A DNA stretch of 64,000 nucleotides, taken from the NCBI RefSeq assembly GCF_012910785.2, contig NZ_WTVH02000009.1, positions 62,001-126,000 of the forward strand, written 5' to 3'. Every line of letters begins with the position of its first letter. The stretch's first letter is position 1. A program made the position numbers and the translations under genes. This document shows, one piece after another, positions 1-64,000 of this stretch. This DNA comes from Aromatoleum buckelii (GTDB lineage Bacteria; Pseudomonadota; Gammaproteobacteria; Burkholderiales; Rhodocyclaceae). A model generated the notes under the pieces. That model worked only from the letters and a program-made list of their open reading frames with translations, had not been told where the DNA came from and searched no databases.

Positions 1-507
1 GCGACCGAAGTGCCGGACCCGTTCGAGCGCGAGGCTCTCGTGCGTCAGCAACTCGGATATCCGGGAATCGGGCTGTTCGATACGTTCGTGACCAACAACT
101 ATTTCCTCGCCCGCACGCTGCGCGGCAGCGTGTCGCTGGTCGGGGCACGCAACGTTCTGACGCTCTCGGTACAGCGCAGCGAACGCACCCGCCTCGGCGA
201 GCCGTTGGTCAGCGACCCGCGCGACGATCTTTCGCTCTTCAACGACGTTGAGACGCGCTCGGGAACCGTTTCCCTGAGTCACAGGCTGTCGCCCGCCGCG
301 ACGTTGAACACCAGCCTCGTCCGTTCCTACTCGGAAGGTTCAGGTACGTCCGACGCCGAGACGAGGCGTACGACGTTTTCGCTCGGAGTCAGTTCACGCT
401 TCGGCAGGCGAACCACCGGGAGCCTGATTTACCGCCACCAGCGGGCGGCGGGAACCAGCGATTTCACGGAAAACATCCTGACTGCCAGTGTCGGCATGCA
501 GTTCTGA
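1..507 (+). CDS. XrtA/PEP-CTERM-associated outer-membrane beta-barrel protein, 3' end
   Basis: This is an open frame running in from the left edge, with no start codon in the window and 168 codons visible before the stop. The residues alternate polar and hydrophobic in short strands separated by turns, and the chain ends in GMQF. A C-terminal aromatic residue of this kind is typical of outer-membrane beta-barrels. It sits 11 bp before the XrtA-associated ATPase gene, a place usually held by the TIGR03016-type PEP-CTERM-associated outer-membrane protein. The family call rests on context and barrel character. A role in exopolysaccharide export or cell-surface sorting is inferred. Confidence 0.7.
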   Translation, partial: ATEVPDPFEREALVRQQLGYPGIGLFDTFVTNNYFLARTLRGSVSLVGARNVLTLSVQRSERTRLGEPLVSDPRDDLSLFNDVETRSGTVSLSHRLSPAATLNTSLVRSYSEGSGTSDAETRRTTFSLGVSSRFGRRTTGSLIYRHQRAAGTSDFTENILTASVGMQF

Positions 508-518
508 CCGGGGATCGA

Positions 519-1598
519 ATGTACGAATCGTATTTCAAGCTCCGCGCAAAACCCTTTCAGCTCAATCCCGATCCGGCATTTTTTTATGGCAGCCGGGGTC
601 ATCGACGGGCGATGGCGTATCTCGAATACGGGCTGCACCAGAACGAGGGGTTCATCGTCGTGACGGGAGAAATCGGCGCCGGCAAGACGACGCTGGTGCG
701 CAGCCTGCTCGAGCGTCTCGAGCCCAGCAAGGTCGTCGCGGCGAACCTGGTCAGCACGCAGGTCGATCAGAACGACATCTTGCGTATGGTCGCGGTGGCG
801 TTCGGCGTGCCGAGCCGGGGGCTCGACAAGGCCGGCCTGCTGCTCGCACTCGAAACCTACTTCGTGTCGCTGGCCGCTGCGGGCAAGCGGGCGCTGCTGA
901 TCGTCGACGAGGCGCAGAACCTCTACGAGAAAGCGGTCGAAGAGCTTCGCATGCTGTCGAACTTCCAACTCGAGGATCACGCGCTGCTGCAGAGCTTCCT
1001 TGTCGGCCAGCCCGAGTTCAGGGAGGTCATGCAGAGCCCGCAGATGCAGCAGCTGCGGCAGCGGGTGATCGCCTCGTATCATCTCGGTCCGATGGACGCC
1101 GAGGAGACGCGCGCCTATATCGAGCATCGCCTGCATCACGTCGGATGGGAGAACGACCCGGTTTTCGCCCCCGAAGCGTTCGACGCGATTTACGGCTACA
1201 CCGGAGGCATCCCACGGCGCATCAACGCCCTGTGCGACAGGCTGATGCTGTCCGCATTCCTCGCGGAGTGTCACGAAGTGTCCGGGGAAGACGTGCGCGA
1301 AATCGTCGCCGAACTGAAGGAAGAGTTCGACTCGGCGCCGCGGCGGGGTACGAACGGAAAACCGGTTCCGTTCCAAGGCGGCGCCTTTGCGCCGGGATCA
1401 ATCGATCCGGCTCGTCTGGTAGTCCCCCAAGGGCTCGCGGGGCAGGTCGCCGGCATGGCGGCCGGTTTCGATGTGCAGCGCATCGAGGCGCGCATCGTCG
1501 GACTCGAACATTCGCTGTCGGCCACGCTCGACGTCCTCAACCAGCTCCTGGCGGCAGTGCGGCGCGACGGCACGACGGAGGATTCGCCTCATGACTGA
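519..1598 (+). CDS. XrtA-associated AAA-type ATPase (TIGR03015-like)
   Basis: The 359-residue protein has a P-loop GEIGAGKT at residues 50-57 and a Walker B box LLIVDEAQ near 126-133. An ExeA/GspA-like AAA core is followed by a variable C-terminal tail from about residue 265. It begins MYESYFKLRAKPF, the usual N-terminus of this family. It is cytosolic and thought to act with exopolysaccharide export or chain-length machinery; its exact role is not established. The ATG is chosen because it opens the conserved N-terminus directly after the upstream stop. Its 3' end overlaps wecB by 8 nt, so the two are probably translated together. Confidence 0.9.
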   Translation: MYESYFKLRAKPFQLNPDPAFFYGSRGHRRAMAYLEYGLHQNEGFIVVTGEIGAGKTTLVRSLLERLEPSKVVAANLVSTQVDQNDILRMVAVAFGVPSRGLDKAGLLLALETYFVSLAAAGKRALLIVDEAQNLYEKAVEELRMLSNFQLEDHALLQSFLVGQPEFREVMQSPQMQQLRQRVIASYHLGPMDAEETRAYIEHRLHHVGWENDPVFAPEAFDAIYGYTGGIPRRINALCDRLMLSAFLAECHEVSGEDVREIVAELKEEFDSAPRRGTNGKPVPFQGGAFAPGSIDPARLVVPQGLAGQVAGMAAGFDVQRIEARIVGLEHSLSATLDVLNQLLAAVRRDGTTEDSPHD

Positions 1599-2748
1599 GC
1601 CAGGAGCGGCGGCGCCGGTGATCTGCGTCGTCGGGGCGCGGCCGAACTACATGAAAATGGCGCCGATCATCCGCGCCCTCGCAGCCCATCGGCCGCCGCT
1701 GCGGACGCTGCTCGTGCACACCGGGCAACACTACGACAGCGCGATGAACGAGCGCCTGTTCGCCGACCTCGATCTGCCGCACCCGCAGGTGAACCTCGAA
1801 GTGGGTTCGGCCAGCCACGCGGTGCAGACCGCCGAAGTGATGAGGCGTTTCGAACCGGTCATCGATGAGCACGGCGCCCGCGCGGTGCTGGTGGTCGGCG
1901 ACGTGAACTCCACGCTGGCGTGCGCGCTGGTCGCGGTCAAGCGCCATGTGCCGGTGGCGCACGTCGAATCCGGCCTGCGCAGCCACGACCGCAGGATGCC
2001 GGAAGAGATCAATCGCATCCTGACGGACCAGATTTCCGATCTTCTGTATACGACCGAACGCAGCGCCCACGACAATCTCGCGCACGAAGGGATTGCGCCC
2101 GAGCGCGTGGTGTTCGTCGGCAACGTCATGATCGACAGCCTGCTCGCGAACCTGCCGAAGGCCGTGCCGCCCGCCGGGCTGCTCGCGGCCGCGGGGTACG
2201 CGCGCGAACGGATCGCCGGCGGCTACGGCGTCGTGACGCTGCACCGCCCGTCGAACGTCGATCATCCGCAAACTCTCGGGCCGATCATCGAGGCGCTGCG
2301 CGACATCAGCGCGCGCCTGCCGCTGGTGATCGCGCTGCATCCGCGCACGCGCAACAACCTCGAGCGGTTCGGCATGCTCGACCGGCTCGGCGCGCCGGGT
2401 TTCATCATCCTGCCGCCGCAGGGCTATCTCGAGATGCTCGGCCTGATGGCGGGGGCAACGGTCGTCCTGACCGATTCGGGCGGCATCCAGGAGGAGACGA
2501 CCGCGCTGGGCGTGCCGTGCCTGACGATCCGGGAGAATACCGAACGGCCGATCACCGTCGAACAGGGCACAAACACGCTCGTCGGCGTCGATCCGGCGGC
2601 GCTGCGGGCGGCGGTCAATAGGGTTCTCGACAACGGGGGCAAGCGCGGGCGGGTGCCCGAATACTGGGACGGCCGCGCGGCGCATCGTATCGCATCACAT
2701 CTCGCGGCGTGGCTCGACGCGCATGAAAAACAGGCGCAGCCGGCATGA
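1591..2748 (+). CDS. wecB: UDP-N-acetylglucosamine 2-epimerase (non-hydrolysing)
   Basis: This 385-residue cytosolic enzyme interconverts UDP-GlcNAc and UDP-ManNAc, supplying a ManNAc-type precursor to the polysaccharide. Family signatures are VVGARPNYMKMAP near the N-terminus, HTGQHYD, HVESGLRS, the EINR segment, and the C-terminal TDSGGIQEE nucleotide-binding motif. The start at 1591 gives a normal WecB N-terminus and overlaps the upstream ATPase by 8 nt. Its stop overlaps the next ATG by 4 nt (ATGA), so it is part of the XrtA operon. A longer upstream frame starting at 1471 is the ATPase gene read out of frame. Confidence 0.95.
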   Translation: MTEPGAAAPVICVVGARPNYMKMAPIIRALAAHRPPLRTLLVHTGQHYDSAMNERLFADLDLPHPQVNLEVGSASHAVQTAEVMRRFEPVIDEHGARAVLVVGDVNSTLACALVAVKRHVPVAHVESGLRSHDRRMPEEINRILTDQISDLLYTTERSAHDNLAHEGIAPERVVFVGNVMIDSLLANLPKAVPPAGLLAAAGYARERIAGGYGVVTLHRPSNVDHPQTLGPIIEALRDISARLPLVIALHPRTRNNLERFGMLDRLGAPGFIILPPQGYLEMLGLMAGATVVLTDSGGIQEETTALGVPCLTIRENTERPITVEQGTNTLVGVDPAALRAAVNRVLDNGGKRGRVPEYWDGRAAHRIASHLAAWLDAHEKQAQPA

Positions 2749-3608
2749 GCACGGCGATCGTGAACGCGCTGACGATCGATGTCGAAGACTATTTCCAGGT
2801 GTCCGCGCTCGCCCCGCATTTCCCGCGCAGCGAGTGGGAGCGGATACCGTGCCGGGTCGAGCGCAACGTCGAAGTGATCCTCGACCTCCTCGAACGACAC
2901 CGGACGAGGGCAACGTTCTTCACGCTCGGCTGGGTCGCGGAGCGCTATCCGCTGCTCGTGCAGCGCATCGCGGCGGGTGGGCATGAAGTGGCGAGCCACG
3001 GCTACGCGCACGAGCGCGCGACTGCCCAGTCGCCCGAAGCCTTCCTCGCCGACATCGTCCGGGCGAGGAAGGTGCTCGAGGACCTCTCGGGCCAGCCAGT
3101 AACCGGCTATCGCGCACCGAGCTTCTCGATCGGCAAGACCAACCTGTGGGCGCACGACTGCATCGCACAGGCCGGATACGCATACAGTTCGAGCGTGTAT
3201 CCGGTGCGGCACGATCACTACGGCATGCCGGACGCGCCGCGCTTCCCGTACCGGCTCGACAACGGCCTGCTCGAAGTTCCAGTCACGACGATGCACTGGC
3301 TGGGGCGCAACTGGCCGGCGGGGGGAGGCGGCTACTTCCGTTTGCTGCCCTACGCGGTGTCGCGCTGGCAGATCGACAAGGTCAATCGCGACGATCGCCG
3401 GGCGGCCATTTTCTACTTCCACCCGTGGGAGATCGATCCCGGACAGCCGCGGGTCGCGGCGGCCTCAGCGCGGACGCGGTTTCGCCACTACCTGAACCTC
3501 GAACGCACCGAGGAGCGCCTACGTCATCTGCTGGGCGACTTTTCCTGGGGGCGGGCGGACCAGGTGTTCTGCTCCGGGGCCGAAAGCCCGTCGTCCCGGG
3601 AGCACTGA
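2745..3608 (+). CDS. XrtA-associated polysaccharide deacetylase (DUF3473 type)
   Basis: The 287-residue protein opens with NALTIDVEDYFQV, the DVED metal/acid motif at residues 12-15. It has a SHGYAH histidine motif, the RAPSFSI segment, and a C-terminal DUF3473 region with the FYFHPWEID motif. These define the PEP-CTERM-locus deacetylase family (TIGR03006). It is expected to remove N-acetyl groups from the exopolysaccharide or an intermediate. No signal peptide is visible, as usual for this family. It overlaps wecB by 4 nt and is followed 2 nt later by the FemAB-like gene. Confidence 0.92.
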   Translation: MSTAIVNALTIDVEDYFQVSALAPHFPRSEWERIPCRVERNVEVILDLLERHRTRATFFTLGWVAERYPLLVQRIAAGGHEVASHGYAHERATAQSPEAFLADIVRARKVLEDLSGQPVTGYRAPSFSIGKTNLWAHDCIAQAGYAYSSSVYPVRHDHYGMPDAPRFPYRLDNGLLEVPVTTMHWLGRNWPAGGGGYFRLLPYAVSRWQIDKVNRDDRRAAIFYFHPWEIDPGQPRVAAASARTRFRHYLNLERTEERLRHLLGDFSWGRADQVFCSGAESPSSREH

Positions 3609-3610
3609 CG

Positions 3611-4648
3611 ATGGATCGGGTTCCGGTGGTCGTCAGGCAACTCACCGGGGCGGATCACGGCCGCTGGGACGCCTTCGTCCGCAGCTGCCCGGACGCGACG
3701 TTCTTCCACCTCTCGGCGTGGCAAGGGATCATCCGCGAAATTTTCCGCCACCGGACCTTCTTCCTGTATGCGGAACGCGCCGGCGACATCATCGCCGTGC
3801 TGCCGCTCGCCGAAGTCAACAGCCGGCTGTTCGGCCATGCCCTGACGTCCCTGCCTTTCTGTGTCTATGGCGGCCCGGCCGGCGATCCCGAAGGCATTGC
3901 GCTCGTCGAGGCGGAAGCCGAAACGCTTGCACGCCGCTTGCGGGTCCAGCACCTCGAGCTGCGCAACCTCACTCCCCGCCACGAGGAGTGGCCGCGGCAG
4001 GACCTTTACGTGACGTTCCGCAAGGAGATCCAGGCGGACGACGATACGAACCTGCTCGCGATCCCGCGCAAGCAGCGCGCGATGGTGCGCAAGGGCATCA
4101 GGCACGGACTGACGAGCCGGGTCGAGCCGGATGTCGAGCGATTTTTCTCGCTTTATGCCGACAACGTGTTGCGGCACGGCACGCCGGCGTTGCCGAAAGC
4201 ATTTTTCACGCGCCTGACGAAGGAGTTCGGACCGGACTGCGAAGTGCTCACGGTGAGTGATGCGGACGGAAATGCGCTGTCGAGCGTGCTGAGTTTCTAC
4301 TTTCGCGACGAAGTGCTGCCGTATTACGCCGGCGACGCGGTGATGGCGCGCGACGTCGCGGCGAACGATTTCAAATACTGGGAATTGATGCGCCGCGCCG
4401 CTGCGCGCGGCTGCCGGCTGTTTGATTTCGGCCGCAGCAAGATCGGCACCGGTCCGTTCAGCTTCAAGAAGAACTGGGGCTTCGAGCCGCAGCCGCTGTC
4501 GTACGAATACCGCCTCTACAGGCGCGACTCGGTGCCGCAGAACAACCCGATGAATCCGAAATACCGCGCCTTCATCGCGCTGTGGCGCCGGCTGCCGATA
4601 CGCATGGCGAACGCGATCGGGCCGCACATCGTGCGCAACCTGGGATGA
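3611..4648 (+). CDS. FemAB-like GNAT protein, XrtA/PEP-CTERM associated (TIGR03019-like)
   Basis: The 345-residue protein has the FemAB/GNAT fold layout: N-terminal FHLSAWQGI, a middle LAIPRKQRAMVRKG, and C-terminal RRAAARGCRLFDFGRSKIGTG followed by FKKNWGF. FemAB proteins transfer amino acids from aminoacyl-tRNA to peptidoglycan precursors. The XrtA-locus branch has no proven substrate. It starts 2 nt after the deacetylase stop and lies 7 nt before xrtA. Its presence matters because a second aminoacyl or peptide-chemistry module occurs at 24-38 kb. Confidence 0.92.
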   Translation: MDRVPVVVRQLTGADHGRWDAFVRSCPDATFFHLSAWQGIIREIFRHRTFFLYAERAGDIIAVLPLAEVNSRLFGHALTSLPFCVYGGPAGDPEGIALVEAEAETLARRLRVQHLELRNLTPRHEEWPRQDLYVTFRKEIQADDDTNLLAIPRKQRAMVRKGIRHGLTSRVEPDVERFFSLYADNVLRHGTPALPKAFFTRLTKEFGPDCEVLTVSDADGNALSSVLSFYFRDEVLPYYAGDAVMARDVAANDFKYWELMRRAAARGCRLFDFGRSKIGTGPFSFKKNWGFEPQPLSYEYRLYRRDSVPQNNPMNPKYRAFIALWRRLPIRMANAIGPHIVRNLG

Positions 4649-4655
4649 GGGCCGC

Positions 4656-6218
4656 ATGAAACGCGACGCGGATCACGACAGTCTCGCGGTCCCCGCTCTC
4701 CCGGCGGCGCAGGGAAGCTTGCCTGCCGGGTTCGTGGCGGTTGCGATCACCCTCACGGTGTCCGTCGTGTGGCTCCTGGGATGGTACTGGCCGACGGCGA
4801 GCGAGATCGGGCGGATCTGGTGGCGCACGGAAACGTACGCCCACGGGTTGACGGTCCTGCCGATTTTCGTGTGGCTCGTGTGGCGCACGCGGGAGCGAAT
4901 CGGTGAATGGCGCCCGCAACCGGTGCCTTGGGTTGCGCTGCCCGTTGCCGCGATCGGGATGTTGTGGATGGTCGGCAGGCTCGTCGGCGTCGCCGGGGCG
5001 TCGCATTTCGCCCTCGTCGCGATGCTCGTGGCCGGGCTTGTCGGCGTGCTCGGCTGGCGGCTCGCACGCATTTTGCTGTTCCCGCTCGCGTTCCTCGTTT
5101 TTGCAGTGCCGATCGGGGACTTCCTGTTGCCGGTGCTGATGGAGTACACCGCTGATTTCACGGTGTTTGCGCTGCGCGCTACCGGCGTTCCTGTCTACCA
5201 GGAAGGCTTGCATTTCATCGTGCCCAATGGGCGCTGGTCTGTCGTCGAAGCCTGCAGCGGCGTTCGTTACCTGATCGCATCGACGATGGTCGGCGCGCTC
5301 TACGCATACCTGAACTACACGACGCTGCATCGACGGATGCTGTTCATGCTCGTCGCGATGCTCGTGCCGATCGTCGCGAACTGGCTGCGCGCCTACATGA
5401 TCGTGATGCTCGGCTACCTGTCGGACAACCGCATCGCGGCGGGCGTCGACCACTTGATCTATGGCTGGATTTTCTTCGGTGTCGTCATCCTACTGATGTT
5501 CTCGATCGGTGCACGCTGGCGTGAAGAGATTCCGGCCACCGTCCCGGCTTCGCCGGGGCAAACGGGTTCGCGAACAAAATGGGCTGGCGCGTTGCCGATC
5601 GCGCTTGCCGTCGCAGCGTTTCCGCTCGCATACGGAATGATCGACAGCCCGGTCGAGGAGTATTCGGTGAAAGTTGAGTTGCCGGCGCCAGCGCCGGGGT
5701 GGCGCGAGGCGTCGGCCGATCTGCTCGGCTACCGTCCGCACTACGCGAACGCGCGCGGCGAGGGGTTCGCGATGTATCGAGGGCCCGACGGGCAACCGGT
5801 CGGCGTGTATGCCGGCTGGTATGCAGACCAGCGCGACGGCAGCGAGATGGTCGCGTGGGGCAACGGTCTCGTCAGCACCGGCAGGGGCGAGGCTTACGTC
5901 GTTTCGCGTTTCGCTGTCGAGTCTCCCGCCGGGCCCCCCCTCCAGGGGGCCGACCTGAACACCGCCGAAGGGCGGATGCGCGTCTGGCAGTGGTACCGCG
6001 TGAATGGGAGGGTTGTGACCGGCGAGGCCGAAGTCAAGTTGCGCCTTGCGCTGGACCGGGTGCTCGGACGGGCAGACGAGTCGAGCGTCATCGTGCTTGT
6101 CACCCCCGAACTGGATGCACCGCAAAGCGCCGATGCCCGGCTGCGCGACTTCCTCCAGGCGCATGAAGGGGGGATCGATGCGGCGCTCGATGCGGCAGCG
6201 CGGGAACGAATTCGGTGA
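4656..6218 (+). CDS. xrtA: Exosortase A with C-terminal EpsI domain
   Basis: This 520-residue polytopic membrane protein carries the exosortase catalytic triad: Cys200 in the EACSGVRY motif, Arg245 in ANWLRAY and His266 in VDHLIYGW. The N-terminal two thirds are hydrophobic helices. Residues from about 305 onward form the soluble periplasmic EpsI/DUF3485 domain fused at the C-terminus, the normal XrtA layout. It cleaves and probably anchors PEP-CTERM proteins at the inner membrane. None of its substrates is in the window. The stop overlaps the following GTG start by 4 nt. Confidence 0.96.
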   Translation: MKRDADHDSLAVPALPAAQGSLPAGFVAVAITLTVSVVWLLGWYWPTASEIGRIWWRTETYAHGLTVLPIFVWLVWRTRERIGEWRPQPVPWVALPVAAIGMLWMVGRLVGVAGASHFALVAMLVAGLVGVLGWRLARILLFPLAFLVFAVPIGDFLLPVLMEYTADFTVFALRATGVPVYQEGLHFIVPNGRWSVVEACSGVRYLIASTMVGALYAYLNYTTLHRRMLFMLVAMLVPIVANWLRAYMIVMLGYLSDNRIAAGVDHLIYGWIFFGVVILLMFSIGARWREEIPATVPASPGQTGSRTKWAGALPIALAVAAFPLAYGMIDSPVEEYSVKVELPAPAPGWREASADLLGYRPHYANARGEGFAMYRGPDGQPVGVYAGWYADQRDGSEMVAWGNGLVSTGRGEAYVVSRFAVESPAGPPLQGADLNTAEGRMRVWQWYRVNGRVVTGEAEVKLRLALDRVLGRADESSVIVLVTPELDAPQSADARLRDFLQAHEGGIDAALDAAARERIR

Positions 6219-7381
6219 CCGGTCAGATGCTCGTGATGCACGTCGTTTACCGCTTCGATGTCGGCGGGCTGGAAAACGGCGTCGTGAACCTCATCAACCG
6301 CATGCCGTCCGACCGTTTCCGGCACGTCGTCGTGGCGCTGACGCAATGTGCGCCGGCATTCTGCCGCCGCATCGTTCAGCCTGACGTCGAGTTCATCTCG
6401 CTCGACAAGCCGCCGGGTCACGGCGTCAAGGTCTACCCCCAGCTCTATCGCCTGTTCCGTGACAGGCGCCCCGCGATCGTGCATACCCGCAATCTCGCCG
6501 CGCTCGAAGCCGTCGTGCCTGCTCGTGCGGCCGGCGTTCCGGTGCGAATCCACGGCGAGCACGGCTGGGACGTGGCGGATCCGGGCGGGACACGGCGGAA
6601 GCTGCAGTTCGTCCGGCGGCTGTATCGTCCGTTCGTCAGTCGCTACGTGGCGCTGTCACGGCACCTCGCGCTCTACCTTGCCGACGCGGTTCGCGTCCCC
6701 GCCGCGCGCATCGAGCGGATCTGCAACGGCGTCGATCCCGCACGTTTCCGGCCGCCGGACGGGCGCCGCCCGCTGATCGCAGGGTCGCCGTTCGGTGGGG
6801 ACGATGAGGTGCTCGTCGGCACCGTCGGTCGCCTCGATGCGGTCAAGGATCAGCTCAATCTCGTCCGGGCGGTCGCGCACCTCATCTCGCAGCGTGCGCC
6901 CGGCACGGACCGCCTGCGACTGATCATCGCCGGCGACGGGGCCTCGCGCAGCGGCATCGAAGCCGAAGTTCGCGCCGCCGGCATCGGCCACACCGTGTGG
7001 CTCGCCGGCGAGCGCGCAGACGTTCCTGATGTCATGCGCGGCCTCGATGTCTTCGCCCTTCCGTCTCTTGCAGAAGGCATTTCGAACACGATCCTCGAAG
7101 CGATGGCGAGCGGCTTGCCGGTGACCGCCACCGATGTCGGTGGCAATCCCGAACTCGTCGAGCATGGCGTTACGGGGACGCTCGTACCCCCTTCCGATTA
7201 TGTTGCGCTGGCCGATGCGCTGGCACCATATGTTGCCGATGGAATGCTGCGCCGGCGACATGGCGATGCGGGCCGAGGGCGAGTCGATGCGGAGTTCAGT
7301 CTCGACGTCATGGTCGATCGTTATGCAGCGCTCTATCGAACCTCCCTCGAGGCGGCGCTGCCGTTGCGCCGTGTAGCCTGA
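6215..7381 (+). CDS. Glycosyltransferase, XrtA/PEP-CTERM-associated (TIGR03088 type)
   Basis: The 388-residue GT-B, GT4-type sugar transferase begins with a GTG that overlaps the xrtA stop. The N-terminal domain starts with MHVVYRFDVGGLENGVVNLI and includes HTRNLAALEA and HGEHGWD. The C-terminal donor domain holds VGTVGRLDAVKDQ and the SLAEGISNTILEAMASG motif, in which the EX7E-type acidic residues bind the nucleotide sugar. It is predicted to add one sugar to the lipid-linked repeat at the cytosolic membrane face. It lies 15 nt before the first amidotransferase gene. Confidence 0.92.
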   Translation: MTGQMLVMHVVYRFDVGGLENGVVNLINRMPSDRFRHVVVALTQCAPAFCRRIVQPDVEFISLDKPPGHGVKVYPQLYRLFRDRRPAIVHTRNLAALEAVVPARAAGVPVRIHGEHGWDVADPGGTRRKLQFVRRLYRPFVSRYVALSRHLALYLADAVRVPAARIERICNGVDPARFRPPDGRRPLIAGSPFGGDDEVLVGTVGRLDAVKDQLNLVRAVAHLISQRAPGTDRLRLIIAGDGASRSGIEAEVRAAGIGHTVWLAGERADVPDVMRGLDVFALPSLAEGISNTILEAMASGLPVTATDVGGNPELVEHGVTGTLVPPSDYVALADALAPYVADGMLRRRHGDAGRGRVDAEFSLDVMVDRYAALYRTSLEAALPLRRVA

Positions 7382-7396
7382 CAAAGGAACTGCGTC

Positions 7397-9325
7397 ATGT
7401 GCGGTATCGCCGGGCTTTTCGACCTTCGCAGCAAGCGCGACTTCCCCCGCGACCTCGTGCGCCGTATGAATGACGTGCAGGTGCACCGCGGTCCCGACGA
7501 AGGTGGTTACCACTTCGAGCCCGGTGTCGCGCTCGCGCACCGCCGCCTGTCGATCATCGACCTTTCCACCGGCCAGCAGCCGCTGTTCAACGAGGACGGC
7601 TCGGTCGCGGTCGTCTTCAACGGCGAGATTTACAACTTCCAGGAACTGGTGCCGGAGCTCGAAGCGCTCGGCCATGTCTTTCACACCCGCAGCGACACCG
7701 AAGTCATCGTGCATGCGTGGGAGGCGTGGAGCGAAGACTGCGTGCAGCGCTTTCGCGGCATGTTCGCGTTCGCCCTGTGGGACCGCAACCGCGAGACACT
7801 TTTTCTGGCGCGCGACCGGCTCGCCGTCAAGCCGCTGTTCTATGCGCTGCTGCCGGACGGCACGTTCGCATTCGGTTCCGAACTGAAAGTGCTGATGCAG
7901 CACCCGCTGCTCGACCGCCGCATCGATGCACACGCAGTCGAAGAATATTTTGCACTCGGTTACGTCGCCGAACCGCGGACGATTTTCGCCGGGGCGAAGA
8001 AGCTGGGCGCCGCCGAAACGCTGTGCGTGCGGCGCGGCCAGCCCGTGCCGCAGCCGCGGTGTTACTGGGACGTGCATTTCACGCTCGACAATCCGCTGTC
8101 GCTCGCCGAGGCCAGTGCCGAACTCACCGCCCGGCTGCGCGAATCCGTGCGCTTGCGCATGATCGCCGAGGTGCCGCTCGGCGCTTTCCTGTCCGGCGGC
8201 GTCGATTCGAGCGCAGTCGTCGCGACGATGGCGGGCCTTTCCGACGAACCCGTCCACACCTGCTCGATCGCATTCGACGATCCCGCATTCAACGAGTCCG
8301 AATTCGCGCAGAAGGTCGCGGATCGCTACCGCACGAATCATTACGTGGAGACGGTGAAGTCGGACGATTTCGACCTGATCGACACGCTCGCCGGGCTGTA
8401 TGACGAACCCTATGCCGACAGCTCGGCGATCCCGACGTGGCGCGTCTGCCAGCTCGCGCGCAAACGGGTGACGGTCGCGCTGTCGGGCGATGGTGGCGAC
8501 GAGAGTTTCGGCGGTTACCGCCGCTACCGCCTGCATCTGATGGAAGAGCGGATGCGCGGCGCGCTCCCGATCGGCGTGCGCCAGCCGATGTTCGGCCTGC
8601 TCGGCCGCCTCTATCCGAAGGCGGACTGGGCGCCGCGCATGTTCCGCGCGAAGACGACATTCCAGTCACTCGCGCGGGATTCGCTGCAAGCCTATTTCCA
8701 CTCGGTGTCGATCCTGCGCGATGCGATGCGCCAGCAACTGTTCTCGAACCGCTTCCGCAGCGAACTCGCCGGCTACAACGCGGTCGAGGTCTTCCGCCGT
8801 CATGCGGCGACGGCGCACACCGAAGACGCGCTGGCGCTGATCCAGTATGTCGACCTCAAGACCTACCTCGTCGGCGACATCAACACCAAGGTCGATCGCG
8901 CCAGCATGGCGCACTCGCTCGAAGTGCGCGAGCCGCTGATGGATCACAAGCTCGTCGAATGGCTCGCGACTTTGCCGTCCGGCCTCAAGGTGAAGGGGCA
9001 GGAAGGCAAGTACCTGTTCAAGAAGGCGATGGAGCCGCTGCTACCGAACGATGTGCTCTATCGCCCCAAGATGGGATTTTCGGTGCCGCTGTCCCGCTGG
9101 TTCCGCGGGCCGCTCCGGGAGCGCGTGCGGCAGACCGTGCTCGGCGAGACGCTTGCGGCGACCGGGATATTCAACCCGGATTACCTGCGCCATCTCGTCG
9201 ATGCGCATCAGTCCGGGGCCCGCGACTACAGCTCGCCGTTGTGGTCGCTGATGATGTTCGAAGCCTTCGTGCGCAACTCCGGAGGGTATCCCGCGCGGGT
9301 GCCGGAGCTCGCCGCGGCGGTGTGA
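7397..9325 (+). CDS. Asparagine-synthase-like amidotransferase 1, XrtA associated (TIGR03108 type)
   Basis: The 642-residue protein starts MCGIAGLF, exposing Cys2 as the nucleophile of a class II glutaminase domain (about residues 2-190). The ATP-pyrophosphatase loop SGGVDSS is at 266-272, followed by SGDGGDESFGGY. The family is built like AsnB. In XrtA loci it is thought to amidate sugars or another polymer component, not to make free asparagine. It is 15 nt from the upstream glycosyltransferase and 3 nt from the downstream one. The ribosome site AAAGGA precedes the ATG. Confidence 0.93.
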   Translation: MCGIAGLFDLRSKRDFPRDLVRRMNDVQVHRGPDEGGYHFEPGVALAHRRLSIIDLSTGQQPLFNEDGSVAVVFNGEIYNFQELVPELEALGHVFHTRSDTEVIVHAWEAWSEDCVQRFRGMFAFALWDRNRETLFLARDRLAVKPLFYALLPDGTFAFGSELKVLMQHPLLDRRIDAHAVEEYFALGYVAEPRTIFAGAKKLGAAETLCVRRGQPVPQPRCYWDVHFTLDNPLSLAEASAELTARLRESVRLRMIAEVPLGAFLSGGVDSSAVVATMAGLSDEPVHTCSIAFDDPAFNESEFAQKVADRYRTNHYVETVKSDDFDLIDTLAGLYDEPYADSSAIPTWRVCQLARKRVTVALSGDGGDESFGGYRRYRLHLMEERMRGALPIGVRQPMFGLLGRLYPKADWAPRMFRAKTTFQSLARDSLQAYFHSVSILRDAMRQQLFSNRFRSELAGYNAVEVFRRHAATAHTEDALALIQYVDLKTYLVGDINTKVDRASMAHSLEVREPLMDHKLVEWLATLPSGLKVKGQEGKYLFKKAMEPLLPNDVLYRPKMGFSVPLSRWFRGPLRERVRQTVLGETLAATGIFNPDYLRHLVDAHQSGARDYSSPLWSLMMFEAFVRNSGGYPARVPELAAAV

Positions 9326-9328
9326 CCG

Positions 9329-10546
9329 ATGCGCATCCTGCACGTCCTCGACCATTCGCTCCCGCTGCACAGCGGCTACACGTTCCGTACCGCGGCGATC
9401 GTGCGCGAGCAGCGCGCGCTGGGCTGGGAGACGTTCCACCTGACGACCCCCAAGCAGGGCAAGTCGGCAGGGCCGGTCGAGGAGGCCGACGGGCTGCATT
9501 TCCATCGCACGCCCGCGCCCGGCGAGGCCGGTCTGCTGGCGCAGATGCGGTTTACCGCCGCACGGCTCGATGAACTCGTCCGCGAACTGCAGCCGGACGT
9601 GATCCACGCGCATTCGCCGGTATTGAACGCGTTGCCCAGCCTGTGGGTCGCGCGCCGGCGCAAATTGCCGGTTGTCTACGAACTGCGGGCGTCGTGGGAG
9701 GATGCGGCGGTCGATCACGGCACCACGACCGAAGGCAGCATGCGCTACCGCCTGTCGCGCGCGCTCGAGAGCTTTGCCTTGCACCACGCCGACCAGATCA
9801 CGACGATCTGCGAAGGCTTGCGCGGCGACATCGCCTCGCGCGGCATCGCGGCGGACAAGATCACGGTGATCCCGAATGCCGTCGATGCGGGCGCGTTCAA
9901 GTTCGGCGCCGAACCCGATGCCGCGCTGCGCACCGAACTGGGCCTGGACGGCAAGACGGTGATCGGCTTCGCGGGTTCGTTCTACGGTTACGAGGGGCTG
10001 CACCTGCTGGTGTCGGCGCTCGCCCGGCTCGTCGGGCGCTTCCCCGAAATCCGCCTGTTGCTGGTCGGCGGTGGCGTGCAGGAAGAGGCGCTGCGCCGCC
10101 AGGCGGTTGCCGAAGGAATCGCCGATCGCGTCGTCTTCACCGGGCGGGTTGCGCACAACCGGGTGCAGAAATATTACGAGCTGATCGACGTGCTCGCCTA
10201 TCCGCGCCTGCCGATCCGGCTCACCGAGCTCGTCACGCCGCTCAAGCCGCTCGAAGCGATGGCCCAGGGACGCATGTTCGTGGCTTCGGATGTCGGCGGC
10301 CACCGCGAGCTCGTGCGCAACGGCGAAACCGGCTTCCTGTGCAAGGCCGGCAGCGTCGATGCGCTCGCCGACGCGATCGCGTCGATCCTCGGCAACCGCG
10401 ACGCGTGGCCGGGCATGCGGGCGAACGCGCGGGCGTTCGTCGAGCGCGAGCGGACGTGGGCGAACAGCGTCAGCCGCTACCAAGATGTCTATCGCCTTGC
10501 CCTCGCCACACGCGGGCGCGAAGCCTTGCTGGCCGGAGCGAGGTAA
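9329..10546 (+). CDS. Glycosyltransferase, exosortase A associated (TIGR04063 type)
   Basis: The 405-residue GT4-type glycosyltransferase begins MRILHVLDHSLPLHSGYTFR, the typical opening of this XrtA-linked family. The acceptor-domain motif HAHSPVLNALP and the donor-domain stretches VIGFAGSFYGYEGL and LKPLEAMAQGRMFVASDVGG are present. The start follows the amidotransferase stop by 3 nt, and the stop is 4 nt before the second amidotransferase gene. It should act on the cytosolic face during repeat-unit assembly. Its sugar specificity cannot be read from sequence. Confidence 0.92.
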   Translation: MRILHVLDHSLPLHSGYTFRTAAIVREQRALGWETFHLTTPKQGKSAGPVEEADGLHFHRTPAPGEAGLLAQMRFTAARLDELVRELQPDVIHAHSPVLNALPSLWVARRRKLPVVYELRASWEDAAVDHGTTTEGSMRYRLSRALESFALHHADQITTICEGLRGDIASRGIAADKITVIPNAVDAGAFKFGAEPDAALRTELGLDGKTVIGFAGSFYGYEGLHLLVSALARLVGRFPEIRLLLVGGGVQEEALRRQAVAEGIADRVVFTGRVAHNRVQKYYELIDVLAYPRLPIRLTELVTPLKPLEAMAQGRMFVASDVGGHRELVRNGETGFLCKAGSVDALADAIASILGNRDAWPGMRANARAFVERERTWANSVSRYQDVYRLALATRGREALLAGAR

Positions 10547-10550
10547 CGCG

Positions 10551-12479
10551 ATGTGCGGCATTCACGGCATCTATCGTTTCGACGCCGCGCCCGTTTCGCC
10601 GGCGCAGCTGTCGGCGATGGGCGACGTGACGCGCCATCGCGGGCCGGACGACGAAGGCTGGCATATCGACCCGGACGGGCGCTGCGGCATCGCGATGCGT
10701 CGTCTGTCGATCATCGATCTGGCCGGCGGGCACCAGCCGATCTCGAACGCGGACGACACGCTGTGGGTCGTGTGCAACGGGGAGATCTACAATTTCCGCG
10801 AACTGCGCGCCGAATTGCAGGAACGGGGCTACCGCTTCAAGACGGGGTCCGACAGCGAAGTGCTGGTGCACCTCTACGACGCGTTCGGCGACGGTTTCGT
10901 GCACCGTCTCGATGGCATGTTCAATTTCGCGCTGTGGGATGCGCGGCGAAAACGCCTGCTGATCGGGCGCGACCCGCTCGGCGTGAAGCCGCTGTATGTG
11001 CATCGTTCGGCCAGCATGCTCGCGTTCGCGACCGAGGCGAAAGCGCTGCTCGAACTTCCCGGCGTCGGACGCGAACTCGATCGTGACGTGATTGCCGACT
11101 ACCTCCACCTCGGTTACGTCGCCGCACCGAACTCGATGTTCCGCGACATCCGCAAGCTGCCGCCGGCGACGCTGCTGTCGGTCGAGAATGGCGAAGTGCG
11201 GCAATGGCGCTACTGGCGACTGCCGTCGAGCGTGGACCGTCGTGTCACCGAAGCGGAGTGGATCGGCCGCATCCGCGACGGCATGGAGCGCGCCGTGCAT
11301 CGCCAGATGGTCAGCGACGTGCCGATCGGAGCTTTCCTGTCGGGAGGCGTCGATTCGAGCGCCGTGGTCGCGTTCATGGCGAAACATTCCGCGCACCCGA
11401 TCCGCACTTACGCGATCGGCTTCGAAGGCGGCGAAGCCGAGCAGCTCTATAACGAGCTCCCTTACGCCCGCCAGGTCGCGAACCTGATCGGCACCGAACA
11501 TCACGAGATCGTCGTCACGCCCGATGTCGTCGGCCTGTTGCCCAAGCTGCTGTGGCACATGGACGAGCCGGTGTCGGATTCGGCCTTCATCACGACTTTT
11601 CTCGTGTCCGAATTCGCGCGCCGCGACGTCAAGGTGATCCTGTCGGGAGTCGGCGGGGACGAGCTTTTCGGCGGCTATCGCCGCTACCTCGGCGGCCATT
11701 ACGTGCGCAAGTTGCAACGCCTGCCGCGCTGGTCGCGCCAGCTGATGTCGCGCACTGCGGCGATGCTGCCGAGCGACCGGCACTCGAAAGTCCTCAACAC
11801 GATGCGGCTCGCGCGCGGCTTTCTCGCGTCCGCCGAGCTGTCGCCCGACGAGCGTTATCGCCATTACCTGCAGGTGCTCGATCGCGTGTCGATCGCCGAG
11901 CTAATGAACGGCAAGACTGGCACCGCCGACGCGTTGCGTGACGCGTTTGCCGCCGCCGGCGACGACGACGCGCTCAACCGCATGTTTGCCGTCGACGCCG
12001 AAACCCAGCTGCCCGACGACCTGCTGCTGCTCACCGACAAGATGAGCATGGCGGTGTCGCTCGAATGCCGCGTGCCGCTGCTCGACCGGGAGCTCGTCGA
12101 ACTCGCTGCCGCGATTCCCGAATCGCTGAAAGTCCGGGACGGCCGCCTCAAGCACCTGATGAAGGAGGCGCTCGCCGACGTGCTGCCGGCGAGCATTCTC
12201 GATCGCAAGAAACGCGGCTTCGGCACGCCGATGGGGGCGTGGCTGAAACGCGATCTCGCGCCCGTGCTGCGCCGCCTGCTGTCGGCCGACGTGGTCCGCG
12301 ATCGGGGACTTTTCGAGCCGAAAGTGATCGCCCGCCTGATGGCCGACCACGACGCGAACCGGATCGACGGCACCGACGCGCTGCTCGCGCTGATGAACCT
12401 CGAGATCTGGAGCCGCATTTTCCTCGACCGCCGCTCTCCCGATGACGTGACGACCGAACTCAAGGCGTACCTTCCATGA
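10551..12479 (+). CDS. Asparagine-synthase-like amidotransferase 2, XrtA associated
   Basis: This is a second 642-residue AsnB-like enzyme, starting MCGIHGIYRF with Cys2 available for glutamine hydrolysis. SGGVDSS lies at 264-270 and SGVGGDELFGGYRRY further on. It shares the domain plan of the first copy but differs widely along its length, so it is a paralogue and not a recent duplicate. The ATG at 10551 is preferred because it gives Cys2 at the N-terminus; a longer upstream frame is out-of-frame glycosyltransferase. The stop overlaps the next ATG by 4 nt. Confidence 0.93.
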   Translation: MCGIHGIYRFDAAPVSPAQLSAMGDVTRHRGPDDEGWHIDPDGRCGIAMRRLSIIDLAGGHQPISNADDTLWVVCNGEIYNFRELRAELQERGYRFKTGSDSEVLVHLYDAFGDGFVHRLDGMFNFALWDARRKRLLIGRDPLGVKPLYVHRSASMLAFATEAKALLELPGVGRELDRDVIADYLHLGYVAAPNSMFRDIRKLPPATLLSVENGEVRQWRYWRLPSSVDRRVTEAEWIGRIRDGMERAVHRQMVSDVPIGAFLSGGVDSSAVVAFMAKHSAHPIRTYAIGFEGGEAEQLYNELPYARQVANLIGTEHHEIVVTPDVVGLLPKLLWHMDEPVSDSAFITTFLVSEFARRDVKVILSGVGGDELFGGYRRYLGGHYVRKLQRLPRWSRQLMSRTAAMLPSDRHSKVLNTMRLARGFLASAELSPDERYRHYLQVLDRVSIAELMNGKTGTADALRDAFAAAGDDDALNRMFAVDAETQLPDDLLLLTDKMSMAVSLECRVPLLDRELVELAAAIPESLKVRDGRLKHLMKEALADVLPASILDRKKRGFGTPMGAWLKRDLAPVLRRLLSADVVRDRGLFEPKVIARLMADHDANRIDGTDALLALMNLEIWSRIFLDRRSPDDVTTELKAYLP

Positions 12480-13702
12480 AGATCCTCTACGTCTGCCATC
12501 GCTTCCCGTTTCCGCCCAAGCGCGGCGGCAAGATCCGCCCGTTCAACATGATCCGGCATCTGTCGCAGAAGCATCAGGTGACGGTCTGCTCGATCGCGCG
12601 CTCGCATGCCGAGGCGGAAGAGGGCGCCGGCATCGCGCCGCACTGCGAGCGGTTCGAGATCGGCAAGGTGTCGAATCCGGTGCAGGTGTTGCGCATGGTC
12701 GCGCGCCTGCCGACGACGGTGCCGTCCTCGATGGGTTTCTTCTGGTCGCCGGAACTCGCCGACAAGGTCAATGCGCTGCTCGCCGCCGAGCGCTTCGACC
12801 TGATCTTCGTCCACTGCTCGTCGGTCGCCCAGTACGTGACGCACATGCATGGCATCCCGAAGATTCTCGACTTCGGCGACATGGACTCACAGAAGTGGCT
12901 CGAATACGTGCGCTACAAGCCTTTCCCGCTGAAGCTCGGCTACTGGCTCGAAGGCAGCAAGATGGAGCGGGAGGAGAGGCGGCTCGCGCCGCTGTTCGAC
13001 CTGTGCACCGCGACGACGCGCGCGGAGTGGGAGACGCTCGAAAGCTACGGCACCGGCGTCGCGACGGACTGGTTCCCGAACGGGGTGGATGCCGAGTTCT
13101 TCAAGCCCGACGGCGACGGATACGACGCGGACACGATCAGCTTCATTGGCCGCATGGACTACTACCCGAACCAGGAATGCATGTTCGATTTCTGCGAACG
13201 CACGTGGCCGCTGCTGCTCACGCGCCGTCCCGTAATGAAGCTGCTGATCGTCGGCGCCGATCCGTCGCCGGCGGTGCAGAAGCTCGGGGAGCTGCCGGGC
13301 GTCACGGTGACCGGCTCGGTCGCCGACGTGCGCCCGTACATCCTGCGCTCGGCGGCGATGGTCGCGCCGCTGAACATCGCCCGCGGCACGCAGAACAAGA
13401 TCCTCGAAGCGATGGCGATGGGCGTGCCGGTCGTCTCGAGCGGAGTCGCCGCAGGCGGCGTGGACGCGCTTGCCGAAGAGCATTTCCTCGTCGCGAACGA
13501 GCCGGCGGAATACGCCGACGCGATCCTGCGCGTCGTCGAAAACCCCGCTGAGCGCGAGCGCCTTGCGCAGGCCGGGCGGCAGCGCATGCTGTCGCACCAC
13601 GCCTGGTCGCGCTCGATGGAGCGCCTCGATGTGATCGTCGAGCGCTGCCTTGCACGCCACCGCGCCAACCGGATTCACGCCAACAGGGAAGTCATCCAAT
13701 GA
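12476..13702 (+). CDS. Glycosyltransferase, PEP-CTERM/EpsH1 associated (TIGR03087 type)
   Basis: The 408-residue GT4-like sugar transferase begins MKILYVCHRFPFPPKRGGKIR, the hallmark N-terminus of the stp1 family of XrtA loci. It contains FGDMDSQKW, WFPNGVDAEFF, ISFIGRMDYYPN and the donor-site LNIARGTQNKILEAMAMG. It overlaps both neighbours by 4 nt (ATGA), so it is translationally coupled within the cluster. It is predicted to elongate the lipid-linked oligosaccharide at the inner membrane. The donor sugar is unknown. Confidence 0.93.
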   Translation: MKILYVCHRFPFPPKRGGKIRPFNMIRHLSQKHQVTVCSIARSHAEAEEGAGIAPHCERFEIGKVSNPVQVLRMVARLPTTVPSSMGFFWSPELADKVNALLAAERFDLIFVHCSSVAQYVTHMHGIPKILDFGDMDSQKWLEYVRYKPFPLKLGYWLEGSKMEREERRLAPLFDLCTATTRAEWETLESYGTGVATDWFPNGVDAEFFKPDGDGYDADTISFIGRMDYYPNQECMFDFCERTWPLLLTRRPVMKLLIVGADPSPAVQKLGELPGVTVTGSVADVRPYILRSAAMVAPLNIARGTQNKILEAMAMGVPVVSSGVAAGGVDALAEEHFLVANEPAEYADAILRVVENPAERERLAQAGRQRMLSHHAWSRSMERLDVIVERCLARHRANRIHANREVIQ

Positions 13703-15015
13703 AAATAAGCATTTTCGGCCTCGGTTACGTCGGAGCGGTGTCGCTCGCGTGCCTCGCGCGCGACGGCCACCATGTCGTCGGCGTCGACATCGACGCGGCG
13801 AAGCTCGACCTGATCCGCGCCGGCACGACCCCGGTCGTCGAGGAAGGGATGGTCGATCTGATGGAGAAAGTCGCGGCGAGCGGCCGGATCACGGTCACGA
13901 CCGACACGCGCCAGGCCCTGCGCGACAGCGACCTCTCGCTCGTCTGCGTCGGCACGCCGTCGGCCGCGAACGGCAGCCAGGATCAGGGCGCGGTGCTGCG
14001 CCTGGCGAAGGATCTGGGCCGGGCGATCGGCGAAAAGGACGTGCCGCACGTCGTCGTGTTCCGTTCGACGCTCGTGCCGGGCACGGTCGAAGAGACGCTC
14101 CGCCCGATCATCGAGGCCGAATCCGGCAAGCGCGACGGCGAAGGCTTTCACCTGTGCTTTCAGCCGGAGTTCCTGCGCGAAGGCAGCTCGATTCGCGACT
14201 ACGACAAGCCGCCCTTCACCGTCGTCGGCGCTAATCACGCGTACCCGGTCGAGCGCCTGCGCGAACTCTTCGGCCACCTGCCGTGCAAATTCCTGCAGAC
14301 CTCGGTACGCGCCGCCGAGATGATGAAGTACTGCTGCAACAACTTTCACGCGCTCAAGATCACGTTCGCGAACGAGACCGCGCGCCTGTGTGAGGCGCTC
14401 GGCGTCGACGCGTTCGAAGTCATGAACCTCGTCTGCCAGGACACGCAGCTGAACCTCTCGCCGGCGTACCTCAAGCCCGGCTTCGCGTTCGGCGGCTCCT
14501 GCCTGCCGAAGGACCTGCGCGCGACGACTTACTTCGCCAAGATGCATGACGTCGAAGTGCCGATGCTGTCCGGCATCCTGCAGTCGAACCGCCAGCACAT
14601 CGACCGCGCGATCGCGAAAGTGCTCGAATCCGGCCACCGCAAGATCGGCATGCTCGGCCTGTCGTTCAAGACCGGCACCGACGACCTGCGCGAAAGCCCG
14701 CTCGTCGTGCTCGCCGAACAGCTGATCGGCAAAGGCATGCAGCTCTCGATCTACGACCCGGACGTGCAGCTCTCGCGGCTGCTCGGCGCAAACCGCCGCT
14801 TCATCGAAACCCAGCTGCCGCACATCGGCGATCTCTTGAAGGCGGATCTCGCGGACGTCATCGCGTCGGTGGACGTGCTCGTCGTCGGCGTGTCGAACCC
14901 GCTGATCTTCGACGCCCTCGCGACGCATTCGCGGCCCGGGCAGTACGTGCTCGACCTCGTCAATCTCCCGAATGCGGAGATGATCGGGGCGCGGGTCGAA
15001 GGGCTGTGCTGGTGA
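13699..15015 (+). CDS. Nucleotide-sugar dehydrogenase, AlgD-like (GDP-mannose 6-dehydrogenase type)
   Basis: The 438-residue NAD-dependent dehydrogenase has an N-terminal Rossmann motif GLGYVGAV. The catalytic cysteine is in the FAFGGSCLPKDLR motif at Cys268, the same number as the catalytic Cys of Pseudomonas AlgD. SPIVE-like, CVGTPS, FRSTLVPGT and PEFLREGSSIRDYD segments also match AlgD better than UDP-glucose dehydrogenases. It would oxidise a nucleotide hexose, most likely GDP-mannose, to the uronic acid, giving the polymer acidic residues. Substrate is inferred, and UDP-Glc or UDP-ManNAc cannot be excluded. It overlaps the upstream gene by 4 nt. Confidence 0.9.
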   Translation: MKISIFGLGYVGAVSLACLARDGHHVVGVDIDAAKLDLIRAGTTPVVEEGMVDLMEKVAASGRITVTTDTRQALRDSDLSLVCVGTPSAANGSQDQGAVLRLAKDLGRAIGEKDVPHVVVFRSTLVPGTVEETLRPIIEAESGKRDGEGFHLCFQPEFLREGSSIRDYDKPPFTVVGANHAYPVERLRELFGHLPCKFLQTSVRAAEMMKYCCNNFHALKITFANETARLCEALGVDAFEVMNLVCQDTQLNLSPAYLKPGFAFGGSCLPKDLRATTYFAKMHDVEVPMLSGILQSNRQHIDRAIAKVLESGHRKIGMLGLSFKTGTDDLRESPLVVLAEQLIGKGMQLSIYDPDVQLSRLLGANRRFIETQLPHIGDLLKADLADVIASVDVLVVGVSNPLIFDALATHSRPGQYVLDLVNLPNAEMIGARVEGLCW

Positions 15016-15118
15016 GACCGGAGTCAGGTAGCGCCGCTTCGGCGGCGCGGGTGAGATGTGGTCGACGAGCGCCCCGGCTGCGTCGGATTCCCACGCCAAC
15101 TAACGGTTAAGGACTACG

Positions 15119-16321
15119 GTGCTGCGCATCCTCACGTTCACTTCCCTCTATCCCAATCCGGAGCAGCCACGCCATGGCGTATTCATCGAAACACGCCTGC
15201 GCCACCTCCTCACTAGCCGTCGGGTGGAGGCGAAAGTGGTCGCTCCGGTGCCTTGGTTTCCACTGGGTTCACCGCGCTTCGGCCGGTACGGGGCCTTCTC
15301 GCGGGTCCCGCACCGTGAACTGCGCCACGGCATCGATGTGCGTCATCCGCGCTTTCTGACCGTGCCGGCGGTCGGGTCCGCCGTTTCTCCTGTCGCGATG
15401 GCGGCAGGAGCGTTGCCGGTGCTGCGCGCATTGGCGCGCGAAGGCTTCGACTTCGATGCCATCGACGCGCACTTCTTCTTTCCCGACGGAGTCGCCGCTA
15501 TGCTGCTCGGAAAATGGCTGGCGAAACCTGTCGTGATCACAGCGCGCGGCAGCGACATCACTTATTGGCCCCAGTCAGCGCTGCCGCTGCGCATGATTCG
15601 CTGGGCCGCCCGGGCAGCCGGGTGCTGCGCTGCAGTGAGCCGGGCGCTTGCCGACGAGATGGTGCGCCTGGGCCTGGGCCGTCAGCCGCCCCGCGTTCTG
15701 CGCAACGGCGTCGACCTCGCGCTCTTTCATCCGGGGGGGCGCGCCGAGGCGCGCGCCGAACTCGGTTTCGAAGGGCGAGTCGTGCTCTCCGTCGGAAATC
15801 TCATCGAGCTGAAGGGTCACCATCTGGCGATCGAGGCATTGGCGACAGTCCCCGGCGCGTCCCTGGTGATCATCGGCAGCGGCCCGGAGGAAGCGAGGCT
15901 TCGCGCGCTCGCGGCACGGTTGGGGCTCGCCGCGCGGGTGCGCTTTGTAAGGGTGGTTCCCCAGGCGGACCTTCGCCGTTACTACGTTGCAGCCGATCTC
16001 CTCGTCCTCGCGTCGAGCCGCGAGGGATGGCCGAACGTTCTCCTCGAGGCGATGGCGTGCGGCACTCCCGTCCTAGCGACGCGGGTGTGGGGGATGCCGG
16101 AGGTCGTGGCAGCCCCGGAGGCGGGCGTCCTCGTCCCGGAACGCACCGTCGCCGCTCTGCAGGCGGGCCTCGAAGCACTGCTGTCGGCTCCCCCTGACCG
16201 CGCGGCCACCCGACGCTATGCCGAAGGCTTCGACTGGAGCGCAACGACCGCCGCCCAGATCGAGATGTTCGAGCGACTCAGCTGTCCCCGCCCACCCGAA
16301 GGAGCGTCTTTTCGTGCGTGA
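15119..16321 (+). CDS. Glycosyltransferase family 4 protein
   Basis: The 400-residue GT-B protein starts with GTG (LRILTFTSLYPNPEQPRHGVFIE). It has the DAIDAHFFFPDG and ITARGSDITYWPQ segments of the acceptor domain and LSVGNLIELKGHHLAIEAL plus SSREGWPNVLLEAMACG in the donor domain. The 103-bp gap upstream breaks the chain of overlapping genes, so a new transcript could begin here; no convincing promoter was seen. Its stop overlaps the next gene by 8 nt. A role in the same polysaccharide pathway is inferred from context. Confidence 0.88.
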   Translation: MLRILTFTSLYPNPEQPRHGVFIETRLRHLLTSRRVEAKVVAPVPWFPLGSPRFGRYGAFSRVPHRELRHGIDVRHPRFLTVPAVGSAVSPVAMAAGALPVLRALAREGFDFDAIDAHFFFPDGVAAMLLGKWLAKPVVITARGSDITYWPQSALPLRMIRWAARAAGCCAAVSRALADEMVRLGLGRQPPRVLRNGVDLALFHPGGRAEARAELGFEGRVVLSVGNLIELKGHHLAIEALATVPGASLVIIGSGPEEARLRALAARLGLAARVRFVRVVPQADLRRYYVAADLLVLASSREGWPNVLLEAMACGTPVLATRVWGMPEVVAAPEAGVLVPERTVAALQAGLEALLSAPPDRAATRRYAEGFDWSATTAAQIEMFERLSCPRPPEGASFRA

Positions 16322-17663
16322 CATTCTGATTACCGCCATCGTCCTGGGCGCGCTGCCTTTCGCGTTGCGGCATCCCTACATCGGGGTGTACCTGTGGACC
16401 TGGCTCAGTGTCATGAATCCGCACCGACTCGCCTGGGGCTTTGCATACAACGCGCCTTTCGCTGCGATGGCCGCCGGCGCGACGCTCGTCGGGCTGTTCC
16501 TGACCAAGGATCCGGTCCGCCTTCCGCGCTCCGCGCCGGTCTACGTGCTGATCGCGTTCGTCCTCTGGATGTGCGCCACGACCGCGCTGGCGATCTTTCC
16601 TGGGGAATCGGTCGAGGGCCTCGAACGGGTGTTCAAGATCATGCTGATGACGCTTGTCGCCATGGCCGTGCTGCACGAGAAGAAGCACATTCAGGTTTTC
16701 GTGTGGATAAATACGCTGTCGCTCGCGTTCTACGGCATCAAGGGCGGCCTTTACACGATCCGCACCGCCGGCGGAGGCATGGTGTGGGGGCCGGGAGGGT
16801 TCATCGAAGGCAACAACGAAGTGGGCCTCGCGATTTTGACGACGATCCCGTTCCTGTATTACCTGCGGCTCACAGCCGAAAACAGATGGGTGCGCCATGG
16901 TCTGGTCGTGTCGATGCTGCTGTGCGTGGTCGCCGTGCTCGGCACGCAGTCGCGCGGGGCGTTCCTGGCGATCGCGGTGATGTCCTTCGTGTTGTGGCTG
17001 CGCTCGCCGCGCAAGATCCTGTTCGGTACGGGGATGGTCATCGCCGGCATAGCGGCGCTGTCGGTGATGCCGTGGTCGGTCGAGGAGAAGATTCGCTCGA
17101 TCACCGAGTATCAGACCGACGGCTCGGCTTGGGGACGGTTGAACGCGTGGGAGACCGCGATCAACGTCGCGAACGACCGGCCGACCGGAGCCGGGTTCGA
17201 AATGTACAACCCCTTCGTCTGGCAGCTCTATGCACCCACAGCCGACGACCGGCGCGCTTCGGATCCGTCGATCGTCCGCGCGGCCCACAGCATCTATTTT
17301 CAGGTTCTCGGCGAGCACGGTTGGCCCGGGCTCGCATTGTTCCTGTTGCTGTGGCTGTTCACGCTGCGTCAGGCTTCGCGACTACGATCGCGAACGCGAG
17401 GTGAACCGCGATTCACGTGGATATTCCACCTGGCTGGGATGAGCCAGGTCTCGCTCGTCGGCTTCGCGGTCGGCGGCGCGTTCCTCAGCCTCGCCTATGT
17501 CGACTTTGCGTACAACGTCATGGTCATTCTCGTCGTGACACAACGATGGCTGTTGCTCCAGCCCGAAATGCAGTCCCTCCCCGTGCGTGCGGCAGGCGCT
17601 GCCTTCGGCGGCCGGGCGGCGAGCGCGATGCCGCCTCCGGTATTGCCGGAAGGTGCGAAGTGA
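16314..17663 (+). CDS. O-antigen-ligase-like membrane protein, exosortase A associated (TIGR03097 type)
   Basis: This polytopic inner-membrane protein of 449 residues has about ten hydrophobic helices and a large periplasmic loop, with the Wzy/WaaL-type layout. The GTG at 16314 is chosen because AAGGAG lies 9 nt upstream and the protein then begins RDILITAIVLG at the first helix. Conserved TIGR03097-like stretches include YLWTWLSVMNPHRL, GTQSRGAFLAI and WETAINVANDRPTGAGFEMY. It is thought to polymerise or ligate glycan on the periplasmic side, possibly onto protein. It overlaps the preceding glycosyltransferase gene by 8 nt. Confidence 0.9.
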   Translation: MRDILITAIVLGALPFALRHPYIGVYLWTWLSVMNPHRLAWGFAYNAPFAAMAAGATLVGLFLTKDPVRLPRSAPVYVLIAFVLWMCATTALAIFPGESVEGLERVFKIMLMTLVAMAVLHEKKHIQVFVWINTLSLAFYGIKGGLYTIRTAGGGMVWGPGGFIEGNNEVGLAILTTIPFLYYLRLTAENRWVRHGLVVSMLLCVVAVLGTQSRGAFLAIAVMSFVLWLRSPRKILFGTGMVIAGIAALSVMPWSVEEKIRSITEYQTDGSAWGRLNAWETAINVANDRPTGAGFEMYNPFVWQLYAPTADDRRASDPSIVRAAHSIYFQVLGEHGWPGLALFLLLWLFTLRQASRLRSRTRGEPRFTWIFHLAGMSQVSLVGFAVGGAFLSLAYVDFAYNVMVILVVTQRWLLLQPEMQSLPVRAAGAAFGGRAASAMPPPVLPEGAK

Positions 17664-17740
17664 TGCGGGCAACATGGTGCAGTGCTGCGGCACTGGGCCT
17701 TTTCGGGCAGTTCGCAATGCAGCGGAGCGCCGGCCGATGA
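17663..17740 (+). other. Possible 25-codon ORF linking two genes
   Basis: A short frame beginning MRATWCSAAALGLF and ending RSAGR starts on the last base of the O-ligase stop (TGATG). It ends inside the next ATG (ATGA). It could be a coupling leader that lets ribosomes re-initiate across an otherwise 73-nt gap. It has no recognisable domain and may be chance. Confidence 0.25.
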
Positions 17741-18702
17741 TCCTCCTGCGCGGCATTGGCCGCCTCGTGTCGCCGCCCGGGCCGCGGGGCAAGCTGTCGG
17801 TGCTGATCTTCCACCGCGTGCGACCGCGCTTCGACTCGCGGATCCCGCGCGCGCTCCACGCGGAAGAGTTCGACCGGCTGCTCGGCTGGGTCAAAGGGAG
17901 CTTCAACGTGCTGCCGCCCGACGAGGCCGTAGAGCGGCTGCGTCACGGCGACTTGCCGACGAGAGCGATGGCGATCACGTTCGACGACGGCTACGCCGAC
18001 AACGCCGAAGTCGCGCTGCCAATCCTGCTGCGCCACGGGCTGAGCGCCGCCTTCTTCATCGCGACCGACTTCCTCGATGGCGGAGCAATGTGGAACGACG
18101 CCATTGCGGCCGCTGTGCGCGAGTGCGAGTCGGACGAGCTCGACCTCGCCGAACTCGACCTCGGCGTGCACCGGCTCGACTCGCCAGGGGCGCGGCGTGC
18201 GGTCATCGCACGGCTGCTGTCGCGCGTGAAGTACCTGCCGCGCATGCAGCGGGAAGAGACGGTGAGCGCGATCCGGGAGAGATGCCGGGTCCGCGCGACC
18301 CCGGAGCTGATGATGCGCAGTGAACAGGTTCGCGCCCTGCGCGCCGCAGGGATGACGGTTGGAGGCCATACCTGCTCGCATCCGATCCTGGCCTCGATTT
18401 CGCTTTCCGAAGCGCGACGCGAAATCGAGGACGGCAAAGCGCGCCTCGAAGCGATTCTCGGCGAGCGGGTGAAGCTCTTCGCCTACCCGAACGGCAAGCC
18501 GGGCAAGGACTACACCGACGAGCATGTGCGGCTCGTGCGGCAGGCGGGCTTCGAAGGCGCATTTTCAACGGGTTGGGGCGTTTCGGGCGCGGGGGCCGAT
18601 CTCTTCCAGTTGCCGCGCTTCACGCCCTGGGACCGGAGCCCAAACGGTTTCGTGTTCCGGCTCATCCGCAATCTCGTCCAGCCCGGAGTTGTGCGCGCAT
18701 GA
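17737..18702 (+). CDS. Polysaccharide deacetylase family protein (NodB fold) A
   Basis: The 321-residue carbohydrate esterase family 4 (NodB-like) protein has motif 1 AITFDDGYADN, motif 2 GGHTCSHPILAS supplying the zinc histidines, and FAYPNGKPGKDY near the C-terminus. The ATG at 17737 gives a start at the domain edge; no signal peptide is seen. It probably removes acetyl groups from the polymer or its precursor. Together with the next gene and the DUF3473 enzyme at 2.7 kb, the cluster carries three deacetylases. It overlaps the following gene by 4 nt. Confidence 0.9.
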   Translation: MILLRGIGRLVSPPGPRGKLSVLIFHRVRPRFDSRIPRALHAEEFDRLLGWVKGSFNVLPPDEAVERLRHGDLPTRAMAITFDDGYADNAEVALPILLRHGLSAAFFIATDFLDGGAMWNDAIAAAVRECESDELDLAELDLGVHRLDSPGARRAVIARLLSRVKYLPRMQREETVSAIRERCRVRATPELMMRSEQVRALRAAGMTVGGHTCSHPILASISLSEARREIEDGKARLEAILGERVKLFAYPNGKPGKDYTDEHVRLVRQAGFEGAFSTGWGVSGAGADLFQLPRFTPWDRSPNGFVFRLIRNLVQPGVVRA

Positions 18703-19817
18703 ACGGCGGCACCGCAACCGGTTTTGCGCCTGGCACCGCCGAGCCTGTCTCGCCGCGGGCATCAGTCCTGCAAGTTGCGAAAGCAGCGGGACTTTTTGGC
18801 GTGGCGCGACGCCTGACGCGCAAGCAGCTTCGCATTCTCTGCTATCACGGCGTCTGGCTCGGAGGACCGCCGCATTACGGCGACTGCCTGTTCATGAGTA
18901 TCGAGCGGTTTGTCTCGCGCATCGAACTTCTCCAGCGGCTCGGATATCCGGTCCTGCCGCTCGACGAGGCCGTTTCGCGTCTCGCGGACGGGACGCTCCC
19001 CGACTGCGCAGTCGCGATCACGATCGACGACGGCTGGTACAGCACGGCCGCCGCGATGCTCCCGGTACTGAAGCGGTACCGCATGCCGGCGACTGTCTAC
19101 GTGACGACATACTACGCACTGGCACGCCGGCCCGTGCTCAACGTGCTGCTCGGCTTCATGCTCGCTCGCTGCGAGCAGCTTCCGCCGCCGGAAGCGCTCC
19201 CCGAAGCGGCGCGAGCCCTGATGCCTGAAAATCGCTTTCCGGGCGAAGAGGACCGGCAGCGGATCGCCGCGGCGCTCTCCGATCATCTCGACCGGCTTCC
19301 CGCCCTCGACGCGCGATGGGGAGCGCTCGAACGCCTCGCGCAGGCATTCCGGTTCGACCTCGGCGCTGTGCTTGCCGACCGCCGCTTCGACCTCATGACG
19401 GAAGACGAGATTCGCGCGATGCGGCATGACGGCTTCGACGTGCAACTACACACCCATTCGCATCGCATGCACGATTTCGTGCCCGCCCGACTACGCGAAG
19501 AGATTGTGCGCAATCGTAAGGTGTTGGCCGTTACCCTCGGGGAAAATCCGGAAACGTTTACCCATTTTTGTTACCCCAGCGGTGTCTACCATGAAAAAGT
19601 GTTCGGGGTGCTGCGTGAGCAGGGAATACGGAGCGCGACGACGACCGAGTTCGGCCTCAATCCGCGCGGGTCCGAGCCGCTTGCGCTGCGCCGTATTCTC
19701 GATTGCGAATCTCACTCCGACTTGGAGCTGGAGGCAAGACTATGTGGATTCTGGAGTCTTCTGAGTCGAGCGAAGCACATGCTTACCGCTCTCGGCAGTC
19801 CGAGGCGCAGACCGTGA
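18699..19817 (+). CDS. Polysaccharide deacetylase family protein (NodB fold) B
   Basis: The 372-residue NodB-fold protein begins MNGGTATGFAPG. Motif 1 is AITIDDGWYS and motif 2 is LHTHSHRMHDF, which keeps the metal-binding histidines. A FCYPSGVY segment lies near the end. A long insertion between motifs 1 and 2 (about residues 155-250) sets it apart from deacetylase A. It is coupled by ATGA overlaps on both sides, so the tandem pair and the secreted protein after it are likely co-translated. Activity on the exopolysaccharide is inferred. Confidence 0.88.
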   Translation: MNGGTATGFAPGTAEPVSPRASVLQVAKAAGLFGVARRLTRKQLRILCYHGVWLGGPPHYGDCLFMSIERFVSRIELLQRLGYPVLPLDEAVSRLADGTLPDCAVAITIDDGWYSTAAAMLPVLKRYRMPATVYVTTYYALARRPVLNVLLGFMLARCEQLPPPEALPEAARALMPENRFPGEEDRQRIAAALSDHLDRLPALDARWGALERLAQAFRFDLGAVLADRRFDLMTEDEIRAMRHDGFDVQLHTHSHRMHDFVPARLREEIVRNRKVLAVTLGENPETFTHFCYPSGVYHEKVFGVLREQGIRSATTTEFGLNPRGSEPLALRRILDCESHSDLELEARLCGFWSLLSRAKHMLTALGSPRRRP

Positions 19818-21277
19818 GCGTATTTCGGTTTTTGACGATTGCGTTGGTGCTGTATGCCGGTGCGCTCGCCGCGGAACCGATTCCCCTATCGGGGGACGCG
19901 GGGGGCGCTACTTGCCATTATTACATGTTGGCTGGGAAGCTTGCGTGGAAGCGTCAACTCGGCGATTGGGCGGATGTGTCAGGCGAGCCCTATGGCGAAA
20001 AGGCTTACGCTGCAGAGGAATTGCGCGGGACGAGAGAGGGTACTCCGGTGTCCTTCGATGTTTCAGCACTCGCGCGCGAGTGGCTTACGGCGGCGCATCC
20101 GAACACCGGAGTCTTTCTGCGCGGGACCAGCGGCGGCGGAAGCATTGCCTTCCATAGTCGCGAGAGTGTTGATCTTGAAAGTCGGCCGTTTCTTGATCTT
20201 GTATGGGCTGACGGCAGCCGAGAACGGCTCGCTCCTGTTTCCGACACCTTTCTCGACTGTACAACCAATCGTAGCTCCGGTGCCGGCCGGTTGTTGCGGG
20301 TGGGGCGAGACCAAACGACGCTCGTCGTATTCGACTTGCCGCAGCAGCGCGGACGGAAACTGGCGGCGGCACACTTAGGGCTGCATGTGGCTAAACAGTA
20401 TGCCCACGCGTTAACTGTCGGTGTGTTTCGGCCCGTTCCGGTGTGGGCGGCAACAAAGGTGGTTGTGGAGGATGGCCTTGCCGCCAGATTTCCGGGCGAT
20501 CGCAACATTGCTACGCACCCTGACGTGATCCTCGCATTGACCTTTGAAACGCCCGATTGGCAACGCGAATGGAAGCGCCTTTCGCCCAGTAGAACTCACG
20601 AAATGGTCGGCGACGACGAGAATAACGATTTTAAGCCGCTAGATGGCGCTGCACTGAAGGCAACCCTTAAGAAAGGCAAGAACAATGCCTTGAATCTAAG
20701 CTACCCTTTCGCTCGCGCGGGAAAAGAGCCGGAAGAGATCTACTTCCGCTATTACTTGAGATTCGGCGAAGACTGGAGCCCTGACGTCGAGGGGGGGAAA
20801 CTGCCCGGCATCGCCGGTACTTACGGTAAAGGTGGATGGGGCATGCGTCGCTCCGACGGCAAGAATGGTTGGTCGGCGCGCGGAGCGTTCTGGCGTACTG
20901 CTACGGTACCCGATGGGGGTACGGTGACTCCCGTCGGCTCGTACGTTTACCATGCAGATGTTGGGGATGCAGGCACCCACTGGGGCTGGAATCGGGGGCC
21001 GACCGGACTCATGCGCAACAACAGGTGGTATGCGATCGAACAGTACGTGAAACTCAACACCCCCGGCGAGCGCAATGGTGTCTTTCGCGCGTGGGTCGAC
21101 GGCCAACTCGCCTACGAGCGCGACGGGCTGCGCTTCCGGGATCTGGATAGCATCAAGATCGAGAGCATCTGGCTCAATGTCTATCACGGCGGCCGCGCGA
21201 AGTCGCCGCGCGACATGAGTCTCTATATCGACAACCTCGTCATTGCAAAGCGCTACATCGGGCCGCGAGTGCCCTGA
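19814..21277 (+). CDS. Secreted DNRLRE-like plus polysaccharide-lyase-like protein
   Basis: A GTG overlapping the previous stop gives 487 residues with a signal peptide (FRFLTIALVLYAGALAAEP). Residues about 25-230 contain a duplicated pattern like DNRLRE/CBM-type surface domains (FDVSALAREWL, GVFLRGTSGGG, SDTFLDCTTNRSSG). The C-terminal half, with GGKLPGIAGTYG, GWSARGAFW, QYVKLNTPGERNGVFRAWVDG and IWLNVYHGG, resembles alginate-lyase-type (PL14/20) jelly rolls. Base composition drops compared with upstream genes, suggesting separate acquisition. It may trim or bind the secreted polymer. The lyase call is from motif memory, so moderate confidence. Confidence 0.65.
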   Translation: MSVFRFLTIALVLYAGALAAEPIPLSGDAGGATCHYYMLAGKLAWKRQLGDWADVSGEPYGEKAYAAEELRGTREGTPVSFDVSALAREWLTAAHPNTGVFLRGTSGGGSIAFHSRESVDLESRPFLDLVWADGSRERLAPVSDTFLDCTTNRSSGAGRLLRVGRDQTTLVVFDLPQQRGRKLAAAHLGLHVAKQYAHALTVGVFRPVPVWAATKVVVEDGLAARFPGDRNIATHPDVILALTFETPDWQREWKRLSPSRTHEMVGDDENNDFKPLDGAALKATLKKGKNNALNLSYPFARAGKEPEEIYFRYYLRFGEDWSPDVEGGKLPGIAGTYGKGGWGMRRSDGKNGWSARGAFWRTATVPDGGTVTPVGSYVYHADVGDAGTHWGWNRGPTGLMRNNRWYAIEQYVKLNTPGERNGVFRAWVDGQLAYERDGLRFRDLDSIKIESIWLNVYHGGRAKSPRDMSLYIDNLVIAKRYIGPRVP

Positions 21278-21347
21278 TTCAGGCGTGTGCAAACGGGGCA
21301 GGCGCGCCGGATGAGTCGCCAGGCACATCGAGGCAACGTCGGGGAAG

Positions 21348-21371
21348 GGCCCGGCCTCGCGGGGCCGGGCC
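21348..21371. terminator. GC-rich hairpin between convergent genes
   Basis: A perfect 9-bp stem (GGCCCGGCC paired with GGCCGGGCC) encloses a 6-nt loop. It lies between the ends of the + strand lyase-like gene and the - strand propeller gene. There is no U-run on either strand, so intrinsic termination is uncertain. Confidence 0.45.
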
Positions 21372-21399
21372 GCACTCTCGAAAGCGTCCCTTTAACCCG

Positions 21400-22821
21400 C
21401 TACGGAGTGATCGGTTTATAGATCCACACGTTGCCGAGGGTCGAGTTTTCAACGCCGACGAATACGTCGAATCCTTCGACGAACTTCCACTTGCCGAGTA
21501 TGCCAGTGCCCACGGTCTTGGGGGGCACGCTCCCACTGGGAGCGGGCTGTCGGGTGACCTTCCAGCCCGTGGTCGAGAGCGGCTCCGGCGGGTCCACTAC
21601 CCATATGTTTCCGGCTCCGCACCAGATCGCGAAATTCCCGTGTGCCCAGTTGTAATCCATCCCGCAATTATTGAGGTTGATTCCTGCCGCGTTGAGGCTG
21701 TTAACAAAGGTCGCTACCGAGCCGGACACGGAAACGCGTTTCTCGCGATTCGACGCGCTCGCGGTATTCAAGTCCCAGAAGAAGAATGGGCTGGTGTTCG
21801 ATCCGGTCCGCAGTACGATGTTGGACACCGGATCATGCGCGCAAGTCGTTTTCCCAGTAGGACTGGACCAGTAAGTCCCGACCTTCTCGACCTCGTCCAG
21901 CCAAGGCGCGTCGATATCGGTGAATTGGTAGCGGTATAGATGTAATGCGGTACTGCCACCGGAGCGAGCACCGACGTAAACCACGTCGTAATAGGGTGAC
22001 TCGTAACTGTACGCGGTACAGCCGTTCACATGGGAACTGGGCAGCGTCTGTCCGGCGAGATACCAGGGAAGGTCACGGTTCTCCCACATGTTCCCGCCAA
22101 CCACCTCAGGGTAGGGTGCGACGCGCTTGACGTGCGAGCCGGTCGTTCCGCCGACCTTCATCGGGTGCGACAACGCGGGATTGAACAAGTAGGGGCCGGT
22201 CCTTCTGCGTAGCGTCGGATCTCTTTCGGAGGGCCGGACGTAGGCGCTCCCTGTGTTGAAGATCGCACCCCCGAAATTGAGATAGCGGTCGAAGACCGGC
22301 AGGAACTCCGCGTTGTCATAAGTGTGCGCGGACGCCGGTGCCGCGTCGGCGCCGTCGATCGCCATATAGGCACTCGAGCCGATATATTTGATCTGGCTGG
22401 GTAGGGCCGCACGTTCCCACTTCAACGTCCGGGAGCGCCACCGATAGACGTCGTTCCCCGAATAGTTCGCGTGCCCGCCGCCGTACAGGATCAGGTCGCC
22501 CCGGTTGGTGTCCCATGCGAAGCTGCTCCATGCGGCGAGGATCTTGTAGGGCGTCGGGTTGCTCCACCCATACAGTGGGCGCAGGCTCGCGGGTGTCCAT
22601 ACATCCGAGAAGTTGTTCGCGTTAACGCGCCTCCATGAACCTTCGGGCATTGCCAGGACGATGTCCTGCAACGGCCCGATGGCATACGGCGTTTGAGCGA
22701 AAGCGGCGTCCGGCGCACCGACGTATGCGAGGGCCGTCAGCAGGACCGGCATGCGGGATCGCAACGACCGGGTCAGGGTGCAGGACAGCGGGGCGGGGAT
22801 GCCGGAAAGCGGTATTTTCAT
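21400..22821 (-). CDS. Secreted beta-propeller-like (kelch/galactose-oxidase-like) protein 1
   Basis: The 473-residue protein starts MKIPLSG, nine nt after GGAGG, and has an Ala-rich secretion signal ending about AAFAQ. The rest is rich in repeating blades with Gly-aromatic turns (LYGGGHANYSGNDVYRW, LNFGGAIFNTG, VYVGARSGG, GKWKFVEGFDVFVGV). These resemble kelch or galactose-oxidase-like propellers. No catalytic Cys-Tyr pair can be assigned. It is transcribed against the cluster direction and divergently from another propeller-like gene. An extracellular sugar-binding or sugar-oxidising role is inferred only. Confidence 0.6.
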   Translation of the reverse strand: MKIPLSGIPAPLSCTLTRSLRSRMPVLLTALAYVGAPDAAFAQTPYAIGPLQDIVLAMPEGSWRRVNANNFSDVWTPASLRPLYGWSNPTPYKILAAWSSFAWDTNRGDLILYGGGHANYSGNDVYRWRSRTLKWERAALPSQIKYIGSSAYMAIDGADAAPASAHTYDNAEFLPVFDRYLNFGGAIFNTGSAYVRPSERDPTLRRRTGPYLFNPALSHPMKVGGTTGSHVKRVAPYPEVVGGNMWENRDLPWYLAGQTLPSSHVNGCTAYSYESPYYDVVYVGARSGGSTALHLYRYQFTDIDAPWLDEVEKVGTYWSSPTGKTTCAHDPVSNIVLRTGSNTSPFFFWDLNTASASNREKRVSVSGSVATFVNSLNAAGINLNNCGMDYNWAHGNFAIWCGAGNIWVVDPPEPLSTTGWKVTRQPAPSGSVPPKTVGTGILGKWKFVEGFDVFVGVENSTLGNVWIYKPITP

Positions 22822-23097
22822 TGGGGCCAGCCTCCAGTAGTGTGCGGGATGCAAGTGCCCTCCCTGTGGCCCCGAATCCGTCGCCGTGAAACCTCGGGTA
22901 TCCGTCACTGCAGTGCATTCTGCCGTCCTCGATGAAGTCGAGCGGCTGGTGTCGCGAACATTAGCGTGACACGCGTTTTCATTGTAATTAGTCGTTTCGG
23001 TTCGGCAAGGTACATTTCTTCTGCATTAAATTCTCTTACACGCATTTCCGACCTCGGAGTAATGACGATCGCCGGATGAATTGGGGTGAGGGTTGCC
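22822..23097. promoter_or_regulatory. Divergent intergenic region between two secreted-protein genes
   Basis: This 276-bp spacer separates two divergently transcribed propeller-like genes and must hold promoters for both. An AT-rich block (about 22976-23040) stands out in this GC-rich window and is the likely promoter region. No convincing -35/-10 pair or operator could be fixed by eye. Confidence 0.4.
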
Positions 23098-24324
23098 ATG
23101 TCGCACACGCGGTCGAGTATCAGCATCACGGGCTGGCAGAGCGTCATCGCTTTGTTCGCCGTGTTTTGCACTCCGCTCAGTGCCGCTGGAGGTGCCCTCG
23201 ATCCGTCGGAGACGCTCTCCGCGTTGCGGGAGAACCATGCGATCGTGCTCGGGCGCGCCCGCGTGACTGGCCACTTGAACGAAACGGCGCGCAGCCATAA
23301 GCTCAACGTCACCGGGCCTCGCAGCCGGGATTTTTCGATCAAGATGGTCTGGGCGCCCGAGCGCAAGACCGCGTTGTTCGCCGGCGCCAACCATGGCGTA
23401 CCCCATCGCCTGAACGACGTGTGGGAATTCGACCTTGCGCAGATGGAATGGCGGCTCCTGTACGAGCCGGACAACTCTCGCAGCTATCTCGGACTCGGCA
23501 GTGACGCGAGTGACGTTGTGTTTCGTGACGGCATCCTGGTCACGAAACGCGGCGGCCCGGCGGTGGTAGGGCACACGTGGTCAGGCCTGACGTACGATCC
23601 CGAGCGCAAGCGGATGTTGTTCATGAGCACCTGGGTCACGAAACAGGATGACGTCGTCAAAATGCTCGGTGGCGATCCGGGAGCACGTTTCCGCGGCCCG
23701 CCGCTCTGGGCCTTCGATCCGCACGCTCGCAAGTGGGATTTTGTGGAAACGGCGCGCCCGTGGCCGAAGGCGCCTTTCGGGGCAATGCTCGAATACGTTC
23801 CCGAACTGCACGGCGCGATCTGGCACATGAACAACTGGGAGATGCGCGCGACGTGGCTGTATCGAAGCGAGCCGGGCGCTTGGACCAACCTGAACGCGAA
23901 CTCGGGGGGGAAGGACATCGCGTCCCAGGCGCCGGGGCGGGAGCTGGTCGGCTACTACGACCCGGTTCGAAAGATTGTGGTGGCACAGTGGAAACGGAAC
24001 ACCTTTCACTTCGATCCGAAGACGCGCACGTGGTCACGCGTCCTTTCGGCTACGGGGTCCGAGGCTCCAAGAGGGCACGATGCCCGGACCGCGTTCTACC
24101 ACGACGCGGCGAGCGGTCACGGGCTGCTGGTAGACCTCGCGGAGAAAAAGGTCTGGGCTTACGACCCCGACGCGACGAAATGGACGGCGCTGAAACCCGA
24201 GGGCGATCCGATGCCGTCGGGAAAGCGCATGCTGGCGTATGCCGACGCCGCACGCAACGTACTGGTGGTGATTGACGACACCACGATATGGGCGTATCGC
24301 TATTGCATGTCGCGTTCGGAGTGA
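23098..24324 (+). CDS. Secreted kelch-like beta-propeller protein 2
   Basis: The 408-residue protein begins MSHTRSSIS after a GGGGTGAGGG purine stretch and has a signal peptide ending near PLSAAGG. At least four kelch-like blades recur, each with a W-x-F/Y-D core: NDVWEFDLAQMEWRLL, PLWAFDPHARKWDFV, TFHFDPKTRTWSRV and VWAYDPDATKWTAL. This repeat geometry is typical of propellers that bind glycans or proteins. It is divergent from propeller-like protein 1, and the pair may act together outside the cell. Function unknown. Confidence 0.65.
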   Translation: MSHTRSSISITGWQSVIALFAVFCTPLSAAGGALDPSETLSALRENHAIVLGRARVTGHLNETARSHKLNVTGPRSRDFSIKMVWAPERKTALFAGANHGVPHRLNDVWEFDLAQMEWRLLYEPDNSRSYLGLGSDASDVVFRDGILVTKRGGPAVVGHTWSGLTYDPERKRMLFMSTWVTKQDDVVKMLGGDPGARFRGPPLWAFDPHARKWDFVETARPWPKAPFGAMLEYVPELHGAIWHMNNWEMRATWLYRSEPGAWTNLNANSGGKDIASQAPGRELVGYYDPVRKIVVAQWKRNTFHFDPKTRTWSRVLSATGSEAPRGHDARTAFYHDAASGHGLLVDLAEKKVWAYDPDATKWTALKPEGDPMPSGKRMLAYADAARNVLVVIDDTTIWAYRYCMSRSE

Positions 24325-24496
24325 GCGTGGCTGCCTTGCATAGACAGGCAACTCGCGCCGGCCCTGCCGGTCGTTGCCAGGAAACCCCCACTCCACCGGC
24401 ATCGGCCAGTGGAAGGGGTGGGCGAGGGCCGCCGTCTCTCGGTGACCTGGCGGGTGGCGGGGCTGGGGGGCTGCAGGCAATTGGAGGATCGGAAGC

Positions 24497-25594
24497 ATGA
24501 CTGAGGCAGTGCGCAGGACGGGAGGATTGACCAATTACATCGCTACGGCCGCCGAAGTCGGTGGGCAACTCGCGGCCAACCGCTATCTTGTCCTGCTGCG
24601 GATGCTGTGCGCAAAAGCGCTCTATGGCTTGTCCGCCGCCGAGTACGGTCTGTACGGCCTGCATCGCAGGCCTTTCTCCCGGGTTTCCGCCTACCGCACC
24701 AAGAAGCAGACCACCGCCTGGTTCAATCGTATCAATCCCGGCGACCGAAAACCGCTGGTCGAAGACAAACTCGCATTCCATCGAAAGTGCCAGTCGGCGA
24801 ACTTGCCGGTGCCCCCGCTGCTCGCTGTCCTGTCATCGCGCTCGCCGCACGACGCTGACGGCTTTCCGTTGCTGACCTGTTTCTCCGACGTTCAGCGACA
24901 TTTCGCAGGCGACGACAGCCTCCGCCTGATCCTCAAGCCCCGCAGCGACGCGATGGGGACGGGTGTGCGCTTCGTGGAGCTTCGCTCGGGCGAGCCTTTC
25001 GATATTGAAGGCCGGCCGATCGACGCAGTCCCTTTCGCCGACTCGTTGCACTTCGACATGCGGCGCGACGACTACCTCGTCCAGTCCTTCGTCCGCCCGC
25101 ATCCAGACGTCGCGCGGCTCGGCTCGGGCAAGGCGCTCGGAACGCTGCGGATCGTCACGTTTCTCAAGGGAAGCGAGTTCTGGGTGCTGTATGCGCTGAT
25201 GCGCATTCCCTCGCTCGGCAATGTGCACGACAACTTTTCCGCGGGTGCGAGCGGCAATCTGATCGCCAACGTCGATGTCGAAACCGGCCGGCTCGGCCCG
25301 GCATGGGGGCGGCGGAATGGCGGGTTCCCGCGGCTCCTGGAGTCGTTCGACTGCAATCCCGACACCGGTTTGCCGGTGCGCGGCGAAGCGCTGCCGCAGT
25401 GGGGCGAGATCCGCGATGCGGTGCGCCGCGCCGCGCACGCGTTCCGGGAGCTGCCGTTCCTCGGGTGGGATTTCGCGCTTTCCGACGACGGCATCGTCAT
25501 CATCGAGGCGAATTCGAACCCCGATATCGTTGGCGCTCAGGTGTCCACCGGGAAGGGCGCGCGCGAATTGCTGAGGCCGTTGTGCAGCGGCTGA
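24497..25594 (+). CDS. Sugar-transfer-associated ATP-grasp protein 1
   Basis: The 365-residue ATP-grasp enzyme is of the ATPgrasp_ST type. It has EDKLAFHRKCQSANLPVPP, the ATP-binding lysine segment LILKPRSDAMGTG, LGTLRIVTFL, and the Mg-binding carboxylates in FLGWDFALSDDG followed by VIIEANSNPD. Such proteins ligate a carboxylate to an amine using ATP and are common in surface-polysaccharide loci; their substrates are unknown. A 172-bp gap separates it from the propeller gene. It overlaps the GNAT gene by 13 nt and opens the peptide-chemistry cassette of the window. Confidence 0.85.
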   Translation: MTEAVRRTGGLTNYIATAAEVGGQLAANRYLVLLRMLCAKALYGLSAAEYGLYGLHRRPFSRVSAYRTKKQTTAWFNRINPGDRKPLVEDKLAFHRKCQSANLPVPPLLAVLSSRSPHDADGFPLLTCFSDVQRHFAGDDSLRLILKPRSDAMGTGVRFVELRSGEPFDIEGRPIDAVPFADSLHFDMRRDDYLVQSFVRPHPDVARLGSGKALGTLRIVTFLKGSEFWVLYALMRIPSLGNVHDNFSAGASGNLIANVDVETGRLGPAWGRRNGGFPRLLESFDCNPDTGLPVRGEALPQWGEIRDAVRRAAHAFRELPFLGWDFALSDDGIVIIEANSNPDIVGAQVSTGKGARELLRPLCSG

Positions 25595-26241
25595 TCAAGA
25601 ACACGGCGCGGCGCGCGCGGCGCAAGCTGGCCAATCTCCCGGCCTTGCGCTGGGCGTGGAGCGACCGCTATCTATTGTTGCTTGCAATCGAGGCCGAACG
25701 GGCACCCCAGGCAGATCCCGGCGACGAATTCGACTGCAACAACCTCGAACATTTGCGCTATTTCCGCCAAACGGAACGCTGGCTATCGCCGGAAGCATTC
25801 ATCGCCGAGGCGCGCGAGCGCATCGGCGCAGGCCTGCGGCTCTACACCGCAGTCGGCGACGGCGTGCTCCTTCACTACGGCTGGTTGGTCCCGATGCAGG
25901 AGCGGGCCCAGTTCCCGTACGTCGCCCAGAGCTACGACTTTCCGGACGGAACGGCGGTGTTGTTCAACGCCTACACGCATCCTTCGGCGCGGGGCTCGGG
26001 CCTCCACGAGCGCTCGATGCGTCGGCGGGTCTCTGATGCCGCGCGCCTGCCCGGCATTCGCCATATCTATACCGCGATCGAGTCCCATAACGCGCCGTCT
26101 CGGGCGGTCGCTGCCCGGACGGGTTTTCGTTGTGCGGAAGTCCTGTACGAAATAAGCCGCGTCGGCGCGGTCCGGCGCGGCACGATGACGCCCGAAGAAT
26201 ATTTCAATACGGTGGAACCACGTGGCAGAAGCTTCCTTTGA
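25582..26241 (+). CDS. GNAT-family N-acyltransferase
   Basis: A GTG start with GAGG 5 nt upstream gives 219 residues, overlapping the ATP-grasp gene by 13 nt. The chain has a GNAT core: LLHYGWLVPMQ, FNAYTHPSARGSGLHERSM (the acyl-CoA pyrophosphate loop R/Q-x-x-G-x-G/A form) and IYTAIESHNAPSRAVAARTGFR. It would move an acyl group, or with FemAB-like action an amino acid, onto an amine. The 3' end overlaps the next gene by 20 nt. Substrate unknown; its setting among ATP-grasps suggests modification of a peptide or amino sugar. Confidence 0.8.
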   Translation: MQRLIKNTARRARRKLANLPALRWAWSDRYLLLLAIEAERAPQADPGDEFDCNNLEHLRYFRQTERWLSPEAFIAEARERIGAGLRLYTAVGDGVLLHYGWLVPMQERAQFPYVAQSYDFPDGTAVLFNAYTHPSARGSGLHERSMRRRVSDAARLPGIRHIYTAIESHNAPSRAVAARTGFRCAEVLYEISRVGAVRRGTMTPEEYFNTVEPRGRSFL

Positions 26242-27499
26242 AATGACGCCCGCGCAACGTGCGCGCCTGCCTGTCCTCGTCCCGGACGTCCACGCGATCG
26301 GCATGATCGGCGTGGTCCGCTCGCTGGGAAAGGCCGGCTACCCCGTGCATGCCTGCGCGAGCCGGGCGGACGCCTTGGGGCTGTCGTCCAATTTCGCGTC
26401 GAAGTCGACACGTTGCCCAGCCTATGACGACCCCCAATTCCTCATCTGGCTCGACAACTACGCTCGGGACCACGACATCCGGGCGATCGTGCCGAGCGAA
26501 GCCTTCCTTCTGGCAATCCGCCCCGTGTTCGACCGCTACGCGCCGTTGCTGCCGGTTCGCCCCGATGAAGACTTCGTCTATGAGGCGTTCAGCAAGCCGG
26601 CGGTCCTGCTGCGCCTGCTCGAATCTCCGGATTCCGCCGCGCATCTTCCTCCCACGCTGTTCGTTCAGGATGGCGACCCGCTTCCGACCGAGGCGCTCGG
26701 CCTCCCGATTTTCGTCAAGGGCGACGGGACGGACGCCCGTCTCGGCAATGACAACATCGTGGCCCGAGCCGATTCGGCAAACGAAGCGCTCGAGCGCATC
26801 GTCAGGCTGCGCGAGCGCTACCGCCGGGTGCTGGTGCAGGGCTTTGTGCCGGGTCAGGGCACCGGCGCGTATTTCCTCGTGCATCAGGGCGAGATCCGGC
26901 AGGAGTTCATGAACCGCTGCTTGCACGAAGTCCCGCACACCGGCGGCTTCTGCTCCCTGCGCGACAGCTGGTGGCACGACGCGATGATCGAGGACGCGCG
27001 CCGCAAGATCCGCCATCTCGGCTGGGAAGGCATCGCGATGCTCGAATATCGCTGGGACCCGGACAGCGACCGCTTCTGGTTCATCGAGCTCAACGCGCGC
27101 TTCTGGGGCGCGCTGCACGTCGCGCTCTACGCCGGCGTCGACTTTCCGACGCAACTGCTCGACACGTTCCACCGGGCGACGGTGCGGCGGGTAAAGGAAT
27201 TTCCGCTGGGGATGCAGGTGCGCTATACGGTGCCGTTCGAGGTCGGGTACGTCATGTCGCGGTGGCGCGACCGCCGGCTGCCGCTCGCGCAGCGGCTGCG
27301 CAGCGTCGCAGGATGGTTCGCGCGTTTTCTCCACCCAGGCATCCGGTCGGACCTGCTGTACCCCGGCGACCGGAAGCTTTATCTGTTGCAGTGGCGGGCG
27401 TTTCTCCGAGGCGGAATTGCGTCCTTTCTGCACAGGGCGCGGAGCAGAGGCCTCCGGGATGCCCGAACTTCCGAAAAGCAAAGCGCAACGATTACCTGA
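26222..27499 (+). CDS. ATP-grasp protein, carbamoyl-phosphate-synthase-like
   Basis: This 425-residue protein begins with GTG inside the GNAT gene. It has an N-terminal pre-ATP-grasp domain (PDVHAIGMIGVVRSLGKAGYPVHACAS, AIVPSEAFLLAI). The ATP-grasp core follows, with FVKGDGTDARLGNDN, VLVQGFVPGQGTGAYFLV and the metal-binding FWFIELNARFWGALH. It is of the CarB/D-Ala ligase-like type and different from the ATPgrasp_ST members nearby. It probably forms an amide between an amino acid and a carboxyl group on an unknown acceptor. A 75-bp gap follows before the next ATP-grasp gene. Confidence 0.85.
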   Translation: MAEASFEMTPAQRARLPVLVPDVHAIGMIGVVRSLGKAGYPVHACASRADALGLSSNFASKSTRCPAYDDPQFLIWLDNYARDHDIRAIVPSEAFLLAIRPVFDRYAPLLPVRPDEDFVYEAFSKPAVLLRLLESPDSAAHLPPTLFVQDGDPLPTEALGLPIFVKGDGTDARLGNDNIVARADSANEALERIVRLRERYRRVLVQGFVPGQGTGAYFLVHQGEIRQEFMNRCLHEVPHTGGFCSLRDSWWHDAMIEDARRKIRHLGWEGIAMLEYRWDPDSDRFWFIELNARFWGALHVALYAGVDFPTQLLDTFHRATVRRVKEFPLGMQVRYTVPFEVGYVMSRWRDRRLPLAQRLRSVAGWFARFLHPGIRSDLLYPGDRKLYLLQWRAFLRGGIASFLHRARSRGLRDARTSEKQSATIT

Positions 27500-27574
27500 C
27501 GGGTTGCGGGCGCCGTGGGAATTGCGCGGCAAACCATTTTTTCGATCCAAAGTCTTCAAGTGGGGAGAGGCCGG

Positions 27575-28618
27575 ATGAGTGCAGTCAGTCAGCTGTCTAA
27601 TTATTTGAGGTTCGCCAGGGCGAATAAGCTGGAAACCGGGCGCAGTTTCGTTCAGCTTCTGCGCGACCTTTCAGTCATTGTGTCGAGAGGAATTACCCCA
27701 TCCGAATACTACCGGCTCTCGATGTACGAAGGCGTTCCGCCCGACTACGTCTCAGTCAAGGAGTATGTCCGGATCGAGCGCATCCTGAATCCTCGACAGA
27801 CGGGCGTCGTCAATTTCGACAAGTGGCACCAGTACTGTTTTTTCAAGGGACTCGGGTTGCCAACGCCCGAAGTGTTCGGCTTTGTCTCGGGCAAACGCGG
27901 CATGCTCGAAGGACGTCCGTTCTCCGGGGAGGCTGCGGCCCTGTTCGCGATGCTCGACAGGCACGAAAAGCCGGTCGTGATCAAGCCGTTCGGCGGTGGA
28001 CACGGGCACGGCTTCGATCTTCTCATCGATTGGTCCGCACTGCGCGAGACGCTGACGCTGAAGAACAAGGGGGAAGTGCACGTCAGCGATTTCCTCGCCG
28101 AAGTCGCGTCCGACCCCGAGGGCCTGATCTTTCAGGAGCACATCAAGCAGCATCCGCAGCTCGGCAGGTTTTCGGCGTCGGCCGTCAACACGCTCCGCGT
28201 GCTCACGGTGCTGACCAAAACCGGTGACGTCGAATTCCCGGCAGTAATCCTAAAGATGGCCCAGGGTACTGCGCTCGTCGACAACGTCGGCGCTGGCGGC
28301 ATCGCTTCGCACATGGACGTACAGAACGGCCGGCTCGGCCCCGGGTTCGTCTGGCCCGGGAAGGAGTCGTACGAGCGCCACCCCGAGTCAGGCGCACCGA
28401 TCCGCGGCTTTGCCGTCCCGTTCTGGCGCGAGGGACTCGATCTGGCGGCTCGCGCGCACCTCAATCTGACGAACGCCCGTAGTCTTGGGTGGGATGTCGC
28501 GATCACAGAGCAGGGGCCTCTGCTGCTCGAAATGAACAGCTATGTCGCGATTCCGGTGTTTCAACGCATGGGGCATTCGGTTCGGCACGGGGTGTTCAAA
28601 GCGATGCTGGATCATTAA
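27575..28618 (+). CDS. Sugar-transfer-associated ATP-grasp protein 2
   Basis: The 347-residue ATPgrasp_ST protein starts MSAVSQLSNYL with GGGGAGAGG just upstream. Family landmarks are FDKWHQYCFFKGLGLPTPEVFG, VVIKPFGGGHGHGFDLL (Gly-rich ATP loop), FQEHIKQHPQL, SAVNTLRVLT, VDNVGAGGIAS and GWDVAITEQGPLLLEMN carrying the metal ligands. The C-terminal Asn of LLEMN is intact, so the enzyme should be active. It is followed by a gene start that was then cut by an IS5-family element. Confidence 0.88.
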   Translation: MSAVSQLSNYLRFARANKLETGRSFVQLLRDLSVIVSRGITPSEYYRLSMYEGVPPDYVSVKEYVRIERILNPRQTGVVNFDKWHQYCFFKGLGLPTPEVFGFVSGKRGMLEGRPFSGEAAALFAMLDRHEKPVVIKPFGGGHGHGFDLLIDWSALRETLTLKNKGEVHVSDFLAEVASDPEGLIFQEHIKQHPQLGRFSASAVNTLRVLTVLTKTGDVEFPAVILKMAQGTALVDNVGAGGIASHMDVQNGRLGPGFVWPGKESYERHPESGAPIRGFAVPFWREGLDLAARAHLNLTNARSLGWDVAITEQGPLLLEMNSYVAIPVFQRMGHSVRHGVFKAMLDH

Positions 28619-28677
28619 AAGTCCTTTTTGCCAGGTTTCCGCCGTTTTCAACAAGTAACGAAGTATTGGGGGCACTG

Positions 28678-28795
28678 ATGCACCTTGCGAATCGTGGTCG
28701 AACTGTCGCATCCGTCTTGCGTGAATCGGCACGGGAGATCGGGGCAAAAGGGCGTGCCGTCTGGCGCAGCATCTCCTGGCGCACGGAGTACCTCA
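28678..28795 (+). pseudogene. 5' remnant of a gene cut by the IS5 element
   Basis: An ATG preceded by GGGGG opens a frame (MHLANRGRTVASVLRESAR... to about SWRTEYLR) that runs straight into the left inverted repeat of the IS5 element at 28796. The remaining gene is not found on the far side of the IS nest. Some 39 codons survive, too few to name the family. By position it was one more member of the ATP-grasp cassette. IS-adjacent deletion is the likely cause of its loss. Confidence 0.5.
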
Positions 28796-30074
28796 GGGCG
28801 CCTCGAAAAACCTCGACTCGCCCACCCTTGGTAAAATTACAGCGTCCTCAATCTCGCCACAGCCGACATCGATGAAACCGCGCAGCGCCATCAAGACCGA
28901 CCTGTTTGCCTTTGATGCCCACTGCAAGAAGATCGACACGCTGGGTGACCCGCTGGTCGAGATCGAATCGCATATCGATTTTCCCGCGCTGGCGGCCGAG
29001 GTCGATATGATTGCGCCGCGACTCGTGAGTGCGCAGGGCGGGCGCCCGCCATACCCGACCGAGACGATGGTGCGCATCCTGGTGTTGAAGCGTCTGTACA
29101 ACCTGTCCGATGAGCAGATGGAGTACCAGTTGCTCGACCGCATGAGCTACAAGCGCTTCTGCGGACTGGCGAATGCGACGAACGTTCCGGATCGCACCAC
29201 GGTGTGGACCTTCGAGAACCGGATTGGTGAAGCGGGGGCGAAGGCCTTGTTCGACGGGGTCTCGACGCAGCTGCTCAAGAAGGGGTTCATCGCGCGCGGC
29301 GGTCAGATCATCGACGCGACGCTGGTGCCGGCGCCCAAGCAGCACAACCGCCGCGGCGAGAAGGAACTGATCGAGCAAGGCGCAATGCCCGCCTCGTGGC
29401 GCCCGGCGAAGCGGCGCCAGAAGGATACTGAGGCGACCTGGACCAGGAAGCACGGCAAGAGCTACTTCGGCTACAAGCTGTCGATCAACATCGACAAGAA
29501 GTACAAGATCATCCGCCGAATCGAGACCGATACTGCCAGCACGCACGACAGCCAGCACTTTGACAACGTCTTCGACACGCGCAACACGAGCCGCGATGTC
29601 TATGCCGATCGGGGCTACCCGTCCGAGCAGCGTGAAGCCAGGCTCAAGGAGAACGGCTTTCGCAACCAGATCCAGCGGAAGGGCAAGCGCAACAAGCCGC
29701 TGTCCGAGTGCCAGCAGCGACGCAACAAACGCATCGCCAAGACGCGTGCGCGGGTCGAGCACGTGTTCGGGGCCATCGAGCAGATGGGCGGCAAGCTGCT
29801 GCGCACCATCGGTCAGGCGCGGGCGAACTTTGCGATGACGATGATGGCTGCCTGCTACAACCTGAAGCGGCTGGTCTATTTCAGGAAGGCCGGAATCGAG
29901 GCCTTCTGACGCCCGAAATGGGCCGCATCGCCGATGTCCGAGGCGATTCGAGGCAAAAACTGAGCGACACCGCGGGAAGAAGCGGTGATTTGCCGAAGGA
30001 ACTGAACCGAATTCGGTCGCGGTCATCGTGTCGCACCGGGGTTCATTGAAAACCTCGGGTTATTCGAGGTGCCC
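28796..30074 (+). mobile_element. IS5-family insertion sequence
   Basis: The ends carry imperfect inverted repeats: the left end reads GGGCGCCTCGAAAAACC and the right end, reversed, reads GGGCACCTCGAATAACC. The element is about 1.28 kb with one intact transposase gene. No target duplication is seen: the left flank ends in CTCA and the right flank begins ATAC. It lies inside an IS3 orfB on the right but next to a host gene remnant on the left. This points to a deletion or recombination after insertion. Confidence 0.8.
28872..29909 (+). CDS. IS5-family DDE transposase
   Basis: The 345-residue transposase has the IS5 layout: an N-terminal DUF772-like domain (GGRPPYPTETMVRILVLKRLYNLSDEQMEYQL) and a catalytic core. 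The three acidic motifs are IIDATLV, DVYADRGYPS and RVEHVFGAIEQ, giving a complete DDE triad. No frameshift was found, so it should be active. It is the only full gene in the IS nest between 28.8 and 31.5 kb. Confidence 0.93.
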   Translation: MKPRSAIKTDLFAFDAHCKKIDTLGDPLVEIESHIDFPALAAEVDMIAPRLVSAQGGRPPYPTETMVRILVLKRLYNLSDEQMEYQLLDRMSYKRFCGLANATNVPDRTTVWTFENRIGEAGAKALFDGVSTQLLKKGFIARGGQIIDATLVPAPKQHNRRGEKELIEQGAMPASWRPAKRRQKDTEATWTRKHGKSYFGYKLSINIDKKYKIIRRIETDTASTHDSQHFDNVFDTRNTSRDVYADRGYPSEQREARLKENGFRNQIQRKGKRNKPLSECQQRRNKRIAKTRARVEHVFGAIEQMGGKLLRTIGQARANFAMTMMAACYNLKRLVYFRKAGIEAF

Positions 30075-30482
30075 ATACGTGATATCCGTTACCCACGCCT
30101 TGTTGGGGGCCGTCACGGCAAATTGGCGATCGAGCAGGTTAGGCGCCACCGGCAGACTGTGTTTCGAATCCGTCGTCGCCTTGAACTTGCGCTTTTGCTT
30201 GCAGCGCAATCCGAGCTTCTTGCGGATGCGCTTGATGCGGTGGAGGCCTACCTGGACGCCGTGATCCGAAAGATCCGCCTGAAGACGCTGCGGCCCGCAG
30301 GTCTCGCGCGTGCGCTGGTGCGCCGCTGCAATCTGTGTTTCGAGGCGAACTTCTTCGCGAGCACGTGCCGAAGGCGGACGCCTTCGCCAAGCGTGGTAGC
30401 CGCTCTCGGAGACGTTCAGTACCCGGCACATGGCCGCCACCGGATGGCGTTGTCGCAGCGATTCAATGTGGCCGTATTTCAC
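30060..30482 (-). pseudogene. IS3-family OrfB, N-terminal half, truncated by IS5
   Basis: Translation starts at a GTG overlapping the orfA stop (GTGA). It gives an IS3 OrfB N-terminus: an HTH_21-like region (LRQRHPVAAMCRVLNVSESGYHAW), then KKLGLRCKQKRKFKATTDS and NKAWVTDITYG. The frame then reaches a stop inside the IS5 right inverted repeat. The first catalytic Asp (VTDITY) is present; the other two acidic residues are lost. It cannot make a functional transposase. Confidence 0.8.
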
Positions 30483-30781
30483 CGCGACTCCTTCGCGAAA
30501 TAGGCCGCAAACTTTTTTAGCAGGTCCCGCTCCAGCTTGACCTCGGCCAGCTCCTTTCTCACGCGGGCCAGTTCCATCTCCAGATCCGTCAGCGGCTTCT
30601 GAGCCTGGCCAACTTCCTTCAGCTTGCCCGCCCGGGCCGCATTCACCCAGTTCTTCAGGCTGCCAACCGGGATCGACAGCCGCCTGGCGGCCTCTCTCAT
30701 CGACAGCCCTTCGCTCTCAGCCAGCTTGACCGCCTGCTCTCGAAATGCCTGCGTATAGACCCCTCGGGGCATCCGTTCCAT
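30479..30781 (-). CDS. IS3-family transposase OrfA (HTH_Tnp_1)
   Basis: The 100-residue OrfA begins MERMPRGVYTQAFREQAVKLAESEG, a helix-turn-helix of the IS3 type (AARRLSIPVGSLKNWV). A leucine-zipper-like C-terminus follows (LARVRKELAEVKLERDLLKKFAAYF). It is intact, but its partner OrfB is cut, so the element is dead unless complemented. A larger frame reaching 31192 on this strand is antisense to another IS3 fragment. Confidence 0.85.
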   Translation of the reverse strand: MERMPRGVYTQAFREQAVKLAESEGLSMREAARRLSIPVGSLKNWVNAARAGKLKEVGQAQKPLTDLEMELARVRKELAEVKLERDLLKKFAAYFAKESR

Positions 30782-30841
30782 CTGTGTCCTCCGTTCGTGT
30801 AATTCTACGAAACGTCGGACTCCATTTTTTCCAGCCCACCT

Positions 30842-31240
30842 CACTCCGATCGCGGCAGCCAGTACTGCGCGCACGACTATCGCGAGGTGTTGAAGAATCG
30901 GGGCATCACGGTGTCGATGAGCCGGCGCGCGAACTGCTACGACAACGCGCCGATGGAGTCGGCCAACGGCACCCTGAAGGTCGAACGGGTCTATGACGAA
31001 CACTACGCCACACGTCAGCAGGCGATCGACGATCTGACCGAATACATCGGCTACTACAACACCGAGCGGCGTCACAGCGCACTCGACTACGACAGTCCGG
31101 TCCAATTCGAACGGAGGTGGGCCATGCAGCAACAGCACACACAACCGGTCGATACCGCCAGTTATCCACCGCCGCGCGCTCTGCGTGCGCATGAGGCGCC
31201 GCGCGCGCCAGTGGATAACTGGCTGCCGCAGTGCCCTTGA
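30842..31240 (+). pseudogene. IS3-family OrfB, C-terminal part, opposite orientation
   Basis: The frame carries the DDE second and third blocks: HSDRGSQYCAHDY at its left edge, then YDNAPMESANGTLKVERVY with the catalytic Glu and YYNTERRHSALDYDSPVQFE. It runs opposite to the IS3 orfA/orfB piece on its left, so this is either a second element or an inverted part. The left end is cut exactly before the HSDRG motif. The right end is followed by GGCGTCCATCAAACGGGGAC, which looks like an IS terminus. Confidence 0.75.
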
Positions 31241-31249
31241 TGGCGTCCA

Positions 31250-31495
31250 TCAAACGGGGACAGCTTCACTGACCTTGGGCGGACGGCCGGAAATGGGCTT
31301 GGCGAGCAGCGCATTCTGCGCGCCATGGGCGAAGTCGGCCAGCCAGCGGTAGACGCTGCGCACATTGACGCCGAACGCGGCCGCAACGGAGGCAGCCGAT
31401 TGACCCTCACGCAGGGCCTTGATCGCCTGCTGGCGCATGACCTGTAAGGAATGATGATCGATGGCGCGACCGTCGGAGGAGCGTTTGCATTTCAT
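31250..31495 (-). pseudogene. IS630-family transposase N-terminal fragment
   Basis: The fragment encodes an 81-residue chain starting MKCKRSSDGRAIDHHSL. Its helix-turn-helix (ALREGQSAASVAAAFGVNVRSVYRWLADF) and ALLAKPISGRPPKVS are typical of the IS630 transposase N-terminus. The rest of the transposase, including all catalytic residues, has been replaced by the end of the neighbouring IS3 fragment. It is the outermost relic of the IS nest. Confidence 0.7.
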
Positions 31496-31850
31496 GCGCG
31501 TATCGTCTCATGCCGCGGACAATACTTTCTAAAAAGTTAGTACCAAAGACGGGAGGAAAAGGCAGGATTTCCGGCCCGACGGATTACCACCCGGTAGCTC
31601 ATTTCCATGAAGCGCGGTAGATCACCGCCCGAATTTTCCTGATATGTTTCAATCATGTCCAGGGGAGATGGGGCCGGCACGCTGCACCACATCGGGCGAA
31701 CATGCGTGGTTGATGCTCCATTACGATGATCGCTGGTCAGCGCTCGACGGACGGCCGGTGGGAGGTATCGGCTGTCTTGGTCCTCGGCGTGAGTTTGAGG
31801 CAGTCCGGACAATAATCGAATAGCGCGGTGCGGGATGGAGGGGGCAGCGG
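31496..31850. other. Gene-free stretch between IS nest and Mur-ligase fusion gene
   Basis: These 355 bp hold no supported gene. An AT-rich patch near 31524-31545 may be the old IS630 terminus. The right part should contain the promoter and leader of the fusion gene, whose ribosome site GGAGGGGGC lies just before the ATG. A - strand frame here has no recognisable features and was not called. Confidence 0.5.
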
Positions 31851-33785
31851 ATGAGGCGTCTTGTGCGGGGTGTCTTGAAACATGTGCGTGGCCTGGTCCC
31901 GGCCCTGAAATGGCGCGCAGCAAGGTGGAGCGCCTTTGGCCGAGTCTCTATCATGCGGCCGCGACTCGACGCGGTGACCTTCGTTGCTATTACCGGCAGT
32001 GCTGGCAAGACTGGCGCGAAGGATTTGGCCGCAGCCGTGCTGCAAGTGCTCGGTCCGTGCCAGATGAGTAGTGTGTCGACGAACGATCATTTCGGCGTCG
32101 CCGAGACCGTGCTCGGCACCACTCGGCGGCACCGATTCAGCGTGGTCGAAATGGGCGCGCCCCGACCGGGCTATCTCGACCGCTCGCTGAGAATGGTCCG
32201 TCCGCGGATCGCGGTCCTGACGCTGGTCGCACGTGACCACTTCACGCGGTACAAGAGCGTGGAGGCCATTGCGGCAGAAAAGGGCAAAGTGGTTTCGGCC
32301 CTGCCGCCCGACGGCATTGCCGTGCTCAATATCGATGATCCGCTGGTACGCGCGATCGGTGAAAGCTGCGGGCGGCGGGTCATCTGGTTCGGGCAACGCG
32401 AGGGCGCTACGGTCCGGCTGCGCGAGGCGCGCTCGCGCTATCCCGAGCCGCTGACACTGACGGTCGACTATGCAGGCCGGATCTACGAGATCGCCACCGC
32501 GCTGCACGGCACACATCAGGCTCCTTCTGTTCTGATCGCTCTCTGTGTCGGATTGGCGGCGGGCGTGCCGATGGAGACGGCGATCGCGGCACTGGCGAAG
32601 GTGCCGATTACTCCAGCCCGCATGGAGATCATGAGTGCCGATAACGACGCTGTATTCATCCGCGACGATTGGAAGGCGCCCGTGTGGTCTTTCCAGGCTC
32701 CGCTCGATTTCTTGCGCGAAGCCCGGGCCGAGCGAAAGGTCGCGATCATCGGAACGCTCTCCGATTATTCACTGTCCGCTTCGAAGCTTTACCCGAAAAT
32801 TGCACGGCAGGTCCGGGAAGTGGCCGATCTCGCGATATTCGTCGGTCCGCATGCATTGCGCGCACTCAAGGCTCGAAGCAAGCCCGACGATCTTTCAATT
32901 CTCGCCTTTCCCGATATACGTGCGGCAGCTGAGCATCTGCACGCCGCGCTTGGCGCCGGCGACCTTGTGCTTGTAAAGGGTTCGCACAAGGCTGATCACC
33001 TCACCCGGCTTATCCTGGACCGCACAGAGCGGGTGTTGTGCTGGGACGATCGCTGTCGCCGTGGAACGTTGTGCGAGCGGTGCCCGAAATTGCGCGATCC
33101 TGCGTTTGCCTCCGGTCCCCCCGAGCCTGTTAGCCGACGCTTATTCACCCGCGCTGCTTCTTCAGAGGAGGAATCGGTGGTAGCGGTCGTTGGACTCGGC
33201 AACGCGGGCGTGCAGTTCGATGGCACGCCGCATAACGTGGGGCGAGGCGTGCTGGATGAACTTGTCCGTAGCGCGGGGAAGCAGTGGATCGAGGAGGGCG
33301 AGGGGCACGTCTGCTCAATCGTTGTGGAGGGCCTTGGTGTGAAGCTTTTGAAGCCTTCCGGCGCAATCAACCAGTGTGGCCCAAAGGTCCGCGATTTCCT
33401 GGAGCGGACGGGAGTGGACGTGCGCCGCTGCATACTCGTTCACGACGACATGGATCTGATGCTCGGGGACGTGCGCATCAAGCGCGACGGCGGTGATGCG
33501 GGGCATAAGGGTGTTCGATCAGTCATCGCCGCGCTCGGAACGGGATCGTTTGCACGGGTGCGGGTCGGCGTGCGAAAGGAGGGCGAGCGGCAGGCCGCGC
33601 GGAACCTCGTGCTCACGAAGTATTCTGCCACCGATGAAGCGCCGCTTGCACTGGGCGTCGGTTGCGCCGCCAAACAGGTGCTTGAACTTATCGGGGGGCC
33701 GCCGGGGTCGTCGCGGGAACTCTTCAATACGGGCGGCGGTGCTGACGCTGACAAGGGGTGCGGCGAGTTATCGTCAACGGTTTGA
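31851..33785 (+). CDS. MurF-like Mur ligase fused to a peptidyl-tRNA-hydrolase domain
   Basis: This 644-residue two-domain protein has a Mur ligase part at residues about 40-390. It shows P-loop ITGSAGKT (GSAGKT 49-54), STNDHFGV, VVEMGAPRPG and the HFTRYKSVEAIAAEKGKV segment typical of MurF. A linker holds Cys397, 402, 408 and 411, a possible zinc knuckle. Residues about 443-625 are a Pth domain: GLGNAG with Asn451, His461 (catalytic His20 in E. coli Pth), Asn507 (Asn68) and Asp532 (Asp93). The Asn114 position is Lys553. Mur ligases join amino acids or dipeptides to carboxylates using ATP. Pth cleaves peptidyl-tRNA. One chain with both, beside ATP-grasps and a D,D-peptidase, suggests a dedicated peptide pathway. 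Both domains are clear; the joint function is unknown. Confidence 0.88.
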   Translation: MRRLVRGVLKHVRGLVPALKWRAARWSAFGRVSIMRPRLDAVTFVAITGSAGKTGAKDLAAAVLQVLGPCQMSSVSTNDHFGVAETVLGTTRRHRFSVVEMGAPRPGYLDRSLRMVRPRIAVLTLVARDHFTRYKSVEAIAAEKGKVVSALPPDGIAVLNIDDPLVRAIGESCGRRVIWFGQREGATVRLREARSRYPEPLTLTVDYAGRIYEIATALHGTHQAPSVLIALCVGLAAGVPMETAIAALAKVPITPARMEIMSADNDAVFIRDDWKAPVWSFQAPLDFLREARAERKVAIIGTLSDYSLSASKLYPKIARQVREVADLAIFVGPHALRALKARSKPDDLSILAFPDIRAAAEHLHAALGAGDLVLVKGSHKADHLTRLILDRTERVLCWDDRCRRGTLCERCPKLRDPAFASGPPEPVSRRLFTRAASSEEESVVAVVGLGNAGVQFDGTPHNVGRGVLDELVRSAGKQWIEEGEGHVCSIVVEGLGVKLLKPSGAINQCGPKVRDFLERTGVDVRRCILVHDDMDLMLGDVRIKRDGGDAGHKGVRSVIAALGTGSFARVRVGVRKEGERQAARNLVLTKYSATDEAPLALGVGCAAKQVLELIGGPPGSSRELFNTGGGADADKGCGELSSTV

Positions 33786-33802
33786 GCGCGCGAGAGGGCT
33801 GG

Positions 33803-34414
33803 ATGGTTACCGGAAAGTACTTCCGCGCCATCGCGGACGCCGCCGGACGCCGCTTGTGGCTGGCTAGCGTCAAAGTCGAAGCCGCGGCGGCAAGCGGCAG
33901 CCGGGACGAGCGGCGGATCGCAGTACTGCATCGGCGGCTCGGGGTGCCCGCGCATTACGTTCGGCGGGGCCTGCCGTTCCACCCCGAAGCGCGCGAGACA
34001 GTAGCGGTCGCTTGCGGGCTCGCCGGCGCCCTTCATCACATGACGCCGGAGACGTGCGAGCAGTGGGGCCGGATGAAGGCTGCGGCCGCAGAGGCGGGCA
34101 TTACGCTAGCGGTGCGCTGGGCGTTTCGCAGTATCGATGACCAAGCCGTGCTGCTCCGCAAGTACCTGCGATGCGGAAAGCAGATTGACGAATTGCTCAC
34201 GTGGATTGCCGCGCCAGGCTACAGCGAGCATCACAGCGGCCGCGCGCTGGACTTCGAGCCGATCCCTCGAGGGACTCCGTTCGAGCACACTTCGGCATTC
34301 GCATGGCTATGCGAGCATGCGGGCATCTATGGTTTTGCAATGTCGTATCCACAAGACAACGACTACGGACTTGTGTTCGAGCCTTGGCACTGGTGTTTCC
34401 AGGAACGGACGTAA
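33803..34414 (+). CDS. VanY-type D,D-carboxypeptidase (peptidase M15B-like)
   Basis: The chain of 203 residues starts MVTGKYFRAI with GAGAGGG a few bases upstream. A GTG at 33758 that overlaps the fusion gene is an alternative start. The zinc site is complete: SEHHSGRALDFEP supplies His and Asp (SxHxxGxAxD), and FEPWHWCF supplies the ExxH pair. RWAFRSIDDQAVLLRKY matches the family arginine motif. VanY enzymes remove the terminal D-Ala from peptidoglycan-type peptides. No signal peptide is visible, so it may act in the cytosol on a precursor. It follows the fusion gene closely and precedes an ATP-grasp gene. Confidence 0.87.
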   Translation: MVTGKYFRAIADAAGRRLWLASVKVEAAAASGSRDERRIAVLHRRLGVPAHYVRRGLPFHPEARETVAVACGLAGALHHMTPETCEQWGRMKAAAAEAGITLAVRWAFRSIDDQAVLLRKYLRCGKQIDELLTWIAAPGYSEHHSGRALDFEPIPRGTPFEHTSAFAWLCEHAGIYGFAMSYPQDNDYGLVFEPWHWCFQERT

Positions 34415-34824
34415 TCAGCGGCCGAATGACTCCGCAAGGTGCGCGTCCGCCGAGGATTCCGATGGGAGGAGGTGATGAGAATTAATCTGCAGAGGTGGAA
34501 CGTCGCGAAGTGCTACGCACGGATCGCTATTGCGTGGGCGAAGGGCTTTCCGATGCACGTCGACCAGTCGCGTGGTGATCTGTTGTCGTTGCCACGGCGC
34601 ATGTGTGAACAGTTCATTCTCCAGGCCCATAACGGCATCACCGCCCAGAATTATTACGACCTCAATCTCTTTGATCCGCGCAGGAGGTGGGCGGACAAGC
34701 GGCAGTACGTCGGACATTTCGACTTGCCCCGGCTCTTCCGATATCTAAACAGCCAAGCCCACGAAGCACTTGCGCGCGACAAGGTCGTATTCCATCTGTA
34801 CTGCGAGGCCCTCGGCATTCCGAC

Positions 34825-36254
34825 GAGCTAAAGTCAATTCTGGTGTATGGACCCGTCCGGCATGGCTGATCAGGCGGCGAGCCGCTGCTGTTCGTGCTCT
34901 TCGTCTTTCACGGGTTCGCCGTCCTTGAAGACGACGCCGCCCATCAGTTCGGCAATGCGCTCAACGCCGCGAATCCGCCGCCAGGATTTCTCGGCTTCCT
35001 GCACGAGCTTGAAGGCGAGACCGAGGAAGCTCGAGCGCGACACGCAGTTCTTCGTGCGGGTAGTGCGGTGACGCACGGTGGCGAAAGTCGACTCGATCGG
35101 GTTGGTCGTGCGCAGGTGAATCCAGTGCTCGGCCGGGAAGTCGTAGAAGGCGAGCAGCGCGTCGCGATCCCTGACGAGCTTGTCGGCCGCCTTCGGGTAC
35201 TTCGCCTGGTAGCTCTCGACGAAGCGCTCGAAGGCGCTCACGGCCGCGGCGCGCGTCGGGGCCATCCAGATCTCGTGGAGCTGCGCCTTCGCCTTGGCCT
35301 GCAGGCTCTTGGGCAGCGCGTTGAGCACGTTGGCGCTCTTGTGCACCCAGCAGCGCTGCCGGCGGGTTTCGGGGTAGAGCTCGTCGAGCGCCCCCCAGAA
35401 GCCCAGCGCCCCGTCGCCTACTGCCAGGCGCGGACCGACTTCGAGGCCACGAGCCTTGAGGTCGCGCAGCAACTCGAGCCAGGACGCCTTCGATTCGCGG
35501 TGCCCGTCGCCGATCGTGACCAGTTCCTTGGTGCCGTCGAGCCGCACGCCGATGACGACCAGCAGACACTGGCGGGCATCGTCCTCGCCGCGCAGGCTGG
35601 TGTGCACGCCGTCGGCCCACCAATAGACGTAGCGGCTGCCGGACAAATCCCGCTTCATCCAGCCGGCGTAGTCGCTCGCCCACTCGGCCTTCAGGCGGCT
35701 CACCACGTTGGGGGAGAGGCCCTTGGCCTCATCGCCGAGCAGCACGGTGAGCGCCTCGCGCATGTCGCCCGTCGAGATGCCCTTCAGGTACAGCCACGGC
35801 AACGCCGCCGACACCCGCGCCGAGCGGCGAACATACGGCGGCACCAAGGCGGAATTGAACTTCACCCCAGCGCCCGAGCGGTCACGCACCTTGGGTACCC
35901 GCACCTCGACGTTGCCGACCGCCGTGAGCACCTCGCGTGCCGGCAGGTAGCCATTTCTGACCACCGCTCGGCTCCCGCCCAGCATCCGCACGTTCTCGTA
36001 CTCGGCCAACAACTGCTGCACCTCCACTTCAATCGCCCGCTCGATGAGATCCCGCGCGCCGCGCCGGATCAGCTCCTCCAGCGACAGCCCCACTTCCGAT
36101 TGCTCAACCGACTGCTCACTCGTATCCTTCTTCAAGGCGCGCCTCCGTGGTTGCTGAAAATTTGGTCTCGACAACTCAATTCTCAGCAGAGGCACGCCGC
36201 CTCATCAAGCCCTTCTATCAGGATCTGGTCATACACCAGTCTTGACTATATCTC
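34825..36254 (-). mobile_element. IS256-family insertion sequence with 9-bp target duplication
   Basis: The 1430-bp element is bounded by imperfect inverted repeats: left GAGCTAAAGTCAATTCTGG, right reversed GAGATATAGTCAAGACTGG. It is flanked by a perfect direct repeat CATTCCGAC at 34816-34824 and 36255-36263. That size fits the 8-9 bp duplications of IS256. It carries one intact transposase on the - strand and sits inside an ATP-grasp gene. Confidence 0.92.
34870..36195 (-). CDS. IS256-family (mutator-type) transposase
   Basis: The 441-residue transposase shows the Transposase_mut pattern: EEVQQLL-like N-terminus, NGYLPAREVLTAVGNVEVRVPKVRDR, and the DDE triad in YWWADGVHT, LAVGDGALGFWGAL and TTNPIESTFATVRHRT. 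QRCWVHKSANVLNALPK is the family CxxH-type signature. The reading frame is intact, so the element should be mobile. The true start may be somewhat inside the annotated ATG, near the KKDTSEQS segment. Confidence 0.94.
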   Translation of the reverse strand: MPLLRIELSRPNFQQPRRRALKKDTSEQSVEQSEVGLSLEELIRRGARDLIERAIEVEVQQLLAEYENVRMLGGSRAVVRNGYLPAREVLTAVGNVEVRVPKVRDRSGAGVKFNSALVPPYVRRSARVSAALPWLYLKGISTGDMREALTVLLGDEAKGLSPNVVSRLKAEWASDYAGWMKRDLSGSRYVYWWADGVHTSLRGEDDARQCLLVVIGVRLDGTKELVTIGDGHRESKASWLELLRDLKARGLEVGPRLAVGDGALGFWGALDELYPETRRQRCWVHKSANVLNALPKSLQAKAKAQLHEIWMAPTRAAAVSAFERFVESYQAKYPKAADKLVRDRDALLAFYDFPAEHWIHLRTTNPIESTFATVRHRTTRTKNCVSRSSFLGLAFKLVQEAEKSWRRIRGVERIAELMGGVVFKDGEPVKDEEHEQQRLAA

Positions 36255-37106
36255 CATTCCGACCGTCGCTCCGCTTGCGGTCTATGCGCCCGGATGCCGA
36301 ACGCTGCCTTGGCAATGCCTGCACTCTTCTGGCGAACTTGAGGCGTTTATGCTGCAGCCGGATACCGCGGAGCTCTTCTTTAAGACCGACGCTGGTAGCA
36401 AAGGGCGCGGCGCGCTGTCGCTCGGACGGCGGCTATCGCCTGAAAGCTGGATGCGACTGCCGGATGAAGCGGAGATGACGCTCGATGAAGTTGTGGCGCA
36501 GCTCGGCAAGGTGAGGGGCGGATGTTGGCTCGTCCAGCGCCGATTGGTGCCACACACCGCTATTGCGGACGTTGTCCCCCATGTCTGTCCCACCATACGG
36601 GTAATGACCCTGCTCGATGGCGACAAGGTCCATGTTACCGGTGCGCTCGTGCGCTTCGGTGACGGCAATTTTCCGGCCGACAACGCGGGGAGCGGGGGTA
36701 TCGTTTTTCTCATCGACCTCGCGACTGGAAAGCTCTCGAAAGGCGCGCATACGGTCGACGGCCGCACGATCTTTCGCTCCTCGCATCACCGGACCCGAGT
36801 TGAGGTTGCCGGACGCAAGATCCCGTTCTGGACCGAGATTGTGGCGCTCGCGAAGAGCGCGGCGAGCAATTTCCCGGCGTCGCCCTATCTCGGTTGGGAC
36901 ATCGTCGTCACCCAAGACGGCCCGCTGATTCTCGAAACGAACTCGATGTCAGGCCTGCTTTCCTTGCAGAAACTGAACGAAAAGGGCGTGCTCGAAACCG
37001 AGCTGCGGAAATTCATCGAGCCCGTACAGGGTGTCCTGCTGTCGGGCGTAACACTGCGGGAACCGGACCATCGCCCCCAGCAGGACGATCTGCTGCCGCG
37101 GATTCG

Positions 37107-38303
37107 TCAGGCCGGTTGAGGGTCGCTCTGGGCGTGGCGCGGGTCGATCGAAAGGCCGTTGCCGAGCCGGCCCGCCGTCTTCGCAAGTTCGCGGCCAAGT
37201 GGTCCCTGAAGCAGACCGTGGGGGGCTGCGGTCTGTACGGACACGCATCGCGGGCGAGTGTTGATCTCAATAACGACCGGCCCGCCGTCGGTGATCCCGA
37301 TATCCCAGCCAATGCACGGCAGAAAGTTGAAGCGTTGAGCACTCTCCGCCACCAGCGTCTGAATCTTCCCCCACTCCGGGGTCTCGACCCGCGGCAGCGA
37401 TGCGCCGGTTAGTGGATGAACGTCGGTAGGCTTCGGAATGCCATCGTCTAGGCAGTATGCCCGCTGCAACAGACCGGTTCTCATGGTGATAGGAGCGATG
37501 AGACCGCCTCCCGCGACGTTATCGGTCGCGCTACGGCCGCTGCCGATCCGCACTGCTGCGCCAAGGAACTCGACTCCCCGCTCGGTACACAACGTCATGA
37601 TGCGAACAGTGGGGCAGACGTGCGGCACGATGTCGGCAAAGAGCTGATGCGGCCTGAGCCTCCGTTGCACCAGAAATCGACCAAGTTTTCCGCCCGGTGT
37701 AAGGTGCTGCAGGATGCCTTCGACATCCGTCGCGGTTTGGGATGGCAGTTCAATCCACGCCCTCGTCGATGAACCGTCTGGACCGACCGCGAGAGCGCCT
37801 TCCCCGAGACTTCCGTCGGCAGGTTTGAAGAAAAGGTCCTCCCCGTGGTGGTCTTGAAGGAATTGTCGGACGGCGCCAGCCGTGTCGAGACGAAGCCCGA
37901 AGTACGGCTTCGTACCAGGTGCGGTCGTCGCGAGCGTTTCGGGCGTGGGAATCCCGTGCGAATCGGCAAAGATGTGGAACAGGGCCTTGTCGCGCGCGAG
38001 CACGTCGTAGACCGGCGGATTGATGCGGTCGAAATAGCGCCACTTCTGGTACGAGCCGAGGAAGCTACGCTTCTGCTCGAAGCTCAGTTCGCCTCGATAC
38101 AGCCCGAGGTGGTAGTAGTCCTCAGCACAGATCGCGCTGCTTTTCAGAAGGCGGGTCTGCTCGATCAGGCGCGCCGACAACGGGCCGAGGCCAAGGCCGC
38201 CCTGTCTGCGATGCCATTCGAAGTCGACCGCGATCTGGTTCGAAAAGTCGAGATAGCGCTTCGAAAGCCGCATCAGCTGGAGGGGCAGATCGAAAACGGA
38301 CAT
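37107..38303 (-). CDS. Sugar-transfer-associated ATP-grasp protein 4
   Basis: The 398-residue ATPgrasp_ST enzyme faces the other members. It contains LARDKALFHIFADSHGIPTPE, the ATP loop LFFKPADGSLGEGALAVG, VQRRLRPHQLFADIVPHVCPTVRIMTL, DNVAGGGLIAP and CIGWDIGITDGGPVVIEINTRP with the metal-binding carboxylates. It shares the HVCPTxRxMTL motif with the IS-split gene on the other strand, so these two form a closer pair than the rest. The 3' ends of the two convergent genes overlap by 13 nt. Confidence 0.88.
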   Translation of the reverse strand: MSVFDLPLQLMRLSKRYLDFSNQIAVDFEWHRRQGGLGLGPLSARLIEQTRLLKSSAICAEDYYHLGLYRGELSFEQKRSFLGSYQKWRYFDRINPPVYDVLARDKALFHIFADSHGIPTPETLATTAPGTKPYFGLRLDTAGAVRQFLQDHHGEDLFFKPADGSLGEGALAVGPDGSSTRAWIELPSQTATDVEGILQHLTPGGKLGRFLVQRRLRPHQLFADIVPHVCPTVRIMTLCTERGVEFLGAAVRIGSGRSATDNVAGGGLIAPITMRTGLLQRAYCLDDGIPKPTDVHPLTGASLPRVETPEWGKIQTLVAESAQRFNFLPCIGWDIGITDGGPVVIEINTRPRCVSVQTAAPHGLLQGPLGRELAKTAGRLGNGLSIDPRHAQSDPQPA

Positions 38304-38487
38304 ATGGTCGTGTCTCCAATATTCGGACCGCGGCTGCGCAGTGTGTCACCCGGAGCATGCGTTGCCGGGAGGGAGCGCTAGTGCTGCGACAACTCGCCCT
38401 ACGCGCCCATGAACCGGTCTCGAGCACGCGCCGGATGTGACGTGAAAGCATGTGAGGTTTCGGCGGTGAAACTGATGCCTCCGCCGT

Positions 38488-40332
38488 TCAGAGCCTCGTC
38501 GGCGCAGATACGAGGGGCTCGCGAGCACGCGGTGAGAGGTGACTCAGCGACGCCTCATGCGCCTCGAGCCAGTGTTCGAGCACCATCAAAATCCACACCA
38601 TTTCCCCGTAATAAGCAGGATGCGCCGGCAGCAACTCGTCGAGGAGTTTCCGGGCGAACTCGGGGCGGACGATCCGGCGTTGCGCGAAACCCTTTACCGC
38701 GGCGGCCGCAAGATCATGAAGCCCCGGATGCGAGGTCGCCCACACCCCGAACGGCAACCCGAACCCGTGCTTCTTCTTCGCGATGATCTCGTCGGGCAGG
38801 AAACCCTTCAGCGCTTCCTTGAAGAACCAGCGCAGCGTCAGTCCTTTGAGTTTCCATTCGGGTGGCAGGCGCAGCGAGAAATCGACCAGCTCATCCGACA
38901 GGAATGGGAAGCCGACGTCGAGGCCGGCCAGTTGTGTCGTGCCGACGACCTTGGGCAGGTCGTTGTCGGCCAGCGTGTATTTCCAGTCGAACGCGAGCAT
39001 GCGATTGATGAGCGTGTGCGCGCGAACGTCGGACCAGGTCTGCCGTTGGATCTTCGCGGGGTGCTCGATGTCGATCCCGGCGAGGAAGTCGGGCGTGAAT
39101 ATCGAGTCGATGCCGAGGCGGTGGAGAAGGTTGTACATCTCGGTCCGGTCGGGCAGCGGTATGCGTGCCTGCTCGATGTAGCTCGCGCCCTTCCGGGCGA
39201 GCGGCAGTCGGTCGATGCCGGGAAGCGCCAGTGCGGGCTCGATGACGTGTTTGCTCAGGGCGCCCGGCACGAGGTCGTACCAGCTGAAAATCCGCTGCTT
39301 CGCATAGCGAGAGTTTCCGCCGAAGAGCTCGTCGCCGCCGTCGCCGGCGAGCATCTTGTCGACGCCATCGGCATGCGCGCGCTGCGCGCAGATCCACCCC
39401 GGGACGGCTGAGGAGTTTCCGAACGGCTGATCGAAATGGGCGGCGACTTTCGGTATCGCAACGAGCAGGTCGTCCGGCGTGACATAATATTCCCGGTGGT
39501 CCAGGCCGAAATGGCGTGCCGCGATGCGCGCATATTCCATCTCGTCATAGCCGTTCGCGTCGAAGCCGATTGAATACGTACGAGGCGGCTTGCCGAGGAC
39601 CCGGCAAAGCATGCCGGACACCGTCGAACTGTCGGTCCCGCCTGACAGGAACGCACCGACGTTTCGGTCCACGGCTTCACGGGCGACCGCCTGCTCGACG
39701 AGTTCGAGAAACTCCCGCTTCAGCGACGGAAAATCGCCGCTTCGCGGTTCGTCGAATACCGGCTGCCAATACGGCCCCGTGTTCACCGCGCTTCGTTCCG
39801 CGCTCAGCGAATGGGCCGCAGAAAGGCGACGGACGTCGGTGAAAATCGTCTCGGGTGCGGGGATGTGATGGAAAAACAGGTAATCGAAGATTGCCTGATT
39901 GCCGACGGCCCGCGCCGGCCCCGGGACGCGGTCCGCACGATCCGAAAAGGCGAAGATGCCCCCGTCCCGCGCGTAGCAGAAGGGAAGCGAACCGAAGCGA
40001 TCGACTGCGGCAAGGCAGCGACCGTGCACCGCGTCGATCATGACAACCGCGAACCGCCCGGCGACGCCCCCGGGTGCGCGTGCCCGGGACGATGCGAACG
40101 CGCGCAGCCACGCGACGGCCGCGCCTTCGGCGAGCGCGATGCGGGCGAGGGCGGGGTCCCGGAAACGCGGCGTGCCCCACGCTGCGCAGACCATGTCGGA
40201 GGACTGCGAGACCGACACGCTCAGCGCGACGGCGAGCGTGCCGCCCGGGCAGTCGATGCGCTTCAATCCTTGGGCGAAGCGCATGTCGAATCGCGGGGGT
40301 TCGCCCGTCAGACTGAAAAGCCCTTGAATCAT
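38488..40332 (-). CDS. Asparagine-synthase-like protein 3, glutaminase Cys absent
   Basis: The 614-residue AsnB-like protein starts MIQGLFSLTGEPP; in-frame TTG codons 9 and 15 nt upstream are alternatives. The synthetase half is normal, with SGGTDSS at 230-236, AGDGGDELFGGNSRY and AKKKHGFGLPFG. The N-terminal glutaminase-like half lacks the Met-Cys-Gly start, so it cannot use Gln hydrolysis by Cys2. It may use another nitrogen donor, or act as an adenylating ligase as in beta-lactam-synthetase-like enzymes. It follows the flippase gene by 59 bp on the same strand. A much longer open frame upstream is flippase antiframe. Confidence 0.87.
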   Translation of the reverse strand: MIQGLFSLTGEPPRFDMRFAQGLKRIDCPGGTLAVALSVSVSQSSDMVCAAWGTPRFRDPALARIALAEGAAVAWLRAFASSRARAPGGVAGRFAVVMIDAVHGRCLAAVDRFGSLPFCYARDGGIFAFSDRADRVPGPARAVGNQAIFDYLFFHHIPAPETIFTDVRRLSAAHSLSAERSAVNTGPYWQPVFDEPRSGDFPSLKREFLELVEQAVAREAVDRNVGAFLSGGTDSSTVSGMLCRVLGKPPRTYSIGFDANGYDEMEYARIAARHFGLDHREYYVTPDDLLVAIPKVAAHFDQPFGNSSAVPGWICAQRAHADGVDKMLAGDGGDELFGGNSRYAKQRIFSWYDLVPGALSKHVIEPALALPGIDRLPLARKGASYIEQARIPLPDRTEMYNLLHRLGIDSIFTPDFLAGIDIEHPAKIQRQTWSDVRAHTLINRMLAFDWKYTLADNDLPKVVGTTQLAGLDVGFPFLSDELVDFSLRLPPEWKLKGLTLRWFFKEALKGFLPDEIIAKKKHGFGLPFGVWATSHPGLHDLAAAAVKGFAQRRIVRPEFARKLLDELLPAHPAYYGEMVWILMVLEHWLEAHEASLSHLSPRAREPLVSAPTRL

Positions 40333-40391
40333 CGGAAGCAAGAGCAACCTCCCTTGGTCGGTTTTCAGGGGGCGGCGGCGCCGCCCGGGGT

Positions 40392-41876
40392 TCAAGCGCG
40401 GTGTCTGCGCAAACCGCGCAACTTTTCCAGCAGATACGATTCGGCGCCGTCGGGTCGGCCGACAAGCCACCACAGCACGAGGATGGTGACGGAATAAGTC
40501 GCCGCGCCGACCAGTACCTTCGAGGCAAGCAACAGGGGACCTTGCAACGCTATCGCCTCTGCAGTGTAAAAAACGGCGAATCCCATCAGGATCACGGCGC
40601 CGACCGGCCGGGCAATCGAGGTGAGGATGTCGGTGAGCCGCAACGGTTTGAATTGCTGAAGCAACAGCGCAATGAACGCGACGAAACCGGTCAGCGCCAC
40701 GGCAAGACGCACCTTGGCGATGCCGAGCGCGCCCGCGTCCGGGAAGGCGAGCAGCGCGAGCGCGGCGAACAGGACGACCTGTCCCCATGCGCTGAGCGCG
40801 GTCAAGCGAGTTTTGCCGAAGGTCAGAAGGATGTACGAACCGCTTGTCGTGATGGCCCTGAGGAAACCCATCACTGCGAAGATCTGGATGAACGGCACGG
40901 TGATGCGCCATTTTTCGCCGAGAAACACGGTCACGAGATCTTCGGCGACGAGTGCGACGCCGATCGCGGCCGGCATCGCGATCAGCGTCTGCACTCCCTG
41001 CGCGAGCAGGAATACGCGCTTCAGTTCGGCAAGATCGTTCTTGACGCGGACGAAAGCCGGAAACAGCACTCGATTCAGCGGCGCGAGGAGCTCGGTGGTC
41101 GGCATCGACGAGATCTGCCCCGCGAGGGAGTAGGCACCCATCACGCCGGCGTCTTCGCGTCCGCCGACGATGAGCGAATGCAGCTTGCCCTGCAAATATC
41201 CGCCGATGCTGCCGACCAGCATCCATTGCGAAATGCCGAAAATTTCGCGGAATTTGGCGAGGCTCGGCCGCGGGCGCATCGGATGCATCGTGTAGCTCTG
41301 AATCAGACCAACCGTGCGGCCGGCGATATTGCCGATCACCAGCGCCCAGTACGACTGCATGAGCCACGCGGCGACGATTGTCACGACGAAGCCTGCGAAG
41401 CGCTTCGTGAAGAGAAAGCGGAAGTCCTTTCCGAACTGCATGTTCTTCTGAAAGGACACGATGCCGATGTTTTCGAATCCATGCAGAACGAAGGTGAGCG
41501 CCAACGCCTGGATCACCGGCGCAACGCGGGGCTCGTTGAAATAGTCGGCCGCCCACGGCGCGGTAACGAAAACGATCGCGGTCGAGATCCCGCTCTGGAT
41601 CAGCCGGATCGTCCAGGCGGTGTCGTAGTCGGCCTGGGTCGCGTTCTTGTTCTGGATCAGCGCGACGTGCACGCCCAGTTCGAACAGCACGTCGGCGAAC
41701 GCGATGACGAGTGATGCCATTGCGATGATGCCGAAATCGGCCGGCACGAGCAGCCGCGCGAGAATCAGCATGCTGACGACACCGATCAGGCGGTCGGACC
41801 ACCGCATCGCGACGGTCAGGAATGCGCTGCGAACGATGCTCGTGGGTTTCCCGCTGCTCATCGCGACATCAGTCAT
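40392..41876 (-). CDS. Oligosaccharide flippase (Wzx/MOP superfamily)
   Basis: The 494-residue protein has about twelve to fourteen transmembrane helices and the polysaccharide-export MOP pattern: RLLVPADFGIIAMASLVIAFADVLFELGVHVALIQ, TAWTIRLIQSG, FRFLFTKRFAGF and VLFPAFVRVKND. It would flip the lipid-linked repeat unit to the periplasm, the step before the O-ligase-like polymerase encoded at 16.3 kb. The start at MTDVAMSS is chosen as the first Met close to the membrane domain; the upstream Met gives 15 extra residues. It is the only flippase in the window. Confidence 0.9.
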   Translation of the reverse strand: MTDVAMSSGKPTSIVRSAFLTVAMRWSDRLIGVVSMLILARLLVPADFGIIAMASLVIAFADVLFELGVHVALIQNKNATQADYDTAWTIRLIQSGISTAIVFVTAPWAADYFNEPRVAPVIQALALTFVLHGFENIGIVSFQKNMQFGKDFRFLFTKRFAGFVVTIVAAWLMQSYWALVIGNIAGRTVGLIQSYTMHPMRPRPSLAKFREIFGISQWMLVGSIGGYLQGKLHSLIVGGREDAGVMGAYSLAGQISSMPTTELLAPLNRVLFPAFVRVKNDLAELKRVFLLAQGVQTLIAMPAAIGVALVAEDLVTVFLGEKWRITVPFIQIFAVMGFLRAITTSGSYILLTFGKTRLTALSAWGQVVLFAALALLAFPDAGALGIAKVRLAVALTGFVAFIALLLQQFKPLRLTDILTSIARPVGAVILMGFAVFYTAEAIALQGPLLLASKVLVGAATYSVTILVLWWLVGRPDGAESYLLEKLRGLRRHRA

Positions 41877-42047
41877 CGGCGGTGCCTCGATCTGGATCGA
41901 CACGCGCCTTCCCGTCTGCATGCACGCGGCGCGCGGGCGTTGACGCAGCGAACGGGGCAGGAGCGCGGCGCCGATCGCCCTTCACGGTGAGAGGCCGCGG
42001 GCGGGATGGCGAAGCGGGCGACCTGGCCTTGCATGGAGGGGCGGGCG

Positions 42048-43292
42048 TCAGACCAGCACTTCGACAATGGGCGGATGCCCGAGGAAACCCTGCGGGCTGG
42101 CGCTCGCGCCGTACGCGCCGGACTGGAACACGACAACGAGGTCGCCCGGCTGCGCGCGCGGCAGCGTCATACGTTCGCCGAGGAGATCGAGCGGCGTGCA
42201 GAGTGGCCCGACGACCGACGCGGCCTCGACGTCGGTGACGCCGATGCGATTGCCGATCGCGACCGGATAGTTCTTGCGTATGACCTGGCCGAAATTGCCC
42301 GAAGCCGCGAGGTGCTGATGCAGTCCGCCGTCGGTGACCAGATAGGTATGGCCCCGTGAAACCTTGCGGTCGGTGACGCGGCAGACATAGACGCCCGCCT
42401 CGCCGACGAGGTAGCGGCCGAGCTCGATGACGATCGCAGCGTGCGGCAGCTGGCGTGAGGCCTGCGCCTGCAGCGACGCGAGGTTGTCGGCGATCGGCGC
42501 GAGATCGAGTCGCTGCTCGCCGGGGAAGTATGGAATGCCGAAGCCGCCGCCGAGATTGAGAAACGCGACGTCGGCCGGGGCGTGCTCGGCGAGCCGCAGG
42601 GCGAGTTCGAAGCTTTTCCGCTGCGCCTCGACGATCGCGTCGGCTTTCAGGTTCTGTGATCCGGCGAAGAGGTGGAACCCCTCGAACGCGAGGCCCGTGC
42701 GGCCGATCTCGACCAGAAGCGCTGGCACCTGCTCGGCATCGACGCCGAACTGCTTCGGCCCGCCACCCATCTTCATGCCCGAGCTCTTGAGCTCGAAGTC
42801 GGGATTCACGCGGACCGCGACGCGCGCCGGCAGCCCGAGTTCATCCGAAATCGCGGCGAGCAGCGGGACCTCGCGGAACGACTCGACATTGACGAGGATA
42901 CCGGCGGCGACCGCCTGCCGCAGCTCGCTTTCCTGTTTGCCCGGCCCGGCGAAACTGATGTCACGCGGCGCAGCACCGGCGTCGAGCGCGACGTGCAGCT
43001 CGCCGGCCGACGCGACGTCGATGCCGTCGACGAGCGTCGCCATGTGGCAGACCAGTGCGGGCATCGGGTTCGCCTTCATGGCGTAGTGCAGTTCGATGGC
43101 CGGCGGCAGCGCAGTACGCAGCTCGGCGACGCGCCGCGACAGGAGCGAGCGGTCGTAGGCGTAGAACGGCGTGCGCCCGACTCGCGCCGCGAGCTGCGTG
43201 AGCGGCAGGCCGCCGATCAGCAATTCGCCGTTTGCGACGTCGAATTGATCCATCGGCGCGTGGCCGGGAGGCAGTTTTGGCTCGATGCTCAT
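42048..43292 (-). CDS. PLP-dependent decarboxylase, exosortase A associated (TIGR03099 type)
   Basis: The 414-residue fold-type III decarboxylase is related to diaminopimelate/ornithine decarboxylases. The PLP lysine is Lys73 in HYAMKANPMPAL. Further motifs are DVASAGEL, NLGGGFGIPY, IELGRYLVGEAGVYVCRV and a catalytic Cys in GPLCTPLDLL. It would decarboxylate an amino acid for use by the acyl-CoA ligase and acyl carrier protein nearby. The ATG overlaps the ligase stop by 4 nt (ATGA), so the two are translationally coupled. Confidence 0.93.
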   Translation of the reverse strand: MSIEPKLPPGHAPMDQFDVANGELLIGGLPLTQLAARVGRTPFYAYDRSLLSRRVAELRTALPPAIELHYAMKANPMPALVCHMATLVDGIDVASAGELHVALDAGAAPRDISFAGPGKQESELRQAVAAGILVNVESFREVPLLAAISDELGLPARVAVRVNPDFELKSSGMKMGGGPKQFGVDAEQVPALLVEIGRTGLAFEGFHLFAGSQNLKADAIVEAQRKSFELALRLAEHAPADVAFLNLGGGFGIPYFPGEQRLDLAPIADNLASLQAQASRQLPHAAIVIELGRYLVGEAGVYVCRVTDRKVSRGHTYLVTDGGLHQHLAASGNFGQVIRKNYPVAIGNRIGVTDVEAASVVGPLCTPLDLLGERMTLPRAQPGDLVVVFQSGAYGASASPQGFLGHPPIVEVLV

Positions 43293-44884
43293 GGGGTTGG
43301 CGAGTCCATTTCGACAAATTCCGAAGAGAGCGTCTTGCGGTCGATCTTGCCGTTGGGGTTGCGCGGCAGCGGTCCTTCTCGCACCTCGACGTGCGCCGGG
43401 ACCATGTATGCCGGCATCCGCTTGCGGCATTCGGTGAGGAGAGCCGCGACGTCGAGCACGCAGCCCTGCGCCGGCGTGGCGACGACGCAGATCGACTGCC
43501 CGAGAGTCGGGTGCGGAACGCCGAACGCGACGCACTCCCCGACGAGACGGGTCGCGTAGAGGATCTCCTCGACTTCGGTCGGGCTCACGCGGTAGCCCGA
43601 CGTCTTCATCATCTCGTCACGTCGGCCGATGAAATACAGGAAGCCTTCTTCGTCCATGCGTACGTTGTCGCCGGAGAACACCGCGACCTCCGGCAACACC
43701 AGTCCTGCCTCGCGTCCCGGCAGCGGCTTGAAGCGCTCGGCTGTCTTTTCCGGATCGTTCCAGTAGCCGAGGGCGACCAGTGCGCCCCGTTGCACGAGCT
43801 CGCCGGGCTCGTTCGGTGCGCACGGCGTGCCGTCCTCGCGGAGCACCAGGACTTCCGAATTCGGAATCGCCTTGCCGATCGAGTCCGGGCGCCGGTCGAC
43901 TTCCTCGGGTGGAAGGTAGGTCGCGCGGAACGCTTCGGTGAGGCCGTACATCAGGTAGGGACGCGTGCGCGGCAGCATTTCGCGCAGCTTCGTCAAGGTC
44001 TCGAGCGGCATGCGCCCGCCCGTATTCGCGATGTAGCGCAGATGTTCGGTGACGTCGTCCGCCCACGTCAGCTGCGATAGCTGGATCCAGAGGGGAGGCA
44101 CTGCCGTGAGCCCTGTGACACGCTCGCGCGTGACCGCGTTGAGCACGTCGCGCGGCAGCAGGTAATTGATCAGTACGACGCGCGCCCCACTGTGGAAGGC
44201 CGTTGTAAGTTGCGAGAAACCGGCATCGAAGGACAGCGGCAGGGCGGCGAGAAGTGTGTCTTCCGGCCGGTTTTCGAGGTAGCTCGCGACGCTCTTCGCG
44301 CCGATCACCATGTTCCGGTGGGACAACACGACGCCCTTGGGCCGCCCCGTGCTCCCCGACGTGTAGAGAATCGCCGCAATGTCCGTATCGATGAGGCGGG
44401 GCGCGGGGGCTCGCTTGCTGCTGTCCAGCAGCTCGTCCCAATGGTGGACCGAAGTGCCGGATAGCGTGGGCAGCTCGGTCGGACGGCTGGTGAGCACGAC
44501 GTGGCGCAAGTCGTGGCAGTTCGCGAGCGTCGCGGAAAGCGCCGCGAAACGCTCCGGCGACGTCACGAGTACGCGCACGCTGCAATCCTGGAGGATGTAT
44601 CCGACCTGCTCGGCCTTGAGGATCGGATTGATCGGGACGAACACGCCGGCCGCGCAGGTCGTGCCGAATGCGGCGGTGACGAACTCGAAACGCTTGTCCA
44701 GATAGATTGCCACTCGCTCGCTCCGCGCGAGCCCGAGCCTGTCGAGACCGGCTGCGAAGGACGCGACGTCGTCGGCGAGCGCCCGATAGGACAGGGTGTC
44801 GGAAGAGAAGGTGAGCGCGGGCGCGTCGGGGGCGCGCTCGGCAGACGCTGAAACGAGGTGATGCAGGAGATAGGTTGCGTTCAT
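43289..44884 (-). CDS. Acyl-CoA ligase (AMP-forming), exosortase A associated (TIGR03098 type)
   Basis: The 531-residue ANL-superfamily enzyme starts MNATYLLHHLVSASAE; this start avoids a 23-residue non-family extension. It has the P-loop-like ILYTSGSTGRPKGVV, YGLTEAFRATYLPPEE, the hinge region GRRDEMMKTSGYRVSPTEVEE and the catalytic lysine in NPNGKIDRKTL. It activates a carboxylate as acyl-AMP, probably for transfer to the acyl carrier protein at 47.1 kb or to CoA. Its 3' end overlaps the decarboxylase ATG by 4 nt. Confidence 0.93.
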   Translation of the reverse strand: MNATYLLHHLVSASAERAPDAPALTFSSDTLSYRALADDVASFAAGLDRLGLARSERVAIYLDKRFEFVTAAFGTTCAAGVFVPINPILKAEQVGYILQDCSVRVLVTSPERFAALSATLANCHDLRHVVLTSRPTELPTLSGTSVHHWDELLDSSKRAPAPRLIDTDIAAILYTSGSTGRPKGVVLSHRNMVIGAKSVASYLENRPEDTLLAALPLSFDAGFSQLTTAFHSGARVVLINYLLPRDVLNAVTRERVTGLTAVPPLWIQLSQLTWADDVTEHLRYIANTGGRMPLETLTKLREMLPRTRPYLMYGLTEAFRATYLPPEEVDRRPDSIGKAIPNSEVLVLREDGTPCAPNEPGELVQRGALVALGYWNDPEKTAERFKPLPGREAGLVLPEVAVFSGDNVRMDEEGFLYFIGRRDEMMKTSGYRVSPTEVEEILYATRLVGECVAFGVPHPTLGQSICVVATPAQGCVLDVAALLTECRKRMPAYMVPAHVEVREGPLPRNPNGKIDRKTLSSEFVEMDSPTP

Positions 44885-44978
44885 CGTTCCGTGCCGGAAA
44901 GGGTTGAATGCCCGACTTTCATGACGGAAGTCTAGCCCAAGCACGATGGGCAAGACGCGACAATTCGTTTCCGCCGGG

Positions 44979-45677
44979 TTATCCGTCGGCGGGAGGATGG
45001 AGGCGCAAGACCGGGCGTGATGCAGGGGACAGGCTGAAGTGAACGAAGGGCGGGGCGCCGATCACCGCGACCTGCAGTTTTCCGAGGCAGAGGAACGTCG
45101 CCGTGTAGAGCTTGCGCACGCCGAGCCGCGAGTGCGACGAAAGCGACGCCGGATTGAACGTGGATATGCGCGAAAAGCTCCACCGGACGCCTTGTCCATC
45201 GAGATGCGAATTGGCAGCATCCCACAGGCGCGCAAACGTGCGGCCGATGCGATATTCGGGTTCGACGTAGACGTCGAAATCCCAGGCGCTGCAATCCGGT
45301 TGCGCGAGCTCGTAGCGGCAGCGCACTTCGTCTTCCTCGTAGGCGTCGCGGGCAAGCCACAAAAAGCCGGAGAACCCGCCCTTCGATTCGGTCGCGAAGC
45401 AGGTGCTGCCGGTGCGGAAACGTCGGGTGACGACGGATTTCGCCCGGGGGAACTGCTGCACCAGCGGATCGTCCGATAGTACGGCCCTGACAGGATTCTT
45501 CGCCGAAGGCCGGCACTGTGCCTGTGCCGCAGGCGGGACCGGTTGCGCGACGAGCACGTAGCGGATGAGCCGGGCCCGGCCGCCGCTGGCCCGCTGCAAT
45601 GCCCGCCCGAACGCGTACAGCAGGCCGTTTCCCCAGCCCAGCTTCTCGATGCTGGTGGAAAGCTTGGCGACCGGCAT
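44979..45677 (-). CDS. Putative GNAT-like acyltransferase, exosortase-locus type
   Basis: The 232-residue protein starts MPVAKLSTSIEKLGW, 5 bp after the glycosyltransferase stop. A GNAT-like core is suggested by CFATESKGGFSGFLWLARDAYEEDEVRCRYEL, WDFDVYVEPEYRIGRTFARLWDAAN and ISTFNPASLSSHSRLGVRKL, where the last part resembles the acyl-CoA-binding and C-terminal strand region. No clear R-x-x-G-x-G loop is visible, so it may bind an unusual donor. It is placed between the acyl-CoA ligase and a glycosyltransferase on one strand. Confidence 0.6.
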   Translation of the reverse strand: MPVAKLSTSIEKLGWGNGLLYAFGRALQRASGGRARLIRYVLVAQPVPPAAQAQCRPSAKNPVRAVLSDDPLVQQFPRAKSVVTRRFRTGSTCFATESKGGFSGFLWLARDAYEEDEVRCRYELAQPDCSAWDFDVYVEPEYRIGRTFARLWDAANSHLDGQGVRWSFSRISTFNPASLSSHSRLGVRKLYTATFLCLGKLQVAVIGAPPFVHFSLSPASRPVLRLHPPADG

Positions 45678-45682
45678 CTTCG

Positions 45683-46915
45683 TCAGCTGGAGGCGAGTGC
45701 GGCGCGCTCGAGCAGCAACGCCAGCTCCCGGGTGCGCTCTCGACGGGAGGCACCCGCGATCGCGGTTTCGTTCGGCAAGGTGCCGCAGTGCCGGTCGCCG
45801 ACGAAGCGTCGCAGCAGATCGCCGATCGCGTCCGCGTCGTCGAGGGGCGCGATGGCCTCGATCCCCGCGTTGCGAGCAATGCGGGCGGTATCGCCGGCCG
45901 GATCGGTGAGCGCAAGAATGGGGCGTCGTGCACGCAGGTACTCGTACAGCTTGGCGGGCACTTGTGCGTTGCAGTTCGCCGCCTGCAATATGAGCAGGCC
46001 GTCCGCTCGCACCATCTCCGAAAGCGCGTCGCGGTAGGCGATCGGCGGCAGAATCTCGATCGCCTCCGCAACGTGGTTGTCGGTCGCCAACTGCTGGATC
46101 AGGCCCTTGTGCACCGGTGCCCGAAAACGGATGCGCAGCCGGTCGAACGTGCTTTTGTCAGTGTGCTTGAGCTCTTTCAGTGCGGCAAACAGTGCAGTCG
46201 GGTCGCGCTCGCTGGGATAGACGATTCCGCTATGGAGGAGCGTCACCCGGTCGGCGTCGAGGGGCGATCCGCTGTGCGTTCCTTCGAAAGTTTCCTCGTC
46301 GTAGCCGTTTTCCAGCAGGCTCATGTGCGTGGCCCGCGCCGGGTATCGCAGCTGATAATCGCGAAGTGCGCTGGGCGTCGTGAACGTGCTGAAGGCGGCG
46401 CGCGCAATGCCCGTTCTTTCGATTCGTTCGAAGCTGCGCCAGACCGAAGGGTCCTCGGGGTAGCCGTCCTGAGCCATCGGGTCGCGAAAATCGGCGACCC
46501 ACGGCACGCCGCTCAATCGCTGCAGCGTATGGCCGATGCGATGCGCCGTCGCCAGGGGGTAGGTAGACCACAGCGCGTGAGGGCGGTACTTCCGAATCAT
46601 CGCGAGTCCGGCTGGCACCGCACTCAGCCACCAGGACATCCAGCGGTCGGGACGTGCGAGGACCTGCGGGTAACACTTGCCGATCGCGAAATGCCGCGCA
46701 GCGTCCCAGGCGCGCGTGCGGATCACGGTCGTGCCGGGAGGAATATCGCGTAACTGATCGTTTCCGGTGCCGAGGTAAGCGCGCGGGTCGACGGTGAGTA
46801 CGATGGGCTCCCAGCCGAACTCGGGAAGGTATCGGACGAATCGCAAAGTGCGCTGGATACCGCTGCTTCCCTTGATCGGAGGAAAGTGGAACGCAACCAT
46901 CAGCACGCGTTTCAT
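45683..46915 (-). CDS. Glycosyltransferase family 4-like protein
   Basis: The 410-residue GT-B protein begins MKRVLMVAFHFPPIKGSSGIQRTLRF, the start of exosortase-associated GT4-like enzymes. It contains LWSTYPLATAHRIG, WVADFRDPMAQDGYP, LLHSGIVYPSERDP and RRPILALTDPAGDT. An upstream Met would add only eight residues, so the MKRVLM start is preferred. It leads a - strand group with the GNAT-like, ligase and decarboxylase genes and is divergent from the acyl carrier protein gene. Confidence 0.85.
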   Translation of the reverse strand: MKRVLMVAFHFPPIKGSSGIQRTLRFVRYLPEFGWEPIVLTVDPRAYLGTGNDQLRDIPPGTTVIRTRAWDAARHFAIGKCYPQVLARPDRWMSWWLSAVPAGLAMIRKYRPHALWSTYPLATAHRIGHTLQRLSGVPWVADFRDPMAQDGYPEDPSVWRSFERIERTGIARAAFSTFTTPSALRDYQLRYPARATHMSLLENGYDEETFEGTHSGSPLDADRVTLLHSGIVYPSERDPTALFAALKELKHTDKSTFDRLRIRFRAPVHKGLIQQLATDNHVAEAIEILPPIAYRDALSEMVRADGLLILQAANCNAQVPAKLYEYLRARRPILALTDPAGDTARIARNAGIEAIAPLDDADAIGDLLRRFVGDRHCGTLPNETAIAGASRRERTRELALLLERAALASS

Positions 46916-46984
46916 CGTGACAGCACTCCAGATGGACATTCTCTTTTGCCGCGCGAGGGCGACGGCGGTTCTGACGGTCTTCCG

Positions 46985-47012
46985 TTGTGGCGGACGAACG
47001 GGCGCCTATAAT
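46985..47012 (+). promoter_or_regulatory. Candidate sigma-70 promoter for the acyl carrier protein operon
   Basis: TTGTGG at 46985-46990 and a perfect TATAAT at 47007-47012 are 16 bp apart in the divergent spacer. Transcription would start near 47019, about 57 nt before the TTG start of the acyl carrier gene. A second TATAAT at 47036-47041 has no matching -35. Confidence 0.5.
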
Positions 47013-47075
47013 AGCAGCCACCTGTTGCAAGGCCTTATAATGTGCTTTGCCCTTCTAGCTATTTGGAGTATGTCG

Positions 47076-47324
47076 TTGGATATCAAGAAAGAAGTCTTGT
47101 CGATCCTCGACGAGGTGCTGAGCCTGAACGGGCGCACTTCCGGTTTCGACCTCGATACGCCGCTGCTGGGCGCGGTGCCTGAGCTGGACTCGATGGCCGT
47201 GGTCGGAGTGATCAATCTGCTGGAGGAGCGTTTCGGCATCGTCGCGGAGGATGACGAAATTGACGGAACCACGTTCATGACTGTCGGGGCCTTGGTCGAT
47301 TTTGTGGCAGGCAAGCTGAGCTGA
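47076..47324 (+). CDS. Acyl carrier protein, exosortase A associated
   Basis: The small acidic carrier protein has the phosphopantetheine site PELDSMAVVGV, with the modified Ser in DSM, and a four-helix ACP pattern (KEVLSILDEVLSL, INLLEERFGI, TVGALVDFVAGKL). The TTG at 47076 is preferred: GGAG at 47065-47068 is 7 nt upstream, whereas the ATG at 47070 is only 1 nt from that site. TTG gives 82 residues (MDIKKEVLS). It probably holds the acyl group made by the ligase at 43.3 kb. The hydrolase gene starts 9 nt after its stop. Confidence 0.88.
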   Translation: MDIKKEVLSILDEVLSLNGRTSGFDLDTPLLGAVPELDSMAVVGVINLLEERFGIVAEDDEIDGTTFMTVGALVDFVAGKLS

Positions 47325-47332
47325 CCGGGCCG

Positions 47333-48169
47333 ATGCCCGTCCGCCGTTCTGCTTTCTTTCTCCCCGTCGAAGGGGGCGAAAAGCGCTTTTGCCTTGTCAC
47401 TGCGCCCGAAGGCGAACCGCGGGGCGCAATCCTTTACGTTCATCCGTTTGCCGAGGAGATGAACAAATCGAGACGCATGGCAGCGCTTGCTTCGTGGGCG
47501 TTTGCTGAGCGCGGCTGGATGGTGCTGCAGGCTGATTTGGGCGGCTGCGGTGACAGCACCGGCGACTTCGGCGATGCGACATGGCCCGGCTGGCTGATTG
47601 ACGTTGACGTGGCATGGCGATGGCTCCGTGAACGGGCGGACGGGCCTGCGGTCGTCTGGAGCCTGCGAGCCGGAAGTCTCGTGGTTTCGGACTGGTTGAA
47701 GACGCAGCACGCTTCGATGCCTTTGCTGTTGTGGCAGCCGGTCATAAACGGGCGCCAGCACCTCACCCAGTTCCTGCGCGTAAAGGGGGTCAGCCGGATG
47801 ATGGAGGACGGCGACGTGAAGGCGACGATGGCTGCAGTACGGGCGGAGTTGCATGCCGGGCATCCCGTCGAGATTGCGGGCTATACGCTGTCGCCGGACC
47901 TCGTCGGCGGGCTCGAAAAAGCTCGCCTCGAATTGCCGTCCGGTTTCGCGGGATCCGTTGCAAGCCTCGAAGTCGTTTCCTCGGAACGCCCTGAGCCCAC
48001 TCCCGCAGTGGCGCTGCTCGCCGAGCGCTGGCGGGAGCGGGGAGGGCGGTGGTCGGCCGATGCAATCACCGGGCCGGGATTCTGGCAAACCGTGGAAATC
48101 GAGGTCTGCCCGACGTTGATCGATGCCTCCGTCGCTGCCCTCAAGAGAGTTGGCAATGAAGTACAGTGA
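47333..48169 (+). CDS. Alpha/beta hydrolase 2, exosortase A associated (TIGR03101 type)
   Basis: The 278-residue alpha/beta-hydrolase-fold protein starts MPVRRSAFFLPVEGGEKRF. It has the LYVHPFAEEMNKSRRMAA loop and ADLGGCGDSTGDF. The nucleophile elbow reads VWSLRAGSLV and not a normal GxSxG, so catalysis by a standard Ser is doubtful; this degeneracy is usual in the family. It follows the acyl carrier gene by 8 nt and overlaps hydrolase 1 by 14 nt. It may handle acyl groups from the carrier. Confidence 0.88.
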   Translation: MPVRRSAFFLPVEGGEKRFCLVTAPEGEPRGAILYVHPFAEEMNKSRRMAALASWAFAERGWMVLQADLGGCGDSTGDFGDATWPGWLIDVDVAWRWLRERADGPAVVWSLRAGSLVVSDWLKTQHASMPLLLWQPVINGRQHLTQFLRVKGVSRMMEDGDVKATMAAVRAELHAGHPVEIAGYTLSPDLVGGLEKARLELPSGFAGSVASLEVVSSERPEPTPAVALLAERWRERGGRWSADAITGPGFWQTVEIEVCPTLIDASVAALKRVGNEVQ

Positions 48170-49046
48170 GGACGCCGTCGTTTTCGATTGCGCCAGCGAG
48201 ACCCTGATCGGCGTGATCGCACTGCCGGAGCGCCCGTCGAGAGTCGGCGTCCTGATCGTCGTCGGCGGACCGCAGTACCGTGCGGGCAGTCACCGTCAAT
48301 TCGTCCTCCTGTCCCGTTTTCTGGCGGAGCGCGGAGTAGTGTGCATGCGCTTCGATTATCGCGGGATGGGCGATTCGACCGGAGCGGCATGCGACTTCCG
48401 GGACGTGGATGGCGACATCGCGGCAGCGGTCGACCAGCTCTTCGCGCTGGCTCCGACACTGGATGGCGTCGTGCTCTGGGGCCTCTGTGACGGCGCCAGC
48501 GCGTCGTGTTTTTATGCGCCGAAGGATTCGCGTGTTGTCGGAGCAGTGCTCGTCAACCCGTGGGTCAGGACCGAGGCGGGTGAGGCGCAGACTTACCTCA
48601 AGCACTATTATCGGCAGAGGCTGGCGGATCCGCGCTTCTGGAAAAAGCTGGTCGGAGGCCGGGTTTCCCTGCGCGCCTCGGTCGCCTCCTTGTTGTCGAT
48701 GGCGGGCCGGGCCCGATCTGGATCGGGCGCGCCGCGTGCGAAGTCCGCTTCTGCGGCTGCGCTCGATTTGCCGGACCGGATGTCGGCAAGCCTCGAGAAA
48801 TCGAAGGTTCCATTCGCCGTAGTCCTCAGCGGGAACGACTACGTCGCGAAGGAGTTCGAACTGGAAACACGCAAGCGCCCCGGGTGGCGGACCCTGTTGA
48901 GTGACCGGCGAGCTGCAGTAGTCGCTTTCCCGTCGGCCGACCACACGTTTTCATCTGAAGAGAAGCGCGAGGCCGTCGCTTTGGCGACATGGAACTGGTT
49001 GGTACGAAGGAACTTGTCGCGTGTGCCAACTGAAATGGCTGGGTGA
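48156..49046 (+). CDS. Alpha/beta hydrolase 1, exosortase A associated (TIGR03100 type)
   Basis: The 296-residue hydrolase begins MKYSEDAVVFDCASETLIGVI; the internal ATG is chosen over the earlier one because it starts the conserved region. Motifs are GGPQYRAGSHRQF, FDYRGMGDSTG and the elbow WGLCDGASA, where Cys takes the nucleophile place (GLCDG), as in dienelactone-hydrolase-type enzymes. The acid/His end ADHTFSSEEKREAV is intact. It overlaps hydrolase 2 by 14 nt. Its substrate may be an acyl thioester from the carrier protein. Confidence 0.9.
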   Translation: MKYSEDAVVFDCASETLIGVIALPERPSRVGVLIVVGGPQYRAGSHRQFVLLSRFLAERGVVCMRFDYRGMGDSTGAACDFRDVDGDIAAAVDQLFALAPTLDGVVLWGLCDGASASCFYAPKDSRVVGAVLVNPWVRTEAGEAQTYLKHYYRQRLADPRFWKKLVGGRVSLRASVASLLSMAGRARSGSGAPRAKSASAAALDLPDRMSASLEKSKVPFAVVLSGNDYVAKEFELETRKRPGWRTLLSDRRAAVVAFPSADHTFSSEEKREAVALATWNWLVRRNLSRVPTEMAG

Positions 49047-49059
49047 GGGAGGTGTCGTG

Positions 49060-49728
49060 ATGAGTCAGGCGTCGAAGGTTTCGGGAGGTATGTTGCTTGC
49101 TGCGCTCTTCTTGCTGTCGGCGGCTCCCCCCGTGCAGGGCGAGGTGCTGGGCGAGGCGATCTGCGGTTCGCTGGATAACCCGTATGGGCCATTCGACTAT
49201 CGAACCGACAAGCACAAACTGGCGGTCGTGGAGAGGCACCATTTCAATCGAGACGTCGAGAGTCTGCGCGCGGGGATCACGACATCCAAGGTGGGCGGCG
49301 ACATCTCGTACACGCTGCGGGCGTTTCCGAACCATCACCGTGCGTTGCATGCTGTCGCCCGGCTTGCCGTGAAGGAAAAGAAGGCACGCCCGGGGGGGTC
49401 GCAATATTCGATCGACTGCTGGTTCGACCGGGCAATGCGTTTCAGTCCTGACGACGGGATGGTCCCTCTGACCTACGGCATCTATCTGTTCCAGATCGGC
49501 AAGAAGGAAAAGTCTCTGAAAATGCTGGAAACTGCAGAGAAGCTCGGCGAAAACAGCGGAAACTTCCACTATAACGCCGGATTGATCTATGCCGACCTCA
49601 AGAAGTACGATCGCGCGCTGGAGCATGCCCATGCGGCTTATGCGAAAGGCTTCAATCTTCCCGGCTTGAGGGGGAAGCTCGAGAAGGCCGGAAAATGGCA
49701 GGATCCGGCGCCAAGGAAGCAGAACTGA
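49060..49728 (+). CDS. Secreted TPR protein
   Basis: The 222-residue protein begins MSQASKVSGGMLLAALFLLSAAPPVQGE after GGGAGG and carries a signal peptide cleaved near VQGE. Residues about 85-210 show TPR helix pairs (FPNHHRALHAVARLA, PLTYGIYLFQIGKKEKSLKMLETAEKL, FHYNAGLIYADLKKYDRALEHAHAAYAKGF). It follows the XrtA-linked hydrolases by 13 nt and is likely a periplasmic scaffold for the polysaccharide machinery. This proximity, and no catalytic motif, is all that suggests a role. Confidence 0.75.
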   Translation: MSQASKVSGGMLLAALFLLSAAPPVQGEVLGEAICGSLDNPYGPFDYRTDKHKLAVVERHHFNRDVESLRAGITTSKVGGDISYTLRAFPNHHRALHAVARLAVKEKKARPGGSQYSIDCWFDRAMRFSPDDGMVPLTYGIYLFQIGKKEKSLKMLETAEKLGENSGNFHYNAGLIYADLKKYDRALEHAHAAYAKGFNLPGLRGKLEKAGKWQDPAPRKQN

Positions 49729-49769
49729 CCGGACTGCCTGAGGGGCGAGCGACGACGTGCCCGCCCCAT

Positions 49770-50775
<1,006 letters not shown>

Positions 50776-51933
50776 CTATGGCGCGTACTCCGAAGTCTGG
50801 AAGGCTCCGGGAGCCCATCGCTGCGGCGGCTGCAGGGCGCGCGTGCCGATTGGCAACGCGAACTCCGCGGCCGGGGCGAGACTGTAACCTTGCGCGTCTC
50901 CGGGGAGGTTGCCGAAGCGGCGCAGGATCGAGTCGGAGGAGAGCGTGAAGTCGAGGATGTCGGGGGCGCCGAGTAGCGCCGCGACTGCGGGGATGTTGCC
51001 GCTGAACTCTCCGTGCGCTCCGAGGGTGAATACGCCGAGGCCGACAGTGAGGTTGTTTACTGCCTTGATCTCGGTGTTCGCCGGCAGGGCGCCCTTCCAG
51101 ATCCGGAGGAACCACGCACCTGTCATCCGGTCGCTGAGCAGCGTGTTGTGCGACAGGTAAAGCCCGCTTTCAGGCCAGATGTTCCCTTCCGCCCCGTAGG
51201 CGACGACGACCGGGTTCTGAGTCGTGGCGCTCTGGCCGATGACGTTGCCGACGACGAACGTCATGCCGCCGTTGGGGAAGTCGAGCTCATAGGAAGCCTC
51301 GCCGCCGGGGCCGTCGTGGATCAGGTTGTAGCGAATGTCGTTATGACGGGCGCGCGACTTGATGAGGTGGCCTTCGTAACCCTGGTGAAAACGGCTGCCA
51401 GTGACTTCGAGGCGGGCAATGCGACCAACGTAAAGCAGATGCGGCAAAGCAACGTTGTGCGGGGCCTGGGCGAAAACGGAATCCTCGATGCGCAACTCGG
51501 TGTCCGGATAGTTTGCCGTGAGGATGCCGTTCTCGTTGCCGATGAAGCTGCTTGCGCTGACGTGCAGGCGCCCCTGCTCGAGCCGGATCGCGGCGCCGTT
51601 TCCGTCCGGTACGCTCGCACCCCGGAACTCGACGTTGTGAATCCGAACGTCCCCGTTACGGATCACCCAGATCGCCTTGCCTTCTGCGCTGGCTCCATCG
51701 GCAATCAGGACCGGCCGCTCCCCGACGCCGCGGATTGTGATCTGCTTTTGTCGCCAGACCGCGACATCGGCCCGGTATTCACCCGGGAGGACTTCGACGA
51801 TGTCGCCGTCCTTGGCGTGCTTTGCCGCATCGGCGATACGGGTAAAGGGCTCGTGCGGCCCGACCCGGAGGATTTCGGCGTCGACCGTTGCACTGAAACC
51901 GAGCAACGCGATCAGGACAGCATGGATGCGCAT
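50776..51933 (-). CDS. Secreted right-handed beta-helix protein
   Basis: The 385-residue protein from the MRIHAVLIALLGFSATVDA signal peptide contains many short coils of a pectate-lyase-like beta-helix: AKDGDIVEVLPGEYRADV, RIHNVEFRGASV, RLHVSASSFIGNENGI, LRIEDSVFAQAP and RLEVTGSRFHQG. A GTG at 52029 overlaps the hsp20 stop (GTGA) and would add 32 residues, hiding the signal peptide. It probably binds or processes a surface polysaccharide. No catalytic residues can be assigned. Confidence 0.75.
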   Translation of the reverse strand: MRIHAVLIALLGFSATVDAEILRVGPHEPFTRIADAAKHAKDGDIVEVLPGEYRADVAVWRQKQITIRGVGERPVLIADGASAEGKAIWVIRNGDVRIHNVEFRGASVPDGNGAAIRLEQGRLHVSASSFIGNENGILTANYPDTELRIEDSVFAQAPHNVALPHLLYVGRIARLEVTGSRFHQGYEGHLIKSRARHNDIRYNLIHDGPGGEASYELDFPNGGMTFVVGNVIGQSATTQNPVVVAYGAEGNIWPESGLYLSHNTLLSDRMTGAWFLRIWKGALPANTEIKAVNNLTVGLGVFTLGAHGEFSGNIPAVAALLGAPDILDFTLSSDSILRRFGNLPGDAQGYSLAPAAEFALPIGTRALQPPQRWAPGAFQTSEYAP

Positions 51934-52025
51934 CGCGGCTGCGGGAAGGCCATGTCGCACTGGCTTCGACAAAAAATTCGCCCGGCGAACCAGGCGAATC
52001 GTCGAGACGCCGTTCGGGCTGGGCG

Positions 52026-52445
52026 TCACGTGATCGTCAGACGCTTAGCCTGTTCCGGCGCCTTCTTCGGCAGGCTCAGTTCGAGGACCCCGTCATTGAA
52101 CTTCGCGCTCGACTTGCCTTCGTCGATCTCCTGGCCGAGCTGGAAGCTGCGCGACACCTTGCCGAAATAGCGCTCGGTGCGCAGGACGCGCTCGCCTTCC
52201 TTGACGTCCTTTTCCTGCTTGCGCTCGGCGCTGATCGACACGACCGGGCCGTCGATGTGGACGTGGATGTCCTCTTTCTTGATGCCCGGCAGCTCGGCGT
52301 GCACCTGGTACGCGTTCTCGTCTTCCTTGACGTCGACACGCATCTGCGGCGCTTCGCCCTGGATGCCGGCGGTCATGTCGACGGGGCGAACGAAAAACCC
52401 GCGCAGCAGATCGTCGAACGGGTCGCGACGGATGAGATTGCTCAT
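52026..52445 (-). CDS. Small heat-shock protein (Hsp20/alpha-crystallin family)
   Basis: The 139-residue ATP-independent chaperone has an alpha-crystallin domain at about residues 30-130: RVDVKEDENAYQVHAELPGIKKEDIHVHIDG, RTERYFGKVSRSFQLGQEIDE and GVLELSLPKKAPEQ with the ELxLPK-type end. AGGAGG sits 5 nt before the ATG. A strong sigma-32 promoter lies 48-75 bp upstream, supporting heat induction. It is divergent from the CWC protein gene. Confidence 0.95.
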   Translation of the reverse strand: MSNLIRRDPFDDLLRGFFVRPVDMTAGIQGEAPQMRVDVKEDENAYQVHAELPGIKKEDIHVHIDGPVVSISAERKQEKDVKEGERVLRTERYFGKVSRSFQLGQEIDEGKSSAKFNDGVLELSLPKKAPEQAKRLTIT

Positions 52446-52492
52446 GTTTTCCTCCTGTGCGTCATCATGGCTTTGAACCGCTTACGTAGCCA

Positions 52493-52520
52493 ATATAGGT
52501 GCGGGAAGCGACTTTTCAAG
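52493..52520 (-). promoter_or_regulatory. Sigma-32 heat-shock promoter for hsp20
   Basis: On the - strand CTTGAAA (52514-52520) is followed after 13 nt by ACCTATAT (52493-52500). This is close to the sigma-32 consensus CTTGAAA / CCCCATNT with right spacing. The same bases contain TTGAAA-N16-TATATT, so basal sigma-70 use is also possible. Confidence 0.7.
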
Positions 52521-52573
52521 CTTTCGACCCCGCGCCGGAAGTAATATCTCGTGTCCTGTCCGGAGCATTCCAC

Positions 52574-52801
52574 ATGAGCGACATCACCGGGAACACGATC
52601 GCGAACGACGTGGCCACCAATAACTGTCCGCGTTGCGGCGCCGCTTTTACGTGTGGCATGGAGGCCGGCTTGCCGGCGTGCTGGTGCGCCGCGCTGCCGC
52701 CAGTGGAGGGGATTCCGGAAGTAGTGGGGATCGGATGCTACTGCCCGAACTGCCTGAAGATGCTGCTGCGCGCCGCGGGGGCGCAGCCCGCAGGCTTTTA
52801 G
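52574..52801 (+). CDS. Cysteine-rich CWC-family protein
   Basis: The 75-residue protein begins MSDITGNTIANDV; CGGAG lies 8 nt upstream. Eight cysteines form zinc-binding-like pairs: NNCPRCGAAFTCGM, ACWCAALP and CYCPNCLKMLL. This is the CWC (cysteine-rich, CxWCx) family found in many betaproteobacteria, whose function is not known. It is divergent from hsp20 and convergent with nudB, whose end overlaps its own by 4 nt. Metal binding is likely. Confidence 0.85.
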   Translation: MSDITGNTIANDVATNNCPRCGAAFTCGMEAGLPACWCAALPPVEGIPEVVGIGCYCPNCLKMLLRAAGAQPAGF

Positions 52802-53268
52802 CCCCGAGCGTCCGCTTGCCGCGCAGTGAGGCGCGGCAGCATCAGGATCGCGTCGCGATTGGTCCACGACGACGCTTTCCCGGCGGCTTCCGCGAGCGGC
52901 AGCCACAGCTGCATGCGGTGTTCGGCAGGCGCGAGCCTGACCGGTTGCGGCGCGGGGACGCAGAGGCTGAACACGTGTTCGGTGTTGTGCGTGACGCCCG
53001 GCGCGTAGCGCGCGCGCCACTCCTTGAGGATTTCGAAACGGTTGGTGAGGTGCCAGTCACGCAGCTGGCCCGAAGACACTGCGAGGCCGGTTTCCTCGTT
53101 CACTTCCCGTATCGCCGCCTGCAGCGGCGATTCGTCCGCTTCAAGGCTGCCGGTCACCGATTGCCAGAAGCCGGGGGGAGTCACCCGTTCGAGCAGCAGC
53201 ACCTGGAGCGTCGCGGTGTGGATGACGACGAGGACCGAGATCGGCCGCTTGTACGGCAGTCCCGCCAT
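52798..53268 (-). CDS. nudB: Dihydroneopterin triphosphate diphosphatase (Nudix)
   Basis: The 156-residue Nudix hydrolase has a complete Nudix box from Gly40 to Leu62 (GSLEADESPLQAAIREVNEETGL), fitting GX5EX7REUXEEXGU. RFEILKEWRARYAPGVTHNTEHVF matches NudB and not generic Nudix proteins. It removes pyrophosphate from dihydroneopterin triphosphate in folate synthesis. Its ATG overlaps the barstar stop by 1 nt (TGATG). Confidence 0.9.
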   Translation of the reverse strand: MAGLPYKRPISVLVVIHTATLQVLLLERVTPPGFWQSVTGSLEADESPLQAAIREVNEETGLAVSSGQLRDWHLTNRFEILKEWRARYAPGVTHNTEHVFSLCVPAPQPVRLAPAEHRMQLWLPLAEAAGKASSWTNRDAILMLPRLTARQADARG

Positions 53269-53711
53269 CACAGCGTGCGAAGGTGCACGATGCCGTTTGC
53301 CGTGAGCCCGACGAAAATCCACACCGGGATGCCGTCCGCCGCCTGTTCGCGCGCGGCTTCGTCGAAAGTTTCCAGTGCGGCGATGAAGTCGGCTTCGGCG
53401 GCGACGCGGAAACGATCTGCATGTTCGAGGATGATCACGTAGCCGTCGGCCGGGAGCCACGCCATGTCGGCAAGGCAGTCGGCGAGCGCGTCCCAGTTCT
53501 GTCCGAACCAGTCCGGAAAGTGCAGGCCGGCCGCGATCCGGGCGAGGAAATCGGCCTTGTCCGCGCACCCCGAGAGATCGACCCGCAATACCCGGAAATC
53601 AAGCTCGCGCGCGGCTTGGGTGATCGCGTTGCCGCCGCGCTGCGGCAAGTGGTAGACGCCGGCGCGGTCGGGCTGCTGCAGGACGGATGCGAGTTCGTTT
53701 TCGGCGATCAT
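53268..53711 (-). CDS. Barstar-family ribonuclease inhibitor
   Basis: The 147-residue protein has the barstar core: HFPDWFGQNWDALADCLADMAWLPADGYVIILEHADR, containing the two Asp/Trp-rich inhibitor residues of the helix that plugs barnase. An N-terminal extension of about 40 residues precedes the usual barstar start (LRVDLSGCADKADFLARIAAGLHFP). It is coupled by ATGA overlap to the upstream secreted ribonuclease gene, so inhibitor and enzyme are made together. Confidence 0.9.
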   Translation of the reverse strand: MIAENELASVLQQPDRAGVYHLPQRGGNAITQAARELDFRVLRVDLSGCADKADFLARIAAGLHFPDWFGQNWDALADCLADMAWLPADGYVIILEHADRFRVAAEADFIAALETFDEAAREQAADGIPVWIFVGLTANGIVHLRTL

Positions 53712-54073
53712 GGCTGAGGCTGGATTCTCCGGAAACTGCGGTAATGGTCGTCCGTATAGTAGAACACGGCGGGCGGGTCCCCGCCGGTGACGAGACGCCG
53801 TGCGCCACGATCCCGGGAGCCCGGGGTCGGCACCGTGTATTCACGATAGTAGCCGCGCGGGCGCTGCGGCAAGAGCCGCTCGCGGTTCTGGAACACGACA
53901 CCGTCGCGGCGATAAGGAAACGGGCCGCCGCGCTCGATCAGCTGCAGCGTCGCGATCGCCTCGGGCGGCAAGCCGTGCAGTCCGGCGGCGGGCGGCGCGT
54001 CGCGTGTGCAGGCGGGCAGCGCCACCAGCGTGGCCGCGAGGAACAGTAGGAATCGGAGTGCAAGTCGGCGCAT
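53708..54073 (-). CDS. Barnase-like secreted guanyl-specific ribonuclease
   Basis: The 121-residue protein starts MRRLALRFLLFLAATLVALPAC, a signal sequence with a possible lipoprotein cysteine at 22. The catalytic domain ends with family residues: the base Glu in YYREYTVPTPG, Arg in SRDRGARRLVTGG, and His in FYYTDDHYRSFRRI. The domain starts at LPPEAIATLQLIERGGPF. It is exported, so the cytosolic barstar beside it would only protect the producer. It overlaps barstar by 4 nt. Confidence 0.88.
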   Translation of the reverse strand: MRRLALRFLLFLAATLVALPACTRDAPPAAGLHGLPPEAIATLQLIERGGPFPYRRDGVVFQNRERLLPQRPRGYYREYTVPTPGSRDRGARRLVTGGDPPAVFYYTDDHYRSFRRIQPQP

Positions 54074-54136
54074 CGGGTCTCCCGTGGGTGGCCTCGTCCG
54101 GCCTGGAAATCGATGGAGGAGTGGCTGGGGAGGGCG

Positions 54137-55759
54137 TCAGGCTGGTGGGCGAACGCCGTATTTTCTTGTCAGTTGCTGCATGAAACCCGTGATCGCCTCG
54201 AGGCGCGGATTGGCCGGATCGAGCCTGCGCGTGCGGGTGATCAGGTTGCGGGCCTGGGCGGCGAGACGCTCGTTCCAGCCACGGTTCTCGATGTGGCGCA
54301 GCAACGCGAGCGCCGCATTGAACAGTACATGCGGATTGCCGGGCATTTTTTGCACCGCGCTCAGCATTTCCTGCACGGCGCCGTCGTAATCGCCGCTCCT
54401 GACCTTGTCCGCGCCGGCCGCGATGAGGCCTTTCACTTCAACATGCACCCGTTGTTCGAGTTCTTCGGACATGTCCTCGCGCCCCTTCGCGCGCAGCATC
54501 GCCCGCGTCGTCTCGACTGTCCGCTCATCGGCGGAATTGCGCAGGATGTCCATCACCAGCATGCTGCCTTCGGTTTCGAGATCGTTGTCCAGGCAGGCCT
54601 TGGCGAGTTCCTGCTTCATCCCGACGGACAGGCTGGAGACGTCCGCGCCGTCCCGGATTGCGGTCTGGAGCGCGGCCTGGGCGCGCGCGGGCGAGCCCGT
54701 CTGGTTGTGGTACAGGGCTTTGGACAGCGAACTGCACAGCGCCGTCGCCGGCAGTCCGTCCATCGAGCGTTCGAGATCCCGGATCGTCGATTCGGCCTCG
54801 CTGACCCGGCCCTGGCCGAGTTGCGCCCGGACCAGCCGCACGTGGTCCTCCGGGTCGCGAAAATCCGAATATTTGCCTTTGCGCACCACTTCGGCGACCG
54901 TGCGCTCGGCGCTCTGGTGGTCGCCGACCGCGAGCAGGACGTTGCCCAGGTGGCGCAGGCGCCCGATCCTGTGCGGCGACAGCGCGACCGCGCTGGCAAG
55001 AACGTCGCGGGCCTGGTCGATGCGGCCGCTTTCCTCGCGGGTCCGGGCGAGCCAGTCGTAGGCGTCGATATAGCGGCGGTTCTCGGCGACGAGCGACGTC
55101 AGGATTTCTTCGGCTTCGCGGTATTCCTTCCTCGCGAAAAGCATTTTTGCGAGGCCGAGACGCGCCCAGGGTATGACCTTCGCAGCGAGGATTTCCCGGT
55201 AGAGCTCTTCGGCGGCGTCGGTGTGGCCGAGTCCGCCATGCAGTTCAGCTTCAAGCCGCATGAAGTCGATGCCGTAGCGGGCGTGTTCGCTGCGGCCGCT
55301 GATGCACGCCTCGATCGCGTCGTGCGTTTCCCCCGCTTCGATGAGCCGATACACCGGGCGAAAGGCCTCACGCTTTTCGAACGCGCGCATCAGGCGCGAA
55401 TGGAGGGTGTCCGGGGTGAGCGGTTTAAGAATGTAATCGTTCGGCGCGAGCTCCGCAGCGCTGATGATCCGCTCGTAGTTGCGCTCGCCGGTGATCATGA
55501 TGAACAGCGTGTCGAGGGGGATGATGTCCCGGGTTCGCAGGTCTTCAAGCAGGTGCTGCCCGTCCTGGCCGTCACCGAGGTTGTATTCGCACAGGATCAG
55601 GTCGTAGCGCCGCTCGCGCAGGCGACTGATCGCCATCCCCGCAGACGGCGCGAAATTGACCGCGGCGATGCCGATGTTGTTGAGCATCGTGCGCAACTGG
55701 CCGCGCATGCCCTGGTTGGCTTCGATGATGAGGACGGTGATGCGGTCGAGGTCTGCCAT
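54137..55759 (-). CDS. Receiver-domain protein with TPR-rich C-terminus
   Basis: The 540-residue protein has an N-terminal CheY-like receiver (about 5-125) and a long TPR solenoid from about 130 to 530 (EELYREILAAKVIPWARLGLAKML, AEEILTSLVAENRRYIDAYDWLARTREESG, RNLITRTRRLDPANPRLEAI). The receiver keeps Thr in MITGE and Lys in YILKPL. The phosphoacceptor place is Glu58 (LILCEYNLGDG), and the acidic pair near residue 13 is IEAN. It probably acts as a constitutive or phosphorylation-free scaffold. No DNA-binding output domain is present. Confidence 0.88.
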   Translation of the reverse strand: MADLDRITVLIIEANQGMRGQLRTMLNNIGIAAVNFAPSAGMAISRLRERRYDLILCEYNLGDGQDGQHLLEDLRTRDIIPLDTLFIMITGERNYERIISAAELAPNDYILKPLTPDTLHSRLMRAFEKREAFRPVYRLIEAGETHDAIEACISGRSEHARYGIDFMRLEAELHGGLGHTDAAEELYREILAAKVIPWARLGLAKMLFARKEYREAEEILTSLVAENRRYIDAYDWLARTREESGRIDQARDVLASAVALSPHRIGRLRHLGNVLLAVGDHQSAERTVAEVVRKGKYSDFRDPEDHVRLVRAQLGQGRVSEAESTIRDLERSMDGLPATALCSSLSKALYHNQTGSPARAQAALQTAIRDGADVSSLSVGMKQELAKACLDNDLETEGSMLVMDILRNSADERTVETTRAMLRAKGREDMSEELEQRVHVEVKGLIAAGADKVRSGDYDGAVQEMLSAVQKMPGNPHVLFNAALALLRHIENRGWNERLAAQARNLITRTRRLDPANPRLEAITGFMQQLTRKYGVRPPA

Positions 55760-55869
55760 GAGGGTGCGACGGGATCGTGGAGGGCGCCGGGGAACGGTTC
55801 GTGCCGAAGCTTACGGCATCCTGGGCGTGATTTTTAGGCCCTTTTCGCCGCTGTCGTTCGTCACAGCAA

Positions 55870-55900
55870 ACAAAAAAGGGCAGATGGTGTCCCATCCGCC
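55870..55900 (-). terminator. Rho-independent terminator after aspS
   Basis: On the - strand a 10-bp stem (GGGCGGATGG / CCATCTGCCC, one G-U pair, 4-nt loop) is followed by TTTTTTG. It lies 29 nt after the aspS stop and before the receiver-TPR gene, giving aspS its own transcript end. Confidence 0.88.
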
Positions 55901-55928
55901 CCGTGTCGCTTCCGCTGTTCGGCGAGGC

Positions 55929-57728
55929 TCAGGCCTTCGCCACTTCGACCTGGGTTTCGATCTTCTGCCGCAGGCGGATGTGCAGTTCGCGCAGTTGCTT
56001 GTCGTCGACTTCGCCCGGCGCGTCGGTCAAGAGGCACTGGGCGCGCTGCGTCTTCGGGAACGCGATGACGTCGCGAATCGACTCGGCGCCGGTCATCAGC
56101 GTCACGACGCGGTCGAGACCGAACGCAAGTCCGCCGTGCGGCGGCGCGCCGTACCTGAGCGCGTCGAGCAGGAAGCCGAACTTGATCTGCGCTTCCTCAT
56201 CGCCGATATTGAGCGCGCGGAACACCTTGCTCTGCATGTCGGCGCGGTGAATACGCACCGATCCGCCGCCGATCTCCCAGCCGTTGAGCGCGAGGTCGTA
56301 GGCTTTCGCGAGGCATTCGCCAGGAGCCGATTCGAGCAGCTCGACGTGCTCGTCCTTGGGCGCGGTGAACGGGTGGTGGCACGCGACCCAGCGCTTGCTC
56401 TCCTCGTCGTATTCGAACATCGGGAAATCGACGACCCACACCGGTGTCCAGGCGGCGCCGCTGACGTAGCCTTTCTCGTGGCCGAGCTTCGTGCGCAGCG
56501 CGCCGAGCGCGTCGTTGACGACCTTGGTCTTGTCCGCGCCGAAGAAGATCAGGTCGCCGCTCTCGGCACCGGTACGCTCGAGGATCGTGCGCAGCGCCTC
56601 TTCGTGCAGGTTCTTGACGATCGGCGACTGCAGGCCTTCGTCGTTTGGTTTCGTGACGTCATTGACCTTGATGTACGCAAGGCCCCGTGCGCCGTAGATG
56701 CCGACGAACTTGGTGTATTCGTCGATCTCGCCGCGGGTCAGCGTGGCACCGCCCGGCACGCGCAGCGCCGCGACGCGTCCGCCGCTCGTCGCCGGGCCGC
56801 TGAACACTTTGAAGGCGACATCCTGCACCGCGTCGGTGACGTCGGTCAGCTCGAGCGTGACGCGCAGGTCCGGCTTGTCCGAGCCGTAGCGACGCATCGC
56901 TTCGGCGTGAGTCATGCGCGGGAACGGATCAGGCAACTCGACTGCAAGCGCTTCCCGGAACACGTAGCGGATCATGTCTTCCATGATCGCGGTAATCTCG
57001 GTCTCGTCGAGGAACGAGGTCTCGATATCGACCTGCGTGAACTCCGGCTGGCGGTCGGCGCGCAGGTCCTCGTCGCGGAAGCACTTCGTGATCTGATAGT
57101 AGCGGTCGAAGCCGGCGACCATCAGCAGCTGCTTGAAGAGCTGCGGCGACTGCGGCAGCGCGAAGAACTGGCCGGGATGGACGCGCGACGGCACCAGATA
57201 GTCGCGTGCGCCTTCCGGCGTGCTTTTCGTCAGCATCGGCGTCTCGACGTCGATGAAGCCCTGCCCGTCGAGGAAGCGGCGGAACGCCATCGCGACCTTG
57301 TAGCGCAGCATCAGGTTCTTCTGCATCTGCGGACGGCGCAGGTCGATGACGCGATGCGCGAGGCGCACGTTTTCCGACAGGTTGTCGTCATCGAGCTGGA
57401 ACGGCGGCGTCACCGAAGCGTTGAGCACGGCGATGGTGTGGCAAAGCACTTCGATTTCACCGGACACGAGGTTTGCGTTTTCGGTACCGGCCGGCCGGCG
57501 GCGGACCTTGCCGGTCAGCTCGATGACGAACTCGTTGCGGATCGATTCGGCAGTGTGGAACGTCTCGGCGCGGTCGGGATCGCACACCACCTGCACCAGG
57601 CCTTCGCGATCGCGCAGGTCGATGAAGATGACCCCGCCGTGGTCGCGGCGGCGATGCACCCAGCCGCACAGCGTGACGGTCTGGTCAAGGTCGGCGGCGG
57701 TGACTTGGCCGCAGTAATGGGTTCGCAT
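55929..57728 (-). CDS. aspS: Aspartyl-tRNA synthetase
   Basis: The 599-residue class II synthetase charges tRNA-Asp. Visible parts are the N-terminal OB-fold ([31 protein letters not shown]), motif 2 ([20 protein letters not shown]), the bacterial GAD insert (about residues 290-420) and motif 3 ([15 protein letters not shown]). Length matches bacterial AspRS. It is followed by a strong terminator and preceded by the DUF502 gene on the same strand, a usual betaproteobacterial setting. Confidence 0.98.
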
Positions 57729-57772
57729 GGGTTCGGTTCCGGAAACGAAGCGCGGCTGGCGGGGCCGCGGGG

Positions 57773-58399
57773 TTACTCACTGAGCAGGGCGGAGCGGGGG
57801 CGGGCGTTGCGCACGGCGGGCGCGACCACCCCCATCGAAATGATGTACTTGAGGGCTTCATCGACGCTCATGTCGAGTTCGATGACGTCTTCCTTCGGCA
57901 TCATCAGGAAGAAACCGGACGTGGGATTCGGCGTCGTCGGCACATAAACGCTGACGTGGTCGCCTTTCAGGTGATTGGCGGCATCTCCCCCCGGCGCACC
58001 GGTGAGAAAAGCGATCGTCCACGATCCGTGGCGGGGGTACTGCACCAGCAGGGCTTTGCGAAAAGCTTGGCCGGTGCTCGAAAAGAGGGTGTCGGAGACT
58101 TGCTTGACCCCGTAGTACAGCGACTTCACCACCGGAATGCGGGCGAGCAGCGCTTCCCAGTAGCGCACGAGCTTCTGGCCGAGGACGTTCGCGGCGATCA
58201 GGCCTGTCGCAAGCACGATCAGCAGCCCGACGACGAGACCTGCGCCCGGAATGTTGAAGCCGATCGCGTTGCGCGGCTGCAGGCCGTCCGGCAGCCACTC
58301 GATGATCTGGTCGAGCGTGCCGACGATCCACGCCAGCACCATGAAGGTGATCGACAGCGGGATCCAGATCAGCAGTCCGGTGATGAAGTATTTCTTCAC
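57773..58399 (-). CDS. DUF502 membrane protein
   Basis: The 208-residue protein has two hydrophobic helices ([24 protein letters not shown] and [23 protein letters not shown]). The DUF502 signatures are [15 protein letters not shown] and [23 protein letters not shown]. It is a common inner-membrane family with no proven function. It sits between the FmdB-like zinc ribbon gene and aspS, 44 bp before aspS. Confidence 0.92.
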
Positions 58400-58414
58400 G
58401 CGCCGCGGCCGTGC

Positions 58415-58681
58415 TCAGCCGGCGTGACAGGCACACGCCCCGCCACAGCCGCCGGCAGGAGCGCTCGCGGTTTCGGCCGGGCGGGGCGCCGGGGTGCCGC
58501 CGCCCTTGAAGTCGGTGGCATACCAGCCGGTGCCCTTGAGCTGGAAGCCCGCGGCCGAAACCTGCTTGACGTAGGTGCCCTGATTGCAGCTCGGGCAGGA
58601 AGTGAGCGGTTCGTCGCTCATCTTCTGGAGATGTTCCTTCTGGAACCCGCAACTGTCGCAACGATATTCGTAAATGGGCAT
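58415..58681 (-). CDS. FmdB-family zinc ribbon protein
   Basis: The 88-residue protein starts MPIYEYRCDSCG and has two CxxC knuckles, CDSCG and CPSCN, then a Gly/Ala-rich tail ending CGGACACHAG with extra metal-binding residues. FmdB-type proteins are small zinc-ribbon proteins of unclear role, possibly regulatory. The gene is 15 bp before the DUF502 gene on the same strand, likely co-transcribed with aspS. Confidence 0.93.
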   Translation of the reverse strand: MPIYEYRCDSCGFQKEHLQKMSDEPLTSCPSCNQGTYVKQVSAAGFQLKGTGWYATDFKGGGTPAPRPAETASAPAGGCGGACACHAG

Positions 58682-58742
58682 GGCAACCTCCGGAAAGCAA
58701 GCGCGTAAGTCTAACGCAACGCATCATGGGCGAGAAGTGAGC

Positions 58743-58766
58743 GACAGCGGGACTCGGCCCGCTGTC
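58743..58766. terminator. Perfect hairpin downstream of pilD
   Basis: A 9-bp perfect stem (GACAGCGGG / CCCGCTGTC) with a 6-nt loop lies 51-74 nt after the pilD stop, before the FmdB gene. No U-run follows, so it is only a candidate terminator or processing site. Confidence 0.45.
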
Positions 58767-58816
58767 GGGCGATAGATGAGGGCAAGCCGGTTCGTTTCAA
58801 GCCTGCAGGGGGCGGG

Positions 58817-59668
58817 TCACAGGCTGCCGAGGTACAACTGCGTGAGCGGCTTGCCCCAGAACAGCGCCAGCACGCCGGCCGCGGCGAGATAGGGGCCGAA
58901 CGGAATCGGTACGTCGCGGCCGTGCCGGGCGAAAACGATCAGGCCGAGGCCGGTGACCGCGCCGACGAGCGACGAGAACAGGATCGTCAACGGCAGCATC
59001 TGCCATCCGAGCCACGCGCCGATCGCGGCGAGCAGCTTGAAGTCACCATAGCCCATGCCTTCCTTGCCGGTGGCGAGCTTGAACAGCCAGTACACCGCCC
59101 ACAGCGCGAGGTAACCCGCGATCGCGCCGACGACCGCCTCGGGGAGTTCGCTGTACGTGGTGTCGAGATTGAAGAGCAGGCCGAGCCACAGCAGCGGGAG
59201 GGTAAGGTTGTCGGGCAGCAGCTGGGTGTCGAGATCGATGAAGGCGAGCGCGACCATTGCCCACAGGAAAAGCATTGCGCCGGCGGCTGCGAGGCCGAAG
59301 CCGAAGTGCCACGCGGCGTAGCCCGAGAGCACCGCGGTGAGCAGTTCGACGACGGGATAGCGGCGGCCGATGGGCGCGCTGCAGTGACGGCATCGCCCGC
59401 GCAGGACGAGATAGCTGACGACCGGGACGTTCTCGAACGCGGTGATCAGGTGGCCGCAGTGCGGGCAGCGCGAGCGCGGCACCGCCAGATTGTAGGTTTC
59501 CTGTTCGGGGAGCGATTCGCCGCGCAGTTCGGCAGCCTGGGCGTGCCATTCGCGCTCCATCATGCGCGGCAATCGGTGGATGACGACATTCAGGAAGCTG
59601 CCGACGAAAAGGCCGACGAGCGACGCGAGCGTGGTGAACAGGATGGGGTCGTGAAAGAGGTCGGGCAT
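58817..59668 (-). CDS. pilD: Type IV prepilin peptidase/N-methyltransferase
   Basis: The 283-residue polytopic aspartyl protease trims and methylates prepilins. The start MPDLFHDPILF follows the upstream gap; a Met 12 codons earlier is less likely. It has GSFLNVVIHRLP, the paired Cys knuckles CPHCGH and CRHCSAP, and catalytic Asp residues in FIDLDTQLLPD and GMGYGDFKLLAAIG. It is the last of pilB-pilC-pilD on this strand. Confidence 0.97.
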   Translation of the reverse strand: MPDLFHDPILFTTLASLVGLFVGSFLNVVIHRLPRMMEREWHAQAAELRGESLPEQETYNLAVPRSRCPHCGHLITAFENVPVVSYLVLRGRCRHCSAPIGRRYPVVELLTAVLSGYAAWHFGFGLAAAGAMLFLWAMVALAFIDLDTQLLPDNLTLPLLWLGLLFNLDTTYSELPEAVVGAIAGYLALWAVYWLFKLATGKEGMGYGDFKLLAAIGAWLGWQMLPLTILFSSLVGAVTGLGLIVFARHGRDVPIPFGPYLAAAGVLALFWGKPLTQLYLGSL

Positions 59669-59731
59669 CGGGAGGCTTGATTGAATCCGCCCGGCGCTGC
59701 TCAAGCGCCGCTCCGGGCAGGACGGAAAATT

Positions 59732-60967
59732 TCAGACGACCTGGCCGAGCTTGAAGATCGGCAGGTACATCGCGACGACGAGACCACCGATGACCACGCC
59801 GAGAAACACCATGATGATCGGCTCGAGCAGCGTGGACAGTCCGGCGACGGCGTCATCGACTTCCTGTTCGAAGAAGTCCGCGACCTTGCCCAGCATCGAG
59901 TCGAGCTGCCCGGACTCCTCGCCGATCGACACCATCTGCACGACCATGCTCGGGAACACCGTCGCATTCTGCATCGCGACCGTGAGGCTGGTGCCGGTGC
60001 TGACCTCGGTCTGGATCTGGCGCGTCGCCGTGACGTAGACGTGATTGCCGGACGCGCCGCCAACCGAGTCGAGCGCTTCGACGAGCGGCACGCCGGCGGC
60101 GAACATCGTCGCGAGCGTGCGCGTCCAGCGCGCGATCGTCGCCTTGCGGATGATGTCGCCGACGACCGGCAGCTGCAGCACCGCGCGGTCGACGGCGATC
60201 TGCATCGCGTCCGAGCGTTTGTACATCGCGCCAATGCCGACCACCGTCGCCGCGATGATGCCGAAAAGGATGTACCAGTACGCGACGAACGCGTCCGATA
60301 TGGCGATGACCATCAGCGTCGGCGCGGGCAGGTCGGCGCCGAAGCTGGTGAACACGTTCTTGAACTCGGGCACGACGAACAGCATGATCACGGTGACGAC
60401 GACCGCTGCGACGACGACGACCGCGATCGGGTAGAACATCGCCGACTTGATCTTGCCCTTGATCGCTAGAACCTTTTCCTTGTAGGTCGCGATGCGGTCC
60501 AGCAGGCCGTCGAGAATCCCCGCCTGCTCGCCGGCGGCGACGAGATTGCAGAACAGCTTGTCGAAATAGAGCGGATGCTTGGCGAATGCCTGGGACAGGC
60601 TCGAGCCGGTCTCGACGTCGGTGCGCACCTCGTTGAGCAATCGGGCGAGGCTCGGATTGCCGGAACCCTTGATGCCGATGTCGAAGGCCTGGAGCAGCGG
60701 CACGCCGGATTTCATCATCGTCGCGAGCTGGCGGGTGAAGAGCGCGATGTCCTTGTCGGTGATCTTGTGACCGCGCGACATCTTCTGCTTTCTGACCTTG
60801 CTCACCAGCACGCCCTGGCGGCGCAGTGTCGCCTGCACGAGCGACGGCCCACCCGCGCGCATCTCCCCGCGCACGAGCTTGCCGTTCTTGTCCTTGCCTT
60901 CCCAGCTGTAGAGCGTTTCCCTGGATCGCGCTGGGACTGCGCGTGCGGCTCGCGTTGTCGTCGCCAT
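59732..60967 (-). CDS. pilC: Type IV pilus inner-membrane platform protein
   Basis: The 411-residue T2SSF-family protein has two repeats of the FTRQLATMMKSGVPLLQAF and WTRTLATMFAAGVPLVEAL type and three transmembrane helices (IAVVVVAAVVVTVIMLFVVP, ILFGIIAATVVGI, IIMVFLGVVIGGLVVAMYLPIF). It anchors the PilB motor for pilus assembly. Gene order and a 16-bp gap from pilB show one operon. Length is typical. Confidence 0.97.
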   Translation of the reverse strand: MATTTRAARAVPARSRETLYSWEGKDKNGKLVRGEMRAGGPSLVQATLRRQGVLVSKVRKQKMSRGHKITDKDIALFTRQLATMMKSGVPLLQAFDIGIKGSGNPSLARLLNEVRTDVETGSSLSQAFAKHPLYFDKLFCNLVAAGEQAGILDGLLDRIATYKEKVLAIKGKIKSAMFYPIAVVVVAAVVVTVIMLFVVPEFKNVFTSFGADLPAPTLMVIAISDAFVAYWYILFGIIAATVVGIGAMYKRSDAMQIAVDRAVLQLPVVGDIIRKATIARWTRTLATMFAAGVPLVEALDSVGGASGNHVYVTATRQIQTEVSTGTSLTVAMQNATVFPSMVVQMVSIGEESGQLDSMLGKVADFFEQEVDDAVAGLSTLLEPIIMVFLGVVIGGLVVAMYLPIFKLGQVV

Positions 60968-60983
60968 GAGGCTTGTGTGTTCC

Positions 60984-62699
60984 CTAATCGTTGGTTGAAG
61001 CGAGGACTTCTTCGAGCGACGTGACGCCCTGCCTGACCTTCAGCAGTCCGGACTGGCGCAGATCCTTGACGCCTTCGCGCTTGGCCTGGGCCGCGATGTC
61101 CATCGAGTTGCCATTGGTCATGATGATGTGCGCGATCTCGTCGGTGATCGGCATGACCTGGTAGATCCCGAGCCGCCCCTTGTAGCCGCTGCCCTTGCAG
61201 CGCTCGCACCCCACCGGGCCGTACGGCTGCCAGCTGCCGTCGAGCTCGTCGGCGGGAAAGCCCGCTTGCAGCAGCGCTTCGATCGGGATGTCGACCGGCT
61301 GCTTGCACGTGCACAGGCGCCGCGCCAACCGTTGTGCCGTGATCAGGATCACCGACGAGGCGATGTTGAAGGGCGCCACGCCCATGTTCTTCAGGCGCTC
61401 GAGCGTCGTCGGCGCATCGTTGGTGTGCAGCGTCGACAGCACCAGGTGGCCGGTCTGCGCGGCCTTGATCGAAATCTCGGCGGTTTCGAGGTCGCGGATT
61501 TCGCCGACCATGATGATGTCCGGATCCTGGCGCAGAAACGCCCGCAGCGAGGCGGCGAAAGTCAGTCCGGCCTTGTCGTTGACGTTGACCTGGTTGATTC
61601 CGGGCAAATTGATTTCGGCCGGGTCTTCGGCCGTGGAGATATTCACGCCGGCCTTGTTGAGCAGGTTCAGGCAGGTATAGAGCGACACGGTCTTGCCCGA
61701 ACCGGTCGGCCCGGTCACGAGAATCATGCCGTAAGGCCGCTCGATCGCGTCGAGCAGGATCTTCCTCTGTTCCGGTTCGTAGCCCAGCGCATCGACGCCG
61801 AGCATCGCCGACGAGGCATCGAGAATCCGCATCACGATCTTTTCGCCATGCAGCGTCGGCAGCGACGAGACGCGAAAGTCGATCGACTTGTTCTTCGACA
61901 GCACCAGCTTCATCCGCCCGTCCTGGGGAACGCGCTTTTCCGAGATGTCGAGGCGCGAGATGACCTTGATCCGGGCGGCGATCTTCTCCTTCAGGATCAG
62001 CGGCGGCTGGGCGATTTCGCGCAGCACCCCATCGGTGCGCACGCGGATGCGGTAATACTTCTCGTACGGCTCGAAGTGGATGTCCGACGCGCCTTCGTTG
62101 ATCGCGTCGATCAGCACTTTCTGGATGAACTTGACGACCGGTGCGTCATCGACTTCCTGCGTGTCCTCGCTCGACGCTTCACCGGGGCCTTCCTGCTGCT
62201 GCAGGAGATCCATGTCGAACTCTTCGCCGGTGAGTTCCCTCAGCGTCTGTTCGGCCGTTTCGGCGAGGGACTCGACCAGGCGCGCGAGCCGGTCCGCTTC
62301 GACGACGACGAGGTCCACCTGCAGACCGGTCTGGAAACGGATCTCGTCGAGCGCGCGCATGTTCGACGGATCGGCGACGGCGACTGTCAGCCGGTTCTGC
62401 CGCTTGCTGAGCGCGACGACCTGATGCTTGCTCATCAGCTTGCGATCGATCGCGTCGCGCGCGATGCTCGTGCTGTCGACTGCCGAGATGTCGAGCAGCG
62501 GGTAGCCGAACGTCTCGGCGGCGAACCAGGCAATCGCGCGGTTCGGCATCAGCTTGCGATGGGCAAGTTCGAGGATGAATCCGTTCGGCACGCTGGCAGC
62601 GCCTGCGGTGCACGACATCGCGTCGGCTTCGGACAACCGACCGTGCTGGATCATCGCTCGGGCAAGGCCGCTCAGCGCGGCCTGGGGATTCGCTGCCAT
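60984..62699 (-). CDS. pilB: Type IV pilus assembly ATPase
   Basis: The 571-residue GspE/PilB motor ATPase has an N-terminal MshEN-like domain, Walker A GPTGSGKTVSLYTCL, an Asp box (STAEDPAEINLPGINQ), Walker B (DPDIIMVGEIRDLETAE) and the tetracysteine zinc site (LCTCKQ ... CERCKGSG). It powers pilus extension. It opens the pilB-pilC-pilD operon, 98 bp after the ccsA-like gene on the same strand. Confidence 0.97.
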   Translation of the reverse strand: MAANPQAALSGLARAMIQHGRLSEADAMSCTAGAASVPNGFILELAHRKLMPNRAIAWFAAETFGYPLLDISAVDSTSIARDAIDRKLMSKHQVVALSKRQNRLTVAVADPSNMRALDEIRFQTGLQVDLVVVEADRLARLVESLAETAEQTLRELTGEEFDMDLLQQQEGPGEASSEDTQEVDDAPVVKFIQKVLIDAINEGASDIHFEPYEKYYRIRVRTDGVLREIAQPPLILKEKIAARIKVISRLDISEKRVPQDGRMKLVLSKNKSIDFRVSSLPTLHGEKIVMRILDASSAMLGVDALGYEPEQRKILLDAIERPYGMILVTGPTGSGKTVSLYTCLNLLNKAGVNISTAEDPAEINLPGINQVNVNDKAGLTFAASLRAFLRQDPDIIMVGEIRDLETAEISIKAAQTGHLVLSTLHTNDAPTTLERLKNMGVAPFNIASSVILITAQRLARRLCTCKQPVDIPIEALLQAGFPADELDGSWQPYGPVGCERCKGSGYKGRLGIYQVMPITDEIAHIIMTNGNSMDIAAQAKREGVKDLRQSGLLKVRQGVTSLEEVLASTND

Positions 62700-62797
62700 C
62701 TACCGCTCTTAACTGACGGACGCCCGATGTTGCATGCCGGTCAGCTTCTTGTAAAGATTTGCAACGTAAAGCGACCGGTGGTGAGGCGACAGCGAGT

Positions 62798-63622
62798 TCA
62801 ATTTGCGCGACCGAGGACAACCTCGAGGACGAAGCGGCTGCCGACATAGGCCAGCACCAGCATGAAGAAGCCCGCCAGCGTCCAGCGCAGCGCGACGCGG
62901 CCGCGCCAACCGCGCACCCAGCGCCCGACGAGCAGCGCGCCGAACAGCAGCCACGAGATGATCGCGAAAACGGTCTTGTGGTCGAGCCGGAAAGGCTGGC
63001 CGAACAGCGCTTCGGAGAACACCACTCCCGAACTGACCGTCAGCGTCAGAAGGATGAAGGCGATGCCGATCAGGCGGAACAGCAGCGTTTCCATCGTCAA
63101 CAGCGGCGGGAGGTTGGAGAGCGTGCGCGTCAGCCGGCCGCTGTGCAGCTGCCGCTCCGCGACTGCCATCAGCGTCGCATGCAGCGCCGCGAGCGTGAAC
63201 AGGCTGTAGGCGAGCATCGAGATTATGAAGTGCGCCCGAAACATCGCCGACCCGGCGTTGGCAAGAATGTGCTCGCCGGGGAAAAGCAGCGCCAGCAGGC
63301 TGCCGGCCAGCCCCGCTCCAATGACCATTGCATGGAGTCCGTGAAGGCGGGCATAAAATGTTTCGACCCAGTAGAAGCAGATCGCGAGCCACACGACCAG
63401 CGATACGGCCAATCCGAATCCGAAATGCATCGCCTCGCCGGGGAACAGCGCCCCGCGCAGCGCCAGGCCGTGGGCCGCCAGCGCGCCCAGCAGAATCACG
63501 CGCTCCGCCCTTGACATGCCTTCACGGGGGTTTGCCGGCGGCATCTGCTGGCGGCGCCACAGCCAGATGCCGAGGATCGCGTACAGCGAGGCGGCCAGTA
63601 GATGAAGTAGAATCGTCTGCAT
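62798..63622 (-). CDS. Cytochrome c assembly (CcsA/YpjD-like) inner-membrane protein
   Basis: The 274-residue protein has eight or so transmembrane helices and the CcsA family core, including HFGFGLAVSLVVWLAICFYWVE, the FRAHFIISMLAYSLFTLAALHATLMAV segment with a conserved His, and RLDHKTVFAIISWLLFGALLVGRW with another. This YpjD-type gene is commonly divergent from ffh, as here. Its role is haem handling for cytochrome c or simply unknown. The start is 42 bp from the ffh ATG. Confidence 0.92.
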   Translation of the reverse strand: MQTILLHLLAASLYAILGIWLWRRQQMPPANPREGMSRAERVILLGALAAHGLALRGALFPGEAMHFGFGLAVSLVVWLAICFYWVETFYARLHGLHAMVIGAGLAGSLLALLFPGEHILANAGSAMFRAHFIISMLAYSLFTLAALHATLMAVAERQLHSGRLTRTLSNLPPLLTMETLLFRLIGIAFILLTLTVSSGVVFSEALFGQPFRLDHKTVFAIISWLLFGALLVGRWVRGWRGRVALRWTLAGFFMLVLAYVGSRFVLEVVLGRAN

Positions 63623-63664
63623 AGATTTTTATAGTTTACCCCATGGGCGAGGGCCCCAGCCAAC

Positions 63665-64000
63665 ATGCTCGACAATCTCACTCAGCGTCTGTCCAAGGTC
63701 GTCAAGACCCTGCGCGGGCAAGCCCGGCTCACCGAGGACAACATCCAGGAAGCGATGCGCGAAGTCCGTCTCGCGCTGCTCGAAGCGGACGTCGCGCTGC
63801 CGGTGGTCAAGGACTTCGTCGCCCGCGTCCGCGAAAAGGCGGTCGGCCAGGAAGTCGTCGGTTCGCTCACCCCGGGCCAGGCGCTGGTCGGCGTCGTTCA
63901 TGACGAACTCAAGACCTTGATGGGCGGCGCCCATGTCGGGCTGAACCTCGCGACGCAGCCGCCGGCAGTGGTCCTGATGGCCGGCCTACAGGGCGCGGGC
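63665..64000 (+). CDS. ffh: Signal recognition particle protein Ffh, 5' end
   Basis: The visible 112 residues start MLDNLTQRLSKVVKTLRGQARLTEDNIQEAMREVRLALLEADVALPVVKDFV, the SRP54 N-domain four-helix bundle. The chain reaches VVLMAGLQGAG, the first GTP-binding G1 motif, at the window edge. The rest is outside. Ffh with 4.5S RNA targets nascent membrane proteins. The gene is divergent from the CcsA-like gene. Confidence 0.97.
   Translation, partial: MLDNLTQRLSKVVKTLRGQARLTEDNIQEAMREVRLALLEADVALPVVKDFVARVREKAVGQEVVGSLTPGQALVGVVHDELKTLMGGAHVGLNLATQPPAVVLMAGLQGAG

Follow-up and report, generated by a model that had tools for sequence, protein, structure and literature searches.

The 64,000-nucleotide stretch of Aromatoleum buckelii contig NZ_WTVH02000009.1 analysed here (the window) carries, inside an exopolysaccharide (EPS) locus of the XrtA/PEP-CTERM type, a group of predicted amide-bond-forming enzymes that includes ATPgrasp_ST amidoligases and a Mur-type ligase fused to a Pth domain. 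These are read, tentatively and as something close to an even call, as an accessory module of the locus that may decorate the EPS repeat, while it is lipid-linked, with amino acids in amide linkage.

The setting had been described as an XrtA polysaccharide locus, and this was borne out, as the exosortase XrtA (4656..6218, +; TIGR03109, 337 bits, cut-off 208) scores above its curated cut-off and the associated markers accompany it. The locus includes an XrtA polysaccharide deacetylase (2745..3608, +; TIGR03006, 465.7 bits), a FemAB/VimA-like XrtA protein (3662..4648, +, approximate start; TIGR03019, 524.6 bits over residues 173-500 of frame 3146-4648), an XrtA-associated Wzy/O-ligase (16218..17663, +; TIGR03097, 468 bits), a Wzx-type flippase (40392..41921, -; PF13440, 261.6 bits), a PLP decarboxylase (42048..43535, -; TIGR03099, 641.9 bits) and an acyl-CoA ligase (43289..44953, -; TIGR03098, 817 bits), both XrtA-associated, with TIGR03015, TIGR03087, TIGR03088 and TIGR04063 as further markers over cut-off. 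Three AsnB-type enzymes are present, namely the XrtA amidotransferase (7397..9325, +; TIGR03108, 1126.9 bits), a second amidotransferase (10290..12479, +; TIGR01536, 499.9 bits, from residue 88-89 of the frame) and a third (38488..40398, -, approximate start; PF00733, 251 bits on the longer frame) whose 44-61% relatives lie near ATP-grasps in G182, G020, G039 and Halieaceae, together with a nucleotide-sugar dehydrogenase for uronic acid supply (13699..15015, +; TIGR03026, 360 bits). Two more polysaccharide deacetylases (PF01522) have relatives near the cassette elsewhere: that at 17587..18702 (+) shows 51% identity to those of G182 and Halieaceae and 47-48% to those of G020, and that at 18573..19817 (+) has a 40% relative adjoining Mur-Pth in Halieaceae. 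No PEP-CTERM target proteins turned up when the window was scanned with a crude motif. The XrtA loci of Haft 2006 share with this one XrtA, TIGR03019, TIGR03006, TIGR03108, glycosyltransferases and TIGR03097-99, but the ATPgrasp_ST/Mur-Pth module is unnamed among them, and the word ATP-grasp is absent from the accessible part of the text of PMC1569441.

Three intact ATPgrasp_ST genes (PF14397, cut-off 31.4 bits) were found in the cassette, AG1 (24497..25594, +; 129 bits), AG2 (27515..28618, +, approximate start; 145.6 bits) and AG4 (37107..38303, -; 157 bits), the last convergent with a broken fourth copy, AG3. Five places in the whole genome match this family, and those over the cut-off are exactly the window's four, so the clustering is not a matter of chance. 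The copies are divergent (AG2 23% and AG4 26% identical to AG1), and K147, R218, D325, E337 and N339 in AG1 numbering, which we take to be the typical active-site residues of ATP-grasp enzymes, are invariant in all ten proteins of an alignment that includes AG1, AG2 and AG4 and leaves out AG3. The nearest folds to the AlphaFold model of AG1 are RimK, D-Ala-D-Ala ligase (Ddl) and LysX. A further ATP-grasp protein of unclear family (26222..27499, +) reaches 28.7 bits for ATPgrasp_Ter (cut-off 29.1), has a 41% relative near Mur-Pth in Halieaceae L024 and gave no sequence match in the PDB at E 0.01; its earlier assignment as CarB type was dropped, CPSase_L_D2 scoring only 19.0 bits against a cut-off of 19.8. 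Of the five ATP-grasps first counted, the four ATPgrasp_ST frames thus stand over cut-off, but one of these is broken and the fifth falls below it. Between AG1 and this protein lies a GNAT-fold acyltransferase (25582..26241, +, approximate start; PF00583, 23.2 bits, cut-off 20.7, scanned on the longer frame 25303-26241), for which a possible GTG start at 25582 overlaps the AG1 stop.

AG3 is split by an IS256-family insertion. Its first piece (34475..34824, +, by frame reading) stops at the insertion, and its second (36255..37119, +) matches PF14397 with 126.9 bits over residues 477-701 of the 741-residue frame 34894-37119, more than half of which is the antisense strand of the element. This element of about 1430 bp (34825..36254, -; PF00872, 219 bits), whose boundaries were set by comparing it with two other copies, contains a transposase gene at 34870-36195 (-), has imperfect terminal inverted repeats and is flanked by the 9-bp direct repeat CATTCCGAC (34816-34824 and 36255-36263); the 1326-bp transposase stretch occurs in seven 100% identical genome copies, this one included. 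About 3.2 kb that carries transposase genes and remnants, among them an IS5-family transposase (28872..29909, +; NF033581, 310.8 bits, cut-off 140) and Pfam matches to HTH_21, HTH_Tnp_1, rve_3 and HTH_28 (30060..31495, both strands), separate the half made of AG1, GNAT, ATP-grasp and AG2 from that made of Mur-Pth, VanY and AG3. The cassette of about 14 kb proposed in the preliminary description therefore holds as a non-random cluster but not as an uninterrupted one, and it may be decaying in this genome, because one ATP-grasp gene is broken and transposase genes divide it.

The Mur-Pth gene (31851..33785, +) encodes a protein with Mur_M (95.5 bits), Mur_C (49.6 bits) and Pth (122.6 bits) domains. 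MurF is the best match to its Mur part in sequence and in fold: the best NCBIfam match is murF at 193.9 bits, the Mur P-loop and MurF fold are kept, and Foldseek matched the structure model to MurF and Pth. The score of the Mur part lies under the murF cut-off of 288.6, however, and the UDP-MurNAc-binding N-domain is missing. Alignment begins at MurF profile position 74, and in the model just one helix precedes the P-loop domain. Beyond the Mur C-terminal domain the protein carries a tail of four cysteines, Cx4Cx5CxxC, found in 16/16 subfamily members versus 0/5 MurF, and an RDDxKAP motif that MurF does not share; the tree also places the subfamily apart from all five MurF. By these sequence features, the absent UDP-binding N-domain and the Cys4 tail, the Mur part marks a subfamily of its own, of which a literature search, within the sources it reached, found no description.

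The Pth domain is whole (TIGR00447, 118.4 bits, cut-off 100), like that of bacterial Pth, but differs from it in the fusion to a Mur ligase. Aligned to solved Pth, it keeps the N, H, N and D that we take to be the catalytic residues. At the position after the conserved His, which presumably corresponds to Asn114 of E. coli Pth, four fused proteins have K, R or L and two solved Pth have N; classical Pth activity of the fused domain is therefore not certain. A more distant protein in G940 has the inverted order, Pth-Mur.

A described system of comparable architecture is MurT/GatD, whose amidation substrates, in the accessible part of PMC6085368, are lipid I and lipid II and not soluble UDP-linked precursors. 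MurT, like Mur-Pth, is a Mur ligase without the UDP-binding N-domain and with a Cys4 element, but its cysteine-rich insertion is central and that of Mur-Pth follows the C-terminal domain (comparison limited to the same part of PMC6085368). Mur-Pth also differs in keeping Mur_ligase_C and in having Pth in place of GatD, and no GatD-type family was found among its scanned neighbours. Because the domain that would hold a UDP-sugar is lost, the acceptor of Mur-Pth is probably lipid-linked, as is that of MurT in the text consulted (PMC6085368); for Mur-Pth this is our proposal.

The start of the VanY/M15 metallopeptidase gene (33758..34414, +; PF02557, 99.3 bits, cut-off 25) overlaps the end of Mur-Pth. 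Its translation contains SEHHSGRALD and EPWHW, presumably the metal-binding and catalytic motifs of M15 peptidases, and its closest solved relatives in the PDB are LdcB/DacB carboxypeptidases. It is the sole VanY match in the whole genome, and in none of five close-relative genomes does a VanY lie beside the Mur gene (family search in four, sequence comparison in G1471). The family assignments of GNAT, of the Mur_M, Mur_C and Pth fusion and of VanY, all over cut-off, agree with the preliminary description. A peptidoglycan side branch, in which a MurF-like ligase and VanY would alter the stem peptide, would account for the murF match and for the LdcB/DacB kinship of VanY, but is barely credible given the sub-cut-off Mur part with no UDP-binding N-domain, another MurF-like gene in the genome at C2:401261, the lack of any N-terminal hydrophobic or signal-like stretch in the hydropathy of VanY, and the EPS setting.

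Differential conservation was observed for the parts of the cassette in other genomes. Close Mur relatives, all with RDDxKAP, occur in five other genomes, and the Pth fusion in 4/5 of them, the Mur of G107 being without Pth. Exosortase EPS loci house four of the five, and in three two ATPgrasp_ST genes lie within 6 kb of the Mur gene, which upholds the claim that the amide-bond enzymes form a group tied to exosortase loci; in 250 genomes of the order, Mur and clustered ATPgrasp_ST are associated (Fisher 1.6e-6; 9.7e-5 with the own genome left out). The fit is partial: the exosortase locus that houses Mur-Pth in G1471 shows no matching ATP-grasp out to about 20 kb; in G039 and G020, comparable loci carry ATPgrasp_ST but lack Mur; and the number of ATP-grasps differs from locus to locus. 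Among more distant Mur relatives (G744, G963, G369 and G940, the last from an 85% complete genome), ATPgrasp_ST was found in 0/4 genomes and a Mur gene near an XrtA match in 0/4. On this showing the Mur/ATPgrasp_ST core recurs in exosortase loci, but VanY and the distant Mur relatives do not follow it, and the 'full set' does not hold as one pathway, since VanY accompanies none of the five relatives, the ATP-grasp count varies, AG3 is broken and, in G976, a 47% Mur-Pth lies among HDOD, RuBisCO-like, GGDEF/EAL and chemotaxis genes on a different contig from the XrtA match.

A chance gathering in an IS-rich hotspot, with partial cooperation, VanY and GNAT as strays and a module being lost, would suit the insertion in AG3, its multicopy transposase, the IS5-family and other remnants, the solitary VanY, and the absence of a Mur orthologue at 1e-40 from all 100 other genomes of the family; it is improbable, as the pairing of Mur with two ATPgrasp_ST genes is seen again in genomes from two further families of the order and in one from Halieaceae. 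Slightly less improbable, yet still quite unlikely, is a pathway unrelated to the glycan, producing a soluble peptide-like metabolite or a RimK-like protein modification with the EPS genes as mere neighbours. The RimK-like ATPgrasp_ST model, the surroundings of Mur-Pth in G976 and the distant Mur relatives outside XrtA loci would fit such a pathway, whereas the EPS genes and exosortase repeatedly found alongside, in four other genomes, argue against it. Iyer et al. 2009 reportedly predicted, from ATP-grasp neighbourhoods, pathways that decorate surface polymers with peptides or amides, and prediction of this sort is not new in kind. The teichuronopeptide/TupA and ATP-grasp amidoligase systems differ in lying outside exosortase loci, and we know of no Mur-Pth in them.

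Glucuronic acid of the Campylobacter capsule is amidated by the TupA-like ATP-grasp of the amidoligase Cj1438, which works, as the present ATP-grasps may, on the carboxyl of a polysaccharide uronic acid; it uses amine donors, and no Mur or Pth is named in the accessible part of PMC11800379. This precedent favours separate decorations, in which each ATP-grasp or AsnB enzyme would make its own single amide on a different uronic acid, with ammonia, an amine or one amino acid as donor, and nothing would be extended or trimmed. The three AsnB-type enzymes with the dehydrogenase, the varying ATP-grasp number and the divergence of the ATPgrasp_ST copies are consistent with it, but it leaves the Pth-bearing Mur ligase and the FemAB-like protein unexplained, and we regard it as unlikely while giving it appreciable weight. 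In Porphyromonas, an aminoacyl-uronamide linking sugar is the product of VimA (which matches TIGR03019), VimE and WbpS; sorted proteins are joined to its amino acid, and the authors note the same genes adjoining exosortases (PMC7468200, text seen in part). The Wbp/Vim pathway of Porphyromonas and Tannerella, as far as that text goes, has in common with the locus a deacetylase, a VimA/TIGR03019-type protein and an AsnB-type amidotransferase, but names no ATP-grasp or Mur ligase and uses another sortase and secretion system (PMC7468200). VimA-like (TIGR03019), deacetylase (TIGR03006) and WbpS-like (TIGR03108) genes occur together in the window.

For the accessory amide-bond module, we infer what the enzymes act on, what they make, in which order the steps run and what Pth does, and the 'short peptide' and VanY 'trimming' of the preliminary description belong to the same inferred part; single amino-acid or amine amides would account for most genes equally well. 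The core deacetylase would free an amine on a sugar, the FemAB/VimA-like protein would load an amino acid on it, and the AsnB-type enzymes would convert uronic acids to uronamides, with the nucleotide-sugar dehydrogenase as another probable part of the aminoacyl-sugar pathway. The ATP-grasp ligases, of RimK/D-Ala-D-Ala-ligase fold, and the Mur-type ligase may form further ATP-driven carboxyl-amine bonds and so load the repeat unit with amino acids (or amines) before it is flipped by Wzx. The fused Pth most likely cleaves an ester intermediate or ester-linked side products, candidates being aminoacyl- or peptidyl-tRNA from the FemAB-like step; GNAT may cap or acylate an amine, and VanY could be merely carried along at this locus or act as a trimmer peculiar to this strain.

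A bolder version, which we consider a long shot, is that the module equips the lipid-linked XrtA glycan with an aminoacyl or short peptidyl arm, whose amine would be the exosortase nucleophile joining PEP-CTERM proteins to the exopolysaccharide. Mur would then act on the lipid-linked sugar, Pth would handle a tRNA- or ester-linked amino acid, and Mur-Pth would be a new ligase-hydrolase class, the whole forming a Gram-negative counterpart of the sortase's peptidoglycan cross-bridge. The acceptor onto which exosortase transfers PEP-CTERM proteins was called unidentified in 2020 in the accessible part of PMC7468200, and the amide-bond enzymes recurring beside XrtA, FemAB and AsnB offer concrete candidate genes for this acceptor. 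Floc formation in activated-sludge bacteria has been linked, in partly accessible sources, to EPS genes and PEP-CTERM proteins. The Mur-Pth subfamily, with no N-domain, a Cys4 tail and both fusion orders, would widen the known targets of Mur ligases.

The locus appears to be a variant of amide-decorated surface-polymer loci, with a subfamily in which a Mur ligase is fused to a Pth domain (Mur-Pth). The genome comprises 4.16 Mb, and the window, on its contig 4, contains in its left part a full XrtA locus (XrtA scoring 337 bits against a cut-off of 208), which bears out the exopolysaccharide (EPS) setting claimed in the preliminary description. Its members include an ATPase, an epimerase, a TIGR03006 deacetylase, a FemAB-like TIGR03019 protein, XrtA, glycosyltransferases, a TIGR03108 amidotransferase, a second AsnB-type protein, a nucleotide-sugar dehydrogenase, a Wzy-like TIGR03097 protein and two more deacetylases; a polysaccharide lyase 14-type protein at 19703–21277, perhaps for polymer trimming, lies within it, and a Kelch-repeat protein is encoded at 23086–24324, directly upstream of the cassette. 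The first gene run of the cassette (24497–28618) reads AG1, GNAT, ATP-grasp and AG2, the second (31851–37119) Mur-Pth, VanY and AG3, and AG4 (37107–38303) faces the second run, AG1–AG4 being the ATPgrasp_ST (PF14397) genes; 3' of the cassette follow a third AsnB-type gene (AsnB3, 38488–40398, reverse strand), Wzx, and an XrtA-linked decarboxylase and acyl-CoA ligase. The genome's four ATPgrasp_ST matches that exceed the cut-off all fall in the cassette region, and its fifth match, located elsewhere, stays below the cut-off. Within the window, neither Rfam at gathering scores nor a crude scan for the PEP-CTERM motif returned any match.

Insertion elements have damaged the cassette. AG3 is interrupted by an IS256-family element at 34825–36254, flanked on both sides by CATTCCGAC; two other IS256 copies have ends identical to those of the AG3 copy and different flanks, the genome contains seven identical copies of the transposase stretch, and the element has apparently been active recently. 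Between the two gene runs lie an IS5-family transposase and fragments of further transposases. A single intact ATP-grasp protein of 741 aa is ruled out by the element inside AG3, and the region therefore has four intact ATP-grasp genes, not the five initially counted. The CarB type assigned to one of them (26222–27499, forward strand) was likewise rejected, as family scores do not bear it out.

The Mur part of Mur-Pth (31851–33785, forward strand) starts at position 74 of the MurF profile, with one helix preceding the P-loop domain, and the structural model displays MurF-like central and C-terminal domains plus a Pth fold, with low confidence at residues 1–14, 403–441 and 617–644. A Cys4 tail (Cx4Cx5CxxC) follows the C-terminal domain in 16 of 16 relatives, the present protein counted, and in none of five MurF proteins. 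The motif RDDxKAP occurs in six of the 16 (the present protein and those of G182, G107, the Halieaceae genome G1019, G976 and G1471) and is absent from the other 10; the five external bearers are called close relatives, by a criterion set after the sequences were seen. An unrooted tree of 21 rows, with duplicate rows and secondary ORFs of loci excluded, joined the present protein with those of G1471, G976, G107 and Halieaceae (100/100), G182 lying outside, and recovered MurF as one group (100/100). A MurF identity of the Mur part was ruled out by scores, model, Cys4 comparison and tree; matches of about 30% in family genomes were also discarded as relatives, the five read of 62 (own genome excluded) grouping with MurF. 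The Mur-Pth fusion is present in the own genome, G182, G976, Halieaceae and G1471, while G107 has no Pth domain and G940 has the reversed order (L036:12152–14065, reverse strand), Pth preceding a Mur ligase that likewise bears the Cys4 tail; ThiC and an outer-membrane efflux protein are encoded nearby on this short contig. Fusion in both orders argues that the Mur and Pth activities would belong together. Two Cys4 Mur paralogues stand in tandem in G963 (L034:16024–18713), and more distant Cys4 Mur ligases directly adjoin an AsnB-type gene (L057:15237–18445 and L033:3–2397), possibly a Mur/amidotransferase pair like MurT/GatD with another amidotransferase. Such adjacency was observed in G744 and at one of the two loci of G1391.

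Residues K147, R218, D325, E337 and N339 (AG1 numbering) are invariant in the alignment of AG1, AG2, AG4 and seven relatives, whereas the rest of the sequence is 21–31% identical to AG1, so the substrates of these ATP-grasps may well differ. For AG1, the AlphaFold model (pLDDT 83.9) best matched RimK, D-Ala-D-Ala ligase and LysX, with modest TM scores (0.35–0.46 of the query) among the 50 matches listed.

The explanation we tentatively prefer, at close to an even chance, is an accessory module adding amino acids or amines through amide bonds to the lipid-linked EPS repeat unit. In the available part of PMC7468200, a putative deacetylase, a TIGR03019-related VimA and the AsnB-type WbpS account for a serine- or glycine-bearing linking sugar to which sorted proteins are amide-bonded, and its authors, who report the same genes adjoining exosortases, propose that a sugar modified with an amino acid is made there as well; the deacetylase, VimA-type and AsnB-type genes of this pathway all occur in the present locus too. 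The ATP-grasp and Mur ligases would add further amide bonds beyond this core, and an ATP-grasp of Campylobacter has been shown to act on a capsular uronic acid (PMC11800379, in part). MurT, which has no UDP-binding domain, acts with GatD on lipid I/II and not on soluble UDP-linked precursors (excerpts of PMC6085368); the Mur part here likewise has none, which makes the lipid-linked repeat unit the likely acceptor of Mur-Pth. Fem ligases use aminoacyl-tRNA as substrate (excerpts of PMC2922099), and by that analogy the Pth domain could plausibly clear tRNA-linked side products. The dedicated pathway first proposed was right in direction but its product is unproven, and the cassette itself is real though it had been overstated. 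Open-licence papers yielded no description of the Mur-Pth subfamily, an absence that is weak evidence, no text using the Pfam family name and none describing this gene set.

At 1e-40, Mur-Pth matches were detected in 3 of 300 order, 5 of 398 phylum and 5 of 369 class genomes (own included), and only in the own genome among 101 of the family, these sets overlapping; the Halieaceae protein as query matched 3 of 390 genomes of its order (own or query included), the one scan that covered named genomes detected a single locus, in the Halieaceae MAG, and a plasmid search for the fusion gave 120 matching records, none covering 80% of the query. ATPgrasp_ST at 1e-10 was found in 16 of 250 order genomes, at least two copies within 5 kb in four of these 16, three being the Mur-positive genomes and G039 Mur-negative (Fisher 1.6e-6 for Mur against clustered ATPgrasp_ST; 9.7e-5 with the own genome removed; assuming that all 250 lie among the 300 Mur-searched genomes). 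ATPgrasp_ST occurs with AsnB3 and without Mur in G039 and G020 (in G020 with a deacetylase too), which indicates, as far as gene neighbourhoods tell, that the Mur part is accessory to a broader ATPgrasp_ST/AsnB3 pattern. None of the four distant Mur genomes tested (G744, G963, G940, G369; G349, G353, G418 and G1391 were left out) has ATPgrasp_ST; XrtA matches lie far from the Mur gene or on another contig in G744 and G963 and are lacking in G940 and G369. Such relatives outside XrtA loci favour a soluble peptide-like metabolite or a modified protein as the product, made merely beside EPS genes, as do the unrelated neighbours of the isolated G976 Mur-Pth (HDOD, RuBisCO-like, GGDEF/EAL, chemotaxis and other genes, the XrtA match being on a different contig); we consider this improbable.

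The neighbourhoods of the close relatives were compared, one comparison covering only ORFs with a match or above 230 aa. Co-occurrence elsewhere held in part, two ATPgrasp_ST genes standing beside Mur in G182, G107 and Halieaceae but none near the G1471 and G976 Mur-Pth. The G182 locus also has a deacetylase, a PLP decarboxylase and an acyl-CoA ligase, with AsnB3 at about 16 kb and XrtA at 25 kb; in G107, Mur is accompanied by an Acetyltransf_6 protein and an ATP-grasp of weak similarity (23%), and XrtA lies 9 kb away; Halieaceae (ATPgrasp_ST at 103 and 141 bits) has a relative of the former CarB-type ATP-grasp (41%), two deacetylases and AsnB3, with XrtA, FemAB and a TIGR03006-type deacetylase about 20–25 kb from Mur-Pth; and the G1471 locus, in which sequence comparison gave no matching ATP-grasp near Mur-Pth, contains deacetylases and an exosortase (PF09721, 164 bits), all within 20 kb. 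The ATP-grasp profile of one neighbourhood search was built from an alignment including some proteins later found, and PF14397 matches give independent support. VanY, formerly counted in the co-occurring set, was dropped as a constant member, as no VanY gene was found next to Mur in any of the five (family search in four; sequence comparison in G1471, with none in its 40 kb); matches occurred in three of eight genomes searched, the own genome, G182 (1364026, against Mur at 1482513) and Halieaceae (contig C17, Mur on C23), and none in the relatives' neighbourhood stretches compared by sequence. Large double FemAB-like Acetyltransf_6 proteins are encoded in the ATPgrasp_ST loci of G182 and G020 (L017:2175–4385; L045:9858–11993), and two FeeM-like N-acyl amino acid synthase proteins (L016:9430–10197 and 11871–12665) lie near the G182 Mur-Pth.
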